DNA from: Niastella caeni
Lineage (GTDB): Bacteria > Bacteroidota > Bacteroidia > Chitinophagales > Chitinophagaceae
NCBI RefSeq assembly: GCF_004834005.1
Contig: NZ_STFF01000003.1
Span: forward strand, 186,001 to 250,000
Direction of reading: 5' to 3'
Length of the DNA: 64,000 nt
Positions 1 to 64,000 of this stretch are shown piece by piece; positions within the stretch are counted from its first letter, which is position 1; every line of letters begins with the position of its first letter. The position numbers were made by a program, and so were the translations under genes. The notes under the pieces are model-generated. The model was not told the origin of the DNA, did no database searches, and saw nothing but the letters and a program-made list of their open reading frames with translations.

Positions 1-2550
1 CAATACCGGGCTCCCCGATCCTACCTGGATACCGTTCACATACCTTCCTGTTGTGGTACCGGTATTGGAGGCCGTAATATTGGTAATGGTATTGTTGCTG
101 AAATTTCCCGTGATGGCAGTATTTGCAAAAATGCCGGAGAAATAGTTACCAACTGCAGTCAGCAATACGTTACCAATGGTATTGTTCTTTACATTGATGG
201 TATACGTTCCGCCGATCAGGATCATGTGATTGGGCACAGAACCGGTAGCAGTAATGGTAATGCCGCCATCGGTATACCCGTTCACGCCGGTAGCCGACCC
301 AATGGTATTGCCGGTAACCGAACCTACATCTACATTGCCTCTGCCGCTGGTAATGTTCAGGGCATGAAAGGCGTCGTTCGAACTGCTGGTGGTAATAAAG
401 ATATTACGAATGGTATTTCCCTGTACAGAAGTACCGGCTTGCGGCGTTGCGGCATCCGCCACTTCGAGCCTTATCCCTTCGAAGTAACCAGTAGAGCCGC
501 TGGCCATCGTATAAGGCGTACCGGCGCAATTGGGCGCACTACCACCTATATAATTGGAAGTAATGATAAACCCGTTGCCCACTTCACCGGCAAAAGTTGT
601 TTTGTAAGGAGCGATCCATATAGCCCTGTTAAATGAAGTTGCAGCCGATGTAACTGAAATAGTTTCCGTTTGAAAAAAGCTGTTCCCTTCTATTTTCCAA
701 CCGGTATTGCCATAATTGACCTCTACACCAACCGAGTTGGAGGCCGCATAATAATCATAGATATTACAGGCGGTAACAGCGTTATTGTCGTTGAATTGAG
801 GTACGTAAGCCGCAACTGCGCTTGCATTGTCATACCCCAATGAGTAAATACCTATTGATGGTTTTACATTGCCGGTTCCCGTACTATGAATGTTACAATG
901 ATCGATCGTATTGTTATCATTTCCGTTTGAACCGACGCGACCAAAGTAAACAACCCCGGCCATTAAATTAGGCAAATTGGCAGTGGTGGTACTTTGTCCC
1001 TGTAAGTCGCAATATTTTATTGTATTATTGGAAGCACCATTATCGAGTTTGATCGCCGCACCCGATGCGTTGGTGTTAATGATATTCAGATTTGTTGAAT
1101 TTAAAGTACCGGCAGCCGTAACTGAGATAGCAGTGCCTATACCACCCGGACGACCATCGATGGTCACATAATTCGCTCCTGCAAAATCAATGGTAGCACC
1201 AGCAATGGAGCTGGTAATAACAAGCCCATTAGCGCCGGCCTCCGGACGAATAGTTAACGTGCGCGTAGCATTGAAGCAGGCATTGGAAGCAAGCGTTATA
1301 GGAAAGGTTTCACCCGCACTGGTATAACCGCTTTGTAATTCGAGCACCACCGAACCACCGACACCACCATTCAAAGCAGCCAGCGCGGCTGTTAATGTGG
1401 GAAATGTTCCCGTTGGACCTACCGGTATAACACCACTGGGACCGCTACAAACATTGGTTGATTGCGTTCCTGTTAACGGCGATGTTGTATTATATACCGG
1501 GCCAATACAATTGGTATTATTGTAACCATATACATAAAAATCATAGGCAGTACCACCGGTTAAGCCGGTAGCACTAAAAGAAGTAGATGCACCGGTTTGA
1601 ATTACTAAGCCGGAACCAAGGGCAAGACCCGCACTGTAGGTAGTACCATTCACCGGCGCTACCGGCGTTGCACCAGCCGGATAGCGAACAACGATGTATC
1701 CATCTGCCGCAGGGGAAGCGGCAGTAAAAGAACCTGTAATATTGCCGGGAGATGCAGCATTCAATAAAAGACCCGTAGGTTGCGCCACCGGCGCCACGCA
1801 GGCATTCATCATACTCACCGCCATCACCTGCACAACTCCTGCGGTACTTGTACGGGTGATTGTAATTGACGTAACAGGTTTTGAATAATTAGCGCCACTC
1901 ACTGCCAGGGACACCTGGTATAACCTGGGATTTATTGTACCACCGCCATTATCAAGGGCGGTGCCTGAAGTTCGGCCAATGCCCTGAATAGCATAGTTTG
2001 CACCACCATACCAGTCAGGTACGCTTATTCCGGTAACCGTTTGAGAAGTGTTGTCTGAAAAATTTAAAGTAGCAGAAATAGTAGCCGCTCCACTACCCGA
2101 TGTAGCGAGTAAGTACACCACACCGGCTGTTTGAGGCGTAGCCAGTGTCAATGTTCCGGAAGCATTGGTAGCAGCCAGCCGCAGCGAGTTATTGGCCGAT
2201 GCATCTGCCAGTTGAAAGCTGACCAGGCTGGTAGCTGCACTATTGATGATGCCCGTAGTAGGAAGATAATAGGTAGGCGTACCGAATGCAGTAAAACTCT
2301 GATTAAGGAAATAATAGCCGGCGCCATCTACATCGGCGGTAACAGAACCGGCGAATGTAGCCCCATTGGCTATTACATCAGCAGTAAACCCGGTAACTGT
2401 AACAGGACTCACTGTTTGTGCTTTGCCGACCAACGACAACAGCATTAGCATGATCCCTATTAAACCGGGCCTGCCGATCAAATTATTTTTATAAACCAGG
2501 TTTGATAACCCCGCATTAACCTTCCGGCTCATTGACGCAGAATGTCTCAT
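1..2550 (-). CDS. Exported beta-helix/fibronectin-like surface protein, C-terminus beyond window
   Basis: The minus-strand frame is open from the ATG at 2550 to the window edge (850 codons seen, no stop). A hydrophobic signal segment ends near residue 39 (GKAQT). Residues ~40-240 form an all-beta module that also begins the proteins at 5945 and 8537; shared marks are PVTVTGF at the start, DWYGGANYAI in the middle and an NPRLYQ strand. Next comes an Fn3-like stretch (~250-370), then a long Asn/Gly/Ile/Thr-rich region with recurring N-N-T-I steps typical of right-handed parallel beta-helices. I infer a T9SS-exported adhesin or polysaccharide-binding protein. The sorting tail would lie outside the window, so the export route is inferred from the operon. 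It is last in a co-directional series, 313 bp after the collagen-like lipoprotein. Confidence 0.85.
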   Translation of the reverse strand, partial: MRHSASMSRKVNAGLSNLVYKNNLIGRPGLIGIMLMLLSLVGKAQTVSPVTVTGFTADVIANGATFAGSVTADVDGAGYYFLNQSFTAFGTPTYYLPTTGIINSAATSLVSFQLADASANNSLRLAATNASGTLTLATPQTAGVVYLLATSGSGAATISATLNFSDNTSQTVTGISVPDWYGGANYAIQGIGRTSGTALDNGGGTINPRLYQVSLAVSGANYSKPVTSITITRTSTAGVVQVMAVSMMNACVAPVAQPTGLLLNAASPGNITGSFTAASPAADGYIVVRYPAGATPVAPVNGTTYSAGLALGSGLVIQTGASTSFSATGLTGGTAYDFYVYGYNNTNCIGPVYNTTSPLTGTQSTNVCSGPSGVIPVGPTGTFPTLTAALAALNGGVGGSVVLELQSGYTSAGETFPITLASNACFNATRTLTIRPEAGANGLVITSSIAGATIDFAGANYVTIDGRPGGIGTAISVTAAGTLNSTNLNIINTNASGAAIKLDNGASNNTIKYCDLQGQSTTTANLPNLMAGVVYFGRVGSNGNDNNTIDHCNIHSTGTGNVKPSIGIYSLGYDNASAVAAYVPQFNDNNAVTACNIYDYYAASNSVGVEVNYGNTGWKIEGNSFFQTETISVTSAATSFNRAIWIAPYKTTFAGEVGNGFIITSNYIGGSAPNCAGTPYTMASGSTGYFEGIRLEVADAATPQAGTSVQGNTIRNIFITTSSSNDAFHALNITSGRGNVDVGSVTGNTIGSATGVNGYTDGGITITATGSVPNHMILIGGTYTINVKNNTIGNVLLTAVGNYFSGIFANTAITGNFSNNTITNITASNTGTTTGRYVNGIQVGSGSPVL

Positions 2551-2750
2551 AATACAGTATTGTGAATGGTGTTTAGGTTTGAGTGCTTCAAGTTATTCCC
2601 TGCCTTTCCGGCTTTTGTCTTTTGGCTTACAGCTTGCAGCCTGAAGCTTGTCGCTGTTTTTTAAACAAGGGGCCGCCCCAGAAGAGGCAACCCGATTTAC
2701 ATTTTATGAAACAATCGGGAAGTTATTCCCGACTGTTGCTGTAATGCAGG

Positions 2751-2849
2751 TTACCGGTTACCTGACACCGGCTAGCAGGACTGAAATTCAGGCGTGTCTG
2801 CCAAAAATTACACAGTCCGTATTTTCAGCCCGGCAACAGGCAACTGGTA
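2751..2849. repeat. Intergenic inverted repeat (GTTACC/GTTGCC word family)
   Basis: The 313-bp gap between the collagen-like gene and the beta-helix gene has no convincing gene. It holds an imperfect inverted repeat: arm 2751-2772 (TTACCGGTTACCTG...) pairs with 2828-2849. Iterated AGCTTGCAGC-type words lie near 2625-2653. A similar GTTACCGGTTGCCAGTTG stretch occurs near 32200. A perfect short hairpin with a GTTA loop (CGGGAA/TTCCCG) sits near 2717-2732. Confidence 0.5.
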
Positions 2850-2863
2850 CCAGTTAACCATTT

Positions 2864-3433
2864 TTAGTCCTTCAACCCGAGGTAGCTTTTCACCTGCGTA
2901 TAGTCGTTCCAGTTTACAGCAGAACGCGCAGTTACACCACCAGGTATAATTATATAGCGATACTGAAATGCTTTTTCGCCGGAAGAAGTTGTACGGGTGC
3001 TGAGGTCATAATTTGAATACAGGTAAATGGTCCCTGCTTTAACCAATGGAATAAGGGCCAGATTAGGAGCACCGAGCACTACACCTGCATCATGGTAGGG
3101 CAATGATACAATGGTAGGATTGCTGGCAGTGTTTATATTCCAATACACTTTCACTTCACCTTTTTGTATGATACTATCAACAATTTTAGGCGCGTCAATA
3201 ACGCCTGCAGCAGTTACTGAATCCACTCCCTGAAATGCAACATCTAACCAGGCAGAATAAATAACATTGGCAGTTCCGGGTTTACCAGTAGCCCCCGTTG
3301 CGCCTGTAGCCCCGGTAGCACCTGTGTCTCCTTTTTCTCCTGCCGGACCTGTATCGCCTTTTTTACAGGCAGTGAATAATAAAACAGCAGATAACATCAT
3401 AACAGAAGTGCACCTCACAAACATGTGTTTCAT
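2864..3433 (-). CDS. Collagen-like (G-X-Y repeat) lipoprotein
   Basis: This 189-residue protein has a lipoprotein signal ending LLFTAC, with the lipidated Cys at residue 23. Ten consecutive Gly-X-Y triplets follow (residues 26-55), including four G-A-T triplets in a row. The remaining ~135 residues are a beta-rich globular domain of a type often seen after short collagen-like tracts in Bacteroidota; I cannot name its function. Location is probably the outer membrane, with the triplet tract as a short stalk. It lies within the T9SS surface-protein series, 47 bp downstream of the 808-residue type B protein. The four tandem G-A-T triplets use four different Thr codons, so the protein repeat is not a recent DNA slippage product. 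Confidence 0.85.
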   Translation of the reverse strand: MKHMFVRCTSVMMLSAVLLFTACKKGDTGPAGEKGDTGATGATGATGATGKPGTANVIYSAWLDVAFQGVDSVTAAGVIDAPKIVDSIIQKGEVKVYWNINTASNPTIVSLPYHDAGVVLGAPNLALIPLVKAGTIYLYSNYDLSTRTTSSGEKAFQYRYIIIPGGVTARSAVNWNDYTQVKSYLGLKD

Positions 3434-3480
3434 AATTGAAAGTTTGATTTTTATAAAATGTTTATTGTATTTCTATTCTA

Positions 3481-5907
3481 TTAATGCAACAGGTTCACCG
3501 ATCCTTTACGGGTAACCTCTGTACCATCAGTCAGCCTGATGCGTATAACATAATAGTAAACGCCTATCGGCTGCAGCTTCCCTTTATGGGTACCATCCCA
3601 CCCGGCAGTGATGCTATTGGTTTCATAAATTGCCTCACCCCATTGGTTAAACACTTTCATTGTTAACCCGGCGATCACATTACCATACACCTTAAACAAT
3701 TCATTTTTTCCATCACCATTTGGCGTGAATGTATTAGGAATGAAAATTTCATCGGTCAATGTTTTGGCAGTCGCCTTACCAGGCGTACTGTTCTGACAAC
3801 TTTTAGCGCCCAGTGCTATCACATGTATTGTAACAGTAGTCAATGGTTGCAATCCTGAAACAGTATGGGTAGTGCCCATGCTGCCGGAAGAAGGACTTAT
3901 ATACGCGCCGCCATTTATTGAAACCTGGTAACCTGTAGCTCCGGCAACTGCCTGCCATTGAAAGGTTACACTGCCTGGCGTTACCGTAACAGGAATGACT
4001 AATGGCGTAGCCAGCGCTGCCGGCTGCGAGATCACCACTGGTGTACGGGTGCTGGTGCAACTGCCATGTTGTACTTCGGCATACCAGGTAGCCGGTAACG
4101 TAGTAGTAGCCACTGTAACTGTTGAACCGGTTACTTGTGGTGTTCCACCAGTCGATTGCGTATACCAGTTATAAGTATAAGCGGCATTGGGGTTTTGTAT
4201 TGTTAAAGTAGCCGTCTCGCCCGGGCAAACAGTTGCCCCTGTGGCCACCGGACCTAAAGGCGGTGCAGGAGCTGCCAATGTAACGCTCCGGGTTATCTGG
4301 CAACCACCATGCATAATGGTTACTGTATAGGTGCCGGCTGGCTTACCAGTAATATTGGCTGTTGTTTCACCGGAAGGCGACCATGCATAAACATAAGGCG
4401 CATTGCCACCGGTTACAACCGTCGTAATGCTGCCATTGGAGGTGCTGGTGCAAACAGGCGCTACCATAGTAAAAGCAACCTGCAATGAATCGGTAGCGAA
4501 AGTGAAGAACTCGTTGTTGTTAAGTGTTACTTCTGCATACAACTTCCCGTTGGCAATTGTAAGCGGGTAAGAATTAAAAGTGCTGAAACCGGCATCTGCC
4601 GAAACAAGCAATCGTTTTGTATTGGCCGATAACACACCCGTATCAACAGCAATGGTTACGGTTGAAATGCCCGTTCCGGTTTTCTGTACTTTCCAGGTCC
4701 TGGGCATGCGATTCAGATAACCATTGCCAGCACAATCCGACAACGTATTGGCCAGTCCATTATCCCCAATCAATAAATAAGACAGATCACTGCTTATCCC
4801 TATAGTGTTATCAGCATTGGCAGCAGGAAAGTTGCCACCGGCAGTTCCATTATATATATAAACAAGGGCATTGTTATGCGCAGACAGGGATTGCTTCTGC
4901 AACAGTACTGAATTATCATCCCGGCCAATACCGGTGATGTTGAATGAATAGCCTGCATTGGCAGTGGCATTCCAGATAGTGCTGCCATTTGTTGCCGCAT
5001 AATCACGCGCAGTAGTTGATTGACCACGCGTTAAAGTAATGCCATATTTAACAGCCAGGTAGGTTTCTACTTTATTCTGATCTTCTTCAGTTAAATAGGT
5101 GTCATAAGAAATCACTTCTGCTAATCCGCAACTCATGTTCTGTCCACCGGCAGCAGCGCCATCGCTTCCCATATACAACCCAGTTGGAATTATGGGTGTA
5201 TAACTGTAACCATCAGCAGGCTGGTTATACCGATGGCTGACAGCTATGGAATCACCGTTGCGCCGGGCATCGAAAAAAAGATCAGCCGTACTTTTATCAA
5301 CTCCTTTGCACGACAAGATGATCCCTGCTTTTTCAGCATAGCCGGGAACACCGGAAGGAAATGGCGCCCAGTTATAAAAGTCACCGGTACCACCCGCAAT
5401 GCCATCACCGGATTGTACCCGGAAAGAAGGTTTAAACTGATACGCATACGTATTGGCTTTATAAGTTAATCCCGAAGGATTGCCATCAGTTACCCCATTA
5501 TACGTATTCACCACCATGAACAGGCTTCCATTATTGCCTGCCAGGTCGGGTGTTGTGGCCGTGTTATATAACACCGTATTACCTGCTTTTGAAAATTGCA
5601 GGAAGGGGTTGAAGTTAAAACTCCCGATAGTGGTGGCAGTAGCCTGAAATGTGGGTTGGCGGCTTACTGTAGGCTGGCTAACCTGGAAATTACCCAGCTC
5701 GCTTTTCCAGTTGGCTACAGAAGTAGAACCAACAGCCGTATCAACATTACCAGCAACAGAAGAATTGGCCTTGAACCAACTGGTCAACCCAGTGGATACC
5801 CCCCCGGGCGATTGTGCATATATAAGAGTATTACAAAGGCAGACCACCACTGTACATACCAGGAAGCGCTGCATTCTTTGGGTGTTATATATGAAAGCCT
5901 TCTTCAT
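3481..5907 (-). CDS. T9SS type B surface protein: module A N-terminus, module X C-terminus
   Basis: This protein of 808 residues has a signal peptide to about residue 32 (LIYAQ). Module A (~33-480) begins PGGVSTGLTSWFKA, contains KVETYLAVKYGITL and ITGIGRDD, and resembles the LamG-like plus DUF8202 arrangement of Bacteroidota surface proteins. A SprB-type repeat follows (~483-545, GGNAPYVYAWSPSG), then an Ig-like domain, an Fn3-like domain and the gliding-motility-associated C-terminal domain (~718-808, FIPNTFTPNGDGKNE). That last domain is the T9SS type B sorting signal and usually needs a PorP/SprF-type partner; two such genes lie upstream in the same direction. Module A matches the 886-residue protein and the last ~180 residues match the 685-residue protein. 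Likely a secreted adhesin. Confidence 0.92.
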   Translation of the reverse strand: MKKAFIYNTQRMQRFLVCTVVVCLCNTLIYAQSPGGVSTGLTSWFKANSSVAGNVDTAVGSTSVANWKSELGNFQVSQPTVSRQPTFQATATTIGSFNFNPFLQFSKAGNTVLYNTATTPDLAGNNGSLFMVVNTYNGVTDGNPSGLTYKANTYAYQFKPSFRVQSGDGIAGGTGDFYNWAPFPSGVPGYAEKAGIILSCKGVDKSTADLFFDARRNGDSIAVSHRYNQPADGYSYTPIIPTGLYMGSDGAAAGGQNMSCGLAEVISYDTYLTEEDQNKVETYLAVKYGITLTRGQSTTARDYAATNGSTIWNATANAGYSFNITGIGRDDNSVLLQKQSLSAHNNALVYIYNGTAGGNFPAANADNTIGISSDLSYLLIGDNGLANTLSDCAGNGYLNRMPRTWKVQKTGTGISTVTIAVDTGVLSANTKRLLVSADAGFSTFNSYPLTIANGKLYAEVTLNNNEFFTFATDSLQVAFTMVAPVCTSTSNGSITTVVTGGNAPYVYAWSPSGETTANITGKPAGTYTVTIMHGGCQITRSVTLAAPAPPLGPVATGATVCPGETATLTIQNPNAAYTYNWYTQSTGGTPQVTGSTVTVATTTLPATWYAEVQHGSCTSTRTPVVISQPAALATPLVIPVTVTPGSVTFQWQAVAGATGYQVSINGGAYISPSSGSMGTTHTVSGLQPLTTVTIHVIALGAKSCQNSTPGKATAKTLTDEIFIPNTFTPNGDGKNELFKVYGNVIAGLTMKVFNQWGEAIYETNSITAGWDGTHKGKLQPIGVYYYVIRIRLTDGTEVTRKGSVNLLH

Positions 5908-5944
5908 TGCGTCTTGTTTTTCTATTATTTATTGACTTCATTTC

Positions 5945-8401
5945 TTACCTGACTATAGCCACCCAGCCATTGTAATTACGGGTGGCCGTTTTTATCACGT
6001 AGTAATAGGTAGCTATGGGCACGGGCTTTCCTTTCCAGGAGCCATCCCACGGAGTACTATACCCGTTACTATTATAAATGGATTGTCCCCAGCGGTTGAA
6101 GATCTCCACGCTGCAATTAGTAACACCACGCAATCCGGCTATCTCCCATTTGTCGTTAATGCCGTCACCGTTTGGACTGAATACATTGGGAACGATCAAG
6201 ACTTTATCTGGTATAACCATTAAGAATTTACGTACGGCGGTGTCTTCACAACCAATATCATTGATAGCATGTAAGGTCACTGTGTAATTGCCGGGATACT
6301 GGTACTGATGAGAAGCATTAGCGGTCGACGGAAAATAAGAGCCATCACCAAAATCCCATTTATAAGTAGTTGCGCCTTTAGAAGTGTTGGCAAATGCAAA
6401 ATTGGCCAGGTGCATTTCTATGGGCACATTCTCCACCGGTGAAACCGTAAAGGAAGCCTCAGGGTATTCTTTTACGTTTATCAAATTGGTTTGAACCAGT
6501 GTATCGGAACATTTGCCTTGCGACGAAACGATCAACGTTACCGTATATACACCCGTATTGTTATAAGTGTAGGATGGGCTTACACTGGTAGAAGTACCGC
6601 CATCGCCGAAGGTCCACTTCCAGGCATCGGTATTTTGCGACTGGTTGTTGAATGTAACCTTATAGGGTGTACAGCCTGCCTTTGTATCCGGCGTAAAGGC
6701 CGCTACCGGCGAGGGTAATACATTAATGAGCCTGGAACGCGCTACCGATACACAGGCACCATCTCTTACTGTTAAGTTAATAATGCCGCTTCTGTTGTAT
6801 TTGACGGTATAAGGCCCAAAGCCACTTCCGGATTGTACCGTTCCCCCGCCCCAACCCCAGGTAGCAGTGGCATAACCCGCCCCACTACCTGTATATGTGG
6901 CCGTAATGGTTGAACCGGCACATATTACTGAATCACTTACGGAAAAGGCTGATGACACCGGGGTGGAAATAATAACAGGGTTCGTTGTTATTGTTGACAC
7001 GCAACCGTTATCTGTCACCTGCAATTGCAGGTTATAGGTTGCGGGATTGTTAAATAGTATTGTGTACGGACCTTGTCCACTGCCGCTTTGCACAGTAGCG
7101 CCTGCAAATCCAAACCAATCATAAGTAGCGGTGCCGGAGGCATTGCCCGTGTAGGTAATTATTTGCGGTGTACCTAAACAAACATTTGCCGGCGTAATAA
7201 TGAATGTAGATGCAGGCAGTGTTCTTACCGTAACCGGCACTGAAGCTGAAACAGCACAGCCATTGTTATCTGTACCACTTACTGTATAAGTGGTAGTAGC
7301 AGTTGGAGCAACTGAAACATTATTACCCGTTACATTACCAGGATTCCAGGTGTAAGTAGACACCGTTCCTCCGGTTGCACTTACCGATAAATTCACTGCT
7401 TCACCGGCACAAACCGTGCTTGGGGTTGCCGTAGGCGTTAGTATGGCTACTGGCGACGAAGGCACTGTACCCGAATAAGTGACCGTGCAATTATCAGCCT
7501 CCCTGATCGTACAGGTGTAGCTACCAGCCCCCAGGTTATTTGCCAACGCCGTTGTTTTCACCGGCGTGGTATTCCAGGCATACGTATACGGAGCAGTACC
7601 ACCTGTAACTGTCAACCCAATACTTCCATTGGCATTACCGCAGGTAGCCTGCGTAATTACCGGTGTAATGGTGGGCGGTGTATACCCGACACCAGATAAT
7701 GCCAGCACGACCAATCTTCCGAAAGTCGTATTACCATTTAAATAACTTATAGTAAGTGATTGCAGTAATTTGTTCTTGTTGACGCAACTTAAAGGGAGGT
7801 TCAACTGGTAAAACCGGGGATCGCCGGTCCCAACACCAAACGTAGTATAAGGCGGCGCATTTAACCGGGTTGTTCTTCCATATGCAGCATATACAGCGCC
7901 GGCTCCGCCAAACCAGTCGAGGATATTAAAATTACCGGCATTAAAAGTAGTTCCATCCGTAAAATTCATAACTACATTAATGTTGGCGTGATCTTCAGTT
8001 GCAAACAGCAACAGGTTCACCGCTGAATACATGGCCGGCGTTGTCAATGTTATATTGCCCGATGCTGCGGTGTTTACCTGCGCACCTCCGGCAGAGAGAT
8101 ATAACACATTATTGCCCGTATAAGGTTGTAATTGCCAGGTACGGGTGCCACTCACAATAGTACCGCTGTTGGGCAACCCGGCCAACAAGCCATTGATCGC
8201 GGCGAACGTAGTCGAATACATAATGTAGCTCGACAAATCAAGCGCTGTAGTTGTTACAGCGGTAGCATCAATACCCGACTCGGCAATGCCATCCTGGTTA
8301 AAGCCGGTAACAGGTATGGGGGAATAGGTTTGTGCCAGGGAACCAGTTGCAATAACCAACCCACCAATCAACAGGGCGATATATTTTCCGATCTTACTCA
8401 T
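5945..8401 (-). CDS. T9SS type B surface protein: module B N-terminus, PKD plus module Y C-terminus
   Basis: I start it at the ATG at 8401 (818 residues), since MSKIGKYIALLIGG begins a normal signal peptide; the frame is open to 8470 but those 23 residues would precede the signal. Order: module B (~25-240), a SprB repeat (~247-305, GGTAPYTYAWN), three Ig/PKD-like domains, two canonical PKD domains (WTFGDGG near 590, WDFGDGS near 675), and the gliding-motility C-terminal domain (~733-818, VPNVFSPNGDGIND). The N-terminus matches the 685-residue neighbour and the beta-helix protein; the PKD-PKD-tail block closely matches the 886-residue neighbour. Function is inferred as a secreted, cell-surface adhesive protein delivered by T9SS. 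Confidence 0.92.
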   Translation of the reverse strand: MSKIGKYIALLIGGLVIATGSLAQTYSPIPVTGFNQDGIAESGIDATAVTTTALDLSSYIMYSTTFAAINGLLAGLPNSGTIVSGTRTWQLQPYTGNNVLYLSAGGAQVNTAASGNITLTTPAMYSAVNLLLFATEDHANINVVMNFTDGTTFNAGNFNILDWFGGAGAVYAAYGRTTRLNAPPYTTFGVGTGDPRFYQLNLPLSCVNKNKLLQSLTISYLNGNTTFGRLVVLALSGVGYTPPTITPVITQATCGNANGSIGLTVTGGTAPYTYAWNTTPVKTTALANNLGAGSYTCTIREADNCTVTYSGTVPSSPVAILTPTATPSTVCAGEAVNLSVSATGGTVSTYTWNPGNVTGNNVSVAPTATTTYTVSGTDNNGCAVSASVPVTVRTLPASTFIITPANVCLGTPQIITYTGNASGTATYDWFGFAGATVQSGSGQGPYTILFNNPATYNLQLQVTDNGCVSTITTNPVIISTPVSSAFSVSDSVICAGSTITATYTGSGAGYATATWGWGGGTVQSGSGFGPYTVKYNRSGIINLTVRDGACVSVARSRLINVLPSPVAAFTPDTKAGCTPYKVTFNNQSQNTDAWKWTFGDGGTSTSVSPSYTYNNTGVYTVTLIVSSQGKCSDTLVQTNLINVKEYPEASFTVSPVENVPIEMHLANFAFANTSKGATTYKWDFGDGSYFPSTANASHQYQYPGNYTVTLHAINDIGCEDTAVRKFLMVIPDKVLIVPNVFSPNGDGINDKWEIAGLRGVTNCSVEIFNRWGQSIYNSNGYSTPWDGSWKGKPVPIATYYYVIKTATRNYNGWVAIVR

Positions 8402-8461
8402 CTCTTTTTGTATTAATGATGTATTGCTCCAGCTTCCCGGTCGAATACGCTTATGCTTAAT

Positions 8462-8525
8462 GCAAAACACTTAACGCTGGTCCTTGGTGATATTTGCATT
8501 TCGCGCTCAGCGTTAAGCGTTTTGC
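8462..8525. repeat. 18-bp inverted repeat between two type B surface genes (GCGTTAA word family)
   Basis: GCAAAACACTTAACGCTG (8462-8479) pairs with 8508-8525 with a single mismatch, giving an 18-bp stem around a 28-nt loop. The right arm continues as iterated GCGTT words up to the stop codon of the upstream gene at 8537. No T-run follows on the minus strand, so it is not a classical terminator. It could slow decay, partly terminate, or be a dispersed element. Confidence 0.7.
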
Positions 8526-8536
8526 GTTCAGCGTTA

Positions 8537-10594
8537 TTAATGCAACAGGTTAACAGCCCCCTTCCTGATGCTTTCTGTGCCATTGGTGAATTTTATTTTG
8601 ATCACATAGAAGTAAACGCCCATTGGTTGTACCGAACCTTTTTGTTTACCATCCCAGCCTGAGCTTACATCACTGCCATCATAGATCAGTTCACCCCACT
8701 GATTGAATATTTTCATATTGATACCCGCGATCACATTTCCATACGCCCTGAAGAAATCATTCTTCCCATCGCCATTCGGCGTAAAGGAGTTGGGAATAAA
8801 TACCTGGTCGGTAAGCGTAGTACCGGTTGCAGTTCCAATGGCGCTGTTGCGGCAGGCTTCTACCCCCAGCGCAATGACATGGATAGTGATCTTCTCCACC
8901 GGTTGCAGATTGATAATATTATGCGTAGTACCCAGGCTGCCCGATGTAGGAGTGATGTATGGGCTGCCATTTACAGAAACAATATAACCCGTGGCGCCTG
9001 GTACCGGTTGCCAGCTAAAGGTAATGGTACTGCTGGTGACCGTAGCTACTGTAACAACTGGTGTTGCCAGCGGCGCATTTACGATCACTTGTTTGGTAGC
9101 AGTACCTGAGCAACCATTCATGGTTACCTGTAATTGCAAGGTATAAGTACCGCTATTGCTAAACAAAATATTGTATGGGCCCTGACCGCTGCCGCCATAC
9201 ACCGTAGCGCCGGCAAAGCCATTCCAGTTATACGTTGCGCCATAAGGTGCATTGCCTGTGTAGGTAACTGTTTGTGGTGTATTGGGACAAACAGGATTAG
9301 GATCAACTGTAAAGGAAGCGGTAGGCAACGGTTTTACAGTTATCAGGATCGTATCTGCGGAAGTACATCCATACATATCTTCTGCACCAACAATATAGCT
9401 GGTAGTAACAGTGGGCGAAACAACAATGGCAGAGCCGGTAATACCACCGGGGTTCCAGGTATAGGTGCTTGGTACAACATAGGCAGTATCTGCGTACAAG
9501 GTAGTTGACGTACCAGCGCAAACCGATGCGTTGGTAGCCTTAGCAACCACAGGCGCCGGTGTTACCAGCGTAACCGTGCCGGTATAAGTTCGCACACAGC
9601 CGTTTGAATCCGTTACATTACAGGTATACGTTCCGGCGGGAAGCCCGGAAGCAAAAGAAGTTGTTTGCACCGGGTTCGTGTTCCATGCATATGTAAAGGG
9701 TTTTACGCCGCCGGATACTGCCAATGAAATATATCCATTGTCAGTAACTCCGCAACGGGCCGGTAATACGGTAGGCGTAATGCTATACGGTTGAATAGCC
9801 TCACCGGATACAGCCAGTACAAGCACCCGGGCACCGGTTGAAGTACTGGTATCAGAAACGGTAATTGATTGCAATAGCCGGTTCTGGTTATCGCAGTGCA
9901 CAAACATATCCTGCGCATAAAACCGGGGATTGGAACCAACTCCATCTACTGTGAATGGTCCCGTAGTATCGCGTTGAATTCGACCGAAATTTGCATAGAT
10001 CGCATTAGCGCCATAATACCAGTCCTGCACATTGGCATTTGTTACCGCGCGTTCTGTGGTACCATCTGTATAATTCAGGTTTACATTTATTCTGCTGGAG
10101 CCTTCTGTTGAGAATAACAAAAGACTTAACCGGGCATAATGACCGGGCGTTGAGAGGGTAAGTGTACCATCGTTCACCGTACTGTCAACCGTACCATTCC
10201 TCGACAAATACAACGCATTCTTATCGGCATACGACGCCAACTGATAAGTTCGGGTACCATTTACGATCGTACCGTTGTCAACCATACCACCGGCTAAACT
10301 ATTAGCAGTAGCAAACGCTTCTGTATATACAACGTGCCGGGCTACAAAAGGACTACCATCTATCATAGTAGTGGTTGTCGCTAAAACACTGGTTCCTGTC
10401 TCAGCCACTATATCGTGATGAAAACCGGTTACCGTAATAGGCGTATATGTCGTTTGCCCGTGGCTATCGCTTTGAGTGATCAGCAAACCAAGTAACAGGC
10501 CTATACAAAGAACGCCTCTCCTTCTTCCTTTTAGTAAACGCACATGCTTACTGCTGTTATTTGAAAATATTTTTTTACTCCTCAGTGTGTTCAT
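8537..10594 (-). CDS. T9SS type B surface protein: module B N-terminus, module X C-terminus
   Basis: This protein of 685 residues has a basic N-region (LLKGRRRG) and a hydrophobic segment ending SHGQ near residue 47. Module B spans ~48-270 (PITVTGFHHD, DWYYGANAIYANFGR, LLQSITVSD). It is followed by a SprB repeat (~275-335, GGVKPFTYAWN), an Ig-like domain, a PKD-like domain (GGSGQGPYNILF), an Fn3-like domain and the gliding-motility C-terminal sorting domain (~598-685, FIPNSFTPNGDGKND). The N-terminal half parallels the 818-residue neighbour and the Fn3-tail block parallels the 808-residue protein, down to the shared ending VNLLH. Likely a T9SS-exported adhesin. It lies 74 bp after the 886-residue gene in the same direction. 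Confidence 0.92.
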   Translation of the reverse strand: MNTLRSKKIFSNNSSKHVRLLKGRRRGVLCIGLLLGLLITQSDSHGQTTYTPITVTGFHHDIVAETGTSVLATTTTMIDGSPFVARHVVYTEAFATANSLAGGMVDNGTIVNGTRTYQLASYADKNALYLSRNGTVDSTVNDGTLTLSTPGHYARLSLLLFSTEGSSRINVNLNYTDGTTERAVTNANVQDWYYGANAIYANFGRIQRDTTGPFTVDGVGSNPRFYAQDMFVHCDNQNRLLQSITVSDTSTSTGARVLVLAVSGEAIQPYSITPTVLPARCGVTDNGYISLAVSGGVKPFTYAWNTNPVQTTSFASGLPAGTYTCNVTDSNGCVRTYTGTVTLVTPAPVVAKATNASVCAGTSTTLYADTAYVVPSTYTWNPGGITGSAIVVSPTVTTSYIVGAEDMYGCTSADTILITVKPLPTASFTVDPNPVCPNTPQTVTYTGNAPYGATYNWNGFAGATVYGGSGQGPYNILFSNSGTYTLQLQVTMNGCSGTATKQVIVNAPLATPVVTVATVTSSTITFSWQPVPGATGYIVSVNGSPYITPTSGSLGTTHNIINLQPVEKITIHVIALGVEACRNSAIGTATGTTLTDQVFIPNSFTPNGDGKNDFFRAYGNVIAGINMKIFNQWGELIYDGSDVSSGWDGKQKGSVQPMGVYFYVIKIKFTNGTESIRKGAVNLLH

Positions 10595-10668
10595 CAGTCA
10601 AGACTTTGCTTTTATAATATTTTTCAGAACATTTTTGTCTTCTTCATTTTCATTCTGCCTGCTCCATT

Positions 10669-13329
10669 CTATCTTATCAATGCTACCCAACCATTATAAT
10701 TGCGGGTAGCCGTTTTTATAATGTAGTAATAGGTGGCAACCGGCGCCGCTTTCCCTTTAAAGGTGCCATCCCATGGATTGGCATAGCCCGTACTCCTGTA
10801 AATGGATTGTCCCCACCGGTTGAATATTTCAACATAACAATTAGTAACATTTCGCAGTCCGGCTATTTCCCACCTATCATTTATGCCATCGCCATTCGGA
10901 CTAAATGCATTCGGAACAACCAATACGTTATCGGGTATAACCATATAGTATTTTCGCATAGCAGAATCAACACAACCAATATCATTCATGGCATGTAACG
11001 TCACTATATAATTACCTGCATCCCTGTATTTATGGGAAGGACTGGTTGTTGATGAAGAATCGCCATCACCAAAATCCCATGTATAGCTGTTCGCATGTTG
11101 CGAACCATTATTGAAAATGAAGCTGGCCAGGTGCATTTCCACCGGAACATTTTCTGCGCCTGTACTGGTGAAGGCTGCAACCGGGCTGGGCTTTAACTGT
11201 ATCAAATTCGTTTTTACCAGGGTATCGAAACATTTCCCTTGTGAAGAGACCATGAGCGTTACCGTATAATCTCCTGCGTTGTTGTACGTGTATACCGGAT
11301 TGGCGCTGGTAGCTGTACCACCATCGCCAAAAGTCCATTTCCAGGCATCGGTATTTTGTGATTGGTTATTGAATGTAACTGCCAGGGGTGGACAGCCGAT
11401 AGTTACGTTCGGGGTGAAGGCAGCTACTGGTTCGGGTATTACATGGACGGTCACAAAAGCCGTATCGGTGCAACCTGCGCCATCATTCCCTATTACCCGA
11501 TAGGTAGTTGTATCAGTCGGCGTCACATTAATGGAAGCTCCGGTGGCGTTACCAGGCATCCAGGTATAACCAGTCACTGTACCCGAAATAACCGATGCCG
11601 TCAGCGTAACATTTTCGCCCTGACAGATAACGGGTTGTGCAGTAGTCGCTGAAATAACCGGGAAGACCGGTGTAACTAAAGTAACCGGATAAACCACCGA
11701 ACAACCCGATCCGGTTTTTACCGTCAATTGGTAATTACCGCCTTTTAAGCCGGTAGCATTAGCGGTCGTTTGCACCGGTGTTGTATTCCAGCTATAGGTG
11801 TATGGCATAACGCCACCGGTTACAGCAGTAGTTACCCCTCCGCCATTACCTGCGGTACAGGTTGGTTGCGTTACAGCCATCACTACTTTCAGCGAATCGC
11901 TGGCAAACGTGAAATATTGATTACTGTTTAAGGTTACCGTAGTATATAATTTTCCGCTGGCCGCAGATAACGGATAAATAGTAGTTGCTCCTTCAGGAAA
12001 CAATGGATCATTTGAGACCAACAGATTTTTTACAGAAGCATTAACTGCCGTTGCGTCAACAGCCAGAGAAACGGCGCCTATCGTTCCGGTCTTTTGCACC
12101 TTCCATACCCGTTGCATACTGCTGATCTTGCCACTGTATACACAGGCAGTCAGGTTTCTGCTCAGGCCATTATCGCCAAATAGTAAGAAACTGTTATTGG
12201 TGGAGAAAGAAGAAATATTGTTAGCATTCATGGCAGGAAAACTACCTGCTACATTTCCATTGTACAGGTATACCAAAGAACTATCATGAACCGATTTGGA
12301 TTGCTTTTGCATGAGAGCCGAAACATCATCCCGGCCAATACCTGTAATACACTTTCCATAACCCGTATTAGCCACTCCATTCCATATAATTGTGCCACCA
12401 GCAGATGAATAATTGGTAGGCGTGGCAGGTACTGTGAATGTGTTGCTTTGGCTAAGCGTAATGCCATACTTCACCGCGAGATATGATTCTACCTTATTTA
12501 CATCAGCATCCGACAAATACGTATCATAAGTAATTACTTCTGCAATAGCGGAAGAAGAAGCTTCGCTACCGCCGGGTGAATTAAAGCCAATACCCAACCC
12601 CGAGCCAATGGCCGGGTAATAAACAGCGCCGGAACCCAGGATCGTGGTATCTGCATTTCGTCTGGCCCTGAAAGTTGGTCCGGCAGAACGGGAAGTAAGC
12701 ACCACCGCCGATGACCGTGGATACGTGATGGCAGGAATGCCTGCCGGATTCAGTCCTGTAGAAGCCGGGTCCAGGTCGGCAATGTAGCCAAAGCTTGCTA
12801 TACCGGTTTGGATCCTGAAATCGGCTTTTGCCTGGTACCTTGCGCCTGTACTGTTTGAATTATACGAGAAACAGGTACTGGAGGTAAAGCCGGTTTCGCG
12901 GGTAGTGTTCAGCACCAGGAAATAGGTTCCATTATTACCTAACAACTCAGGTGCTGTGGCAGACGTATTTGTCAATCCCCTTATTTGCGAAGAAGCAAAC
13001 TGCAGGGATGGATTAAAATTAAAATTGGCAGCAGCGGTATAATTGGCCAGGAACAACGGCATGTTGTTCGTTATGGCCTGGGTAACACTCAAATTACCCA
13101 GCTCACTTTTCCATTCATTGATCCGCGTATTATGGGTAGTATTGGGTAAGATGTTACCGCCCACCTGTGAATTTGCTTTAAACCACGAAGTAAGATTTCC
13201 CGAAACACCGCCAGGTGTTTGCGCGTCCCCCATCATCATCATACATAAAAACACACAGGTAGCAACAGCCTTACTGAATCCAGGGTGCAATACCCGTAAA
13301 CAGATCTCGTATGTGTGCTTATTTACCAA
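10669..13329 (-). CDS. T9SS type B surface protein: module A N-terminus, PKD plus module Y C-terminus
   Basis: This protein of 886 residues has a signal peptide ending near residue 36 (MMMMGDAQ). Module A (~37-480; PGGVSGNLTSWFKANS, KVESYLAVKYGITL, ITGIGRDD) matches the 808-residue protein. A SprB repeat (~486-545, GGVMPYTYSWN), an Ig-like domain, two PKD domains (from ~633; WTFGDGG and WDFGDGD) and the type B sorting domain (~803-886, VPNAFSPNGDGINDR) follow. The PKD and tail block is nearly the same as in the 818-residue protein, which suggests recent duplication or gene conversion. It begins 27 bp after the M43 protease stop and is probably cotranscribed with it. Role inferred: secreted surface adhesin. 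Confidence 0.92.
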   Translation of the reverse strand: MVNKHTYEICLRVLHPGFSKAVATCVFLCMMMMGDAQTPGGVSGNLTSWFKANSQVGGNILPNTTHNTRINEWKSELGNLSVTQAITNNMPLFLANYTAAANFNFNPSLQFASSQIRGLTNTSATAPELLGNNGTYFLVLNTTRETGFTSSTCFSYNSNSTGARYQAKADFRIQTGIASFGYIADLDPASTGLNPAGIPAITYPRSSAVVLTSRSAGPTFRARRNADTTILGSGAVYYPAIGSGLGIGFNSPGGSEASSSAIAEVITYDTYLSDADVNKVESYLAVKYGITLSQSNTFTVPATPTNYSSAGGTIIWNGVANTGYGKCITGIGRDDVSALMQKQSKSVHDSSLVYLYNGNVAGSFPAMNANNISSFSTNNSFLLFGDNGLSRNLTACVYSGKISSMQRVWKVQKTGTIGAVSLAVDATAVNASVKNLLVSNDPLFPEGATTIYPLSAASGKLYTTVTLNSNQYFTFASDSLKVVMAVTQPTCTAGNGGGVTTAVTGGVMPYTYSWNTTPVQTTANATGLKGGNYQLTVKTGSGCSVVYPVTLVTPVFPVISATTAQPVICQGENVTLTASVISGTVTGYTWMPGNATGASINVTPTDTTTYRVIGNDGAGCTDTAFVTVHVIPEPVAAFTPNVTIGCPPLAVTFNNQSQNTDAWKWTFGDGGTATSANPVYTYNNAGDYTVTLMVSSQGKCFDTLVKTNLIQLKPSPVAAFTSTGAENVPVEMHLASFIFNNGSQHANSYTWDFGDGDSSSTTSPSHKYRDAGNYIVTLHAMNDIGCVDSAMRKYYMVIPDNVLVVPNAFSPNGDGINDRWEIAGLRNVTNCYVEIFNRWGQSIYRSTGYANPWDGTFKGKAAPVATYYYIIKTATRNYNGWVALIR

Positions 13330-13356
13330 TGTGTTTTGTTTGTAGTGAAGGGTGAA

Positions 13357-15504
13357 TTATTTTTTAATGATCTTTTTCGAAACCGTACGATCACTATATA
13401 CTAACCTGATTAAATATACCCCGTTAGCATACCTACCCAGGTTGAAAGAGTAAATAGTTGCCGGCGCATTATTATTGATAATTTTTTCTGCTACTTTTTG
13501 TCCGGTGCTACTGAACACGCTGATCCCTTTCAGGTTGACCGGCGTGGTCTTGAACTGCACGGTAACGGGCCCGTTCGATGGATTGGGTGTGATCAACCAT
13601 CCATTCTTTTCCAGGTTGGGATTGCTTATTTTTTTGTACAGGTTGATATCGTCGATGTAAACATTGTTCTCGTTACCGGTTGAATTGGCAAAAGCGATCA
13701 TCACCGGTCCTTTATTGATGTAAGGTGTCAGGCTAACAGAATCCTTTCTCCATTCACTGGCGGCAGGTACAAATGAGGTTGTAGTAATGCCGTTACGCGT
13801 TATCAGCGAGCCACCCCATTTTTTATACAGGCTGGTGAAGGTGATTCCACAGTCTGTGCTGACAAGCACTTGCAGCGTATCCCAGTTGTTCAACAAAGTA
13901 CCCGGATTGGTTTTTATAGCTGCCGCTACCTGGAAGGTTAGAAATGCAGAGTCAGCATCTGCGATGGAAACCTGTGGCAGGCGCAGATAATCTATTTGTC
14001 GGTTTTGCGTATAGGTATAGTTACGCACTACCATAGCCGCGCTGCCTGTTTTAGCAACGCCGGGCACTCTTTCCCAGGTTAAGGAACCATCGGCATTGAT
14101 GAGATCCCAATTGGCTGGCGGAAACGTTTCCAACTCAAAACCTTCCGTCAACGGTGGTGCAATAGCTACAGGATATACAAAGGCCTTGCTCAGTGTATCG
14201 TTCGCCAACCCCTGATCAGTACCACCATTGGGCGAGGTTAGTTGTATTTTTAAGGAATGCGTACCGGTAGCACCAGCAGTACTTGTATTTAAAGCAACGG
14301 ATACAGTTTCAAGACTGGCTAATGATCCCGTCCATTGGGTTTGTACAGGTGTGCCGCCATCAACACTTGCATTTATTATAACAGAGGTCAATGGCTGTGA
14401 GCCATAATTACGTATTGTAATGACCGGTGAAAATTTTGTATCGCACACGCGGTTATATGGGTTATCGATGCTCATCACCTGGGCATCGAGGTCTTTCAGC
14501 GGTGATATGGCCCCGTTTGAAGTAGTAAGCGATGACCGGAAATTGGTCAATGCCGTTTCCATGCGGGCCACCTGCAATAAGGTGAACATGGCCATGCAAC
14601 CATCGCTGCTGTAGTCCATATAATTCTGGTACATGATACCCGCAGCAGTGTTATTGCAGGCATCCTTTACCACTCCTGTGTGACAGCCGGCACTGGCATC
14701 AGCCTGGTTCGGCGTATCGCTCACACCATCGCTGCCGTTACAGGCGCCATCATCGTCGCCCCAGATATGATACAGGAAAAAGAAATGGCCGGCTTCATGG
14801 GTAAGGGTACGACCATCATTGTACCCTGCAAGCGAACCACCGGGCAGGGTTACATCGTAAATAACAATGCCCTGTTCTGCTGCCGAAGCGCTGGTAGGGA
14901 ATGTGGAATAACCCAATACGCCACCTGCCAGGTTACACACCCAGATATTTAAGAACCGGGAAGAATTCCAGGCATTCGCTCCGCCGGTAGCAGCATGCTT
15001 TACATTATTATTGGCAGCACTAAAAGAAGTTTGCGTGGTGACGATCCGTTCTATACCGTTAGTAGGTAAATTACCAGGTGTACGTTTCGCCAGCACAAAC
15101 TGGATCTTTGACTTTCCAAACAATGGTTTGAACGCCGCAGGAATATTTACAGAATCGGCATTCATTCCCGCAAAATCAGTATTCAACACTTTCAACTGAT
15201 CTTCTATCATTTTATCGGTTACCATTGCAGGATCGGGCAATACAATATGAAATACCACAGGTATATACACCGGGGTGGCCATTTCACGCGCCTGCGGATT
15301 GTTTTCCCGCTCAACGGCCAACTGTTGTATACGCAACATGTCCTTTTCAAATCTTTCTTTCAGGGCCTCGTCTTTCTCAAGGGAATTTTTGAGAACTTCC
15401 ATGGTTGCACAGCGACGCACAGGCATGTCCTGCGCCATTGAACGGAATAGGAATCCCTGCATCATCAGCAATACCGCTACACAACCATATCTTTTTAAAA
15501 GCAT
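13357..15504 (-). CDS. Secreted M43 (pappalysin-like) zinc metalloprotease with T9SS type A tail
   Basis: I choose the ATG at 15504 (715 residues) because MLLKRYGCVAVLL starts a normal signal peptide; the frame is open to 15570 but would overlap the next gene. The catalytic motif HEAGHFFFLYH has zinc ligands H236, H240 and H246 with E237 as base, and a Met-turn NYMDYSSDGCM follows, as in family M43. A CARDB-like and a jelly-roll-like region fill the middle. The last ~80 residues (NGWLITPNPSNGPV...VSKKIIKK) are a T9SS type A sorting domain. It should act outside the cell. It sits between a PorP/SprF gene and the type B proteins, so it could process them or attack external protein; that role is inference. 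Confidence 0.93.
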   Translation of the reverse strand: MLLKRYGCVAVLLMMQGFLFRSMAQDMPVRRCATMEVLKNSLEKDEALKERFEKDMLRIQQLAVERENNPQAREMATPVYIPVVFHIVLPDPAMVTDKMIEDQLKVLNTDFAGMNADSVNIPAAFKPLFGKSKIQFVLAKRTPGNLPTNGIERIVTTQTSFSAANNNVKHAATGGANAWNSSRFLNIWVCNLAGGVLGYSTFPTSASAAEQGIVIYDVTLPGGSLAGYNDGRTLTHEAGHFFFLYHIWGDDDGACNGSDGVSDTPNQADASAGCHTGVVKDACNNTAAGIMYQNYMDYSSDGCMAMFTLLQVARMETALTNFRSSLTTSNGAISPLKDLDAQVMSIDNPYNRVCDTKFSPVITIRNYGSQPLTSVIINASVDGGTPVQTQWTGSLASLETVSVALNTSTAGATGTHSLKIQLTSPNGGTDQGLANDTLSKAFVYPVAIAPPLTEGFELETFPPANWDLINADGSLTWERVPGVAKTGSAAMVVRNYTYTQNRQIDYLRLPQVSIADADSAFLTFQVAAAIKTNPGTLLNNWDTLQVLVSTDCGITFTSLYKKWGGSLITRNGITTTSFVPAASEWRKDSVSLTPYINKGPVMIAFANSTGNENNVYIDDINLYKKISNPNLEKNGWLITPNPSNGPVTVQFKTTPVNLKGISVFSSTGQKVAEKIINNNAPATIYSFNLGRYANGVYLIRLVYSDRTVSKKIIKK

Positions 15505-15548
15505 TTTAAGTGATTTCAGTTTTTTTCTAATGGATACTATTTCGTTTG

Positions 15549-16565
15549 TTACCATACATTTCTCGGACAACCATCATCGTATTTGTTGCCGATGGTAAAG
15601 CCAACTAAAAATTCATGGGTACCGCGACTATAGTTATTCAAAGCCGAGGTGGTATAATCATATGAATACCCAACATGCACGGCATTGGAAATATTCATAC
15701 CCAACATAGCGGCAAAGCCGTATTTCATCCGGTAGCTGGCGCCCAGCCAAAGGAAATCCTGGTAAAGCAGTTTTGCATTTACATCTACCTGTACCGGTAA
15801 TGGATTGATATATTTTACGAGTACAGAAGGAATGAGATTAAAATCTTCGGTCAAAAGAAACCGATAGCCGGAACTTACGAACACATGAGGAACAAGCCGG
15901 CCACCGGTTTGCTTCACCGTATTATCTGTAAAATCAATTTTTTGAGGAATGATCTGTTGAGCAGACAACCCAACAAAATAATCTGCTGAATACAGGTACA
16001 GGCCAGCCATCAGATCGGGTTTGAATTTGTTGATGGCGCCGCTGGTATAAACAGCCGGATCAACCGGTACTGCGAATTGCAGTTTATCGGTCTGCAAGCT
16101 TATTCTGGAAAACCCGGCGCCAAATCCCGCCGCCAGACTGGTGCGCGGACTGATACCGATGTGATACGCATACGTAGCATATGCAGAGAACAGTCCTAAC
16201 GGGCCTGTTTTATCATTGATCACCTGCAAGCCAATGCCATGGTGTGGTGTTGCAGCCGTATAATCTTCCCAGTAACGCTGCCCTCTGGGATTTTCACCCG
16301 GCATAGCAAAAGAGGTAGGCGTAGTGCGATAATCTTTTTTACCTAATGGCGTATGAGCAGTAAGGTAAGTAGTAACAGGAGCGCCGTCGATCCCCGTCCA
16401 CTGATGCCGGTGACTTACCTTAATATCTGTATAGTTCTCAATACCGGTAATCGCCGGATTAATGATATACTGATTCAGGATGTATTGTGTATAGTGGGGC
16501 TTCTGCTGGGCTTGTGCCTGTATACAGGTGGCCACTATGATACAAAGTGTTATTATCTTCTTCAT
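15549..16565 (-). CDS. PorP/SprF family type IX secretion outer-membrane protein (first copy)
   Basis: The start is the ATG at 16565 (338 residues), giving the signal peptide MKKIITLCIIVATCIQAQAQ; the frame is open to 16619 but the extra 18 residues are polar. The PorP/SprF signature follows directly: KPHYTQYILNQYIINPAITG, then alternating beta strands of a 14-strand-type barrel with GIGLQVINDKTGPLG. In Flavobacterium johnsoniae SprF is needed to export the type B protein SprB, and SprF-like genes often lie beside genes for type B proteins. Here it flanks four such genes, so it is probably their dedicated outer-membrane partner. It is 44 bp upstream of the M43 protease. Confidence 0.93.
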   Translation of the reverse strand: MKKIITLCIIVATCIQAQAQQKPHYTQYILNQYIINPAITGIENYTDIKVSHRHQWTGIDGAPVTTYLTAHTPLGKKDYRTTPTSFAMPGENPRGQRYWEDYTAATPHHGIGLQVINDKTGPLGLFSAYATYAYHIGISPRTSLAAGFGAGFSRISLQTDKLQFAVPVDPAVYTSGAINKFKPDLMAGLYLYSADYFVGLSAQQIIPQKIDFTDNTVKQTGGRLVPHVFVSSGYRFLLTEDFNLIPSVLVKYINPLPVQVDVNAKLLYQDFLWLGASYRMKYGFAAMLGMNISNAVHVGYSYDYTTSALNNYSRGTHEFLVGFTIGNKYDDGCPRNVW

Positions 16566-16639
16566 GTGCTGCGTTTTGTAAATCGTGAAACGGCAAACGT
16601 GAAATGGCAAATTCACCAATTAACTTGTCAACTTACCTC

Positions 16640-18640
16640 CTACTTCCCCAACACCTTAAACTCAGTTCTCCTATTCCGCTGCCTTCCTTCCGCATCGTCG
16701 GATCCATCTTCATGTTTGTTTGGCGCTACCGGCAGAGTTGCTCCGTATCCTTTGCTTTGCAAACGGCCTTTATCAATGCCTTTGCTTACGAGATATGCCA
16801 CCACCTTCGCGGCCCGTGCTTCAGAGAGGTTCATGTTATAGGTTTCTGTACCCCTGTCATCTGTATGCGCCCTGATCTCGATCACCATGGTGGGATATTC
16901 ATTCAGCAGTCCAATCAGTTTATCCAAAGCCGGGAATGATTCCTGGCGCAGCGAGGATTTATCAAAATCGTAGTACACATTATCCATGACGATCACTGCT
17001 TCTACAGGCGGCTGTTCTCTAACCAGGCAAATAACCGGGTTGGTCAGGCTGTCTTTATCAGCACCTTCATCGGGCATATTAAATTGCAGGGAGTCGCTTT
17101 TAAAACCGGGCAATGTTGCTACTGCTTTCAATGGCTGGAATTCTTCCATTGCAAAAGCATAACTTCCATCAGCCCCGGTAGTGGTGGTATAAACTGTTTT
17201 ATTATTTATTGTATCAATAATGCTTACACTAACACCAGACAGCAGGGAACGGTCACTGCAGGCCGCGATCAATCCATTTATCTGCTTAGGCGATCTCTTC
17301 TTTTTGAGGGAGAATAATTCCAGGCAGCATTCAGCCAACCGGTCAGAGCTTATTATTACATCTTCCAAAATGTTTTTAGCGGTACCGCGACTGGTAAAAT
17401 AGATATCGTCTTTTATAGAGTTAACGGGGTAACCAAAGTTGACGGGAATGGCCCAGGCATTCATTGCGCCTTTGCTGTAAAAGAAATCGAAGCCACCCAT
17501 GCCAATGCGGCCATTGCAGGAGAACACCAGCGTACCGGAGGCCTCATGATAGTACGGCGCTTGTTCATCATTGAGGGTATTGATGGTATTGCCGAGGTTA
17601 ACCACTTTTTCCGGCTTGCCATTGGCACCTAATGTGGCGCACCACAGATCAAATCCGCCACTGCCGCCGGGTTTATCGCTGGCGAACAATAGCGACTTTC
17701 CATCGGGCATTACAAAGGGTTGCTGTGAATTATAACCGGGTGCATTCACAAGGGCATCTACCAATACCGGTTCGCTCCAGGCTTTACCATGCTTTTTGCT
17801 GGTATAAATAGCCGATGTTTTCTTTCCGTTAACGATCGACCAACGGGTCAGGAACAGGACTTTGCCGTCGGGCGTACTGCTCACTACACCCTGATGAATG
17901 CCGGCGCCCTGGGGTATTTCTACCTTATTTACATTTTTTACAGCACCTTTATCATACACCGCTTCAAACAGGCGGTTGAAGAAAGGCTTATCTTTTGCAT
18001 CGCCTTCAGGCCGGGTAGAAGTAAAAAGCAATGTGTTCTTATTCAACCATACCGGTGAATAGTTGGCGCCACCTGGGTTAATAGTCGCGCCTTGCTTTTC
18101 TACAGTAAATAATGGCAGATCTGTTCTGCGCAATTGCTCCCTGATGAAATGCAGGTTCAGCACTTCGCTCCTGGCAGAATTCGTATATACGTCATCCGCT
18201 TTATAATTATCCAAAAACAGTTGAAATGCTTTTTCCGCCTCATCATACTTGCCCAATGCACGCAGGGTGCTGGCATAATAATATTGAGCCAACGGCAACT
18301 GACTGTTTTTATAACTGAGCGCCTGTTCATAATAAGCAACCGCCTTCACCGGGAAATTCAACAGGCGATAGCTTTCCGCCAGGTTGTATACAGCCAGTTG
18401 CGCACTGGATGTAACTGCTTTCACAACGCCTGATGCCGGTTTAACGTTATAAGGATTATAATCCGCCCTGCTCGCTTTTGATCCTTTTGTGCCCAGGTAT
18501 TTTTCGTAATACAGGGCGGCAGAGTAATAGTCCCCTTTTTTATAATAATTGTCAGCAGCTTTCAGATAATCTTGCACAAACTGGCCCCGCGCCATTATAA
18601 AGGCGGGTACTACACCCAGTATGAGAATTATTTTTTTCAT
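16640..18640 (-). CDS. OmpA-family lipo/envelope protein with TPR, PD40-like propeller and peptidoglycan-binding domain (PorE-like)
   Basis: The start is the ATG at 18640 (666 residues; signal MKKIILILGVVPAFIMARGQ); nine upstream codons in frame look non-coding. TPR helices occupy ~20-180 (DYYSAALYYEKYL, AVAYYEQALSY). A WD40/PD40-like propeller covers ~190-430 (LLFTSTRPEGD, SLLFASDKPGGSGGFDLW), a carboxypeptidase-regulatory-like fold ~450-530, and an OmpA domain ~548-666 with the peptidoglycan-contact motifs NLSEARAAKV and NRRTEF. This is the architecture of PorE-type proteins that tie T9SS outer-membrane parts to peptidoglycan. It is sandwiched between two PorP/SprF genes. No lipobox is visible, so anchoring is by the OmpA domain. 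Confidence 0.92.
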   Translation of the reverse strand: MKKIILILGVVPAFIMARGQFVQDYLKAADNYYKKGDYYSAALYYEKYLGTKGSKASRADYNPYNVKPASGVVKAVTSSAQLAVYNLAESYRLLNFPVKAVAYYEQALSYKNSQLPLAQYYYASTLRALGKYDEAEKAFQLFLDNYKADDVYTNSARSEVLNLHFIREQLRRTDLPLFTVEKQGATINPGGANYSPVWLNKNTLLFTSTRPEGDAKDKPFFNRLFEAVYDKGAVKNVNKVEIPQGAGIHQGVVSSTPDGKVLFLTRWSIVNGKKTSAIYTSKKHGKAWSEPVLVDALVNAPGYNSQQPFVMPDGKSLLFASDKPGGSGGFDLWCATLGANGKPEKVVNLGNTINTLNDEQAPYYHEASGTLVFSCNGRIGMGGFDFFYSKGAMNAWAIPVNFGYPVNSIKDDIYFTSRGTAKNILEDVIISSDRLAECCLELFSLKKKRSPKQINGLIAACSDRSLLSGVSVSIIDTINNKTVYTTTTGADGSYAFAMEEFQPLKAVATLPGFKSDSLQFNMPDEGADKDSLTNPVICLVREQPPVEAVIVMDNVYYDFDKSSLRQESFPALDKLIGLLNEYPTMVIEIRAHTDDRGTETYNMNLSEARAAKVVAYLVSKGIDKGRLQSKGYGATLPVAPNKHEDGSDDAEGRQRNRRTEFKVLGK

Positions 18641-18692
18641 CGTAGTTCTTTTGTCGTGAATGGTCAATAGTGAATGGTGAATGAGAATACAG

Positions 18693-19700
18693 CTACAATC
18701 TTGGACAAATGAAATTCCCTTCAGGCGTTTTTACTGTCTTTCTACCGGTAAAGGATAGTGATATTTCAAAACTGTTCGATCCCCGCGCCATTTTACCCAG
18801 GTCACTGGTATTCACATCATAACTTACTCCCAGCACTATATTTTTATGCGTAAAGCCAATAAATGGCGATACTGCGTCGTTAATACGATAGTTGGCGCCC
18901 AACATTACATCCGTACCAGGTGCAGCATTTAACTGAACATACGCGCCGGCCATTTTTTCTTCGGCCGTACCCTGCTTTGCATACAACACATTAGGCGTAA
19001 TGCTCATCATTTCTGATAAAGTAAGCCGTACACCGGCATGCCCGGTATAGCGCATCGGTAATTTGGCATTGCCATCGCTGCTGAAATAATCTTTTGGTTT
19101 GGTAAGATGCGATACGGAAAAGCCTGCGTATACATTGGCTTTTTTGCCAGGCGCCGCATCAAAGTATAAGATACCTGCACCGGCATCGAATGAAGAAGTT
19201 TTCGTTTTATTGAAGCCATCAGTGGAGGAACCGGGGTTATAGCCGGTAATAGGGTCCCACTGATCACCGAACGTGAATTTGGAAGCGTTAAAGCCCCGGA
19301 AGATCATCCCGAGCTGCAGGCCCATTACAATACGATGGTTTTCGGCAGCACCGAAACGAACGCCCGTATACGCCAGGTTGGCATATCCTGTAGTATAATA
19401 ATAGCCGCCATCACCAGCAGTCTGGTTCAGCAGATTAATCCCGACATTCACATTGTTACTGGTAACAAACTCACCGCCTAGGCCAACCGTAGAAAAAGGT
19501 TTACTGATATTGCCCCACTGATTACGATAGATGCCCGACACGCGATAGTCGCCATCGAATGAGCCGGTCAACGCCGGGTTCAACCAGGAAGGATATACAT
19601 AATACTGGGTAAAATGCGGATCTACCTGCGCCTGCAGCGCCTTGCCGGAACCGGTAAAAAGCATCAACAGCGTCAACAGCCTGATATTTAGTCTTACCAT
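18693..19700 (-). CDS. PorP/SprF family type IX secretion outer-membrane protein (second copy)
   Basis: This protein of 335 residues has a signal peptide ending ALQAQ near residue 25, then the family signature DPHFTQYYVYPSWLNPALTGSFDGDYR and barrel strands such as GVNLLNQTAGDGGYY. It differs enough from the first copy (15549) to be an old paralogue. It is the first gene of the co-directional T9SS series, and its 125-bp upstream gap separates it from the DUF4302 gene. I found no clear Bacteroidota promoter (TTTG, then TAnnTTTG) in that gap. The leader between this stop and the OmpA-family start contains iterated GTGAATGGT words. Confidence 0.93.
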   Translation of the reverse strand: MVRLNIRLLTLLMLFTGSGKALQAQVDPHFTQYYVYPSWLNPALTGSFDGDYRVSGIYRNQWGNISKPFSTVGLGGEFVTSNNVNVGINLLNQTAGDGGYYYTTGYANLAYTGVRFGAAENHRIVMGLQLGMIFRGFNASKFTFGDQWDPITGYNPGSSTDGFNKTKTSSFDAGAGILYFDAAPGKKANVYAGFSVSHLTKPKDYFSSDGNAKLPMRYTGHAGVRLTLSEMMSITPNVLYAKQGTAEEKMAGAYVQLNAAPGTDVMLGANYRINDAVSPFIGFTHKNIVLGVSYDVNTSDLGKMARGSNSFEISLSFTGRKTVKTPEGNFICPRL

Positions 19701-19825
19701 AGCAGTTCTTATTTAATTATTTATTGATGGGGCACAGATCTTTTTATATATCAAATGTTAGTTTCATAGGGCCGTATAATTTGGGTGGTTTTTCTGTTTA
19801 ATATCTTATAGTTGCATACAGGCAA

Positions 19826-21145
19826 TCAATCAGGATATTCCCAGGTGATCCAGGCTTTACCATCTTTTGCACTCACCATATCGTAAGTAGTGGAATCGGT
19901 GCGAACCAGGTAATAACCGCTTGTCTCTGCAAACTGGATGCGGGTCCTGGCTACGGCTACAGAATCAGCCGCAGTTACTGTACCGAGCGATCCTAAATAA
20001 GGGAATGAGATCCGGCCATCTGTTGTAAAATTTGGCGGGCGGTAACCCAGTCCATAGGGTAATGTCAATGAGTTGTTGACCAGTTTTACATTACCTACTA
20101 CATCATATGCAATACCACCACTTGTTCCATACTGCGGCCAGTACAACATGAAATAAAAATTGGTAGTTCTTGTAACGCCATAAGCGTCATCTACACCATT
20201 CACGTGGAAACCTTGCAGAGAAATCCAATAACCGTCCTGGTCAATTGCATATTGCCACCAGCGGCGCGGCGCGTCCAGGTCAACTTTTATCGGCTGTCCT
20301 GATCCGATAATAGAAGAAGAGGTGCCATTAACAGTAAAGGTCATAGTTGTGGTAGAACCGTTCCATGCAATGTTATTGAAAGCCGAAATGGTTGTGGAAC
20401 CATCATTAAATGCCGGCGACAAGGCAATGCCATCTGCCGTATAATAATAGCCGGTGGTAAACGTATGCACGTTTCCATTTCCATCTACCCAGGTAAATGT
20501 AATGGTACGGGTTGACTGATTAACCTTTATTTCGTATTGCGTGCTGCCTACAACCAGCCTTTTGAAATACGTTATATAATTGCTGATATTCGAGAACAGG
20601 CGGTTAGCATACTTCTTGTCATAATAATTTTGCGCTTCCTGTTGCGTAGCTTTTACCAGGATGGCTTTGCTGCCATTGAAGCGGCCGGTCAATTTCACAG
20701 TGTCGCCGGAAATGCCATCTATGGCAAACTCAAAATCAGACTTCAAACCATCACCATAGTTGCCGCCATTGACTGCCCTATCGGGATCAGCCAATACATG
20801 CACATAGGAATAAGTATCGAACAATAAGGCTGGCTGTTGTAATGCTTTCAGCCGATAGCTGGCCGTCATTGGCGTAACAGCAGAGGCTGCATTGAAATCA
20901 GAGAACATTTCTACGCGATTGCCCTCATTGAACTTGAAATAGAACCCCACTACTCCACCATCCAGGCCGGCCGGATAGATCAGGCCCTTCCAACCATATT
21001 GCGCGCCAACCAACGCAGATTGATAGGTTGCCAGGGTTTCATTAAGCCGCTCATCGGGCGACTTATCAAAAGCATCATCGCTTTTTTTATTACAACCATA
21101 GAAACCGATGATTGCAGCTACTGTATATATAAATAACTTTTTCAT
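19826..21145 (-). CDS. DUF4302-type lipoprotein of a SusCD locus
   Basis: The start is the ATG at 21145 (439 residues; MKKLFIYTVAAIIGFYGC, Cys 18 lipidated). The N-terminal part (SPDERLNETLATYQSAL, then GWKGLIYPAG and a VGFYFKF strand) is the DUF4302 pattern found in lipoproteins beside SusC/SusD genes. The C-terminal half is beta-rich and not recognised. Location is the outer membrane, probably facing outside. It is the last gene of a set that also holds SusC, SusD and a zinc metallohydrolase lipoprotein, a combination that recurs in Bacteroidota. The ligand is unknown; a capture role is inferred from context only. Confidence 0.85.
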   Translation of the reverse strand: MKKLFIYTVAAIIGFYGCNKKSDDAFDKSPDERLNETLATYQSALVGAQYGWKGLIYPAGLDGGVVGFYFKFNEGNRVEMFSDFNAASAVTPMTASYRLKALQQPALLFDTYSYVHVLADPDRAVNGGNYGDGLKSDFEFAIDGISGDTVKLTGRFNGSKAILVKATQQEAQNYYDKKYANRLFSNISNYITYFKRLVVGSTQYEIKVNQSTRTITFTWVDGNGNVHTFTTGYYYTADGIALSPAFNDGSTTISAFNNIAWNGSTTTMTFTVNGTSSSIIGSGQPIKVDLDAPRRWWQYAIDQDGYWISLQGFHVNGVDDAYGVTRTTNFYFMLYWPQYGTSGGIAYDVVGNVKLVNNSLTLPYGLGYRPPNFTTDGRISFPYLGSLGTVTAADSVAVARTRIQFAETSGYYLVRTDSTTYDMVSAKDGKAWITWEYPD

Positions 21146-21180
21146 TGCTTGTTTTTTACGTGAAATATGAATCATTGTAA

Positions 21181-21276
21181 GCTAGTGGTCAGTGGCTAGT
21201 GACTAGTAGGGCTTTCATTCGTAACTCGCTGCTTTCTTTTGGCTTTCCTACTCGCCACTCGCTACTCACTACTAGC
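21181..21276. repeat. 30-bp imperfect inverted repeat (CTAGTGGC word family)
   Basis: Arm 21181-21210 (GCTAGTGGTCAGTGGCTAGT...) pairs with 21247-21276 over 30 positions with about 7 mismatches. Both arms are iterations of an ~8-bp word. The same right-arm sequence, ending AGCTACCAGCTA, recurs at 52000-52031. It fills the gap between the DUF4302 and metallohydrolase genes. Confidence 0.75.
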
Positions 21277-21290
21277 TCTTAAGCTACCAG

Positions 21291-22196
21291 CTACTTAATC
21301 AGCTTCTCCACCTGCGCTCTCACTCTCGTTTGCAGACTATAAAAGTCAATACCCCAGGTATCTTTGAAATACGAAACCACGATGGCTTCTTTCTGGCGTA
21401 AGCGGCTTATTGCCTGCGCCTGCGTTACGTTATTGTCGCTGGTACCGGCCGGTATGCTATTCACGATGGCATTAAAACCAGCCTTGCCTTCTACCAACAT
21501 CATACTGATCATTTCCACAAAATCCTCATCGGGTGAAGACTCTGCATAGGCTGATACAAATCCGTCGCGGTTCGCTTGCGCATCCGATACATTATTCCAG
21601 TTGGAGGTATAGAACCCTACAGAAATAGATTTGTAATCCAGCGGGTACATGATGGTCTGGTGAAGAATATGCCCGAACTCATGCTCAATGGTGTGGAACA
21701 TTCGCTTGATGCCAAAAGAATCCGAAGGCACATAACCGGTCATGCCTTTCGTTCTGAAATCATTCAACACATACAACACCACTTTACGACCACCTTCCGC
21801 CGTACCCAGCGTAATGGTTCCATCGGTGTTCCAACTGGCGCTACCGGCCAATGCGAAGAACTTGGGAACATACTTCTTCATGAACAGCGAATCGGTTTCA
21901 GCGATATAGGTATCGATCCACACTTTTTTCACGGCGCTTAATACCGGAATGATCTTTTCTTCTTTGGGCGGAACCAGCGTCTTGTTCACGCTCAACTCAA
22001 ATTGGTCCCACTTATATTTTACAGCTATGTTGAAGGGTACAGTCAAACTGTCGAACACCCATTTATCAATAGGCGTACTTGCCCAGGTATCGCCACCAAG
22101 CCCCGGAATATCTTCTACGTTGTCCAGTGATTCCTTTTTGCAGGACACCAGTGACAGCAGGCAGAAGAAGAACACTATTTTTTGTGTATTATTCAC
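21291..22196 (-). CDS. Substrate import-associated zinc metallohydrolase lipoprotein
   Basis: The protein has HEFGHILHQ (H172, E173, H176), the zinc motif of the putative zinc-binding metallopeptidases that accompany SusC/SusD. I start at the GTG at 22196 because it directly yields the lipoprotein signal MNNTQKIVFFFCLLSLVSC (Cys 19) in a 301-residue protein with an A-rich leader. The frame remains open upstream to an ATG at 22370, 11 bp after the susD stop, but that would put 58 polar residues before the signal. Later residues AESSPDEDFVEMISMMLVEG probably supply the third ligand region. Substrate is unknown; it probably acts on material held by the SusCD pair. Confidence 0.88.
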   Translation of the reverse strand: MNNTQKIVFFFCLLSLVSCKKESLDNVEDIPGLGGDTWASTPIDKWVFDSLTVPFNIAVKYKWDQFELSVNKTLVPPKEEKIIPVLSAVKKVWIDTYIAETDSLFMKKYVPKFFALAGSASWNTDGTITLGTAEGGRKVVLYVLNDFRTKGMTGYVPSDSFGIKRMFHTIEHEFGHILHQTIMYPLDYKSISVGFYTSNWNNVSDAQANRDGFVSAYAESSPDEDFVEMISMMLVEGKAGFNAIVNSIPAGTSDNNVTQAQAISRLRQKEAIVVSYFKDTWGIDFYSLQTRVRAQVEKLIK

Positions 22197-22381
22197 CAGT
22201 ATATTTTTTAATTGTTTTAACCGCTCCAGCAAGGGAACCAACCAGCCGGGCACCCGCTTATCGATGATCATATCGTCGTACGACTGTAATACATTTCTCC
22301 GGCCACTGGCAATAGATATGGGTATCACTTTGGCTGTTACTTGTCTTTTGTTATGTATTTCATTCATCATTGCAACAGGGT

Positions 22382-23836
22382 TTAACGTGGATTTAATTCC
22401 AGACCAGACAGTTTTGCCGATTCAGGTATTTGAAATACCCGGCGTTTATCGTCAGCTTCCAGCGTCATGGTTTGGCCTTCTGTAGTTGTATGCGTTACCG
22501 GTATGTTATAGCGTAACAGATCAAACCAACGCATACCTTCCTGAACAAACTCTGCCCGTTTAAAATCAAGCAGGGTCAACAAAGCTGCTATCCCTGGATC
22601 GCTGTTCCCATAATAGGTTTGCATTTTGCTGGTCGTGATCGTATGACTGGCTGCGTTATAGTTAAAAATACGTGTGGCGGCATAGGCGTTCAGGTCTTCT
22701 ACCGCCGCAGGGATATTGTTAAGATAAATGTTGGCTTCTATTCTGTTAAACAGCACTTCTTCCGTAGTAAACAGTGGTACCATTACATAAGGATAACCAA
22801 TGGTAGCATTTACCGACAAGCGCACAAAGTATTCATTGACCTTGGGCAGCATGTAATTATTGGTACCTGCGGTATAGGTTTGGCGGGTGAAGGCATATTG
22901 GCCGCCGGTTACATTCGAGTTTAAGATCTCCGTTCTTTTGTCGGCATCCATGCCATAGCGCTGGTTGTAATAATTTCTTCCCCACAATGAAGATGTTTCA
23001 ACCAATAACAGGTTAGCCGGCTCAGAAGCTTTGGCATAACGGGCCCACAATTCCCTGTAGGTAAGGGTGAGGTACGTGCTGTTCCAGGGACGTAAGCTGG
23101 CCGACACATTGGTGGTAGAGAACACTGCATTTGCATAAGCGAGCGCTTTTGTATAATCCTGTTTGAACAAATAAAAGCGGGAAGCAAATGCGTTGGCGGC
23201 AGCTTTCGTAAAATGATAACGGGGCACGGTATAGCGTGTATCATCCAGCAACGGCAAACCAGCTACCAGGTCTTTTTCGATCATCTCATATACATAGCTC
23301 ACCGTTTTCCTGGAATAGTTTTTAAATACCACTTTCTCAGGAGTAGTTACATAAGGGATCCCCGCATCGCTTGCTGCGGTATTCGGGTTATAAGTTTTTG
23401 CAAACAAAGTAACCAGCATGAAATGGGCGTAGGCACGGCATACGAGCGCTTCTCCTTTTTGAGAAGAATACTTCGCTGTATCGGAAGCTGAAGTACAAGC
23501 TTCCAGGGCCTGGTTGGCAACAGCAATGGCCGCATAACAGGCAGACCAATATCCCTCCGGTGAATCCTGTTCATTCTCCGTTACATCTTTAAAAAAATAT
23601 GGTTGCAATGCAGTAAGATCGAGACCGCCGGTTCCTTTATCTGATACATTATCTGAAATGGATTCAGTAAATGCCATGTAATTGTTTTGGGGGTAAGCAG
23701 TGCCCAGCAACTGTGCCACCTGCTCCGGACTTTCGAGCGACGCCCGGTTATCAGGATTTTTTTCCAGGAATTTTTTGCAACCAGTGACAGTTCCCAGTAG
23801 TAGAACAAAAGAAGTGTATGTTACTATTTTATGCAT
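22382..23836 (-). CDS. SusD/RagB family nutrient-binding lipoprotein
   Basis: This protein of 484 residues has a lipoprotein signal ending GTVTGC (Cys 20) followed by KKFLEKNPDNRA, the usual SusD N-terminus. TPR-like helices follow (AYAHFMLVTLFAKTYNP), and the C-terminal region has the standard KRAEFVQEGMRWFDLLRYNIPV segment. SusD proteins form a lid over SusC at the outer membrane and bind the ligand. It lies 72 bp after susC and 11 bp before the open frame of the metallohydrolase, so cotranscription is likely. The substrate cannot be read from the sequence; the nearby PNGase F-like enzyme hints at glycoprotein material. Confidence 0.95.
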   Translation of the reverse strand: MHKIVTYTSFVLLLGTVTGCKKFLEKNPDNRASLESPEQVAQLLGTAYPQNNYMAFTESISDNVSDKGTGGLDLTALQPYFFKDVTENEQDSPEGYWSACYAAIAVANQALEACTSASDTAKYSSQKGEALVCRAYAHFMLVTLFAKTYNPNTAASDAGIPYVTTPEKVVFKNYSRKTVSYVYEMIEKDLVAGLPLLDDTRYTVPRYHFTKAAANAFASRFYLFKQDYTKALAYANAVFSTTNVSASLRPWNSTYLTLTYRELWARYAKASEPANLLLVETSSLWGRNYYNQRYGMDADKRTEILNSNVTGGQYAFTRQTYTAGTNNYMLPKVNEYFVRLSVNATIGYPYVMVPLFTTEEVLFNRIEANIYLNNIPAAVEDLNAYAATRIFNYNAASHTITTSKMQTYYGNSDPGIAALLTLLDFKRAEFVQEGMRWFDLLRYNIPVTHTTTEGQTMTLEADDKRRVFQIPESAKLSGLELNPR

Positions 23837-23908
23837 GTTCGCTTTTGTTACGTGTTAGTTCTTGGTTTTTTCTCGTAGCCTCTATTCGTTGTTGCCTCGT
23901 TGCTTTTC

Positions 23909-26900
23909 TTACAGACCAACTTTCAAAGCCAATGTGATCTGCCTTTGAACTGGCTGCGCCACACCCCCGGAATTGAAGAACTCAGGGTCTTGTCCACGTA
24001 GTTTTTCATCGCTATATATCAACCAGGGGTTAGTAGCAGCTGCCGTTAAAGAAGCGTTGTTCAATCCGTACTTTCTTACTATGTCATTGGGAAGCTGATA
24101 GGCCAGCGATACGGTCTTTAATCGCACCAGGTCGCCTTTAGCTACCCGTTGTGTTGAATAATTGTAGTTGTTATAAGGGTATGCCCCGCCCATTTGCGAT
24201 TGCGCAAATGCATCCAGTATAGAGGGAACGTTGGTATATTTTTCATCACCAGGCATACTCCATCGGTCGTAGAACTCTTTGGGCATTGCATCCAGGTCAG
24301 AATAACTGCTTCTGAAAGCGGGATACAACCTGATCGTGTTTCCTGCCTGGTACGTAATGAACACATTCAGTGAAAATGCTTTGTAGTGGAAGGTATTCGA
24401 AAAGCCACCGGTGATGGTAGGATCAACCGGGCCTTCATACTGCAGGTTGTTTGTTGATTCAGACTGCATGTATACGTTTGAACTGGTCTTTCCTTCTTCA
24501 TCAACAAACAGCGGGTATCCTGAGAATGGTTCCAACCCTTTGTATTTTATGGAGAACAAACCCCGAACGGCATACCCTTCTTTATTGCCACCTTCAGCGC
24601 TTACGAGGTTGAAGATGTTGGGTTCGTTTTTGGCGTTGGTGATCTTTGTGGTGTTATAACCAAACGTTAATGTCGTTTTCCAACCCCAGTCTTTTTTACG
24701 AATTATCTGACCACCTACCAATACTTCCAGGCCTTTGGAATCCATATCGGCATAGTTGGCCGCTTTATAAGGCTCACCACCAATGCCAGAGGTTTTAATG
24801 GTGCTGATCAAATCAAAACTTCTCCGCTGGTAAACATCCAGGCTTACATTGATCCGCTTGTTCAAAAATCCTCCGTCAATACCCAGGTTGGTGGTATATA
24901 ATTTCTCCCAGGTAAGATCGCTGTTCTCCAGGTTGATCAATTGAATCACCGATTCTGTTTCGTTTGCATATGGACGTCGGGTAGTTGCATTTCTTAATAC
25001 AATGCTTGAATTGGTAGCAGGCCCCATACTGGCTGTTAACCCATACGTACCGCGCACTGTCAGGAAATCAACCCAGCCAAATTTCTGCATAAAAGCTTCC
25101 TGGTCTACATTCCATGAACCGGCAACACTCCAGGTAGGCAGCCAGCGGGCTTTGGGAGACTTTCCCAGGCGATTAGAACCGTCGTACCGAACAGTACCGG
25201 TAAAATTGTATTTTGAATCATAGGTATAAGTACCGGATGCATATAAAGCCACAAAGCGGTCATATTCTTTGCTCATTTCATAGTAAGGAAAATTAGATTC
25301 GATCGTTTGTTTCAAAATGCGGTAATCGGTAAAAGGAACACCGCCATTTTCATACTGGTAGCCATAACCGGTATTGGAGAAATGCTGCCTGTCGGCATAT
25401 TTTACCTGCTGCCCCACCAATGCATTCACAAAGTGTTTACCTGAAATGGTTTTTGTATAGTTCAAACTGTTTCGGATATCAAAATTCACCAGGGCATCTT
25501 CAGTGCGGTTGTAGAACCCGCCATAGGGCAATACCACTTCCGGCAATGCTTCCGGATCATCCGGATTAGTGTACAAGAATTTATTGCCCGACCGGATCGT
25601 TGAGGTTTCCGCTGCCCGGTAGGCATTGGCCATATTTGAGTTCTCGGTGATCTGGTGTTCGCGGGTTGATTTTACATAACGCATGGCGCCCACAAACTCA
25701 TAGCGGAAGTTCTTAGCAAACTTATATGCCAGATCTCCCTGTAACCGCAGGTCAATGATATTGAGGTCGAGATAGTTGTTCTTTAATTCAGAAAGAACAT
25801 TAAAGTCTGCATAGTTCCTTCTGAAATATTCCAGGTTGCCTTTTTCATCATATGCTGTAAGGGTACGACTGGTGTTCAAGGCATAGCTGAAGGGGTTGAT
25901 ATCAAAATCACGATCATACTTGCCTTCAACGGGATTACCACTGCGGGAAAGCGATCCCGGGGCTTTTTGCTGGCGAACAGAACCTACAGTTGCAAAACCA
26001 CCGCTCAGCTTGTCGTTGAATTTATAATTGTTGCGATAGTTCAGGGTATAGCGGCTTACTTTATCGGCGATGGTCCAGCCGTTATCGCCGTAAAAGCTGG
26101 TAGAAAAATAAGATTGTGTTTTATCGGTCCCGGAGGAAATGCTTACAGAATGCTCCTGCATAAAGTTATTGCGGAACAACAGATCGAACCAATCGGTATT
26201 GGCTTTAGCATATCGTAAGAGGAAGGCTTTTTTAGCAGCCGGCGTATTCATCAGTACGAAGTTGCCATTGGCATCCAGCTCGCTCAGTTTCCCATACATT
26301 TTACCATACACGCCAATATCAGAACGGTCGAGCAGGTCGGAAGAAAGAATACCTTTGCGTTCCAGTTCAGCCAGCACGCTCATTTGCTGGGCCGAATTCA
26401 TAATATTATAGTCGTTGTAAGTAGGTTTTAACTGGGTACTGTAGTTACCGGTATAGGCAACCGATGTTTTCCCCGCCCGGCCCTTTTTGGTAGTGATCAC
26501 CACTACCCCATTCATTGCCCGCGCTCCGTATAAAGCGGTAGCGGCCGCATCTTTTAAGATATCGAAGCTTTCAATATCATTGGCATTCAAACCGGCAACA
26601 GCAGAACCTAACAACGTGGTAGGGTCACCACTCGATAACTGATCGTTTGAAATATTCACGATATCTTCCAGCACAACGCCATCTACCACCCATAAAGGTT
26701 TATTATCGCCATTGATAGAGGTTGCGCCACGTACGCGCACTTTAGGAGCAGCACCAAATGTGCCCGATACGTTTTGAACCGATACACCGGCAGCCCGGCC
26801 TTCCAGCATCCGGCTCACATCGGTTGTACCATCCATTTTTATGTCGTCCATTTTCAGGCGTACAGAAGAACCTGAAAACTTATTCTTATCTACATTCTGA

Positions 26901-27604
26901 TAACCCATTACCACCACCTGGTCCATATTGGTAGCTTCTTCTTTCAGCTTTAACTGAATAAAACCATCCTTATAATTACTTACTTTAACCTCTTCGGTAG
27001 CATATCCTGTAACAGTAAATACCAGCACCGCGTCGCTGCTGATATTTTTTAATTCGAACTCACCTTTCTCATTCGTGGCAACACCCCGGGATGTTCCCCT
27101 TACAATGATCGAAACACCTGCCAGGGGCGCCCCCTTTTCGGAGGTCACAACTCCTTTTACAGTGATATCATTTGTTGTTTGGGCCGGGTTGCCGGTAGCA
27201 TTTGATACCGGCCGCACAGGTACATTATTTTCAGGCCGAACAATAATCCGGTCATCAATAACGATATAAGATAGTGCATAGGGAGTAAGTATTTTTTTTA
27301 GAACATCCCCAACGGTTTGCTTGTACGCTGATAAACTTATTTTATTCTTAAGCAGTATCTCATTGTTGGTATGAACGAAAAATACTTTTGCAGTGTTGCC
27401 GATCTTTTCCAGGGCTTCTTTCAACACCACATTCTTTAATTCAATGGATATTACTTTATCCAGGATATTCTGCCGCTTTTTTGTATTAACGCCGCCAGCC
27501 ACCAGGTGCGCTGCAGAACTACAAAATAGCAGGAGCACCAGCAGTAGAGACTTTACATTTTTCCCGGCAGGGCAATAAGATGCATGTGGTATAGTTTTGT
27601 ACAT
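23909..27604 (-). CDS. SusC/RagA TonB-linked outer-membrane transporter with STN signalling domain
   Basis: This protein of 1231 residues has a signal segment to ~37, a secretin/TonB N-terminal (STN) domain ~45-130 (VISIELKNVVLKEALEKI), a carboxypeptidase-regulatory domain ~150-230 (VKGVVTSEKGAPLAGVSIIV), a TonB box and plug (SGSSVRLKMDDIK; NDIESFDILKDAAATALYG), then a 22-strand-type barrel ending VQRQITLALKVGL. STN domains in SusC-like proteins relay ligand binding to a FecR anti-sigma factor, and fecR and an ECF sigma gene lie just upstream. The 222-bp leader has no promoter I can call. Expected role: TonB-driven uptake of a glycan or peptide with self-induction through the sigma/anti-sigma pair. 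Confidence 0.96.
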   Translation of the reverse strand: MYKTIPHASYCPAGKNVKSLLLVLLLFCSSAAHLVAGGVNTKKRQNILDKVISIELKNVVLKEALEKIGNTAKVFFVHTNNEILLKNKISLSAYKQTVGDVLKKILTPYALSYIVIDDRIIVRPENNVPVRPVSNATGNPAQTTNDITVKGVVTSEKGAPLAGVSIIVRGTSRGVATNEKGEFELKNISSDAVLVFTVTGYATEEVKVSNYKDGFIQLKLKEEATNMDQVVVMGYQNVDKNKFSGSSVRLKMDDIKMDGTTDVSRMLEGRAAGVSVQNVSGTFGAAPKVRVRGATSINGDNKPLWVVDGVVLEDIVNISNDQLSSGDPTTLLGSAVAGLNANDIESFDILKDAAATALYGARAMNGVVVITTKKGRAGKTSVAYTGNYSTQLKPTYNDYNIMNSAQQMSVLAELERKGILSSDLLDRSDIGVYGKMYGKLSELDANGNFVLMNTPAAKKAFLLRYAKANTDWFDLLFRNNFMQEHSVSISSGTDKTQSYFSTSFYGDNGWTIADKVSRYTLNYRNNYKFNDKLSGGFATVGSVRQQKAPGSLSRSGNPVEGKYDRDFDINPFSYALNTSRTLTAYDEKGNLEYFRRNYADFNVLSELKNNYLDLNIIDLRLQGDLAYKFAKNFRYEFVGAMRYVKSTREHQITENSNMANAYRAAETSTIRSGNKFLYTNPDDPEALPEVVLPYGGFYNRTEDALVNFDIRNSLNYTKTISGKHFVNALVGQQVKYADRQHFSNTGYGYQYENGGVPFTDYRILKQTIESNFPYYEMSKEYDRFVALYASGTYTYDSKYNFTGTVRYDGSNRLGKSPKARWLPTWSVAGSWNVDQEAFMQKFGWVDFLTVRGTYGLTASMGPATNSSIVLRNATTRRPYANETESVIQLINLENSDLTWEKLYTTNLGIDGGFLNKRINVSLDVYQRRSFDLISTIKTSGIGGEPYKAANYADMDSKGLEVLVGGQIIRKKDWGWKTTLTFGYNTTKITNAKNEPNIFNLVSAEGGNKEGYAVRGLFSIKYKGLEPFSGYPLFVDEEGKTSSNVYMQSESTNNLQYEGPVDPTITGGFSNTFHYKAFSLNVFITYQAGNTIRLYPAFRSSYSDLDAMPKEFYDRWSMPGDEKYTNVPSILDAFAQSQMGGAYPYNNYNYSTQRVAKGDLVRLKTVSLAYQLPNDIVRKYGLNNASLTAAATNPWLIYSDEKLRGQDPEFFNSGGVAQPVQRQITLALKVGL

Positions 27605-27826
27605 ACCGTTATTGGGTTGATTTTAAGTAATAGGCAGCCCTGTCGCCGGTTTATAACCGTACAACCATATGCTACCGTAACATTAAATGGCAAGTATACT
27701 TTTGAATAAACTAGGCACGCTTGGGCGGGATCAACTGGTTTCAGATGTGTACAGGAGCATTGTGCCTGTCTGGTCTATACCGGTTAAGGCTTGATTTCCC
27801 TAAGCGTTAGATTGGTTTTTCCAGGA

Positions 27827-28840
27827 TCACCGGCAGTTACCGCCGGTAATAAGATATCCTTTATTGTTAATGTTCTTCTTAACTTTTGCGTTCAGCGACA
27901 AGGCAACCAGGCTCAACGCTCTGTCGATATTATCATTCACCTGGAAATATCCATAGAACACGCAACCGCTCATATTTCCTTCCAACGTCACTGAAGTATG
28001 ATAATACCGTTCCATTTCCTGTATCACTTTTGTAATAGGCGCGCCTGCATAACTGAATTTACCACTATGCCTTTGTTTGTAATAAACGGCGTCTTCCGGC
28101 ACATTTCGCTTCTCAATTTCATTGATCGTAATATTATACGTTACGCTTTGATTCGCCGTAATGATCACTGCCTGCAACTCATTGGTGGCGTTAATAGTCT
28201 CCACCTTCACGCGACCCGATGCTACCACCACCCTGGCTATTCCATTGGGATATGCCTCTATATTAAATGAAGTTCCCAATACGGTGGCCATCACATAGGG
28301 CGTATGCACAATGAATGGTTTTTCGGGATTGGGTTTCACTTCAAAAAAAGCTTCACCAGTCAATGTTATCTCTCTTGTATTACCGGTGAACTTTCTCGGA
28401 TATCCCAGCCTGCTATCAGGCTCCAGAGTTATCAATGAACCATCAGGCAATTTGACTGTTTTTCTTTTACCTGTAGTGATGATCTCCTTCTGTGCCGGCA
28501 CCAATAACACACCGTTTTCCATACACCAGTATCCTGCACCTGCTATAATAATGATCATGGCTGCAATAGCTATTTTCAATTGATGCAACCGGATAACCTG
28601 TGTAAATGTTGGGGTTGGGACATACATGCGGCTGTGAATTTTTTCCAGTATCTCCTCAGACTGCTTCCTGTCAAGGCTCTTCTTCATGTATGTAATATCC
28701 GTCTCAAAATCTTCAGCCGCAATTTTTTGAATATCTGAAATATCCTGATCGTTCAGATAATTAAGCAACCATTCTTCTTCTTCACTGGTCAATTTCTTCT
28801 GTGCTAACAAGTATTTCAAATATTCCTGTCTGTCTTTCAC
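27827..28840 (-). CDS. FecR-type anti-sigma factor
   Basis: This protein of 337 residues has a cytosolic N-terminal region with LTSEEEEWLLNYLNDQD, the usual start of the Bacteroidota FecR family. One membrane segment follows (~89-105, AIAAMIIIIAGAGYW), then a periplasmic FecR domain with the family blocks TGKRKTVKLPDGSLITLEPDS and REITLTGEAFFEVKPNPEKPF. A C-terminal domain resembling STN (VIQEMERYYHTSVTLEG) closes the protein. It should hold the ECF sigma factor inactive until SusC signals. It is 222 bp upstream of susC and 193 bp downstream of the sigma gene. Confidence 0.95.
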   Translation of the reverse strand: MKDRQEYLKYLLAQKKLTSEEEEWLLNYLNDQDISDIQKIAAEDFETDITYMKKSLDRKQSEEILEKIHSRMYVPTPTFTQVIRLHQLKIAIAAMIIIIAGAGYWCMENGVLLVPAQKEIITTGKRKTVKLPDGSLITLEPDSRLGYPRKFTGNTREITLTGEAFFEVKPNPEKPFIVHTPYVMATVLGTSFNIEAYPNGIARVVVASGRVKVETINATNELQAVIITANQSVTYNITINEIEKRNVPEDAVYYKQRHSGKFSYAGAPITKVIQEMERYYHTSVTLEGNMSGCVFYGYFQVNDNIDRALSLVALSLNAKVKKNINNKGYLITGGNCR

Positions 28841-28953
28841 CAGTTAAGGTTTTATATATTATAAACACGGTTTACTGTAAGTTTCGGGGGGATATGGTGT
28901 AATATTCTTGTATCTTTTTTCTGGCTTGTACCCCGTGACTATTAAAGCCGGCC

Positions 28954-29028
28954 GCAAGCTTCAAGCTTCAAGCTGAAAGCCGCAAGCAAATACAGGAGAT
29001 GGCTTTAAGCTTGTAGTTTGCAGCTTGA
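28954..29028. repeat. 28-bp imperfect inverted repeat (AGCTTCAAGCTT word family)
   Basis: Arm 28954-28981 (GCAAGCTTCAAGCTTCAAGC...) pairs with 29001-29028 with about 5 mismatches and a 19-nt loop. Both arms repeat the word AAGCTTC. It lies in the sigma-fecR gap, directly after the sigma stop. A related word stretch lies near 2625-2653. Confidence 0.72.
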
Positions 29029-29033
29029 GGCTT

Positions 29034-29597
29034 TCAAACCACGCATCCCAACCCCGAAATAGTATGCGCATGCTGGCGAACATATTCGCTTAAGCTGGCC
29101 ATAGCTGCCGACAAATATTCCTTCACCGTATGGCGCGAGATCTTTAATTCGGCTGCGGCTTCTTCATATGTTTTTCCTTCCAGCTTACACAGCTTTACGA
29201 TCTTTTGTTTTTGTGGAGACAGTTGTTCTATTGCACGTTTCAACAATTGGTAATAATCTTCATATGCAGATGGGTTTTGCGAAATGGCATCGCTAACTGC
29301 GAGCAATTTGCGATGCAGTTCCTGTTCCCGAAGTTTTTTACGGGTATAATCAATAGACAAATTAAAACTGATGACAAAGATCCAGTTAACAACCGGCTGT
29401 TCGAAATTGATGGTCTGTCGTTTTTCCCAAAGCCTGATGAAAACTTCCTGCAAAATATCCTCAGCAACCAATGGATCTTTTGTGAGCTTTAAAATATTTC
29501 GGTAAACCACCTGGTAATACCGCCAATACAAACTATCAAAGGCCGACACGTCGCCTGCCCGCATTTTAACTACTAACTTAGAATCAGGGCTCTTCAT
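29034..29597 (-). CDS. ECF RNA polymerase sigma factor (FecI-like)
   Basis: This protein of 187 residues has sigma region 2 at ~15-85 (AFDSLYWRYYQVVYRNILKL, DPLVAEDILQEVFIRLWEKR) and region 4 at ~125-175 (QLSPQKQKIVKLCKLEGKTY, then EEAAAELKISRHTVKEYL as the helix-turn-helix). Length and domains fit the ECF sigma-70 family found beside FecR/SusC in Bacteroidota. It should direct transcription of the susC-susD set when released from the FecR protein. It starts 80 bp after the PNGase F-like gene in the same direction. I could not find its target promoter by eye. Confidence 0.95.
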   Translation of the reverse strand: MKSPDSKLVVKMRAGDVSAFDSLYWRYYQVVYRNILKLTKDPLVAEDILQEVFIRLWEKRQTINFEQPVVNWIFVISFNLSIDYTRKKLREQELHRKLLAVSDAISQNPSAYEDYYQLLKRAIEQLSPQKQKIVKLCKLEGKTYEEAAAELKISRHTVKEYLSAAMASLSEYVRQHAHTISGLGCVV

Positions 29598-29677
29598 AAA
29601 ATGTATTTTTTAATTAACTATCGGAACAGGTTTAAAAAAAATAATTGTTTCATATAAATGTGTACCAGGTTTTTTCT

Positions 29678-31909
29678 TTAAAGCTTAATAATTTTCCTGG
29701 CAAGCTTTTGTCCATCTGAACGAATAACGATCGTGTACACACCAGCAGCGAAGCTATTTCCATCAATAGAGATCACATTCAATCCCGTTGACAAATTGCT
29801 GTTCCTGTTTAGCAGTATGCGCCCCTGCATATCGAACAAGGTGATACTGGCCGTTTGGGAACGGGGAGCTGTAATGCGTACTTTTATTTCATCGTTAAAT
29901 GGACTTGGGCGTACATCCACGGCAAATTCACTACTGGCAACCGGCGATAGGGTCACTTTGTTACTGTATTTCCAGGAGCCGTCTGTGTAATACAGTTTCA
30001 ACCGGTAATAGTAAAATGCGGAATGTACTGTTGGTATATGTGTTGAACTGTAAGTTGATTTGGAAGATGTGTTGCCATTTGCTTTTACCTCGGCAACAGC
30101 AGTATAAGTAGTATCGTTGACAGAATACTCCAGAGCAAAACGCTCGGTATTAACTTCTTTGGATGTTTCCCACGACAACAGGTTGTTCGCTTCTTTCGCT
30201 TCCCCGCTCAACAACAATTGATCAGCAGCCAGGGTGCTGGAAACACGAAAATATTGGGTAAACCCGCAGCCAAAATCAGGCGCCAGCGAAGCAGGATAAG
30301 CAGGCAGCCCGTTGGTAAAGGGAATTACAGTACCATCCTTTTTTGCAGCATACACGTATCCCCTGCCGGCGCCACTGTTAGCCCACCAATACAGCCCATC
30401 GCAATTGGCATCGGTTACTACCAGCCGGTAGCAGCCATCGGGTAATTCTACAGAATCGGTATACACCGTCTGCGTAGCTGTTGGATTGCGTTGTTTGTAA
30501 ACGGTACTGTTCAGGTCTTCGATCCGCCATTTGGTTTGCGTGGCCCCATTGTTACTTTTGATTACCATTGTAAACCGGCCGGGCCACTCCGGCGCTGCTA
30601 CAAAAGAAGATTGCATACTATTATTAAGAGCATATCCATCGGCATTCCCATTTATTTGCTGAATGGTTACCACAAATTTGTTTATTGAACCAGCTGCTAA
30701 TGTGGCAAGCGCCGACAAGCTGGGTAACTTAATGGTCGTGTCCTTTGAAGACGCAATGGTCAGGCCCGACACAGTATAAGTTTGCAATGTCTGTCCTGCC
30801 ACCCCATATTGCAACGCAACGGAATTGATGGTAGTAGCACCGGTGTTCTTTATAACCACTACCGGGTTACCGCAAATGGGATTTGCCCGAAAATGACCTT
30901 CATAGTCATTGGGCGCAATAATGCTTTCAACGGATGCATCCAGGTTTTGGTTGTAGGCCCCATAAAAGAACAAAGCCGATTCAATAATATAAGACGCACT
31001 TCCATTACCGGTATATGATTGAAAATTAACATCTGCGTTTATGGAGTTGCCGGCGGTTACAGCACCTAACTTATGTACATTTGGATTTACCTGTTCACCG
31101 GGACACCAGCCGGCGCGGTTATAGATCCAGGTACCTGACTGGGGATATAAATTATTGCTGCCGCAATTGTCTTTCCAAATAGTTTTTGTTTCTTTCAAAC
31201 TACTGTTCGCATATACCTGGTAGTATTTGCTGCAGAACTCTGAACAGCCGGTGTTATCGCTGCCATGACCGGTAACGGTAAAATTCATTTCGGCCTGCTG
31301 GGTATTGGCAGGCGCCAAAGCGTTGATAGCTGGCAGGTAGTTCTCGATGGGATCAGTTGAACGGCCAAAAGGAAAAGCGCCATGCCATAATCTTTTAATA
31401 CCGGTGACACTTCGGGGTGGCGTTCCTTCTATAAATGCAAATTTTATGTTGCCGGTAAAACCACCGGAATAATTATGATAGCTCAGGCGGATGGTAGCCG
31501 CATTTTTTAAGACCGGGTAAAAATCTGTAACATCGAAATAATATCGTTGTTTCCAGTTCCAACCGGTTCTCGGATAAGAAGCATTGGCATAGGGAGTAAT
31601 GAGCCGCGATAATTCGAACGTATCAGTAGGTGTCATTAAATAATTCTGAACTGTATAATCCCAGTCACCGCAATACTGCGTGCCTGCGGGGCATTGGTAT
31701 TTACCCAGCGTGAATACCATTATTATTTTACGATATGAAACAGTGCCGGAGGGAAAAGTTACAGCGGCGTCGAAGTCGTTGTAGTAATCGAGTTGAACAT
31801 CATTTTGAGCCTGTACCCAGGTAGTGTCGCCGGGGTTGGCTAAACCTTTTGCAGAAAATAAAGAAACCAGTAATAAATATAAAACGCACGCCCGTACAAA
31901 ATATCTCAT
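29678..31909 (-). CDS. PNGase F-like peptide-N-glycosidase with T9SS type A tail
   Basis: This protein of 743 residues has a signal peptide ending KGLAN. Residues ~27-330 follow the two-domain PNGase F layout: CPAGTQYCGDWDY (D84 aligns with catalytic D60 of the Elizabethkingia enzyme), RLITPYA, YFDVTDF, FIEGTPP, GCSEFCSKYYQVYAN (E224 aligns with E206) and YNRAGWCPGEQV. The position aligning with E118 falls at H145/N146 by eye and is not Glu. A CARDB-like region, an Fn3-like region and a T9SS type A sorting domain (~661-743, ending LARKIIKL) complete it. PNGase F cleaves the Asn-GlcNAc bond of N-glycoproteins; here the enzyme should be secreted. It precedes a sigma/FecR/SusCD set, so released glycans or peptides may be the imported ligand. 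Confidence 0.88.
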   Translation of the reverse strand: MRYFVRACVLYLLLVSLFSAKGLANPGDTTWVQAQNDVQLDYYNDFDAAVTFPSGTVSYRKIIMVFTLGKYQCPAGTQYCGDWDYTVQNYLMTPTDTFELSRLITPYANASYPRTGWNWKQRYYFDVTDFYPVLKNAATIRLSYHNYSGGFTGNIKFAFIEGTPPRSVTGIKRLWHGAFPFGRSTDPIENYLPAINALAPANTQQAEMNFTVTGHGSDNTGCSEFCSKYYQVYANSSLKETKTIWKDNCGSNNLYPQSGTWIYNRAGWCPGEQVNPNVHKLGAVTAGNSINADVNFQSYTGNGSASYIIESALFFYGAYNQNLDASVESIIAPNDYEGHFRANPICGNPVVVIKNTGATTINSVALQYGVAGQTLQTYTVSGLTIASSKDTTIKLPSLSALATLAAGSINKFVVTIQQINGNADGYALNNSMQSSFVAAPEWPGRFTMVIKSNNGATQTKWRIEDLNSTVYKQRNPTATQTVYTDSVELPDGCYRLVVTDANCDGLYWWANSGAGRGYVYAAKKDGTVIPFTNGLPAYPASLAPDFGCGFTQYFRVSSTLAADQLLLSGEAKEANNLLSWETSKEVNTERFALEYSVNDTTYTAVAEVKANGNTSSKSTYSSTHIPTVHSAFYYYRLKLYYTDGSWKYSNKVTLSPVASSEFAVDVRPSPFNDEIKVRITAPRSQTASITLFDMQGRILLNRNSNLSTGLNVISIDGNSFAAGVYTIVIRSDGQKLARKIIKL

Positions 31910-32082
31910 TTGTTACAGTTGATTTTGGTTGACGAACTTTTAAAAAAATCCTTTCCAGCAATCTCAACCTGCCGTTTGATGGTAGACAGGCTTTAATCAA
32001 TTTTCCACCGGGTACGATTACTTTATTATTATTATTACGTTAAGCGACTATAAAAAGGGGGAGACAAGACGGTCTCAACACC

Positions 32083-32101
32083 GGGACAACAACGGGACAA
32101 C
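32083..32101. promoter_or_regulatory. Direct repeat GGGACAAC spaced one helical turn, upstream of PNGase F-like gene
   Basis: GGGACAAC occurs at 32083-32090 and again at 32094-32101, 11 bp apart, about 175-190 bp upstream of the PNGase F-like start. The 399-bp gap 31910-32308 shows no gene; it also holds a GAGAC/GTCTC inverted pair near 32051-32066 and a GTTACCGGTTGCC word stretch near 32200. A regulatory role is only suggested by the spacing. Confidence 0.3.
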
Positions 32102-32308
32102 CGGTTTTATCCACAATTTTTAATCTCTTTTTACGTGTATCCACTTAATAATAAGGCTTAAAAGTTTAACTTAAAAAGCGATGTAAATGATCAATGTTGC
32201 TGTTACCGGTTGCCAGTTGCCTGTTACCGGGCATCTGAAACCTATAACATCCCATGAATAAGGGCTTGCGTTATCATTCAGTGTTTTGCGTAACGCGTTC
32301 TGCATTTC

Positions 32309-34015
32309 TTATAAAGCGGCTACCAGGTCTTCCAGCGCAGCATCGTCCTGTACATTGATCTTTTTTCGAATTCGCTGTCGTGTTTTTTTGATGGAGTCCG
32401 GCGCAATGCCTAACATGCCGGCCATTTCCCGTTTCGATAATTTTAACTTCATTAAGGCGAGTAAACGTTGCTCTGAGGGAGTTAAGTCGGGGAATTGTTG
32501 TTTTAGTTTATCGAAAAATCCTATTTGTACTTTTTCAAATAAGCTCCTGAATTCGGTCCAGTCTTCTTCTGTTAATATGGAGTATTGCCGCAGTTTACCG
32601 GCAATTTCTTCTTTTTCCTGCGACAGCATGTTTTGTTCGGGCAGGGTATTCAAATGTTCAATCTCCTGTTTAAACTGGTCGATCAACTGGTTCTTCTCCC
32701 GCACACTTTCTATATAATAATTTAGCTGTAGCACAGCATTATTCAACAACTCTTTATTTTTCTTTTGCTTTAACTGCTGCCTGAAAATAAGCTGAGTGGC
32801 GATCACCAGCACCAACAATATCACTACAATGATAAAATTGCGCACCAGTTCACTTTTGCTTTTTTCACTCTCCAGCAATTTCATTTCCGACAAATGCAAT
32901 TCAACCGCTACTTTTTGTTCAGCCTGGCTGAATACCAGTGCATCGCGTCGGTATTCCAGTTTATTCACTGCCCGCCGCGCTGTATCCAGGTAAACAAACG
33001 CGCTGTCGTACCGCTTTAGTAGTTTAAACAACCTTGCTTTCTGCAAGGCATAATATACAAACGGGCGAAGGTCATCCTGCCTGTTCAAAACTTCCCGGGC
33101 CTCCTCCAGTTTAAACGCAGCTTCCTGCAGTTTATCATTATCCAGGTCAAGATCGGCCAACATGCAAATAGTATTAGCAGCGCTTGACCATTCTCTACTT
33201 TGCATACTTAGTGCATAATCTATTTTCAGCAAGGGAACCGCCTGGTCATATTGTTTCAAAAAATAATATACAGAACCGAGGTTACCTGAAAGAATGCCAA
33301 TCCAGGGCATGTTACGCACTACATTCGCCGTATCCAATCCCATTTTAAAATACAGAATGGCGCTATCGTGCTGTTGCAATTCTCTATACGCCAGGCCCAA
33401 AGTATTGAGGGTGCGAATAGCATAAGTAGCGTTATTGTACGGATACTTTATCGCTTGTACTAAATAGAATTTCGCTTTTTCGTAATTACCGAAATCGCAG
33501 TACATATAACCCAGATCATATAAATAGCGGCTTGAAAATGGATAATTGGCATATCCTATTTTCTGGATAATATTATTGGCCTTTATCATATACTCAAAGG
33601 CCTGGGGAAATTTATCCTGTTTATAATACAACCACCCCATATTATTATAGATCTCCGCTTCAGATTCTTTCATGTTATATTCCAAAGCAAGGGTCAGCGC
33701 AGTGGTAAAAAAATGAAGCGCCTTCTCATCGGGGTGGTTAAAATATTCTTTGTGGAAATCGCCCATAGCAATAACCGAGAATACTTTCAACGGTATGTCG
33801 TGAATAGAAGTGGCCCAACGATGTATCCGGTTCAGGGCCGCGAGTGCCTGTGCAGAATCAAGGTGAATGATCTGATCGTTATAGATCTTGCGGGCAATGG
33901 TCAGCCTGTCTTTAGGCGCCGCCTTTTGCAAAACGGCTAAATAATCAGTTTGTCCGGGCGAGGCCAGTCCAATAGCAGGTAATAGTAAATACAATAGGAT
34001 AATAGTAGTTCTCAT
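32309..34015 (-). CDS. TPR-containing membrane regulator with LuxR-like C-terminal HTH
   Basis: This protein of 568 residues has a signal-like start (MRTTIILLYLLLPAIGLA), then 6-8 tetratricopeptide repeats (~60-360; NNMGWLYYKQDKFPQAFEYM, LGLAYRELQQHDSAILYFKM). One membrane segment follows (~395-412, FIIVVILLVLVIATQLIF), then a coiled coil (~415-465) and a C-terminal helix-turn-helix (LTPSEQRLLALMKLKLSKRE, GIAPDSIKKTRQRIRKK). This layout, periplasmic TPRs and a cytosolic HTH, is common in Bacteroidota. It has no kinase domain and its signal is unknown. It lies upstream of the PNGase F-like gene in the same direction with a 399-bp gap, so it may have its own transcript and could regulate the downstream locus. 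Confidence 0.9.
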   Translation of the reverse strand: MRTTIILLYLLLPAIGLASPGQTDYLAVLQKAAPKDRLTIARKIYNDQIIHLDSAQALAALNRIHRWATSIHDIPLKVFSVIAMGDFHKEYFNHPDEKALHFFTTALTLALEYNMKESEAEIYNNMGWLYYKQDKFPQAFEYMIKANNIIQKIGYANYPFSSRYLYDLGYMYCDFGNYEKAKFYLVQAIKYPYNNATYAIRTLNTLGLAYRELQQHDSAILYFKMGLDTANVVRNMPWIGILSGNLGSVYYFLKQYDQAVPLLKIDYALSMQSREWSSAANTICMLADLDLDNDKLQEAAFKLEEAREVLNRQDDLRPFVYYALQKARLFKLLKRYDSAFVYLDTARRAVNKLEYRRDALVFSQAEQKVAVELHLSEMKLLESEKSKSELVRNFIIVVILLVLVIATQLIFRQQLKQKKNKELLNNAVLQLNYYIESVREKNQLIDQFKQEIEHLNTLPEQNMLSQEKEEIAGKLRQYSILTEEDWTEFRSLFEKVQIGFFDKLKQQFPDLTPSEQRLLALMKLKLSKREMAGMLGIAPDSIKKTRQRIRKKINVQDDAALEDLVAAL

Positions 34016-34328
34016 GTTCAGTTAGTTCAGAGGTTCTAAATTCAATACAGTCCTGTTGCTCTATGGCAAGGAGGTTGCGGCAATCATTCCCTTAAAGTTT
34101 AGTGCAAGCAAGAAATCTGCTTTAAACAAAAAGCATTCTGGTGGAGAGATAACAGGATTGAAAAACAGTCAATGGAATATGCGATAATAAAAAATAATCC
34201 TCAATTAAAAAAACTATTTTAAGATAGTACCATGCAACTATTTTAAACGTCTATACTTTAAACATTAAAATGTAACATAATTTTTAATCATCAACGCTCA
34301 CGAACCTTCTAATTTCGTAATATATAAT

Positions 34329-34550
34329 ATGAAGAAATTACTTTTAGCTGCTTGCAGCTTTATGGTTGTCGAATAGACACTTATAACACAGGGATCGCAT
34401 GTTATCCACATTGGTATCGATGGTTTACGACCTGAATTTTACAACAACCTTCCTGGAATATGGTGCACCTTCGGCAAGCTATGGAAGATGGTTCTTATGC
34501 GTAGACGGCGTTTTTCCAACAGTCACCTACCCTTCCCACTGGGTTTAGGC
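34329..34550 (+). pseudogene. Decayed remnant of a type I phosphodiesterase/nucleotide pyrophosphatase-like gene
   Basis: An ATG at 34329 begins a signal-like peptide (MKKLLLAACSFMVV) that hits a stop within 16 codons. Immediately after, different frames carry pieces of one family in the right order: HVIHIGIDGLRPEFYNN (from 34398), LRQAMEDGSYA, and DGVFPTVTYPSH (to 34539). IGIDGLRP and FPTVTYPSH are metal-site motifs of the alkaline phosphatase/nucleotide pyrophosphatase superfamily. The rest of the gene is gone and is replaced by a GATTTGGG-word repeat. It is a dead N-terminal fragment with at least two frameshifts. The remainder of the 726-bp gap 34016-34741 shows no other gene. Confidence 0.75.
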
Positions 34551-34554
34551 TTTT

Positions 34555-34630
34555 GTGATTTGCTTTTTGGGTCCCTGTTATTTGAAATTTGGTTTTTGCC
34601 TTTCAAATCCCAAAATCTCTAAATCCCAAA
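34555..34630. repeat. Iterated GGGATTT-word element, related to 48401-48439
   Basis: Positions 34555-34592 (GTGATTTGCTTTTTGGGT...) match 48401-48439 with about 6 substitutions and one indel. Words of the opposite orientation (AAATCCCAAAATCTC) follow at 34605-34630, so the stretch can fold back. It follows directly on the broken phosphodiesterase fragment. Confidence 0.6.
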
Positions 34631-34636
34631 ATCTGG

Positions 34637-34676
34637 AAAAAAAAGACCCTGCTATTTACAATGAAATAACAAGGTC
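34637..34676 (-). terminator. Rho-independent terminator for the gene at 34742
   Basis: On the minus strand GACCTTGTTATTT pairs fully with AAATAGCAGGGTC (two G-U pairs) around a 6-nt loop and is followed by eight T residues. It lies 65 bp past the stop of the 184-residue lipoprotein gene. Confidence 0.9.
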
Positions 34677-34741
34677 TCCATTATATAACTTCAATTGAAT
34701 TAGATCACTGTTTTACAAGATCCAATCTACAATAGTCAATA

Positions 34742-35296
34742 TTAAAGTCCGGCTTCAATATCAAACACAATAGTAGCAGTACCGGTAAGTGTGGTAGTTG
34801 TAGCACGACGTGTGGTACCTGAAACTTTGTAATACAAAACGGTTGAATTGAAATAATTCTTCAGATCAACATCTTTTACCGGAATGTTCAAAGTGGTAGC
34901 ATAAGCATCCGGATTAGAAGTTAAACCGGCAAATACAGTATAGGAAGGTATGTTGTTGGAAGCCAGGCCGGCTTCGCAAGCTGATAAAGCACCCCAATTA
35001 TCATTCTGGGTGGCATTATTCAATTGCAGGGTGATGCTTTTCACTTTTACCTGTTTGATATTGCTGGTACCAAGGCTTGAATTTTCAATTTTTAACAAGC
35101 TATCGATGTTGATCCCAAATTGAAAAGCGGTCAGTTGTTGTGTACCTGCAGGTTGAGGCGCAATGGAAAACTGAATATCTGCAGTTTCCAGCGGTACATT
35201 TATTTTAATGACATCTTTTAACTTGTTACAGGAGGTAACTGTGGTAAGGGCTAATACGGCAACAAAAAAACCAAGAGATCTGGACAAAATTTTCAT
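34742..35296 (-). CDS. Lipoprotein of unknown function (184 aa)
   Basis: The signal MKILSRSLGFFVAVLALTTVTSC puts the lipidated Cys at residue 23, followed by NKLKDVIKINVPLETADIQF. The rest is a beta-rich domain of ~160 residues with an SLGTSNIKQVKVKSITLQLN segment. I do not recognise the family. It is a single-gene unit: a candidate promoter lies at 35336-35371 and a strong terminator at 34637-34676. Location is probably the outer or inner membrane. Confidence 0.85.
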   Translation of the reverse strand: MKILSRSLGFFVAVLALTTVTSCNKLKDVIKINVPLETADIQFSIAPQPAGTQQLTAFQFGINIDSLLKIENSSLGTSNIKQVKVKSITLQLNNATQNDNWGALSACEAGLASNNIPSYTVFAGLTSNPDAYATTLNIPVKDVDLKNYFNSTVLYYKVSGTTRRATTTTLTGTATIVFDIEAGL

Positions 35297-35335
35297 GATA
35301 CTGATTTTGGGTTAAATGTGGTTTTAAGAAACGGC

Positions 35336-35371
35336 CAAATATATAAAAAATTATATGCATGTCATAACAAA
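35336..35371 (-). promoter_or_regulatory. Candidate Bacteroidota promoter for the 184-residue lipoprotein
   Basis: On the minus strand TTTG (35368-35371) is followed after 24 bp by TATATTTG (35336-35343), an exact match to the TAnnTTTG -7 box. The spacer is a few bases longer than the usual ~19-21. The start codon is 40 bp downstream at 35296. Confidence 0.4.
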
Positions 35372-35419
35372 TTGGGTGAGTGTTGCTTTTTTGTATGTAG
35401 ATGAACGTTTGTTGGGGGT

Positions 35420-35459
35420 AAAAAAACAAAAGGCTGCATGCAATAAAGTTGCAGCAGCC
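35420..35459 (-). terminator. Rho-independent terminator for the gene at 35485
   Basis: On the minus strand GGCTGCTGCAAC and TTGCATGCAGCC pair with one bulged base, followed by TTTTGTTTTTT. It lies 26 bp past the stop of the 231-residue lipoprotein gene. Confidence 0.85.
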
Positions 35460-35484
35460 CTTGATTCACTTTTATTTCAGAACA

Positions 35485-36180
35485 CTAATTTGATACCGTC
35501 TTTTTAACTAAAGGCAATTTTGCATACTGGATCAATACTGAATCACCCTCAACCAGTTTTGATTGCAGACTATGATTCTTAATATTGATCGCAGGTATTT
35601 CGATTGGCGCCATGGCGCAATCTTTGGTTACTGAGGCATAGGTTAACATAGGTATATAGTAATTGATCCCAGATTTAATTATAGGATATGTTCTGCGATA
35701 GCTTGCGCAGCTTCCATCCGGGCAATCGTAGTAGGATGAAAATTCAGGAACTTTGCCGGCTAAAGCGCTACAGGTAGAATTATTTTCAGGCACAGGCGTA
35801 GAAGTGTATTCAGAAACGATCATCAAAGAATCTTTCTGCGCTACAATTTCCATATTTGTACCATTAATGTGAACCCTGTTCTTTTCAAGAAAATACAGCA
35901 CCGTGTTGTTGGCATTTATATTAACCGAAGATTGGTTAACATAAAAATAGTTTTTGGTTTCAGTACTAACATTGCGGTCAAGGAAATCCTGAATCACAGC
36001 AGGATCAGAAATAACTCCATTGCTGGTATAAATAGCCAGTTCGTTTATTTCCATTGTGGAGCCAGGATAATAGGTTTCCAGAATTTTGTCTCCCGGAGTA
36101 TTCATTTTATCATCTTCTTTAGAACATGCATTAAAAAACACACCAGATACTAATAAAGGGAGCAGAACTTTGTACTTCAT
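35485..36180 (-). CDS. Lipoprotein of unknown function (231 aa)
   Basis: The signal MKYKVLLPLLVSGVFFNAC places the lipidated Cys at residue 19, followed by SKEDDKMNTPGD. Four further Cys cluster in the C-terminal half (NNSTCSALAGK, YYDCPDGSCAS and TKDCAMAP), suggesting disulphides. The family is not recognised. It looks like a single-gene unit: its own terminator follows, and a 1.4-kb gap without intact genes lies upstream. That gap includes 36181-36656, where I see only an AT-rich sequence and a 9-bp inverted repeat ACCTTCCAG at 36516-36524 and 36579-36587. Confidence 0.85.
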   Translation of the reverse strand: MKYKVLLPLLVSGVFFNACSKEDDKMNTPGDKILETYYPGSTMEINELAIYTSNGVISDPAVIQDFLDRNVSTETKNYFYVNQSSVNINANNTVLYFLEKNRVHINGTNMEIVAQKDSLMIVSEYTSTPVPENNSTCSALAGKVPEFSSYYDCPDGSCASYRRTYPIIKSGINYYIPMLTYASVTKDCAMAPIEIPAINIKNHSLQSKLVEGDSVLIQYAKLPLVKKTVSN

Positions 36181-36656
36181 CTCGTTTTGTATTATAGTTT
36201 TTATAGACTACGTAATTATTCAGTATGGTACGCACGTACGGGGCCATATAGCCGCATAGCATGCGCCATTCAGTTTTTCTTCCGGACTGAAGCTTCGCTA
36301 ATAGTAATTAATAAAGGCGGTTATCCTTTATTTTCTCAAGCCGTTAGGGACAAACAACAACTGTTTTTCTGAAAACAATGGCATCTTATCGTTCCTGTTC
36401 AGAAATGACAAGCGTTTTGCAGATGTAATTAAAAATTTTCTTAGGCAAACTGTATATTCCTGCAATCGGGGAGTGATTATCAGGGATGGCAAGTATTAAT
36501 AATTGTCAAAATTACACCTTCCAGTCTTTCCAACCAATATTTGTGTAAAAATTTTCATTACTAAGAGCAGATTTTTTTCTGGAAGGTTGCATTACCGTTA
36601 TAATAATTTTGTTTAAAAAAATGTAACCTTTCCATTCTGAGTATAAAAGTAAATGC

Positions 36657-36915
36657 ATGGAAATACAGGAGTTAGTGACAAACATTTTACCTGGAATAGA
36701 TATCCCGGGGCTGAACGCTTATCTATGTACGAAATGCACTCTTCAACTATAGTACAGGTTTAGTTCCGGTACACTTCTCATATGGGAATAATCTATATGA
36801 ACCAATAGTTGTTGCCTTTGAGCACGTAGAAAAAATTAAACTCCATTCGGATCAAGTCAAATTCCCGGGGGATGCTCTATCATTTAAGGTCCTTATTGCT
36901 TTTTTCCGGAGATAA
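36657..36915 (+). pseudogene. Small frameshifted ORF or gene remnant ending in the 21-bp repeat array
   Basis: An ATG at 36657 opens MEIQELVTNILPGIDIPGLN and continues to a stop after 32 codons. Shifting frame near 36730 gives a continuous protein-like stretch: RNALFNYSTGLVPVHFSYGN, then NLYEPIVVAFEHVEKIKL, then HSDQVKFPGDALSFKVLIAF, to a stop at 36913-36915. The composition looks like real protein (~85 residues joined). I do not recognise the family. It may be a recently broken small gene or a fragment. The stop lies within the first units of the degenerate repeat array. Confidence 0.4.
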
Positions 36916-37279
36916 CGGAAAAAAGCCTGGCTAAAATTACTTTTTTGGGGAGATGATCACTTTCTTGTAACAGATGATCTCTTTTCCGGCAGCGATAGTT
37001 GCTTGTTCTCAGGTTATAAATTATTTTTCTGAAGGATAATTGCTTTTTCTCCGGTTATAGCTTCTTTTTCCTGGGCGATAGATACTTTTTCAGGTGAGAT
37101 AAATTAGATCTTTTCAATTATAGCTCATTTTTGTCAGAAATAAATACTTTGTCGGGTGAGATAGTTACTTTTTCTCCGGTGATAGATTCAATACGGTTCA
37201 TTATAAATTATTTTTCCCGGTCATAGATACTTTTTCCTCATTATTTATTTTTTTCTGAAAAATAGCTTTGGGAGGGTTG
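36895..37279. repeat. Degenerate tandem array of ~21-bp units (ATAgnTACTTTTTCnCCGG)
   Basis: About 18 head-to-tail units run through this stretch with boundaries at 36912, 36933, 36953, 36974, 36995, 37016, 37036, 37057, 37078, 37099, 37120, 37140, 37161, 37182, 37203, 37223, 37243 and 37262. Units are 19-21 bp, mean ~20.6. Each starts with ATA (or ATG), then a T-run near position 9-13, then usually a C/G-rich end such as CTCCGGT. The unit at 36912 contains the motif inverted. There is no fixed repeat-spacer pattern and no reading frame, so it is neither CRISPR nor coding. A period of two helical turns with phased T-runs suggests curved DNA or an array of protein sites. Confidence 0.8.
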
Positions 37280-37290
37280 ATTTTAACTTA

Positions 37291-37355
37291 TAATCAAGAA
37301 AAAGTAATTATCTCGCTTGCTTTATAACTTAACACCGGGAAAAAAGTACTTATAG
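37291..37355. repeat. Inverted copies of the 21-bp unit beside the array
   Basis: AATCAAGAAAAAGTAATTAT (from 37291) and CCGGGAAAAAAGTACTTATA (from 37335) are reverse complements of array units (for example ATAGTTACTTTTTCTCCGG). They follow the forward array after ~15 bp, so the whole stretch could fold on itself. From here to the terminator at 37544 I see nothing else that can be supported. Confidence 0.6.
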
Positions 37356-37543
37356 AGGAGTGTAGAAAATAAAAAAAAGGTCTTATAACTTATAATGGCT
37401 AGGAATATACTTTTAATGCAAGCGAGTGTACTTAAACAGGCAACAGGCTTGTTTAACTAACAGAGGAATTGATCTATAAAGAGAAATTTATACTATTAAA
37501 GCACACGAATGCGCTTTCGCTTACTCTTTGGCTAAACTTTCAG

Positions 37544-37569
37544 AAAAAAAGGACCGTCAGTGACAGTCC
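37544..37569 (-). terminator. Rho-independent terminator for the gene at 37599
   Basis: On the minus strand GGACTGTCA pairs with TGACGGTCC (one G-U pair) across a single-base centre, followed by seven T residues. It lies 30 bp past the stop of the 168-residue lipoprotein. Confidence 0.85.
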
Positions 37570-37598
37570 CTTCGATAAAAAGTTTCAAAACCAAAATT

Positions 37599-38105
37599 TT
37601 AGTCCGGTTTGGTTATTTGAATTAAAACATAACTGGGGAAGAAATTGATCTCATTTATGTTTTCTACATTATTCCAGCGGGTTACAATCTTTCCGTTTTT
37701 GAATGTAGGTTTTGAAGCAGGCAATCCCAGTGTTTGTATGGCATCATCATTATCCGTTAGATCGGGCGTGTTATTAATTGTAATTCTATCAGCACTTCCC
37801 GATTTGAAAATGACCTCAAATTGCCCGTTTTTAAAAAATGCCCGTTGACAATCGGATTGTTCGCAAGGAAACCCTTTCACTTTTTCGGTACTTTCAGCTT
37901 TACCAAGCACCGCCTCTACCTCAGCCAGTGTTTTGCTACCTATTAGTTTAAGATCAATAATGGGTTCCAGTTTCTTTTCAGTGGTATTTTCAGCAGCGGA
38001 AGCATTTTCAGTTTGAGTTACCTCCTGTTCCGAATTGCCGCAACCGGTCATAAATAATAAAGCTGCAAGCGATGCCGCGACCGTCAAATTCATCATCCTT
38101 TTCAT
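37599..38105 (-). CDS. Lipoprotein of unknown function (168 aa)
   Basis: The signal MKRMMNLTVAASLAALLFMTGC puts the lipidated Cys at residue 22. A low-complexity Glu/Thr/Asn linker follows (to ~45), then a compact domain of ~120 residues with LIGSKTLAEVEAVLGKAEST and two Cys (GFPCEQSDCQ). The segment around LAEVEAVLGKAE resembles SmpA/BamE-like folds, but this is a weak impression. It is divergently arranged from the gene at 38268 and has its own terminator. Confidence 0.85.
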   Translation of the reverse strand: MKRMMNLTVAASLAALLFMTGCGNSEQEVTQTENASAAENTTEKKLEPIIDLKLIGSKTLAEVEAVLGKAESTEKVKGFPCEQSDCQRAFFKNGQFEVIFKSGSADRITINNTPDLTDNDDAIQTLGLPASKPTFKNGKIVTRWNNVENINEINFFPSYVLIQITKPD

Positions 38106-38146
38106 ACATGATAGTTTTAGTTAATAAACCGTGTAAGGCTACAACA

Positions 38147-38219
38147 ATTGGTGGAAATAAAATTGGGTGTTTTTCACGTATTTACTATGTGCACCAATCA
38201 AAAAACGTGAAAAACACCC
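38147..38219. promoter_or_regulatory. Interlocked inverted repeats (pseudoknot-like) in a divergent promoter region
   Basis: Two inverted repeats interleave. ATTGGTG (38147-38153) pairs with CACCAAT (38192-38198), and GGGTGTTTTTCACGT (38165-38179) pairs perfectly over 15 bp with 38205-38219. The order a-b-a'-b' is that of an H-type pseudoknot. The site lies 42 bp upstream of the minus-strand lipoprotein start and 48 bp upstream of the plus-strand start at 38268. It could be a structured RNA leader or a paired operator. Confidence 0.55.
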
Positions 38220-38267
38220 ATTTATAGCAGATCAAAATACTGTATCATGTAGGCTTTAATCCTTTAC

Positions 38268-38951
38268 ATGAAAAAACATCCACGACACCCGGGGTATACA
38301 GGCCTGGCCAGAATGATAGCTTCAAATAATAAGAAAGAACAGGTAAATAGCAAACCCAATAGTTCTGAAAAAACATCATTAGTAATTTCAATCATTGCCA
38401 TCGGCATTTCCTTACTCTCACTTTACTTCCAATTTTTTTATGAAAAATATTATTTAATTGCCAACGTAATTGACGGCACCTTCGAAAACGACTCCACCTT
38501 AATTACAAAAGTCGTTTACCATAATAAAGGAAACCAGCATTCAACAATTGTTCAGAACACCATATACTTCTATCAGGATTCAACCGACATAGAAGCAAAA
38601 GGATTTTACTTTTCAGCAACAAAACCTGAGATCACCAGGAGAGACGATTATGACCCGGTTGTTTTAACGCCCGGGCAACAGGTGTACAGAGATATTATTC
38701 AACCAATAGATTTTCAATCGTTAGACTATCCATCATTAAACATTGACCCTTCCAGGCAAATTAAAATGGCCATAAAATTTGGATTTGTTAAAGACAATGG
38801 ATTCATTGCTGTCAATATCATTCCTATAGGGTGGCTAAAGCTGGACTCGTCGCTGGCCGTAAAATACTGGAATATAGATTTTGCAACCCAGCACCTGGAA
38901 TCTGACACCTTTTATACCGCAAGGCATCTTAAACCTAAAGATGCTAATTAA
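38268..38951 (+). CDS. Single-pass membrane protein of unknown function (227 aa)
   Basis: A basic cytosolic N-terminus (~35 residues) is followed by one membrane segment (~37-57, LVISIIAIGISLLSLYFQFF) and a ~165-residue outer domain rich in beta strands (STIVQNTIYFYQDSTDIEAK, IKMAIKFGFVKDNGFIAVNI). No catalytic motif is seen and the family is not recognised. A start at Met16 is possible. It stands alone, 122 bp before the hybrid regulator in the same direction, and the codon pattern resembles a real gene. Confidence 0.75.
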   Translation: MKKHPRHPGYTGLARMIASNNKKEQVNSKPNSSEKTSLVISIIAIGISLLSLYFQFFYEKYYLIANVIDGTFENDSTLITKVVYHNKGNQHSTIVQNTIYFYQDSTDIEAKGFYFSATKPEITRRDDYDPVVLTPGQQVYRDIIQPIDFQSLDYPSLNIDPSRQIKMAIKFGFVKDNGFIAVNIIPIGWLKLDSSLAVKYWNIDFATQHLESDTFYTARHLKPKDAN

Positions 38952-39013
38952 CAACTTACACGTCATAAAATTAGGCTGCTCAATATTTTACATGCCTATA
39001 TTACTGCCTTCCA

Positions 39014-39044
39014 ACTTCCCCCCATTTTTCTTATTTTTAACCCC
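39014..39044 (+). promoter_or_regulatory. C-rich direct repeat upstream of the hybrid regulator (candidate autoregulatory site)
   Basis: ACTTCCCCCC (39014-39023) and TTTTAACCCC (39035-39044) are 21 bp apart. They resemble in order and spacing the exact pair ATTTACCCCC upstream of susC at 43321/43343, including the CCCCCCAT step after the first copy. The match is partial. The site lies 30-60 bp before the regulator start. Confidence 0.35.
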
Positions 39045-39073
39045 TAACGATTACCTGAAAAGTGGGGAATTAC

Positions 39074-42000
39074 ATGAGATTGAAAGCTATTGGAACATTT
39101 TGTTTTTTGCTTCTGTTAACACTGCGCGTACTTGCTGATAATTACCCGGTCAAATACCTGGGTATCGAGCAAGGTCTGTCCAACAACGTCGTTATCAATA
39201 TTTACCAGGATTATAAAGGCTTTATGTGGTTCGGCACCTACGATGGCCTGAACCGTTACGATGGTTATGGGTTCAAGATCTTCCGCAATGTCATTGGCGA
39301 CAGCACTTCCCTGAATAACAATACCATTTACACCATTGAAGGCGATGCAGACCACAACATTTGGGTGGGCGGCCTCAAAGGCGCCTGTGTTTTCGATCCC
39401 GTGAAATCGAAATTCTCCCGCTTACAATACAAACTATGGAAAAATGCGGGCTGGCAATATGTGCAGGATAACATCCACACTATAAAAGCCGCGAGCGGCG
39501 GGTACATGCTCATCGGTACCCAGCAAAGCGGGTTGCTGGTTTTTGAAAATAAAGGGAAACCCGGTATTCAAATTCCGGTTCAGCACGATATCTCCCTGGA
39601 TGCCAATTACGATGTTACAGCTATTGAACCCGATGCCCGCCATAATACCGTTTGGGTATTCATTCAACAGGTAGGGTTATGCAAATACAACCACGCCAAA
39701 AAGAGCCTGCAACTCATCACCAACACCATTAAGCAAGCCAATTGCTTAAAAGCTGATAAGCAGGGCAACCTGTGGCTGGGTAATGAAAACGGCTTATACC
39801 GGTTCGATCTTTCCACCAATAGTTTTTCCGAAAACTTCATTCCCTACCGCAGCAAAATTGTAAACCTGTACTTCGATAAAAAAGAAGTGCTTTGGATTGG
39901 CTCCGACGGGGATGGACTGCTGCAACTGCCACCCGGCGCGTCAAAAGCGGCCTCCTTTGTTTCAGCATCGGGCAGGTCATTGGTGAATAGTAATGCAGTG
40001 TACGCCATTTATGAAGATGCCGATGGCCGTAAATGGATCGGCACCCTGCGCGGCGGTATCAATATGATTGAATCGAAAACGAGTTCCTTCACGCATATCA
40101 CGTATAATCCGCCGGGAAACGACAACCTCGTCAACAATTTCATTTTGTCGTTTTGCGAAGATGAAAAAAACAACGTGTGGGTGGGAACCGATGGGGCCGG
40201 ACTCCGTTACTGGGACCGCAGGAAGAATACATTTACGCAATACACCAATAACAGTCCCGGTAATAACTCCATCAGCAGCAATTTTATCACCAGTATAGTG
40301 AAAGATCATAACAATGAGATCTGGGTTTCTACCTGGCTGGGCGCCATCAACCGTTTTAATAAAGCGTCTGGCACTTTTACCCGCTACGATTGTTATAACC
40401 CGGCCACCCGCGAAAAAGAAAACAATGTCTGGCTGCTGTACCAGGATGCGCAAAACCGGCTTTGGGCCAGCGCTACCAATGAGGGCAGCCTGTATTTGTT
40501 TAACCGGCAGGCTGATCGTTTCGACCTTTACGATAAAGACATTACCAACCTGCAATGCCTTTCCGAAGACCGGCAGGGCGGTTTTTGGGGTGGCAATTAT
40601 TCTACCCTCATCAAGATCGATCGCACCGGCAACAACCATCGCCGGTATAATTTAGGGCATACGGTGCGGTGTATTCTTGAAGACAAAAAACAAAGCTTCT
40701 GGATCGGCACCCAGGATGGCGGCTTATTGCTATTTGACCGCCATACCGGAAAATATAAACGGTTCACTACTGCCGATGGCCTGCCCGGCAATACCATTCT
40801 GCGATTGCTGGAAGATGATGCCGGCAATTTATGGTTAAGCACCTACAACGGTTTGTGCCGGTTCAACCCGCAAACAAAAACCTGCCGTAATTTTTCCCAG
40901 TCCGATGGATTGCAAAGCAATCAGTTCAGCTTCAACGCCGGTCTGGCGCTGGCATCGGGTGAATTCCTCTTCGGCGGCATCAAAGGGTTTAATATTTTTT
41001 ACCCCGATAGCTTACAGGACGAAACCGAACAACCGGCCATCTTTTTAACCGGCCTTAAGATCAATAACACTTCTGTAGAAGGAGATGATCAGTACGTTAC
41101 AGCAAGAACGCTTGAGCACATTAACCAGGTTACCATTCCTTTTGACCAGGCGGTTTTGTCGCTCGATTTTCTGGCACTGGAATATTCAGGCGCCGATAAG
41201 ATCAATTACGCATACTTTTTACAGGGGTGGGATAAAGACTGGAATTATGTGAACCGGATCAGAACGGCGAACTACTCAAGACTACAGGAAGGGAATTACC
41301 TGTTCAAAGTAAAGATCATGAACCCCGACGGTACGTGGGGCAACGAAACCCAATTGCTGCAGATCATTGTGCTGCCGCCCTGGTACAGGACCTGGTGGGC
41401 GTATTTGCTGTACGTATTATGTTTTGCCGGCGGTATTTATATATATATAAGATACACCAGAACACAGGAACGGTTACGGTATGAAATAAAACTGGCGCAT
41501 ATTGAAAATGAGAAGGAAAAAGAGTTGATGGAAAAGAAACTGACCTTCTTCACCAACATCTCGCATGAATTCAGAACGCCATTATCGCTTATTATTAATC
41601 CGCTCCGCGAAGCGCTGCATACCGAAAAACATACGCTTCGCAACGACCTGAAAATAGCCTGGCGCAATGCACGCCGCTTGCTGAGCCTGGTTGATCAGTT
41701 ATTGCTTTTCAGAAAAGCAGATAATGGGTCCGACACCACTAAAATTTCCGCCATCGACATTATTCAACTTTGCGATGAAGTTTTCCAGTGTTTCGTGCAC
41801 CAGGCCAAAACAAAACATATCGATTACCGGTTTTCAACCACTACCCCTTCGCTGACCATTTACGCCGACTACGAAAAGGTAGAGATCGCCCTGTTCAACC
41901 TGTTGTCGAACGCGTTTAAGTTCACGCCAGAAAACGGGTCCATCATTTTTAGTGTTAAGGAAACAAATAATACGGTAATCCTGTCAATCAGGGATACCGG

Positions 42001-43165
42001 CTGCGGCATTGAGCCGGCCGACAGCCAGCGCATTTTTGAAAAATTTCAACAGGCCGGCCATGGCAAACGGCAAACGGGTTTTGGCATCGGGCTCTTCCTG
42101 GTTAAACAGTTTATCGAAAACCATAAAGGATCCGTTATTTGTACCAGCGTGTTGAACGAAGGCACTACATTCACCATTACTTTATTCAAGGGCATCGCCC
42201 ACCTGCAATCAGGGGCTGGTTATGATTACGTAACCGGCGATCTGAATGAGAAAAACAAGTTGCTGCAAGAGCTGGCCGCCGAAGTAGAACAACAGCCGGA
42301 GGAAGAAAATGAAACCATGCCCGTAGTAATGCAGGATGGCAAACAGGCGGAAGAAGTAGTAACGCAGAAAAAATCGATCCTGCTGATAGACGATAACAGG
42401 GAAATAACCCAATACCTGCAGCAGATCTTCGAAAACAATTACCTGGTATACGTGGCTGATAATGGCGATGACGGGTACAAGCTGGCGCTGCAACATATTC
42501 CCGACCTCGTTATCAGCGATATTAATATGGAAGGAATGGACGGCCTTGAATTGTGTACTGCCTTAAAACAATCCGAAACCCTGGGCCACATTCCTGTTAT
42601 CCTGCTGACCGCTTCCTCGGCAATCGATATGAAATTAAAGGGTATTGAGGGCGGTGCAGATGATTACATTACCAAGCCATTTGATAAAACCTTGCTGCAG
42701 GCCAAGGTGGAAACCATTTTGCGGAACCGGAACCTGTTACAGCGGTTTTTCTTCGATAGCATCACTTTAAAGGAAACCTCCTCCAAAGTACCAGCCGAAT
42801 ACCAGGAGTTCCTGCGGAAATGCATTTCGGTGATTGAACAGAATATTGACACAGACAGCTTCACCATTAAGAAGTTCTCGCAGGCCATGGGCATGAGCCA
42901 CCCGGCTTTATATAATAAAGTAAAATCTATTTCGGGCCAGTCGCTGAATGCGTTTATCAGGTCTATCAGGCTAAGAAGGGCGGCCGTTCTTATGTTAACG
43001 GAGAATATGAATATCAGGCAGGCGGCCCTGCAGGTTGGTATTAATGATGTGCGCTATTTCAGGGAACAGTTTGTAAAGGTCTTCCATATGACCCCATCGG
43101 AGTACATAAAGAAGTACCGGAATTCCTTTAACAGGGACCATAATGTGATTAAAACTAACTCGTGA
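39074..43165 (+). CDS. Hybrid two-component system regulator (sensor kinase fused to response regulator and AraC HTH)
   Basis: I start at the ATG at 39074 (1363 residues; signal MRLKAIGTFCFLLLLTLRVL); a GTG four codons earlier is less likely. Order: two seven-bladed-type sensor propellers (~25-650, repeats such as DYKGFMWFGTYDGLNRYDG), a Y_Y_Y domain (~655-765), one membrane segment (~774-796), HisKA with phospho-acceptor H831 (NISHEFRTPLSLII), HATPase_c (~930-1040; NLLSNAFKF, DTGCGIEP, GFGIGL), receiver domain (~1100-1215) with D1149 (ISDINMEGMDG), and an AraC-type HTH (~1252-1355). Such proteins sense oligosaccharides in the periplasm and switch on neighbouring polysaccharide loci; susC, susD and a GH2 gene follow on the same strand. 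Confidence 0.96.
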   Translation: MRLKAIGTFCFLLLLTLRVLADNYPVKYLGIEQGLSNNVVINIYQDYKGFMWFGTYDGLNRYDGYGFKIFRNVIGDSTSLNNNTIYTIEGDADHNIWVGGLKGACVFDPVKSKFSRLQYKLWKNAGWQYVQDNIHTIKAASGGYMLIGTQQSGLLVFENKGKPGIQIPVQHDISLDANYDVTAIEPDARHNTVWVFIQQVGLCKYNHAKKSLQLITNTIKQANCLKADKQGNLWLGNENGLYRFDLSTNSFSENFIPYRSKIVNLYFDKKEVLWIGSDGDGLLQLPPGASKAASFVSASGRSLVNSNAVYAIYEDADGRKWIGTLRGGINMIESKTSSFTHITYNPPGNDNLVNNFILSFCEDEKNNVWVGTDGAGLRYWDRRKNTFTQYTNNSPGNNSISSNFITSIVKDHNNEIWVSTWLGAINRFNKASGTFTRYDCYNPATREKENNVWLLYQDAQNRLWASATNEGSLYLFNRQADRFDLYDKDITNLQCLSEDRQGGFWGGNYSTLIKIDRTGNNHRRYNLGHTVRCILEDKKQSFWIGTQDGGLLLFDRHTGKYKRFTTADGLPGNTILRLLEDDAGNLWLSTYNGLCRFNPQTKTCRNFSQSDGLQSNQFSFNAGLALASGEFLFGGIKGFNIFYPDSLQDETEQPAIFLTGLKINNTSVEGDDQYVTARTLEHINQVTIPFDQAVLSLDFLALEYSGADKINYAYFLQGWDKDWNYVNRIRTANYSRLQEGNYLFKVKIMNPDGTWGNETQLLQIIVLPPWYRTWWAYLLYVLCFAGGIYIYIRYTRTQERLRYEIKLAHIENEKEKELMEKKLTFFTNISHEFRTPLSLIINPLREALHTEKHTLRNDLKIAWRNARRLLSLVDQLLLFRKADNGSDTTKISAIDIIQLCDEVFQCFVHQAKTKHIDYRFSTTTPSLTIYADYEKVEIALFNLLSNAFKFTPENGSIIFSVKETNNTVILSIRDTGCGIEPADSQRIFEKFQQAGHGKRQTGFGIGLFLVKQFIENHKGSVICTSVLNEGTTFTITLFKGIAHLQSGAGYDYVTGDLNEKNKLLQELAAEVEQQPEEENETMPVVMQDGKQAEEVVTQKKSILLIDDNREITQYLQQIFENNYLVYVADNGDDGYKLALQHIPDLVISDINMEGMDGLELCTALKQSETLGHIPVILLTASSAIDMKLKGIEGGADDYITKPFDKTLLQAKVETILRNRNLLQRFFFDSITLKETSSKVPAEYQEFLRKCISVIEQNIDTDSFTIKKFSQAMGMSHPALYNKVKSISGQSLNAFIRSIRLRRAAVLMLTENMNIRQAALQVGINDVRYFREQFVKVFHMTPSEYIKKYRNSFNRDHNVIKTNS

Positions 43166-43179
43166 GATTTTAAATGCCC

Positions 43180-43240
43180 GAAGTAAGAAGCAGGAAGTCA
43201 ACTCCATCAACCTGTTAACTTCTTTCCTACCTCTTACTTC
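43180..43240. repeat. Inverted repeat of the GAAGTAAG word family after the regulator gene
   Basis: Arm 43180-43196 (GAAGTAAGAAGCAGGAA) pairs with 43224-43240 with two mismatches. It lies 15 bp past the regulator stop and could act as a weak terminator, although no T-run follows. Confidence 0.55.
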
Positions 43241-43320
43241 CTACTTCATAAAGCTATGGAGATGGCTATAGGACATTCAACTTCCTTTCAAAACCATTTT
43301 AATCAACGTCAATTTCTATA

Positions 43321-43381
43321 ATTTACCCCCCATCTTTTAGTGATTTACCCCCTCTCGCCCCCCTGTGGGAAGGCTACTTTG
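43321..43381 (+). promoter_or_regulatory. Candidate operator and promoter for the susC-susD operon
   Basis: ATTTACCCCC occurs exactly at 43321-43330 and 43343-43352, 22 bp apart, so on the same face of the helix. A near-consensus -7 box TACTTTG (43375-43381; the consensus is TAnnTTTG) follows, with no clear -33 box, as expected for an activated promoter. AraC-type regulators of this family bind direct repeats. The leader to the susC start would be ~130 nt. Confidence 0.45.
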
Positions 43382-43517
43382 CATATGTAATCAGCCTGTA
43401 TAACAACTGTTCTGAAGTAAGAGGCGGAGGAATCCCAACTCGCCGCTTATACTAACCACTAGCTGATTTATGCGGCTGCCTAATGACTTATTTTTTTAAC
43501 CTAACGTGCTTGTTCGT

Positions 43518-46500
43518 ATGAGACAATTGCATCTGAAAAACAGGGCAATCTGTAAGCTTCTTTACAGGTTAACCCCACAGCTTCTTCTCATTGGTTTTTT
43601 TCATCTCATTAGTTTATCGCTTTTTGCCCAGACGCAAGTTCGCGGCAGGGTAATATCGGCAGAGGGTCCCATAGCCGGTGCTACCGTGACAATTAAAGGT
43701 ACCGCCACATCAGCAGTGACCGATGCAGATGGAAAATTCTCCATTCAGGCGCCTGAAAAAGCCACCCTGGTAATTACCCATGTAAACTTCGCAACCCTGG
43801 AAATGCTGGCAGGCGGCGACATGGAAATAACCTTACAAAATTCCAAAATTGACCTGTCGGAAGTAGTAGTGGTTGGTTATAACACCCAAAAGAAAGCAAC
43901 CGTTACCGGTTCAATTTCTGTAGTAAAAGGCGCCGACCTGGTAAAAAGCCCGGCAGTGAACGTTTCAAACTCTTTGGCCGGCCGTTTTTCCGGTGTTATG
44001 ATCAACAACCGCAGTGGTGAGCCGGGTTATGATGGTTCATCTATCCGAATTCGCGGTTTGGCCACTATGCGCAATAATGATGTGCTCATCGTGGTAGATG
44101 GGGTGCCCGGACAAATAGGCGGTTTGGAAAGATTGAACCCGATGGATATCGATAATATCTCCGTATTGAAAGATGCATCGGCCGCTATTTATGGAAGCCG
44201 CGCTGCCAACGGGGTTATTCTGGTAACTACCAAACGGGGAAAAGCAGGAAAATCCTCTTTTTCTGTGACCTACGATCATGGTTTCTCCTCTCCTACGCGC
44301 TTACCAGATATGGCTGATGCGCCTACCTATGCAGCCATCGCCAATGAAATTGCTTATTACAATAACCAGGCGGGTGGCATGAACCAGCAATATTCTGCCG
44401 CTGACATTCAAAAATTCGCCGATGGCTCCGATCCGTTGAATTTTCCCAATACAGATTGGGCAAAGGCCACATTGAAAAACTCAACAGGTCAGGACAATTT
44501 AAATATTTCCTTAGCAGGCGGATCAGAGAACGTTCGCTATTATGTGGGCGCAGGCCTGCTGAGCCAGGATGGTTTATATAAAAATGGCGCGGCCAAGTAT
44601 AATCAATACAACTTCCGCGCTAATCTCGATGCTACGGTTACCAAGGACTTTAAAGTAGGCGTATATTTATCGGGCCGCCAGGAAGACCGCCAATTCCCCA
44701 CCTCATCGGCTGGTACCATCTTCCGCTCTATTTATCGTGCCTACCCAATCATTCCGGCCTTCTATCCCAATGGCCTGCCTTCTACCGGTATTGAAGGTAT
44801 GAACCCGGCCATGATGGCAACCAACGCCGGCGGGTTGAACAAAAATCCCGGATCGGTATTTAATGGTATCCTGAAAGGCAATTACAATATTGCTGCGGTG
44901 AAAGGATTGTCTTTAGAAGGATGGGTAGCTATAGATAAATCATGGTTTTTCAACAAAACATTTTCAACACCTTACTTATTATATTCGTACGACAAAAACG
45001 CCAATACCTACAATCCAAGGATCGTAGGCGGTTCTAACAACGCGGCCATGCTGAGCGAAAGCCAGGAGAACTTTACACAGATCACCTCTCACCTCAGGCT
45101 GAACTATGCGAACAGTTTTGGCAAACACAACGTCAACTCATTCGTGGCTTATGAACAAAGCGAATTGCGGCGCGAAACGTTTGGCACTTCCCGCATAAAC
45201 TTCCCAACCACGCAAACGCCCGAATTATCACAGGGCGGAACAGCGGCCACCGACCTGGCTAACTATGGCGGCAGTTACCGGTTCACCCGTAAAAGTTATT
45301 TGGGAAAAGTTTCCTATAACTACGATGAAAGGTACCTGTTCGATGCGCAGATGCGTATTGACGGATCTACTACGTTCCCTCCCGGTAACCGGTTCGGCTA
45401 TTTCCCTTCTTTTTCTGCCGGCTGGCGTATCTCGAACGAATCGTTCATGAGGGACATCTCTTTCTTAACCGATCTGAAACTGCGGGCATCATTCGGTACC
45501 CTGGGTAACGACAACGTAAACCCGTTCCAATACTTTAACAACTATTCATTGAACAGCCAGGTAGTTTTGGGTTCCAGTATCGTTCCGGGTATAGACCTTA
45601 CCAAACTGGCCAATGCCAACATTCGTTGGGAAGTAGCGCGTAAGACAGACGTTGCGATCGAAGGGGTTATCATGAATAATATCTTTTTTGAAGTAATTTA
45701 CTTCCAACAGAAAAGAAGCAACATTCTTGCACCCCGTAACGCCTCTATCCCCGCTGTATCAGGTATCGTGAACGGCTTCCAGCAAGACCCATTGGTGCCA
45801 GATGAAAACATCGCTAAAGTAAACAGCAACGGTATGGAAGCTACCCTGGGTTATTATAACCGCAAAGGAAAATTCCACTACGGCGCCGGCGGTAATTTCA
45901 CGTTTGCCAAAAGCAAGATCATCTTCATGGATGAAGCCGCGGGCGTATTGCCTCACCAAAAGCAAACCGGCCGTCCTTTAAATACATCCTTATTGTATAA
46001 TTCACTGGGCATCTTCCGTACGGCTGATGAAATTGCCAAATACCCGCACCTGAACGGCGCGCAACCCGGCGATCTGATATTGGAAGACTACAACAAAGAT
46101 GGCAGCATCACTGCCGATGACGCGGTAAGAACCAAATACGGCAATGTTCCGCAGATCACTTATGGCATCAACATGTTCGCCGATTATAAATCATTTGACA
46201 TCTCGATCGTTTTTGCCGGCCAGGCACAGGTAAGCCAGTTCGTATTACCCGAAGCCGGTACTGTAGGTAACTTCTACAGCAGTTGGGCCGATAACCGCTG
46301 GAGCCCCAGCAACCCGGGCGGTTCATTCCCCAGGGTTGATACAAGAACTTCAGCTTCTGTGAACGGCGGCCGTTATCCCAGCACATTCTGGCTGAACAAT
46401 GCAGCTTTCCTCCGGCTGAAAAACGTACAATTAGGTTATAATGTTACCAGCCAGTTACTTACAAGAATGAAAATGCAGTCGCTTCGGTTATACGTGAGCG

Positions 46501-46619
46501 CTTTCAACCTGTTCACTATTACCAAAGTAAAAGATTATGACCCGGAAGGCGACAATTACAGCGGCCAGTTCTATCCACAGCAACGGATCATTAACGTAGG
46601 TATCGGATTAAGATTCTAA
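43518..46619 (+). CDS. SusC/RagA TonB-linked outer-membrane transporter
   Basis: I start at the ATG at 43518 (1033 residues); a GTG four codons earlier is open. The signal ends LSLFAQ. A carboxypeptidase-regulatory domain follows (QVRGRVISAEGPIAGATVTI), then the VVVVGYNTQKKATVTGS TonB-box region, the plug (IRIRGLATMRNNDVLIVVDG; NISVLKDASAAIYGSRAANG) and the barrel, ending RIINVGIGLRF. There is no STN domain, which fits control by the hybrid regulator upstream rather than by a sigma/anti-sigma pair. It should import oligosaccharides with the SusD partner 18 bp downstream. Which glycan is not readable, though the GH2 gene suggests beta-linked galactosides or similar. Confidence 0.96.
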   Translation: MRQLHLKNRAICKLLYRLTPQLLLIGFFHLISLSLFAQTQVRGRVISAEGPIAGATVTIKGTATSAVTDADGKFSIQAPEKATLVITHVNFATLEMLAGGDMEITLQNSKIDLSEVVVVGYNTQKKATVTGSISVVKGADLVKSPAVNVSNSLAGRFSGVMINNRSGEPGYDGSSIRIRGLATMRNNDVLIVVDGVPGQIGGLERLNPMDIDNISVLKDASAAIYGSRAANGVILVTTKRGKAGKSSFSVTYDHGFSSPTRLPDMADAPTYAAIANEIAYYNNQAGGMNQQYSAADIQKFADGSDPLNFPNTDWAKATLKNSTGQDNLNISLAGGSENVRYYVGAGLLSQDGLYKNGAAKYNQYNFRANLDATVTKDFKVGVYLSGRQEDRQFPTSSAGTIFRSIYRAYPIIPAFYPNGLPSTGIEGMNPAMMATNAGGLNKNPGSVFNGILKGNYNIAAVKGLSLEGWVAIDKSWFFNKTFSTPYLLYSYDKNANTYNPRIVGGSNNAAMLSESQENFTQITSHLRLNYANSFGKHNVNSFVAYEQSELRRETFGTSRINFPTTQTPELSQGGTAATDLANYGGSYRFTRKSYLGKVSYNYDERYLFDAQMRIDGSTTFPPGNRFGYFPSFSAGWRISNESFMRDISFLTDLKLRASFGTLGNDNVNPFQYFNNYSLNSQVVLGSSIVPGIDLTKLANANIRWEVARKTDVAIEGVIMNNIFFEVIYFQQKRSNILAPRNASIPAVSGIVNGFQQDPLVPDENIAKVNSNGMEATLGYYNRKGKFHYGAGGNFTFAKSKIIFMDEAAGVLPHQKQTGRPLNTSLLYNSLGIFRTADEIAKYPHLNGAQPGDLILEDYNKDGSITADDAVRTKYGNVPQITYGINMFADYKSFDISIVFAGQAQVSQFVLPEAGTVGNFYSSWADNRWSPSNPGGSFPRVDTRTSASVNGGRYPSTFWLNNAAFLRLKNVQLGYNVTSQLLTRMKMQSLRLYVSAFNLFTITKVKDYDPEGDNYSGQFYPQQRIINVGIGLRF

Positions 46620-46637
46620 ACATTCAATTGTGAGCAA

Positions 46638-48332
46638 ATGAAAACAACATTTCGAAATATTTTATATACAACGGTTATCGCAACAGCGATCACATCGTGC
46701 AAGAAAGATTTTCTTACTGTTACGCCAACAGATCGCGTTTCAGAAGCGGCCATCTTTGGCGACTCCCTTCTGTTTGAAGATTTTGTTTATGCCCGGTATG
46801 TGGGTATAAGGCTTCAGGACAAAGAAGGCGATGGCACCAACCCCGGTTTTGGCCGTGGTTTCGAATACGCCATGTGGAGCTCGCTCACCGATGAATCCAT
46901 TTATAACAATGATGATAATACGTGGCTGGTTCAAAGAGGATTGCTGGCGCCGGAAAATACAGGTATTGCCGGCACTATCTGGGGACGTAGCTATCGCAGC
47001 ATCAGGGAGTGTAATTTCGCTATTACCAATATAGAGAAAGTAACAATGAGCCAGCCGCACAAAGACAAGCTGCTGGGCGAATTGAAATTCATCAGGGCAT
47101 TCCGGTACCACGACCTCATCAGGAACTATGGTGGCGTGATATTGATGGGCGACAAAGTATACAACCTGGGTGATAATTTACAGGACGAAGCCTTATTTAC
47201 AAGAGCTTCATTGAAAGAATCTATTGATTACGCTGTTGCCCAACTGGATGAAGCAGCGGCTGCATTACCCCTGAACAATGACGGTAACTGGCTGCTGGGC
47301 CGTGCTACCAAAGGCGCCGCATTAGCGCTTAAAGCAAGGTTGTTATTATATGCAGCAAGCCCGTTATACGCTACAGGCACCTGGCAGGCGGCAGCAACCG
47401 CAGCACAGGCTGTTATCAGTCTTAACAAATACAGCCTTTATACCGGCGGCTACGGCAACCTGTTCTTAAATGGCGACAACAGCGAAGCCATCTTCGAACG
47501 GTTGTATACAAAAAATGCCGGCCATACGCACCTTGAAATTGCGAACGGGCCTAACAGCTATGGCGGCTGGGGCGGTAACCTGCCCTTGCAAAACCTGGTC
47601 GACGATTATCAAATGGATAATGGTAAACCCATTACCGATGGCACTTCAGGTTATGATGCTAACAACCCATATGTAAACCGCGACAAACGTCTTTATGCTA
47701 CCGTATTATACAATGGCGCCAGCTATCGCGGCAGTACCATTGAAACGTTTACGCCCGGTGGTAAAGACAGTAAAGACGGTCCGGATAACTGGAATACCTC
47801 TAAAACCGGTTACTACCTTAAAAAGTTCATGAACGACGCTTATCCTTTACAGAACCCATGGGGCAATGCAGGTTTTCAACCCTGGTACTATATTCGTTAT
47901 GCGGAAGTATTGTTGAACTTTGCTGAAGCAGCTAACGAAGCCTATGGTGCAGATGTAGTGCCTCCCGGTTCAACTTTATCTGCCCGCACAGCCGTTAATC
48001 TTGTTCGTCAAAGAACAGGCGTAGGCATGCCAGCACTGGCATCCGGTTTATCGCAATCGCAAATGCGCGATGCTATCCGGTACGAACGTCGCGTTGAACT
48101 GGCGTTTGAAGAGCACCGCTTCTATGATGTAAGAAGATGGAAGATTGCCGACGTAACAGAGAACAAACCAGCCGGCGGTATCACCGTTACCAAAAGTGGA
48201 AGCACCCTTACTTACACACCCAAAGTGGCATTGGATGGCCGTAAGTTTGAGACCAAACATTACTGGTTGCCCATACCACGTGCTGAAATACAAGCCAGCA
48301 ATAACAAGATTACACAGAACAGCGGTTACTAA
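46638..48332 (+). CDS. SusD/RagB family glycan-binding lipoprotein
   Basis: This protein of 564 residues has a lipoprotein signal ending ATAITSC (Cys 21), followed by KKDFLTVTPTDRVSE. The family marks are RAFRYHDLIRNYGGVILM, GAALALKARLLLYAASPLYA and, near the end, RYERRVELAFEEHRFYDVRR. It lies 18 bp after susC and surely shares its transcript. It should sit as a lid on the SusC barrel and bind the oligosaccharide. A strong hairpin follows the stop codon. Confidence 0.96.
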   Translation: MKTTFRNILYTTVIATAITSCKKDFLTVTPTDRVSEAAIFGDSLLFEDFVYARYVGIRLQDKEGDGTNPGFGRGFEYAMWSSLTDESIYNNDDNTWLVQRGLLAPENTGIAGTIWGRSYRSIRECNFAITNIEKVTMSQPHKDKLLGELKFIRAFRYHDLIRNYGGVILMGDKVYNLGDNLQDEALFTRASLKESIDYAVAQLDEAAAALPLNNDGNWLLGRATKGAALALKARLLLYAASPLYATGTWQAAATAAQAVISLNKYSLYTGGYGNLFLNGDNSEAIFERLYTKNAGHTHLEIANGPNSYGGWGGNLPLQNLVDDYQMDNGKPITDGTSGYDANNPYVNRDKRLYATVLYNGASYRGSTIETFTPGGKDSKDGPDNWNTSKTGYYLKKFMNDAYPLQNPWGNAGFQPWYYIRYAEVLLNFAEAANEAYGADVVPPGSTLSARTAVNLVRQRTGVGMPALASGLSQSQMRDAIRYERRVELAFEEHRFYDVRRWKIADVTENKPAGGITVTKSGSTLTYTPKVALDGRKFETKHYWLPIPRAEIQASNNKITQNSGY

Positions 48333-48366
48333 TTCAAGAACTAAAAAATTATAAGCATAAAGAATC

Positions 48367-48415
48367 AAATCCCAAAGCTCCATAGTATACATTGAGCTTT
48401 GGGATTTGTCTTTTT
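48367..48415 (+). terminator. Strong hairpin with T-run between susD and the GH2 gene
   Basis: AAATCCCAAAGCTC (48367-48380) pairs perfectly over 14 bp with GAGCTTTGGGATTT (48394-48407) around a 13-nt loop, followed by GTCTTTTT. It sits 34 bp past the susD stop and 43 bp before the GH2 start, so it should end most susCD transcripts and lower GH2 expression. Confidence 0.8.
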
Positions 48416-48457
48416 GGGTTCTTGCGATTTGAGATTTGGATTTTTTTAAATCATGAT

Positions 48458-50881
48458 ATGAACTGGAACCGTCATTTTTTTACGCTGCTGCTTTTTGCCC
48501 TGCCGGTGGTCCTGTTTGCCCAGAAAACCAGGCAACAGATATTATTCAATGCAGACTGGAAGTTTCATAAAGGCGAGCAGGCGAATGCTGAAAAAAATTC
48601 TTTCAATGATGCAGCCTGGCGAATGGTGAACCTGCCACACGACTGGTCGGTTGAAGGCCCTTTCAGCAATGAATGGGCAAGCGGCACAGGTTATTTGCCG
48701 GGCGGTACTGGCTGGTACCGGAAAACATTTACCATACCGCCGCAATTTAAAGGCAGGCAGGTCTTCATTTACTTCGATGGGGTATATAAGAACAGTGAAG
48801 TGTGGGTCAATGGCCATTACCTGGGAAAACGCCCCAACGGATTCATTGCTTTTCAATATGAGTTAACAAAATACCTTCTACCCGGTTTAAAAAATTCCAT
48901 TGCCGTAAAAGTTGATCATACCACGTTTGCCGATTCAAGATGGTATACCGGTTCAGGCATATATCGCAATGTATACCTCATAGCAACAGACCCGGTGCAC
49001 ATTGATCAATGGGGCGTCGCCTTCACCACACCGGCCGTGTCAACCACCCGTGCCAATGCCCGCGTTCAGGTAGCGATAGCCAACAGCACCAAAGGAAACA
49101 GACCGGTAACCGTACAATGCCTGCTCCTTGACAAAAGTGGTAAACAGGTGGCCGCCGCACAAAAAAATATTTTGGCTACGCCCAATGCCACAACGCAGGC
49201 CGACTGTGCTTTTACCGTTGCCAACCCTACCCTATGGTCTACAGACAATCCATACCTGTATACGTTACAGGTGAACGTTATTTCGGCCGGAAAAAAAATT
49301 GATGAGTGGACTGACAAAGTAGGCATCCGTTCCATTCGATTTGATCCGGAGAAAGGATTTTACCTCAATGGCGTAAACTCCAAACTGCTGGGCGTATGTA
49401 TACATGACGACGCCGGCGTGTTGGGTGTGGCGGTACCGGAAGAAGTATGGATCAGAAGATTTCGCACACTGAAAGCAGCAGGTTGCAATTCGATCCGCCT
49501 GAGCCATAATCCGCATGCGGATTATATTTACAGACTATGCGATGAAATGGGTTTCACTGTAATGGATGAAGCGTTCGATGAATGGGAAACAGGAAAGAAC
49601 AAATGGATCAAAGGTTGGAATAATGGCCAACCAGGTAAAGATGGTTACAATACTTATTTTAAAGAATGGGCGAATAAAGATCTGCGGGATATGATCCTGC
49701 GCAATCGCAACCGTCCGTCTATTATAATGTGGAGCATCGGCAATGAAATAGATTATCCCAATGATCCCTATACGCATCCGGTACTTAACTCTGGCAATAA
49801 TCCGCAGATCTATGGAAGAGGTTACGATACCACGCATCCGCCGGCGACCAGGCTGGGCGAGATCTCAAAACAATTGGTGCAGGTTGCGAAACAATATGAT
49901 ACCACCCGCCCTGTTACCGCGGCGCTGGCTGGTGTGGTGATGTCGAACACCACCAGCTATCCCGGCAACCTGGATATTGTAGGCTATAATTACCAGGAAT
50001 ACCGTTTTGCAGAAGACCATCAAAAATATCCCAACCGGGTAATTTATGATAGTGAAAATGGCATGCGGCTAAGTGCCTGGAATGCGGTTAACAACAATAG
50101 TTATGTGGCAGGGCAATATTTATGGACGGGCGTTGATTACCTTGGCGAAGCAGGTAAATGGCCGAACCGCAGCAACCAGGCCGGGTTGATAGACCTCGGT
50201 GGTTTTCCCAAAACCGAATATTATTTCAGACAAAGTATCTGGACGACCAAACCGATGATCTACATGGGCACTGCCCGCATTCCAAAATCAGAGGATAATG
50301 GCATCTGGAGTCACAAACAGGCGGCGCCAAAATGGAATGGTACAGATGGAGATTCCATCCGCGTAAACTGTTTCACCAATTGCGAGGAAGCTGAATTGTT
50401 TTTAAATGGCCAGTCATTGGGCAGAAGAAAAATGGCCGATGCCAGGAACAGGACCTTGTGGTGGAACACAATGTATCATCCCGGTGAACTGGTGGTGAAA
50501 GGATATAATGAAGGGAAAGAAGCGGCGCAATACACCCTGAACACAACCGGCAAGGCGTCTGCCATAAAAGCAACTGTATACAAAGATGCGTTGATCAATG
50601 AACGCACAGGTGTACAACAGTTAGAAGTATTGCTGGTTGATGAAAAAGGCCAATATGTATATGATGCCGACAACGATATAACTGTAAGCATTACAGGCCC
50701 CGCTACCCTGCTGGGATTGGAAAACAGTGATGCGCATGATGTAGGTGATTACCAGGCCAGCACCAGGAAAGCGAGAAACGGCCGGTTGATCGTATATGTA
50801 CGACCGCCGGTAAAAAGCAACGCCTATGAAATAACAATAGCATCACCCGGATTGGAACCCGTGACCGTGAAGCTTAATTAA
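48458..50881 (+). CDS. Glycoside hydrolase family 2 (beta-galactosidase-like)
   Basis: I start at the ATG at 48458 (807 residues; signal MNWNRHFFTLLLFALPVVLF); 22 codons upstream are open but overlap the hairpin. The GH2 sugar-binding domain (WKFHKGEQANAE, LPHDWSVEGPF, GTGWYRKTF) is followed by the Ig-like domain, the TIM barrel with NSIRLSHNPH and MWSIGNEIDYP (E430, acid/base), and candidate nucleophile E533 in YDSENG. A C-terminal domain (~620-700) resembles DUF4982, and the last ~110 residues a GH2 C5-type domain. It should be periplasmic or secreted without a T9SS tail. Beta-galactosidase is the commonest activity for this layout, but other exo-glycosidase activities occur. Confidence 0.93.
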   Translation: MNWNRHFFTLLLFALPVVLFAQKTRQQILFNADWKFHKGEQANAEKNSFNDAAWRMVNLPHDWSVEGPFSNEWASGTGYLPGGTGWYRKTFTIPPQFKGRQVFIYFDGVYKNSEVWVNGHYLGKRPNGFIAFQYELTKYLLPGLKNSIAVKVDHTTFADSRWYTGSGIYRNVYLIATDPVHIDQWGVAFTTPAVSTTRANARVQVAIANSTKGNRPVTVQCLLLDKSGKQVAAAQKNILATPNATTQADCAFTVANPTLWSTDNPYLYTLQVNVISAGKKIDEWTDKVGIRSIRFDPEKGFYLNGVNSKLLGVCIHDDAGVLGVAVPEEVWIRRFRTLKAAGCNSIRLSHNPHADYIYRLCDEMGFTVMDEAFDEWETGKNKWIKGWNNGQPGKDGYNTYFKEWANKDLRDMILRNRNRPSIIMWSIGNEIDYPNDPYTHPVLNSGNNPQIYGRGYDTTHPPATRLGEISKQLVQVAKQYDTTRPVTAALAGVVMSNTTSYPGNLDIVGYNYQEYRFAEDHQKYPNRVIYDSENGMRLSAWNAVNNNSYVAGQYLWTGVDYLGEAGKWPNRSNQAGLIDLGGFPKTEYYFRQSIWTTKPMIYMGTARIPKSEDNGIWSHKQAAPKWNGTDGDSIRVNCFTNCEEAELFLNGQSLGRRKMADARNRTLWWNTMYHPGELVVKGYNEGKEAAQYTLNTTGKASAIKATVYKDALINERTGVQQLEVLLVDEKGQYVYDADNDITVSITGPATLLGLENSDAHDVGDYQASTRKARNGRLIVYVRPPVKSNAYEITIASPGLEPVTVKLN

Positions 50882-50942
50882 GTGAACGCTCCGCCAGCTA
50901 GCGGAGGTCCTACCCTTTAAGAGATCCGTCCTTATAGCAAAG

Positions 50943-50968
50943 CCCTGACAGTACTGTCGGGGTTTTTT
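50943..50968 (+). terminator. Rho-independent terminator after the GH2 gene
   Basis: CCCTGACAGT pairs with ACTGTCGGGG (one wobble), followed by six T residues. It lies 62 bp past the GH2 stop and closes the polysaccharide locus. An additional GC-rich word CTCCGCCAGCTAGCGGAG (50889-50906), itself a near-perfect hairpin, lies just before it. Confidence 0.88.
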
Positions 50969-51036
50969 GTTTAATATCCACTTTACGATCTCTTTCCAAT
51001 TTTCCATTTACATTTATGATCGAAAACACTAGTCAA

Positions 51037-51909
51037 ATGAAAAAAAAAGTTCTAATATCTGTACTCGTATTACTAAGCATCCATACTTCCCTTCTGGCGC
51101 AAAAATTAACGCCGCTACCCTTCAATGATAAGGCGTGGTCCGATTCAACCGAACCATTTCGCATAGCCGGGAACCTGTATTATGTTGGCACTTATGATCT
51201 GGGTTGTTATTTGCTCACTACGCCTAAAGGACATATCCTTATCAATACCGGCCTGGCCGAATCGGTGCCCATGATCAAAAAGAATATGGCGCAGTTAGGT
51301 TTCAAATTTTCAGATATAAAGATCCTGTTGACCACGCAGGCGCACTTTGATCATGTGGCGGGAATGGCGGCTATAAAAAAACAAACGGGCGCCAAAATGA
51401 TGGTGGATGAAAAGGATGCCAGAGTGTTGGCAGATGGCGGTAATTCCGACTACTACATGGGAGGCCATGGGCCAATGTACCTGCCGGTAAAAGCAGATAG
51501 GCTATTAAAGGATCACGAAACTATCAGCCTGGGCGGAACGCAGCTCGTACTGTTGCATCATCCGGGCCATACCCAGGGCTCCTGCAGTTACCTGGTAACG
51601 GTGAAAGATGAAAAGAAAAGTTATACCGTGTTAATCGCCAATATGCCTACGATCCTGACTGACACGAAAATGTCTGGTATGCCCGGCTATCCTGAGATCA
51701 GTAAAGATTTTGCTTATACCCTGGATGCAATGAAAAAAGTTCAATTTGATCTGTGGGTAGCATCGCATGCCAGCCAGTTTGGTTTGCACAAAAAAAGAAA
51801 ACAAGGCGATGCTTACAATCCGGACGCATTTGCCGATCGCGCGGGGTATGATAAAATATTAGCAGAGATAGAAGCACAATATCTCAAATTGAAGCATCAG
51901 CAAAAATAA
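51037..51909 (+). CDS. Subclass B3 metallo-beta-lactamase, GOB-like (Q-variant zinc site)
   Basis: I start at the ATG at 51037 (290 residues; signal MKKKVLISVLVLLSIHTSLL AQ). The zinc motif reads TTQAHFDHVAG: Q101 stands where most B3 enzymes have the first His (H116), while H103, D105 and H106 are kept. PGHT supplies H178 (H196 equivalent) and ASHASQFG supplies H244 (H263 equivalent). A Gln at this place is the hallmark of GOB enzymes of Elizabethkingia. The length, the periplasmic signal and GGHGPMYLP agree with B3 lactamases, which hydrolyse beta-lactams with zinc. It stands alone between a terminator and a repeat, with no mobile element beside it, so it looks intrinsic to the chromosome. 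Confidence 0.9.
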   Translation: MKKKVLISVLVLLSIHTSLLAQKLTPLPFNDKAWSDSTEPFRIAGNLYYVGTYDLGCYLLTTPKGHILINTGLAESVPMIKKNMAQLGFKFSDIKILLTTQAHFDHVAGMAAIKKQTGAKMMVDEKDARVLADGGNSDYYMGGHGPMYLPVKADRLLKDHETISLGGTQLVLLHHPGHTQGSCSYLVTVKDEKKSYTVLIANMPTILTDTKMSGMPGYPEISKDFAYTLDAMKKVQFDLWVASHASQFGLHKKRKQGDAYNPDAFADRAGYDKILAEIEAQYLKLKHQQK

Positions 51910-51910
51910 T

Positions 51911-52028
51911 GGCTGGTGGCTAGTGGTAAGTAGCTTGTAGGATTTTATTTGAGACTCGCTATTATATATGAAACTCAAACTGGTTGACCATGTATTCCCC
52001 TACCCGCCACTCACTACTAGCTACCAGC
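51911..52028. repeat. 29-30-bp inverted repeat (CTAGTGGC word family), second copy
   Basis: Arm 51911-51940 (GGCTGGTGGCTAGTGGTAAG...) pairs with 52000-52028 with about 6 mismatches and a ~59-nt loop. The right arm is closely similar to 21247-21294. It lies between two convergent genes and may help end both transcripts. Confidence 0.75.
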
Positions 52029-52035
52029 TATTTTT

Positions 52036-53133
52036 CTACATCCCATCAGCCCGCATCGCCCATACTATTTTCACATGGCGGTAAGCGCCTGCCTCCGACC
52101 ACTCGCTATCATAATTGAGCCCATACGGCCAGAAGTGACCGCCGCCGGTATTGATAACCGCGCTTGGTCCATCAAATGACCTTATAGCATCCACAGCGGT
52201 TGTTCCTATAAAAAGTCCGCCTGAAATATTCGAAGACCAGCCAGACGAAATACCAACACCATATGTATGCGCTATTTCATGCATAGCGGTGCGCACTGCC
52301 TGATAGCTGGTGTTCGCCCCAAACCGAATGTTTCCATTGGTGCTGCCATCAGCGGTAGGAACACCCGTGTTATATTCAACCGTCAACGTACGGGCGGGCC
52401 AGTTTGCGCCGGCATTATAACGGGCGCATGCCGCATTCATGGCATTGGTGATCCGGGTTTGCACATCAGCCGGAACACCGGTGGTTGTCAACGTCCAGGT
52501 CAGTTGCCCGCTGTGCGTAATTTTCAACAACCCCCATTGCTGATTTTCTCCACCCCAGTAACCCCATTGGGCAACATCGGCGCCCGGCGATTCAGATTGA
52601 CCGGTAACATCCAGGTCTTTGCCGCTGTTCCGGTTAACAATACGGTAATAACCGTTGCCCACGCTAATGAATTGCCATTGCTGGTTGTTGGCGCCTGAAT
52701 AATCATGGATATCCACGTTGTCGCCATCAGCAGTACCGGCATTGTACACCTGCAGCGCTCTTCCGCTTTGTACCCCAATAATAGAGTAATACCCGCCGGA
52801 GAGTTCGGTAAGTGTCCACCGTTGATTGGTGCCGCCTGTTGCGCCCCATTGCAGCACGTTCGACCCATTGGCAGTTGCAGCCGAGGCAACATCGAGCGCC
52901 ATACCGCTTTTACGGTTAACAATTATGAATGTACCATTGGCTAAAGTTTGCAATGTTTCTGAGGCGGGCACTCTTGCGGTTGTCAGGTTGTCGTTTTTCC
53001 TGTCTCCTGAAGAATTGGTTGCATCAGTTGTTGCATTTTCTGGTATAACATCTTTTTTGCAACTGGCAAAAAACAACATAGGAAGTAGCAGGACTAACGC
53101 TAATGAACGTAGACTAAGCAATCTGATTCTCAT
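52036..53133 (-). CDS. Lipoprotein with ricin-type beta-trefoil lectin and HExxH metallopeptidase-like domain
   Basis: I start at the ATG at 53133 (365 residues; lipoprotein signal ending PMLFFASC, Cys 25); 61 further codons are open upstream but do not look like a signal. A ricin-type lectin (~75-215) has three QxW repeats: NQRWTL, NQQWQF and NQQWGL. The C-terminal ~140 residues carry MHEIAHTYGVG (H285, E286, H289), the zinc motif of metallopeptidases, and end GHFWPYGLNYDSEWS. I infer a carbohydrate-targeted surface protease or a related metalloenzyme. The peptidase family is not certain. It stands alone, divergent from a TonB-dependent receptor. Confidence 0.87.
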   Translation of the reverse strand: MRIRLLSLRSLALVLLLPMLFFASCKKDVIPENATTDATNSSGDRKNDNLTTARVPASETLQTLANGTFIIVNRKSGMALDVASAATANGSNVLQWGATGGTNQRWTLTELSGGYYSIIGVQSGRALQVYNAGTADGDNVDIHDYSGANNQQWQFISVGNGYYRIVNRNSGKDLDVTGQSESPGADVAQWGYWGGENQQWGLLKITHSGQLTWTLTTTGVPADVQTRITNAMNAACARYNAGANWPARTLTVEYNTGVPTADGSTNGNIRFGANTSYQAVRTAMHEIAHTYGVGISSGWSSNISGGLFIGTTAVDAIRSFDGPSAVINTGGGHFWPYGLNYDSEWSEAGAYRHVKIVWAMRADGM

Positions 53134-53321
53134 ACTAGGTTTGAATTTAAGTAAATGAATAGTATGAAAATAATCAGATGAAGATTGAAACACCGGGGTG
53201 TAATTGGTTAAAAAGGGGGGACAATATAATAAATCACCAGTACGCTGATGAATTCTAAGGTTAAGAAAATGCCGATTGAAGTTATTCGTAAAATGCCGTT
53301 CATCATATAAATCCAATACCT

Positions 53322-53335
53322 ACGAATATATTCGT
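53322..53335. promoter_or_regulatory. Perfect 14-bp palindrome upstream of the TonB-dependent receptor
   Basis: ACGAATATATTCGT is fully palindromic and lies 45-58 bp before the receptor start at 53380. It is a candidate operator for a dimeric repressor. No regulator gene is adjacent. Confidence 0.4.
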
Positions 53336-53379
53336 TAATCTTGCAGGTCAAGAACCCAACCTTCAGCAACCAAGCAGCC

Positions 53380-55815
53380 ATGAAAAATTTGATTCCCTTT
53401 ATTATTCTAAAGGCAGTTCTCTTTACGCTGCCCGGGCAATTATTTTCACAAACACCTTTAAAGTTATCAGGAACGGTTTCAGACAGCAGTAAGCCACTAA
53501 CTTTGGCAACAATACGCCTGTTTAAAATTAATAATACGAACCCCCTGCAAACAGTTCTATCGAACGAGCAGGGACGTTTTCAATTTACCAAACCGGATAC
53601 CGGAAATTATGTGCTTTCATTCACCCATACGGGGTATACTGAAAAAAAGGTCAAAATAACAGTTACAACAACAACCGGCGATATGCAAATAGATCCGGTT
53701 CAACTATCCAAAGTAACTGGTATGATGAAAGAAGTGGTGGTCACTTCCCAGCGACCGATGGTGGAACAATCGGATGATAAAACCGTATTAAACGTGGAAG
53801 ATGACCCGGCTAACAAAACAGAAACGGCTATCGACATTCTGCGGAAAACCCCTTTTATAACGGTGGATGGAGAAGATAATATTAAAGTAAACGGAAAATC
53901 AAATTTCAAAGTGTTGCTCAATGGGCGGGAAACTTCCATGTTCGCCCGGAATATAAAAGAGGCGCTGAGAGGATTTCCCGGTGCGCTTATTTCAAAAATA
54001 GAAGTGATAACAACGCCTTCCGCCAAATACGACGGCGAAGGAATAGGCGGCCTTATCAATATCATTACCAGGAAAAAAGTAAAAGGTTATAATGGCACCC
54101 TTTCTACTTTCTCAAGAACGAGCGACAAAATAAATAACTTTACCCTGAACGGGAATGCAAAATTGGGCAAATTCGGCCTTAGCGTTTTTATGAACAAAGG
54201 GTTTTCCGATCCTGTATTACAGCATAATTCCAATATAACGATCCCCACAACGCAAAACATTTACACCAAAAGAACGCTTGACGGCGGACAATACAACAGT
54301 GAAACCTGGAGCTTTGGCAATGCAGAATTGAGTGTTGAAATGGATAGCCTCAATACGGTCAGTGTGTATACGAATATTGATAGCTGGTCGAATAAAAGGG
54401 TAACTGATCAAACCATCACTACCGAGTTTGAAGCGGCCCCTTCATCAGTGAGCTATTTTAGCCTCAACAACACCAGCAAAAATCCCGGTGTGAACGTAGG
54501 GAGCGATTATATAAAACATTTTAAGAACAATAAAGAAAAGGAATTCACCCTGCGCTTTCTGGGCGAGTTCGGCAAACAAGACAACCAGCTTACCAGCTTC
54601 CAGGATAACCCCGGCACAGACCGTTATTTGATCAATAACAGTTATGCCATCAATAACCAGTACACCATTCAGATGGATAACATTTTACCGCTCAGTAAAA
54701 GCGACAAACTGGAAGGCGGGTTGAAAGCCATTCTGCGCCGCGCCAGCTCCGACTTCCAAAGCCTGATCAAATATGGCGAAACAGACGAGTTTAAACCGAA
54801 TGTTGCCAACACAGATTATTTTAAATATAACCAGGATGTGCTCAGCGCTTACAGCATGTACAACTTCAAATTAAAGAAATCGAGTTTTCGTTTTGGCGCC
54901 CGGGTTGAACATACCAAAGTAAAGGGAGATTTTGTGGTATCAAAAACATATGTAGAAAACAGCTATACCACATTACTGCCAAACATTCAATTCACCAACA
55001 AGTTGAGCAAAGCCGCCACCCTGGTAGTTTCCTATACCAAAAGATTGCAGCGGCCTTATATCAATGACCTCAATCCGTTTGTTTACAACAACGACTCCCT
55101 GAACATTACAACCGGCAACCCCGATCTGGGCCCGCAAACGTTGCATGCTGTTTCCACGCAAATGCGGTATGGCAACGGAAATACATTTGCCGGCATCAAT
55201 GTAGAAGGAAGTTACAGTGGCAATAAGATACTGCGGTATGCATTTTTTGATCAGCAAACAGGCATTACCAAAACAACCAGCCTGAATATTGGTAAGGAAT
55301 ATCAATGGAGCGTTGGCTTGAATTTCAGCACGAAGATCACGCCCAGATGGAATGTGTACGTGAATGGTTCACTCCGTTACAATACGGTTAAAAACAATGC
55401 GGATGCATCGCAATCCAATAGCGGTTTAGGGGGCAATTTAAATCTGAGCACAAGCTACAAGTTCACCGAAAAATTTACGGTGGGCAGTTATTTGGGTATA
55501 TGGCAGGACCCGCGCAGTATTCAAACAACGTATCCCTTCAATATCTGGCACAATGTGGCATTCAATTACAAGATATTTAAAGACAAACTCCTGATCTCAC
55601 TCAGAGCAGTGAACTATTACGAAAAAACGCGTGACTTCAAAAGCATTACGAAAGACAGGAATTTTTACAACACAAACATCCATACGCCCATCAGGCGTGC
55701 CGGCGTATTAGCGCTCACCTGGAATTTTGGCAAGCTCACTGAAAACGTATCGAAAAAGAAAGGTGTGAACAACGATGATCTGCTTTCCAAACCTGCAGCA
55801 CCTGCTGCTAATTAG
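53380..55815 (+). CDS. TonB-dependent outer-membrane receptor (beta-barrel family OMP_b-brl_3 type)
   Basis: I start at the ATG at 53380 (811 residues; signal ending GQLFSQ). A carboxypeptidase-regulatory-like domain (KLSGTVSDSSKPLTLATIRL) is followed by a plug-like region (VVVTSQRPMVEQSDDKTVLN, VNGKSNFKVLLNGRETSMFA, SAKYDGEGIGGLINIITRKK), then a barrel with LVVSYTKRLQRPYINDLNPF, GNPDLGPQT. This is the layout of the Bacteroidota outer-membrane beta-barrel family related to SusC but shorter. There is no SusD partner. The ligand is unknown; siderophore, peptide or metal uptake are all possible. It converges on the gene at 55855 with a shared terminator. Confidence 0.9.
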   Translation: MKNLIPFIILKAVLFTLPGQLFSQTPLKLSGTVSDSSKPLTLATIRLFKINNTNPLQTVLSNEQGRFQFTKPDTGNYVLSFTHTGYTEKKVKITVTTTTGDMQIDPVQLSKVTGMMKEVVVTSQRPMVEQSDDKTVLNVEDDPANKTETAIDILRKTPFITVDGEDNIKVNGKSNFKVLLNGRETSMFARNIKEALRGFPGALISKIEVITTPSAKYDGEGIGGLINIITRKKVKGYNGTLSTFSRTSDKINNFTLNGNAKLGKFGLSVFMNKGFSDPVLQHNSNITIPTTQNIYTKRTLDGGQYNSETWSFGNAELSVEMDSLNTVSVYTNIDSWSNKRVTDQTITTEFEAAPSSVSYFSLNNTSKNPGVNVGSDYIKHFKNNKEKEFTLRFLGEFGKQDNQLTSFQDNPGTDRYLINNSYAINNQYTIQMDNILPLSKSDKLEGGLKAILRRASSDFQSLIKYGETDEFKPNVANTDYFKYNQDVLSAYSMYNFKLKKSSFRFGARVEHTKVKGDFVVSKTYVENSYTTLLPNIQFTNKLSKAATLVVSYTKRLQRPYINDLNPFVYNNDSLNITTGNPDLGPQTLHAVSTQMRYGNGNTFAGINVEGSYSGNKILRYAFFDQQTGITKTTSLNIGKEYQWSVGLNFSTKITPRWNVYVNGSLRYNTVKNNADASQSNSGLGGNLNLSTSYKFTEKFTVGSYLGIWQDPRSIQTTYPFNIWHNVAFNYKIFKDKLLISLRAVNYYEKTRDFKSITKDRNFYNTNIHTPIRRAGVLALTWNFGKLTENVSKKKGVNNDDLLSKPAAPAAN

Positions 55816-55832
55816 GCTATATAATCTAAAGG

Positions 55833-55880
55833 AAAACCTTCCCACCTTCACACACTATGGAGAATGCGGGAAGGTTTTTT
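55833..55880 (+). terminator. Convergent (probably bidirectional) terminator
   Basis: AAAACCTTCCC (55833-55843) pairs perfectly with GGGAAGGTTTT (55868-55878), followed by further T residues. It lies 18 bp after the receptor stop and covers the last codons of the minus-strand gene ending at 55855. The complement also ends in T-rich sequence, so it may serve both genes. Confidence 0.85.
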
Positions 55881-56664
55881 CAACCAATAGTTGTGTGAAC
55901 TCAGAAACAACAACCGAGATCTTTATTGAATCTGCTGTACAGCTTCCGCAGGTATTTATAGTTCCTTTCTTTTTTAAAATAATCTCGATGAGCTTTTTTG
56001 CCTTGTCACTTATTTTTACCCCCATTAGAGTGAGTGAATGAAATCCCTGAACCGCATAAACTTGTTTCTCTGTATTGGTTGACTGCAACCAGGTAAACAA
56101 ATTAGTCGTATCCCTGTTTTTTACCCAGTCCCTTATTTGCGCTTGTTGAACGGTTATCCTTTCTTGCTTGTAACGCCCGCATTTTATACCGTAGAATATA
56201 CTATCAACAAACAACTCTTTTTCATTCAATGGAGCAAAAAAGTTTTTTTGAAACCTGGCTTTCAAAGCAGCAAGCCTGGCAGTATCACTAAAAGTATACG
56301 AGGTGTCTTTTGTATCATAACTGGCGGGAAAGTTTATAAACTCCTGGCTTTCCAAATAAAATTGGATGATCAAATTCCCGTTTGCAATAATGTTGATCCG
56401 AAGATCAAGACTAGCAGACACTACGGAGTCGAAAGGATATGATTTTTTAATATAAAAAATTGACTCCTGGTACCCTTCTACCAGGTCACGCGTGTTGCTC
56501 TCAAAAAAATAAAGTTTATCCTTTTCATTAGTAAACCTGCCTGCAAATTGCTTAAAAGCATTGAAATCCCTTCTTTTTAAAACAGCGTATGTTTTTTCTT
56601 CAATTTGCCCAAATGAATGAAGCGCCAGGTGGCAAACCAGCAAGGTTGATATTAGTCGGATCAT
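55855..56664 (-). CDS. Exported protein of unknown function (269 aa)
   Basis: The signal MIRLISTLLVCHLALHSFGQ is followed by a mixed alpha/beta domain. The features seen are DFNAFKQFAGRFTNEKDKLY near the start and a C-terminal DTTNLFTWLQSTNTEKQVYA that reads like a HEAT-type helix pair. A late CGSC motif (NTCGSCTADS) could bind metal or form a disulphide. I do not recognise the family. The last codons overlap the terminator hairpin of the convergent receptor gene. Confidence 0.8.
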   Translation of the reverse strand: MIRLISTLLVCHLALHSFGQIEEKTYAVLKRRDFNAFKQFAGRFTNEKDKLYFFESNTRDLVEGYQESIFYIKKSYPFDSVVSASLDLRINIIANGNLIIQFYLESQEFINFPASYDTKDTSYTFSDTARLAALKARFQKNFFAPLNEKELFVDSIFYGIKCGRYKQERITVQQAQIRDWVKNRDTTNLFTWLQSTNTEKQVYAVQGFHSLTLMGVKISDKAKKLIEIILKKKGTINTCGSCTADSIKISVVVSEFTQLLVEKTFPHSP

Positions 56665-56951
56665 ATTTTTTAGGTGTAATGCTTATTCCCTAACGCCTTC
56701 CCGACTGCACAAATTATTAATTATTTACTACATCCCGGGTATTTTCACAATTCCTTACGCAATCGTACCGGTATTTTTTCACGTTATATGTTGGCAACCA
56801 GTCAGTACTCAATTTCCTGGCTGATCTTTTTATTAGCTTTTTGCAAACGACTTGTTAAGGGCCCTTCATAAATTCTTCCCGCAGAAACTAGTCATTAGTT
56901 TTGTCCTGATGCGAGCTGAAACCGATAACGTATAACCACCCATTTATTGTC

Positions 56952-58034
56952 ATGAAAAGAACTATCTTGTTCGCCAGCTTGTTCACTGTAGTATATTTAA
57001 CAAGCTGTAAGCCTGCAAAAGAAGAAAAAGAAGAAGCTGGTAAATATATTGTTACCAGTCCGGTTAGAATTGACACTTCATTTACGAAGGAATATGTTTC
57101 GCAGATAAAGTCTGTCAGGAACATCGAGATCAGGGCACAGGAAAAGGGTTTCCTGCAAAATATTTACGTTGATGAAGGCCAGTTCGTAAAAGCCGGCCAG
57201 TTGTTATTCAAGATCATGCCGAAAATGTATGAGGCTGAATTACTGAAAGCCGAAGCCGAAGCCAAAGCGGCTGAAATAGAATTGCAAAATGCCACCACCC
57301 TGGCCGAAAAAAATATAGTCTCTAAAAATGAACAGGCAATTGCACAGGCAAAAGTAGACCAGGCAAAAGCCGAAATGTCGCTGGCGAAATTACACCTTTC
57401 ATTCACAGATATCAGGGCGCCATTCGATGGTACTATCGACCGCTTACCCAAGAAACTGGGCAGCCTGATCGATGAAGGTGAATTGCTCACCAGCCTTTCA
57501 GATAACAGCCAGATGTACGCCTATTTTAATGTATCTGAACCGGAATACCTCGACTATGAAACCAATACAAAAGGCCGCGGGTATACTAAAGTAGGCCTGC
57601 TGTTAGCCAATAACACACCCCTTCAATATAAAGGCGTTGTAGAAACCATCGAAAGCGAATTCGATAATGAAACAGGAAACATTGCCTTCCGCGCCAGATT
57701 CCCCAATCCCGATAAGCTATTAAAACATGGTGAAACCGGTAAGGTACAGTTGACACTTCCGGTTAAGAACGCCATGATCATTCCACAGAAAGCAACATAC
57801 GAAATTCAGGACAAGAAGTACGTTTTTGTCGTTGACAAAAACAACATGGTAAGATCTAGGAACATTACTGTCAGCGGCGAAATGCCCGACCTGTATGTAG
57901 TGGCAAGTGGCCTTTCAGACAATGAAAGGATTCTGCTTGAAGGTGTTCAGAAAGTAAAAGACGATGACAGGATCGCTTTTGAATACCAAAAACCGGAAGA
58001 AGTTATCCATCATTTGCGATTGAAAGCAGAATAA
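56952..58034 (+). CDS. RND efflux periplasmic adaptor (membrane fusion lipoprotein)
   Basis: This protein of 360 residues has a lipoprotein signal MKRTILFASLFTVVYLTSC (Cys 19). Order: barrel-sandwich start (VRNIEIRAQEKGFLQNIYVD, EGQFVKAGQLLFKIMP), a helical hairpin rich in Ala/Glu (~95-140), second lipoyl half (HLSFTDIRAPFDGTIDRLPK), beta-barrel and membrane-proximal domains. It bridges the inner-membrane pump and the outer-membrane channel of the two genes that follow 26 bp and 3.2 kb downstream. The 287-bp upstream gap has no regulator gene. Confidence 0.95.
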   Translation: MKRTILFASLFTVVYLTSCKPAKEEKEEAGKYIVTSPVRIDTSFTKEYVSQIKSVRNIEIRAQEKGFLQNIYVDEGQFVKAGQLLFKIMPKMYEAELLKAEAEAKAAEIELQNATTLAEKNIVSKNEQAIAQAKVDQAKAEMSLAKLHLSFTDIRAPFDGTIDRLPKKLGSLIDEGELLTSLSDNSQMYAYFNVSEPEYLDYETNTKGRGYTKVGLLLANNTPLQYKGVVETIESEFDNETGNIAFRARFPNPDKLLKHGETGKVQLTLPVKNAMIIPQKATYEIQDKKYVFVVDKNNMVRSRNITVSGEMPDLYVVASGLSDNERILLEGVQKVKDDDRIAFEYQKPEEVIHHLRLKAE

Positions 58035-58059
58035 GTTGTAAATCCTAATAGCGACATCA

Positions 58060-61000
58060 ATGTTTAATAAATTTATACAGCGACCGGTCCTGTCGATAGT
58101 CATTTCCCTTATCATTGTTTTCCTGGGAGTGTTGGCCATTACGGGATTACCGGTAACGCAATTTCCGTCTATCTCACCACCCAAGGTGAACGTAACAGCA
58201 GAATATCCCGGCGCCAATGGGGAATTAATGATCAAATCGGTGATCATTCCACTCGAGAGAGCCATCAACGGCGTTCCGGGCATGAAATACATGGCATCGG
58301 ATGCGGGCAATGATGGTGAGGCTAACATCCAGGTGGTATTTAACCTCGGTACCGATCCCAACGTAGCATCGTTAAACGTACAGAACCGGGTTGCATCGGT
58401 GGTGAATAAACTGCCGCCGCTTGTGGTGCGTGAAGGTGTAAAGATCACCCGGGAGGAATCTAACATGCTTATGTATGTGAACCTGTACAGCACTGACCCC
58501 AATGCAGACCAGAAATTCCTTTTCAACTTCGCCGACATCAACGTGTTATCGGAACTGAAGCGCGTTGATGGTGTTGGATTTGCTGACATCCTCGGTAACC
58601 GCGAATATTCCATGCGCATCTGGCTAAAGCCCGACCGCATGCTGGCGTATAAGATCTCTGCCGACGTAGTAATGAAAGCGCTGAGCGATCAAAGCCTGGA
58701 AGCATCCCCTGGTAAAACCGGTGAAAGCTCGGGAAAACGATCGCAATCGTTTGAATATGTATTGAAGTATTCAGGCAGGTTCAATACAAAAGAGCAATAC
58801 GAAAATGTGATTTTACGGTCAAGCGCTAATGGTGAAATACTTCGCCTGAAAGACGTTGCAGATATTGAGTTCGGCAGTTCGATGTACGATATTTATTCTA
58901 ACATGAATGGTAAACCGTCGGCGGCCATCGTGTTGAAGCAATCGTACGGCAGTAATGCCAGCCAGGTAATCAAGAATGTAAAGGCAAAGCTGAAGGAGAT
59001 CAAAGAGAGCACTTTTCCCAAGGGTATGGATTACGAGATCAGTTATGATGTGTCTAAATTCCTGGACGCCTCTATTGAAAAAGTAGTGCACACCCTGGTG
59101 GAGGCATTCATCCTGGTGGGCCTGGTGGTATTCCTGTTCCTTGGCGACTGGCGTTCTACCCTCATCCCGGCCATAGCCGTACCGGTTTCTTTGATCGGAA
59201 CATTCGCCTTCATGCAATTCTTTGGCATCACGCTCAACCTCATTACCCTCTTTGCGCTGGTAATGGCCATCGGTGTGGTGGTAGATGATGCCATAGTGGT
59301 CATTGAAGCAGTTCACGCCAAAATGGAAGAAGAACATTTGTCACCATTGAAGGCTACCAAAAAAGCCATGCATGAGATCAGCGGGGCCATCGTAGCTATT
59401 ACCTTCTTAATGGCAGCGGTATTCATCCCGGTAGCGTTTATGAGTGGACCAGTGGGCATCTTCTACCGACAGTTTTCCATTACCATGGCCACCGCCATTA
59501 TTCTTTCGGGTGTGGTAGCGCTTACGCTAACACCGGCGTTGTGTGCTATGATCCTGAAGAATACGCACGGAAAACACAAAAAGAAAAACCTCATAAATAA
59601 ATTCCTGAACGGCTTCAACAACACGTTCAACCGCGGCCAGGGAAAGTACCAGGAATTGCTGGGTCGAATTGTTAATAGAAGATTGATCACGTTTATCGTT
59701 TTAGGCGCTTTTTGCGCCGGCACCTGGTACCTGAACGGCAAAGTACCTTCCGGCTTTATCCCGAATGAAGATCAGGGGATGTTCTATGCCATTATTCAAA
59801 CGCCACCGGGCTCTTCATTGGAAAGAACAGACGAGATAGCAGAAAGACTGCAAAAAATAGCCGAAGGTATTGATGGAATACAATCCGTTTCTGCGCTGGC
59901 AGGTTATGAGATCCTTACAGAAGGGACCGGGTCCAATTCGGGCACCTGTTTGATCAACCTGAAAAGCTGGGAAGAACGAAAACATTCTGTGCAGGAAATT
60001 ATTCATGAACTGGAAGAGAAATCAAAAGACATCTCAGGCGCCAATATAGAATTCTTTCAACCGCCTGCGGTACCGGGCTATGGAGCGGCCGGTGGTTTCG
60101 AATTGCGTTTGCTGGATAAAGCGGGTTCAGGCGATTACAAAAAAATGGAAACGGTGAGCAATGAATTTTTGCAGGAACTACGTAAACGCAAAGAGCTGTC
60201 ATCGGTGTTCAGTTTTTACAGCGCCAGCTTTCCGCAATACATTCTTAAAATTGACAATGACATTGCACAGCAAAAAGGCGTTACCATTGATAATGCCATG
60301 AACACGCTTTCCACGCTGGTGGGCAGTAACTACGAGATCAGCTTTATTCAATTCGGACGGCCGTATAAGGTGATGGTGCAGGCGGCTCCGCAGTACAGGG
60401 CATTGCCTGAAGATATCCTGAAGCTGTATGTAAAGAATAATAAGGATGAGATGGTACCCTTCTCGGCATTCATGAAAATGGAAAAGGTATATGGTTTGTC
60501 AGAGATCACGCGGCATAATATGTACAACGCATCGGAAATAAGCGGTGCCGCCGCGCCGGGTTACAGCAGCGGGGACGCCATTAAGGCCATCAACGAAGTG
60601 GCTCAGAAAACCCTGCCACGGGGCTTTGGGATAGACTGGGCCGGGATCTCCAAGGATGAGGTGGCGCAGGGCAACCAGGCTATTTATATCTTCCTTATCT
60701 GCCTTGGTTTCGTTTACCTGATCCTGTCGGCACAATATGAAAGCTTTATTCTTCCTTTAGCAGTGATCCTCTCCTTACCCACCGGCGTTTTTGGCGCATT
60801 CCTGTTACTGAAATGGTTGGGCCTCGAAAATAACATCTATGCACAGGTAGCTATGGTGATGCTGATCGGTTTGTTGGGTAAGAATGCGGTGTTGATCGTG
60901 GAGTTTGCCGTTCAGCGGCACCAATCAGGCGCAAGCGTATTGAAAGCGGCTATGGAAGGTTCGCGGGTGCGGTTCCGTCCAATTCTCATGACATCATTCG

Positions 61001-61227
61001 CCTTCATTGCAGGTTTGATCCCACTGGTCTTTGCTCATGGCCCTGGTGCTTTGGGTAACAGGACCATTGGTACTGCAGCAGCAGGCGGTATGCTTTTCGG
61101 AACTGTATTCGGTGTGCTGATCATCCCCGGGTTGTATTACATATTCGGCAAGATCGCAGAAAAACATACGCTTATTAAAAACGAAGAAGAAAATCCGTTA
61201 ACCGAAGAAATCGATCACCATGTTTAA
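58060..61227 (+). CDS. RND efflux permease (AcrB/MexB-like, HAE1 type)
   Basis: This protein of 1055 residues starts MFNKFIQRPVLSIVISLIIV, the usual first membrane helix. The proton-relay residues are present: D409 and D410 in VVDDAIVVIEAV and K941 in GLLGKNAVLIVEF. Twelve membrane helices and two large periplasmic loops (GLPVTQFPSISPPKVNVTAE; VPSGFIPNEDQGMFYAIIQT) fit the hydrophobe/amphiphile efflux family. It should export drugs, detergents or metabolites by proton antiport. It overlaps the outer-membrane channel gene by 8 bp, so the two are translationally coupled. Confidence 0.97.
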   Translation: MFNKFIQRPVLSIVISLIIVFLGVLAITGLPVTQFPSISPPKVNVTAEYPGANGELMIKSVIIPLERAINGVPGMKYMASDAGNDGEANIQVVFNLGTDPNVASLNVQNRVASVVNKLPPLVVREGVKITREESNMLMYVNLYSTDPNADQKFLFNFADINVLSELKRVDGVGFADILGNREYSMRIWLKPDRMLAYKISADVVMKALSDQSLEASPGKTGESSGKRSQSFEYVLKYSGRFNTKEQYENVILRSSANGEILRLKDVADIEFGSSMYDIYSNMNGKPSAAIVLKQSYGSNASQVIKNVKAKLKEIKESTFPKGMDYEISYDVSKFLDASIEKVVHTLVEAFILVGLVVFLFLGDWRSTLIPAIAVPVSLIGTFAFMQFFGITLNLITLFALVMAIGVVVDDAIVVIEAVHAKMEEEHLSPLKATKKAMHEISGAIVAITFLMAAVFIPVAFMSGPVGIFYRQFSITMATAIILSGVVALTLTPALCAMILKNTHGKHKKKNLINKFLNGFNNTFNRGQGKYQELLGRIVNRRLITFIVLGAFCAGTWYLNGKVPSGFIPNEDQGMFYAIIQTPPGSSLERTDEIAERLQKIAEGIDGIQSVSALAGYEILTEGTGSNSGTCLINLKSWEERKHSVQEIIHELEEKSKDISGANIEFFQPPAVPGYGAAGGFELRLLDKAGSGDYKKMETVSNEFLQELRKRKELSSVFSFYSASFPQYILKIDNDIAQQKGVTIDNAMNTLSTLVGSNYEISFIQFGRPYKVMVQAAPQYRALPEDILKLYVKNNKDEMVPFSAFMKMEKVYGLSEITRHNMYNASEISGAAAPGYSSGDAIKAINEVAQKTLPRGFGIDWAGISKDEVAQGNQAIYIFLICLGFVYLILSAQYESFILPLAVILSLPTGVFGAFLLLKWLGLENNIYAQVAMVMLIGLLGKNAVLIVEFAVQRHQSGASVLKAAMEGSRVRFRPILMTSFAFIAGLIPLVFAHGPGALGNRTIGTAAAGGMLFGTVFGVLIIPGLYYIFGKIAEKHTLIKNEEENPLTEEIDHHV

Positions 61228-62653
61228 ATTCAGCATACATACATGCATTGGCCTGCTGTGCCTGTTTTTAGCAGCAGCAGGCTGCAAAGCACCGGAGGCT
61301 ACGACCGCGATAGAGAACAGGTTGGTGCCTGCCTCCTATGATAACAGCAAGAATACTACGAATACCGGAACCATTCCCTGGCGTACATTCTTCACTGACA
61401 AGAACCTGGTGAACCTGATAGATACAGCGTTAAAAAATAACCAGGAACTGTTGACCACGTTGCAGGAAGTGGAAATAGCAAGAAATGATATCCGGTTCAA
61501 ACAGGGGCCGTTGCTACCAACCGTTGGCGCCAGGGCTGGTGTTGGCGTTGAAAAAGTGGGCCGGTATACCAGCCAGGGCGCTGGTGACGCATCAACGGAG
61601 ATCAAACCCGGCAAGGAAATGCCCGATCCGTTGGGAGATTTTACCGTAGCTGTTTTTGCGAATTGGGAAGCAGACATTTGGAAGAAACTGCGTAATGCTA
61701 AAAAAGCCGCTGTTACCAGGTATCTATCAACGGTAGAAGGTAAAAATTTTGTACTCACCAACCTGATCGCGGAAGTCGCAAACTCCTATTACGAATTACA
61801 GGCGCTCGATAACCAACTGGTGATCGTACGACAAAACATCGGGCTGCAAAAGAATGCATTGGAGATTGTAAAGATCCAGAAAGAAGCCACCCGGGTAACC
61901 GAACTGGCTGTACAAAAATTTGAAGCGGAGGTATTGAAGTCTCAAAGCATGGAATACGAGGTCATGCAAAAGATAAAGGAAACGGAGAACCGGATCAACT
62001 TCCTGTTAGGCCGGTTCCCACAGCCAATAACCCGCGACAATAGCAATTTTGTAAATGCTTTGCCGCCGGAGGTTAGTTCCGGCATTCCTTCGCAATTATT
62101 GGCTAACCGGCCCGATATAAAACAGGCAGAACTGGAATTAGCGGCTGCCAAATTAGACGTAAAAGTCGCGCGGGCAGAATTTTACCCGTCGCCGGGTATT
62201 TCAGCCGCTGTAGGGCTGCAGGCATTTAATCCTACCTACCTGGTGAAGTTACCGGAATCGATTTTGTATTCGCTGGCAGGCGATCTGGCCGGACCATTAA
62301 TCAACCGGAATGCGATCAAGGCGGAGTTCAACAATGCCAATGCACGGCAATTGCAGGCAATGTATAACTATGAACGAACCATCCTGAATGCGTACCTCGA
62401 GGTTTCTACCCAACTATCTAATATCAGTAACCTGGAAAAGAATTATGACCTGAAGAGGAAACAGGTAGATGCATTGACAAGGTCTATCGACATTTCCAAT
62501 GATCTGTTCAGGAATGCCCGGGCCGATTACCTGGAAGTGCTGATGACGCAGCGGGATGCGCTGGAAGCAAAGCTTGAGCTGATAGACACCAAACAACAAC
62601 AGTTGAGTGCGGTGATCAATATTTACAGAGGCCTCGGCGGAGGCTGGCATTAA
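61220..62653 (+). CDS. RND efflux outer-membrane channel (TolC/NodT family lipoprotein)
   Basis: This protein of 477 residues has a lipoprotein signal ending LAAAGC (Cys 22). Two outer-membrane efflux repeats follow: TALKNNQELLTTLQEVEIAR with long helices to ~270, and LLANRPDIKQAELELAAAKL with ARAEFYPSPGISAAVG. ARADYLEVLMTQRDALEAKL near the end is typical of NodT proteins. The start ATG overlaps the permease stop by 8 bp, completing an adaptor-pump-channel operon. An inverted repeat after the stop separates it from the convergent GH43 gene. Confidence 0.96.
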   Translation: MFKFSIHTCIGLLCLFLAAAGCKAPEATTAIENRLVPASYDNSKNTTNTGTIPWRTFFTDKNLVNLIDTALKNNQELLTTLQEVEIARNDIRFKQGPLLPTVGARAGVGVEKVGRYTSQGAGDASTEIKPGKEMPDPLGDFTVAVFANWEADIWKKLRNAKKAAVTRYLSTVEGKNFVLTNLIAEVANSYYELQALDNQLVIVRQNIGLQKNALEIVKIQKEATRVTELAVQKFEAEVLKSQSMEYEVMQKIKETENRINFLLGRFPQPITRDNSNFVNALPPEVSSGIPSQLLANRPDIKQAELELAAAKLDVKVARAEFYPSPGISAAVGLQAFNPTYLVKLPESILYSLAGDLAGPLINRNAIKAEFNNANARQLQAMYNYERTILNAYLEVSTQLSNISNLEKNYDLKRKQVDALTRSIDISNDLFRNARADYLEVLMTQRDALEAKLELIDTKQQQLSAVINIYRGLGGGWH

Positions 62654-62666
62654 TTAGTTCAAGGGA

Positions 62667-62754
62667 GATGGTTGGATTGCCCGGTTGTTTGATTGTTATA
62701 GTCTGAAATTTAAATAGTGATTCAACAACCCAATACTCCGGCAATCAAACCATC
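62667..62754. repeat. Inverted repeat of the GATGGTTGG word family between convergent genes
   Basis: GATGGTTGGATTGCC (62667-62681) pairs with GGCAATCAAACCATC (62740-62754) with one mismatch. Further copies of the GATGGTT/AACCATC word flank both arms. It fills the gap between the efflux channel gene and the GH43 gene. Confidence 0.6.
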
Positions 62755-62768
62755 TAACCATCGAACAA

Positions 62769-63857
62769 TTATTTCTGCGAATGAATGGTCTGAATGGTCC
62801 CATCTTCATTATAAATCAACGGAGCCACTTTTACATTGCGTAAATGCGTTTTGCCCGACAATTCAATATCATGATAGAACAAAAACCATTTGCCATCCTT
62901 TTCAATAATAGAATGGTGATTGGTCCAGCCTTCTACAGGCGCCAGCAATACACCTATATAGGTAAACGGGCCATACGGACTATCGCCAATGGCATAATTG
63001 ATGTTATGGGTATCGCCGGTGGAATAAGAGAAATAGTACCTGCCTTTGTACTTGTGCATCCAGGCAGCTTCGAAAAATCGTTTGTCATTATCCTTCTCTT
63101 TAAACAGGTTGCCGCCGGCATCCACGATCTTGATCTCCTTTACCGGTTCTGCAAAGCTTTTCATATCGGCTCCCAGTTTGGCTACACGTGGCAAAATAGC
63201 CAGTTCATCGGCTTTCCGCAATTGGCCGGCGCTATCGTACTTGTTATTGTTCCAGCGTTGTAACTGGCCGCCCCAGATGCCGCCAAAATAAATGTAATGT
63301 GAACCATTATCATCTTTGAACACACAGGGGTCAATGCTGTAGCTGCCTTTGATCGGCTCTTTTTCCGGTACAAATGGCCCTTCCGGCGCTTTTGACGTAG
63401 CTACACCTATTCTGAATACATCCTGTTTGTCTTTCAAAGGAAAGTACAGGTAGTAGGTGCCATTGGCAAAAGCCGCATCGGGCGCCCATAATTGCCTGCC
63501 GGCCCAGGGAATATCTTTTATGTGCAAGGCTACCCCATGATCGGTCACTTTTCCGCCTACCGAATCCATGGAAAGAATATGATAATCCATCATATTGAAA
63601 TGATCGCCATTATCATTTTCCGGCGTTCCGGTGGCAGTATCGTGCGACGGATAAATGTATATCCGCCCATTAAAAACGTGGGCTGAAGGATCCGCGGTAT
63701 AAATATGGGAGACCAGTGGTTGGGATACGTATTTACTTTTTTCAGTACCGGTTTTTACTTCGGCTGAATCTGTTGCAGGCGTTTTGCCGGAACCAGCGTC
63801 CTGGCAACTGGCTATGGCAGCCAGGGCGGAAGCAAGCAAAATGATTTTTTCTTTCAT
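62769..63857 (-). CDS. GH43 family glycosidase lipoprotein
   Basis: This protein of 362 residues has a lipoprotein signal ending LAAIASC (Cys 18). The five-bladed propeller acids are visible: D56 in YTADPSAH (base), D176 in YSIDPCVFKDDNG (pKa modulator) and E263 in FFEAAWMHK (acid), together with WAPDAAFANGTYYLYF and GWTNHHSIIEKDGKWF. GH43 enzymes cleave xylosyl, arabinosyl or galactosyl linkages; the activity here is not decided by sequence alone. It stands alone on the minus strand next to the efflux operon, far from the SusCD loci. A single TACCCCC on the minus strand near 63932-63938 resembles half of the susC operator candidate. Confidence 0.93.
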   Translation of the reverse strand: MKEKIILLASALAAIASCQDAGSGKTPATDSAEVKTGTEKSKYVSQPLVSHIYTADPSAHVFNGRIYIYPSHDTATGTPENDNGDHFNMMDYHILSMDSVGGKVTDHGVALHIKDIPWAGRQLWAPDAAFANGTYYLYFPLKDKQDVFRIGVATSKAPEGPFVPEKEPIKGSYSIDPCVFKDDNGSHYIYFGGIWGGQLQRWNNNKYDSAGQLRKADELAILPRVAKLGADMKSFAEPVKEIKIVDAGGNLFKEKDNDKRFFEAAWMHKYKGRYYFSYSTGDTHNINYAIGDSPYGPFTYIGVLLAPVEGWTNHHSIIEKDGKWFLFYHDIELSGKTHLRNVKVAPLIYNEDGTIQTIHSQK

Positions 63858-64000
63858 ATGATTTCTATTACGTGTTGGTTTGGCTTACGACGTTTACAAC
63901 CTTACATAACAGATCGTTGCAATCGTAATTTGGGGGTATCGTCATAAACAATTCCGTAATAATAAAATATATTTGACAAATAGGAAGGAATGTTAATCGA
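63858..64000. other. Leader region of the GH43 gene
   Basis: This AT-rich stretch has no gene. Apart from the TACCCCC half-site-like sequence (63932-63938, read on the minus strand) I see no clear promoter box. Confidence 0.4.

Follow-up and report, generated by a model that had tools for sequence, protein, structure and literature searches.

Results

The window, i.e., the whole stretch of DNA analyzed here, covers 64,000 nucleotides of a contig from Niastella caeni (NZ_STFF01000003.1, positions 186,001 to 250,000). Its minus strand carries four complete open reading frames that combine two N-terminal modules (heads A and B) with two C-terminal modules (tails X and Y) in the order AX, BY, BX, AY, at the coordinates and in the arrangement that the original prediction had given. 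Common to all four proteins are a signal-peptide-like start, an SprB repeat, Ig- or PKD-like domains, and a C-terminal type-B sorting domain of the type IX secretion system (T9SS). The sorting domains score 67.8-91.5 bits with CHU_C (Pfam) and 50-72 bits with TIGR04131, in every case above the curated cut-off. With the SprB family PF13573 (Pfam cut-off 28 bits), the repeats of AX (32.1 bits) and BY (39.9) are recognized, and those of BX (25.9) and AY (24.1) lie just under the cut-off.

All coordinates that follow are on the minus strand. The AX protein (808 aa; 3481..5907) consists of head A (residues 32-480; 4468..5814), the SprB repeat (4273..4458, assigned with PF13573 and its flank extended by eye), an Ig_7 domain, and an X tail made of an fn3-like and a CHU_C type-B sorting domain and ending in NLLH (3484..4017). 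The BY protein (841 aa; 5945..8470) has head B (7667..8350), SprB, an Ig domain, two PKD-like domains, and a Y tail with the architecture PKD-PKD-CHU_C and the motif WEIAGLR (5948..6727). BX (685 aa; 8537..10594) joins head B (9779..10474) through SprB, an Ig domain and one PKD-like domain to an X tail (8540..9076), and AY (886 aa; 10669..13329) joins head A (11884..13221) through SprB and an Ig-like domain directly after it (11446..11688) to a Y tail (10672..11445).

Pairwise identities bear out the two-by-two pattern: 48% for the A heads (AX vs AY), 46% for the B heads (BX vs BY), 62% for the X tails (AX vs BX), and 71% for the Y tails (BY vs AY). Heads A and B are not similar to each other, and the sorting domain (about 36-46% identity) is all that X and Y tails have in common. 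A profile of the X tail gives its partner 370 bits, as opposed to about 190-199 bits for the next-best tails in the same genome; with the Y profile, the partner tail scores 570 bits and the Y-type tail of a second locus in this genome (contig C10, see below) 135 bits. The Y blocks are thus much closer to each other than to other family members, as had been noticed originally, and since the next-best tails score far under the partners, the pattern is not a product of chance.

Alignment, AlphaFold and VIA together predict that head A, as seen in AX, is a concanavalin-A/LamG-like lectin sandwich with a second beta domain. The AlphaFold model is of moderate confidence (pLDDT 77.5), and its VIA matches are to jelly rolls of the GH54/AbnA/tailspike kind (Z 17-20). 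Foldseek and VIA matches of this head to clostridial neurotoxin binding domains reflect a common jelly-roll fold, not kinship. Head B of BX, modeled confidently (pLDDT 92.9), is a predicted carbohydrate-module-like beta-sandwich that matches AziU3/U2 (VIA Z 15.9) and, distantly, CBM29/86 (about 8). The two predicted folds suggest carbohydrate-binding roles for heads A and B.

The adhesin genes share their operon with two PorP/SprF-family carriers and a PorE-like gene, which had been passed over in the original prediction. In order of transcription the run reads SprFa, PorE-like, SprFb, M43, AY, BX, BY, AX, and, with all genes on the same strand and about -20 to 80 bases between neighbors, it is taken to be a single operon. 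SprFa (18693..19700; PF11751, E 5e-51) is, from its association with tails, the predicted partner of X tails, and SprFb (15549..16619; PF11751, E 2e-77) that of Y tails. The PorE-like protein (16640..18667) comprises TPR, PD40 propeller, carboxypeptidase-regulatory-like and OmpA domains, of which OmpA and PD40 exceed the cut-off, and TPR and CarboxypepD_reg lie below it but occur in the expected order. The remaining gene encodes an M43 metallopeptidase with a type-A sorting tail (13357..15570).

SprF-type carriers of gliding adhesins possess a Cys-Xaa-Cys motif in the periplasmic C-tail (PMC12635249). This motif is absent from the C-tails of both SprFa and SprFb, which have a single Cys each and end in FICPRL and DDGCPRNVW, respectively. 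The same holds for the two carrier classes at large: nearly all complete SprFa-class proteins have a conserved CPR(L/F) end and the SprFb class a CPRNVW-like end, i.e., one conserved Cys at the place of the Cys-Xaa-Cys of gliding SprF.

Two further features flank the operon. Downstream of AX, and likewise passed over originally, lies the gene of a 2903-aa protein, truncated at the left edge of the window (1-2550, minus strand; full open reading frame L027:3842-12550). Its head is distantly B-like (about 35%), CHU_C finds no match in it, and wherever the gene occurs in other genomes of the genus it also adjoins the locus. Beside the adhesin operon, at 21291-29597, the translations indicate SusC/SusD-like genes together with genes for a FecR-like regulator, an ECF sigma factor, and a lipoprotein that may be a zinc peptidase.

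The junction between heads and tails was located by similarity in 40-residue windows along protein pairs. SprB directly follows the head in all four proteins, and X or Y homology begins well beyond it, about 85 aa further on in AX, 170 aa in BX, 245 aa in BY, and 80 aa in AY, with at least one Ig- or PKD-like domain in between. A-type similarity persists to the end of SprB and then drops; B-type similarity extends past the head across SprB, one Ig-like and one PKD-like domain. X similarity begins at the fn3 domain and Y similarity at the penultimate PKD domain. The core formed by SprB and the Ig domain is related among all four proteins and tracks neither head nor tail pairing. SprB had been expected to sit at every junction and to mark a sharp change in sliding-window identity. 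However, it is not the crossover point, as the homology switches from head type to tail type 80-250 residues past it.

In order to relate tail class to carrier content, we assembled 44 operons chosen by similarity to SprFa or SprFb (a few, L101-L103, not by carrier alone) and scored their tails with X and Y sorting-domain profiles trained on A- and B-head proteins only. All 64 tails were clearly X or Y, by a margin of at least 34 bits. X tails occurred at 27 of 28 SprFa loci and at none of the 16 loci without SprFa (Fisher p = 4e-11, uncorrected for the shared ancestry that makes the loci non-independent), and Y tails at 25/25 SprFb loci vs 7/19 others. Both tail classes were found in each of the nine operons with both carriers. 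A PorE-like gene accompanied 27/28 SprFa loci and none of the 16 SprFb-only loci. In a further check on new loci, the neighbors of SprFb were Y in five of five cases, four of them outside the family, and the one SprFa neighbor was X. The tracking of SprFa/SprFb gene content by X/Y tail class is the main new result of this study, from which we infer that tails dictate the choice of carrier. A literature search confined to papers readable without subscription found no earlier description of this rule.

The rule holds for operon content only, not for adjacency. Immediately upstream of SprFa, X and Y genes are about equally frequent, so that a one-to-one adjacency of tail and carrier was rejected, and in the window, too, the tails are not immediately next to their predicted carriers. 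As several operons have Y tails with SprFa alone (the g12 A and B cassettes, G274, and four G124 operons), it may be that SprFa serves Y tails as well or that an SprFb is encoded elsewhere. Seven B-head X genes lie with an SprFa that has no neighboring PorE. A Y tail without an X tail occurs at a single SprFa locus of the sample (L134, genus g12), which lies on a short contig, so that its X gene may be missing.

A second X+Y operon in the same genome (contig C10, about 945-974 kb; L101, L163) contains SprFa-like, PorE-like and SprFb-like genes and encodes an X-tailed protein of 4086 aa and a Y-tailed one of 1426 aa, both with IgGFc_binding domains in their heads. Matched heads are the rule in the X+Y operons of the family: 13 of the 15 in the sample have a common head on the X and Y proteins, homologous over about 650-750 residues at 30-43% identity, and two (L111 and L130) have unmatched heads. 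The rule holds for the third head type (C) as well, with CX and CY heads forming two clades across genera (100/100). The A and B pairs of the window are two more cases of one head with two tails, here together in one operon, which is a doubled version of the two-address layout. The adhesin set had originally been framed as combinatorial, a description that does not suit heads that occur in matched X/Y pairs.

The age of the arrangement was assessed among 10 genomes of the genus, including Niastella vici DJ57. In N. vici the four genes recur in unchanged order, AX-BY-BX-AY, with identities of 78, 81, 77 and 69%. Four other genomes lack A genes but carry BX and BY at the corresponding position, so that A genes are present in two of the six genomes with a B pair. 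Another genus, g12, has all four combinations, arranged as AX-SprFa-PorE-AY on one contig and BX-SprFa-PorE-BY on another. The four window genes are at most 73% identical in DNA (long aligned blocks), and third codon positions of the tails, about 37-51% identical between paralogues, are near saturation. Quartet sites comparing this genome with N. vici number 81 for AX|BX vs 6 and 13 for the alternatives in the X tails, indicating that X tails have not been exchanged since the split from that species. For the Y tails the counts are 38, 25 and 14, which places the split between AY and BY tails at about the age of the species split; any homogenization of Y tails is therefore about that old, not recent. 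Recent gene conversion between AY and BY within one genome was rejected on these counts and for want of a high-identity tract. Neither near-identical exchange tracts nor a variable arrangement between relatives was found among these genes. The arrangement is old and stable in the family; recombination happened, but long ago, and the claim that the set may still be changing does not stand.

One recent structural change is evident between the two species, in the domain that directly follows SprB in AY, the one stretch that the window protein does not have in common with its N. vici orthologue (L030:6943-9615). Identity between the two is about 80% up to the end of SprB, about 20% over this one domain, and 50-80% thereafter. 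The window segment is nearest the first Ig domain of BY. In N. vici the segment is nearest the PKD-like domain that comes last in BY (72% to the BY of N. vici, 61% to that of the window). The change came about by replacement or by differential loss, and as the AY protein of genus g12 matches a PKD-like pair at this position, loss from a longer AY ancestor is no less likely than a swap.

Agreement between phylogenies of the N- and C-terminal halves had been named as the finding that would speak against shuffling, but head and tail trees strongly disagree. The A-head tree joins the AX heads of this genus to those of genus g17 (100/99.9) and rejects a single clade of all A heads of the genus (p = 3e-7). 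In the Y-tail tree, AY and BY of this genus form one clade (98/99) and those of genus g12 another (89/97); a single clade of AY tails is rejected (p = 1e-5), also with the PKD-PKD part alone (p = 0.0002). The X-tail tree likewise groups AX and BX of this genus (96/99) and rejects a single clade of AX tails (p = 0.002), a result driven by the sorting domain (alone p = 0.002), as the fn3 part alone gives no rejection (p = 0.09). B heads are less regular, with BX and BY heads being sisters in G274 (100/98). AX and AY tails branch outside all BX and BY tails of the genus, not within the two-species group.

Discussion

The pattern that prompted this study is real and non-random, and it is better described as two matched adhesin pairs in a two-carrier operon of family-wide design. 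The presence of all four combinations requires recombination between heads and tails, and the original proposal of shuffled halves stands to this extent; its placement of the breakpoints at SprB does not. AX and AY heads diverged before the genera did, and the tails group by lineage. The heads are therefore old and the tails homogenized. Such trees may arise in either of two ways, by homogenization of tails between neighbors in each lineage or by grafting of heads onto resident tails. Given that no BX or BY tail of the genus encloses the AX and AY tails in the trees, we favor homogenization in the ancestor of the genus, with a later loss of the A pair.

In Flavobacterium johnsoniae, type-B tails require a cognate SprF-like carrier, closely similar tails cross-talk or share one, and the tail determines whether a protein is gliding or fixed, the fixed one being linked with a PorE-like gene (PMC12618676). 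In Porphyromonas, a complex of PorE, PorP and substrate is known (PMC9143113). Against this background, we consider it probable that the window holds a T9SS operon in which heads A and B are each encoded in two versions that differ in C-terminal carrier address, X for SprFa and Y for SprFb. The X version would bear the address predicted for SprFa, which is usually coupled to PorE, and the Y version that predicted for SprFb. By analogy with F. johnsoniae, SprFa together with PorE would serve AX and BX, and SprFb would serve AY and BY. Each tail would be exported and anchored by its own carrier, so that the X version might be tethered to peptidoglycan via PorE and the Y version not. Recombination between neighboring genes may keep tails alike within a lineage, probably owing to the need to fit shared carriers.

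A broader reading, which we put forward tentatively as something short of probable, is that Chitinophagaceae-type bacteria use a two-address display code. A head would be encoded twice, once for the PorE-tethered SprFa (X) and once for the PorE-free SprFb (Y), and the same specificity would be displayed at a static site and at a differently anchored or mobile one, with intra-operon recombination keeping tails matched to carriers.

Ordinary modular paralogy could also be invoked. CHU_C proteins are mosaics everywhere, X-type tails are found on many unrelated large proteins (30 of 103 genera), and Ig and PKD domains are gained and lost freely; the two-by-two set might have arisen incidentally through duplication and domain swapping, without any functional pairing. 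However, we regard this as unlikely in view of the matched heads in 13/15 X+Y operons, the near-perfect association of X with SprFa and of SprFb with Y, and the conservation of the pairs across genera. A horizontal gain of the A pair by the common ancestor of N. vici and this species, with its heads being grafted onto resident X and Y tails, is rather improbable, too. Such an acquisition would fit the restriction of A genes to two of the six genomes with a B pair, as well as the grouping of AX heads with another genus and of the tails with resident B tails. However, the A genes occupy two separate sites on either side of the B pair, and their tails, which lie outside all of the genus's BX and BY tails, fit an A pair that was present earlier and was lost later. 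Ongoing recombination at SprB that shuffles halves into a changing adhesin set, to which the four combinations, the discordant trees and the differing domain after SprB in AY would lend themselves, is very improbable given that order and combinations are identical in N. vici, recent near-identical tracts are absent with third positions near saturation, and tail homology starts elsewhere than at SprB. Nor did a recombinase or a system of inverted sites come to notice in the course of the analysis.

Current questions in the T9SS field include the contribution of type-B carriers other than export and the way in which carrier specificity is encoded (PMC12618676). The two-address interpretation offers a testable rule, in that the type-B sorting tail can be read as an address that predicts the carrier across a bacterial family, and one head is found again and again at two addresses. 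Naturally occurring X/Y pairs that share a head provide controlled comparisons as they stand. In addition, the discordant head and tail trees are a clear bacterial case of tail homogenization, which may reflect a shared secretion partner.

The products of the Porphyromonas gingivalis genes kgp, rgpA and hagA are type-A tail proteins. As in the window, these genes encode T9SS surface proteins with differing N-terminal units and exchangeable C-terminal domains, subject to recombination between paralogues; unlike the window combinations, which are fixed across species and genera, they vary between strains (PMC5266723). The PorE-PorP-PG1035 system of P. gingivalis has PorE-like and PorP-like partners that anchor a type-B protein, as is supposed for the window, but it has a single substrate and no paired heads (PMC9143113). 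Closest in layout are the Fjoh_3952/3951/3950 and SprB/SprF systems of F. johnsoniae, which, like the window, combine type-B tails within a single operon with SprF-family carriers and a PorE-like gene. However, the F. johnsoniae operons are reported to hold one substrate and its cognate carrier, whereas two carriers and several substrates come together in the window operon, and the occurrence of the same head on both tail classes is a feature of the window operon that sets it apart from the F. johnsoniae operons as described (PMC12618676).

Follow-up and report, generated by a model that had tools for sequence, protein, structure and literature searches.

A degenerate array in two-turn register in Niastella caeni, one of several intergenic array families suggestive of protein binding along one face of the DNA

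What is a long run of degenerate repeats, spaced two helical turns apart, doing in a gap between genes, and is anything holding it in shape? We addressed this question for a 64-kb stretch of Niastella caeni DNA (64,000 nucleotides; here called the window), in which the array lies in a gap (36181-37598) with no ORF longer than 61 aa wholly inside. A preliminary description of this DNA had proposed about 18 units with a mean period of ~20.6 bp and had expected autocorrelation at 20-21 bp to exceed that of shuffled sequence. Both proposals were borne out. The 18 units of the main array (Table 1) were spaced 19-21 bp from anchor to anchor (mean, 20.59 bp; best-fit period, 20.78), with the consensus AAAAAGnAnYTATCnCCnnnn on the minus strand. 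Autocorrelation of 36895-37270 peaked at lags 62, 21, and 41 (z = 6.3, 6.0, and 5.6, respectively; 500 dinucleotide shuffles did not exceed z = 4.0 at any lag), making this region the strongest periodic signal of the window. With related arrays as its source, a full circular 21-state profile HMM detected only two segments in the 64 kb, the main array (159 bits) and a second, weak one on the plus strand. With a held-out profile trained on the arrays of other species only, the corresponding scores were 108 bits (36925-37267) and 5.4 bits (37299-37353); all 200 shuffles of the array region scored below 0, and none of the whole-window shuffles scored above zero. Because of its degeneracy, the array is absent from the output of Tandem Repeats Finder, which illustrates that sequence-based repeat surveys can overlook arrays of this kind. 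A protein-coding run of 7-residue repeats was rejected as an identity, since no ORF spans the array and the alternation of unit length between 20 and 21 breaks the reading frame.

Table 1. Positions in the window of the array, its edges, and the neighboring genes used as synteny markers.
Feature	Position	Strand	Evidence
Main array, 18 degenerate units	36895..37268	-	Autocorrelation, profile HMM, held-out model
About three opposite-orientation units, weak	37285..37355	+	14.5 bits (full model), 5.4 bits (held-out model)
Array end common to paralogous arrays (..CCGTTTTTnnGTTATCTCCGGAAAAAA..), with a perfect inverted repeat of 11 bp	36899..36927		Sequence; collinearity with L105, L106, and L113
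231-aa predicted lipoprotein-like gene, synteny marker	35485..36180	-	57% identity to L111 6825-7514
184-aa gene, second synteny marker	34742..35296	-	78% identity to L111 5992-6546

Inverted units had been proposed on both sides of the main array. Those downstream exist but are weak, whereas the unit upstream is better read, from the sequence and the alignment of units, as a same-direction unit with a T-run in place of the A-run; this substitution gives the 11-bp inverted repeat GCTTTTTTCCG/CGGAAAAAAGC near 36899-36927. Units in opposite orientation on the far side were also observed at loci L111, L113, and L115. A start-less open frame on the plus strand (36700-36910; ..TGLVPVHFSYGNNLYEPIVVAFEHVEKIKLHSDQVKFPGDALSFKVLIAFFRR) ends at the array and is possibly a gene remnant. 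On the side of the window array away from the synteny markers, the two genes are species-specific and therefore unusable for comparison of orthologous sites.

The window array is one of several. BLAST detected three further arrays in its own genome (8.1 Mb). A covariance model using sequence only placed four arrays in that genome, six clear and one weak in N. vici DJ57, three in N. koreensis GR20-10, and one each in two further congeners (G005 and G008), with no array-strength match in the remaining congeners or in other genera of the family and order. Copies at different loci and in other species are collinear, and the genes around them differ from locus to locus, with the exception of two pairs of syntenic loci. 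One of these pairs consists of the window locus and L111 of N. vici, which have in common the 184-aa and 231-aa genes, the orthologue of the latter also adjoining the N. vici array, and the layout of minus-strand followed by plus-strand units. Only ~67 bp of the two arrays can be aligned, yet type, register, and polarity are kept despite this divergence of sequence. The conservation of register in relatives that had been anticipated was thus found, both between collinear paralogous arrays and at the syntenic N. vici site.

Two groups could be distinguished among these arrays, those within one subfamily being related to each other and hence not independent. Family I (window, L105, L106, and L113) has collinear units and one common end, ..CCGTTTTTnnGTTATCTCCGGAAAAAA. 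In Family II (L108, L109, L110, L112, L116, L117, and L118), a conserved leader with a small hairpin, up to about 370 bp long, precedes 15-20 units, and homology ends on the right where the array ends. The Family II leader gave matches only at the short-match level in other genera and none in phages or plasmids. Clean arrays were found in N. koreensis (L116) and N. vici (L108-L110). Some arrays, the close copy L105 included, are missing from the corresponding gene in congeners; for L105, the orthologous gene in two congeners lacks an array, but the neighboring genes have changed too. Several observations on the surroundings were made in passing. At L106, L107, L113, and L115, the neighbor whose 3' end points toward the array carries a type IX secretion C-terminal domain (Por_Secre_tail or CHU_C). 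A Cas6 gene and a neighboring gene adjoin the array at L118 (5355-7967), and remnants or copies of a gene for a 204-aa protein lie near arrays at two unrelated loci (L107 8970-9300 and L117 7676-8290; 79% DNA identity over 299 bp).

Collinear copies allowed the parts of the unit to be compared. The core, AAAAA..A..TAT, was far better kept between copies than the spacer in a same-base control. When the comparison was restricted to A/T bases to exclude the influence of base composition, identity was 0.94 and 0.91 in the core, 0.66 and 0.65 in the spacer, and 0.80 in the leader outside the array. With four pairs pooled, 441 of 479 A/T bases were identical in the core versus 113 of 159 in the spacer (P = 4 × 10−10); three of the four pairs were significant alone, and L117/L118 was not (P = 0.46). 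Per-position identity between collinear copies tracked unit information content (Spearman 0.73 and 0.81), and the information common to units was concentrated in the core. Indels inside arrays measured either 1-3 bp or 20, 20, 21, and 41 bp, with no intermediate sizes, and in the tested arrays the period stayed coherent across as many as six units. Since the core is so much better conserved than the spacer and the longer indels are whole units, core and register appear, from these sequence comparisons, to be under selection. The earlier suggestion that spacing is under selection gains support from two findings: collinear paralogous arrays retain register and core as their spacers drift, and unrelated families have the same period.

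These unrelated families were found by searching from L134 outward and by a model-free scan of 0.2- to 0.9-Mb samples from three genomes of Niastella. At the N. vici locus L134 (1678-2013; G001:C58), the leader of Family II stands before a completely different 21-bp array, GTTTRCAGCTG..., with CAGCTG cores in 42-bp dimers, which gives the impression of an exchange of the array part. About ten further families with unrelated units and a period of 20.0-21.2 bp were present in Niastella intergenic DNA, with unit types such as GTTTGCAATTGCAAACCATAC (L143), GTTTTCAGTTTAAAACAGTGC (L145), TTTTCCTGGGAAAA (L185), AAATCCTGGGATTA (L174), AATTGCCCGGGGCAATTATGT (L237), GCAACCTGnnTAAACnTTGGA (L186 and L189), AAGGAAATCAGAAAACCTTC (L167), GTTACCTACTGATGAGTCATA (L235), TATTTTAAACTAACTGGCACC (L123), and TTTTAAAAAGnAGA (L188). 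Profile comparison sorted 18 arrays into about 11 clusters, and similarity between clusters was marginal relative to column-permuted nulls. In every array type the best period fell within 20.0-21.2 bp, with runner-up periods behind, and several clusters had dyad-symmetric cores (e.g., TTTTCCTGGGAAAA, TTGCCCGCGGGCAA, and GTTTGCAATTGCAAAC). A lag of 21 was detected in long noncoding segments of N. koreensis (9 of 108) and G002 (5 of 49) and in none of 123 from three other genera of the family (N. koreensis versus the three control genera, P = 0.0009 at the threshold used). These counts are somewhat high because some cases are 7-bp repeats, the third multiple of which is 21 (at least one in N. 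koreensis and several of the five in the window's own genome). Among 247 long noncoding segments sampled in the N. caeni genome, 40 exceeded the threshold at a lag of 7, and the window itself contains 7-bp tandem arrays at 8509-8536, 18656-18683, 21181-21207, 21248-21277, 28951-28987, and 43224-43247. Other repeats were also observed: near-perfect 42-bp arrays of GTTTGCAATTGCAAACCATACCGTACAAATTTGAAACACCCC at several G006 loci (L143 1500-1780, L146 1-200, and L148 190-430), and, in N. koreensis, an array of tRNA-like fragments (TGCGTCCGCCAGCTGGCGGATATGAGCCCGA) with a lag of about 81 around an apparent tRNA gene (L188 14650-15560; G004:C1:394650-395560). A literature search for 21-bp or helical-phase intergenic arrays returned nothing comparable.

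A conserved core combined with two-turn spacing in unrelated vocabularies is expected of sites for proteins confined to one face of the helix. Beside the observed register, core conservation, dispersal, and single period of several families, we infer a protein, its cooperativity, and a function for the arrays. Our best idea, to which we assign a probability of about one half, is that the window array is a putative row of ~18 weak sites for a sequence-specific DNA-binding protein, two turns apart on one face and occupied cooperatively. Units at this distance would place all bound molecules on the same face of the DNA, an alignment that would permit cooperative binding and, with it, the formation of a bridging patch or filament. 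The protein would contact each unit at its A-tract and TAT core, and the C/G-rich part would be the spacer. The window array would then be one copy of a dispersed element, and arrays with other cores at the same spacing would probably be read by paralogous proteins or by one family with divergent specificity. The dyad symmetry of the window family is weak (palindromicity of 0.42 or less), which counts against this reading. Most operators have far fewer sites than the 18 or more seen here, and the reading is further weakened by the lack of some arrays, L105 among them, at the corresponding gene of congeners and by a bias to 3' ends that is no more than moderate.

The position of the arrays relative to genes suggests where such a protein might act. 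The start of an array often lies no more than 150 bp from a stop codon; the A-strand side is toward the gene 3' end at 11 of 14 window-family loci (P = 0.009 versus the genome background), and gaps between convergent genes account for 10 of 33 when all arrays are taken, versus 22 of 166 gaps of similar size (P = 0.02). This bias to 3' ends is moderate, with small samples. Given how often an array follows directly on a stop codon, its role would probably lie at transcript ends or gene borders, whether in silencing, in insulation, or as a roadblock to transcription.

The strongest rival is neutral minisatellite turnover, in which slippage or unequal crossing-over would generate decaying repeats without function and the 21-bp preference would reflect a genus-specific mutational mechanism with a two-turn step. 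Such turnover would agree with the existence of near-perfect recent arrays (a 42-bp unit repeated seven times at L143; L116), the patchy presence of arrays, and the unrelated sequences of the families, and whole-unit indels are expected of any tandem repeat. However, a neutral repeat would not give rates that differ between core and spacer, as they do even when A/T bases alone are compared, nor does it sit well with unit-to-unit information residing mainly in the core, and slippage alone does not explain why unrelated units should have a period of 20-21 bp in common. We consider this explanation unlikely.

We regard it as improbable that the arrays belong to a nonautonomous mobile element, with subterminal repeats bound by a transposase-like protein and the inverted units of the far side as its other end. 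The dispersed collinear copies, the long leader, the homology edge at the array end, and the opposite-orientation units at the window, L111, L113, and L115 are all consistent with such an element. In contrast, no terminal inverted repeats or target duplications were visible in an alignment of eight copies, and the copies are old (70-85% identical). Phage, plasmid, and viral-contig collections contained no match to the arrays, and a mobile origin on such replicons was rejected. The 15-20 sites of an array also exceed the number of MuA or TnsB sites at transposon ends.

Activity as RNA, in a 3' UTR or as a long hairpin RNA, seems very improbable. The starts near stop codons and the orientation toward gene 3' ends would suit it, and families with palindromic units fold strongly by prediction. 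However, such folding is mainly confined to those families and is thus not a common property. The window array, for which folding as RNA had been suggested, did not support that suggestion (z = −1.3 on one strand and +0.5 on the other), and folding in the window family overall is hardly stronger than in shuffles, L113, L116, and L118 excepted. The search for intrinsic terminators (a G+C-rich hairpin and then a T-run) found 0 sites, with 1.2 expected by chance, and no Rfam family matched; an array of rho-independent terminators and a known Rfam RNA were accordingly rejected. Moreover, a register of 20.65 nt has no obvious reason in A-form RNA. We give least credence to curvature of phased A-tracts as the selected property: under a wedge model, families A, B, C, and F were predicted to be highly curved but several others ordinary, so that curvature is not common to all, and the curvature once expected from the phased T-runs of the window array did not rise above that of composition-matched DNA (z = 0.6 versus shuffles), the window family ranging from −1.3 to 1.2 with the exception of L112 (2.6).

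Beyond the single array, the protein-binding reading may extend to the whole genus. Tentatively, we envisage an architectural code in which intergenic arrays, set by two-turn spacing rather than by sequence and written in several core vocabularies, would be recognized by filament-forming DNA-binding proteins of one family, and these would mark gene borders or organize the nucleoid; alternatively, the genus might possess a generator that duplicates any DNA in two-turn steps. A view limited to one array could not have revealed that it is one of several families. If spacing and not sequence is what unrelated intergenic arrays conserve, then helical phasing has been put to a natural experiment within a bacterial chromosome, and Niastella would offer a directly testable example of a system, nucleoid-associated or border-marking, that lies beyond the H-NS, HU, and ParB paradigms.

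Among known systems, CRISPR arrays likewise have a leader followed by an array. The Niastella arrays differ in having contiguous degenerate units with a variable part of about 7 bp, rather than a conserved direct repeat and spacers of constant length. Near-identical repeats with unique spacers were absent, no cas genes were present among the window neighbors scanned, and Cas6 was recognized beside only 1 of 15 loci (L118); a CRISPR identity was rejected, in line with the preliminary description. REP/BIME elements, MITEs, and heptad STRR-type arrays are multicopy, intergenic, and taxon restricted. Like MITEs, the Niastella arrays have dispersed homologous copies at nonorthologous sites, but those elements are defined by sequence, whereas here unrelated sequences have one helical period. 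Plasmid replication iterons, direct repeats with units of about 17-22 bp, also come close to two turns of the helix, and the window array resembles them in its direct repeats at helical spacing (period, 20.6-20.8). It differs in its many chromosomal copies without a rep gene or a replication function seen: no rep-like gene was found among the window neighbors scanned, neighbors differ between loci, and no plasmid matched. In the type II plasmid centromere parC of pSK41, sites for ParR form a continuous tandem array (PMC5016525). That centromere is a single plasmid locus beside a par operon, in contrast to many dispersed chromosomal loci; no par genes were seen at the loci examined, and a Pfam search at the window gave no par match, four of seven neighbor proteins having no Pfam match at all. 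In the Bordetella fha and ptx promoters, dimers of BvgA~P, a NarL/FixJ response regulator, occupy weak sites cooperatively on one face of the helix, with 22 bp between site centers (PMC7250471). BvgA~P uses three to six sites upstream of a promoter, whereas the Niastella arrays have 15-20 sites, often at 3' ends and in several sequence families. The window array has the same arrangement of several degenerate, putatively weak sites with centers two turns apart, and BvgA~P may be taken, by analogy, as the best precedent for its geometry, a likeness in way of working rather than in family membership.
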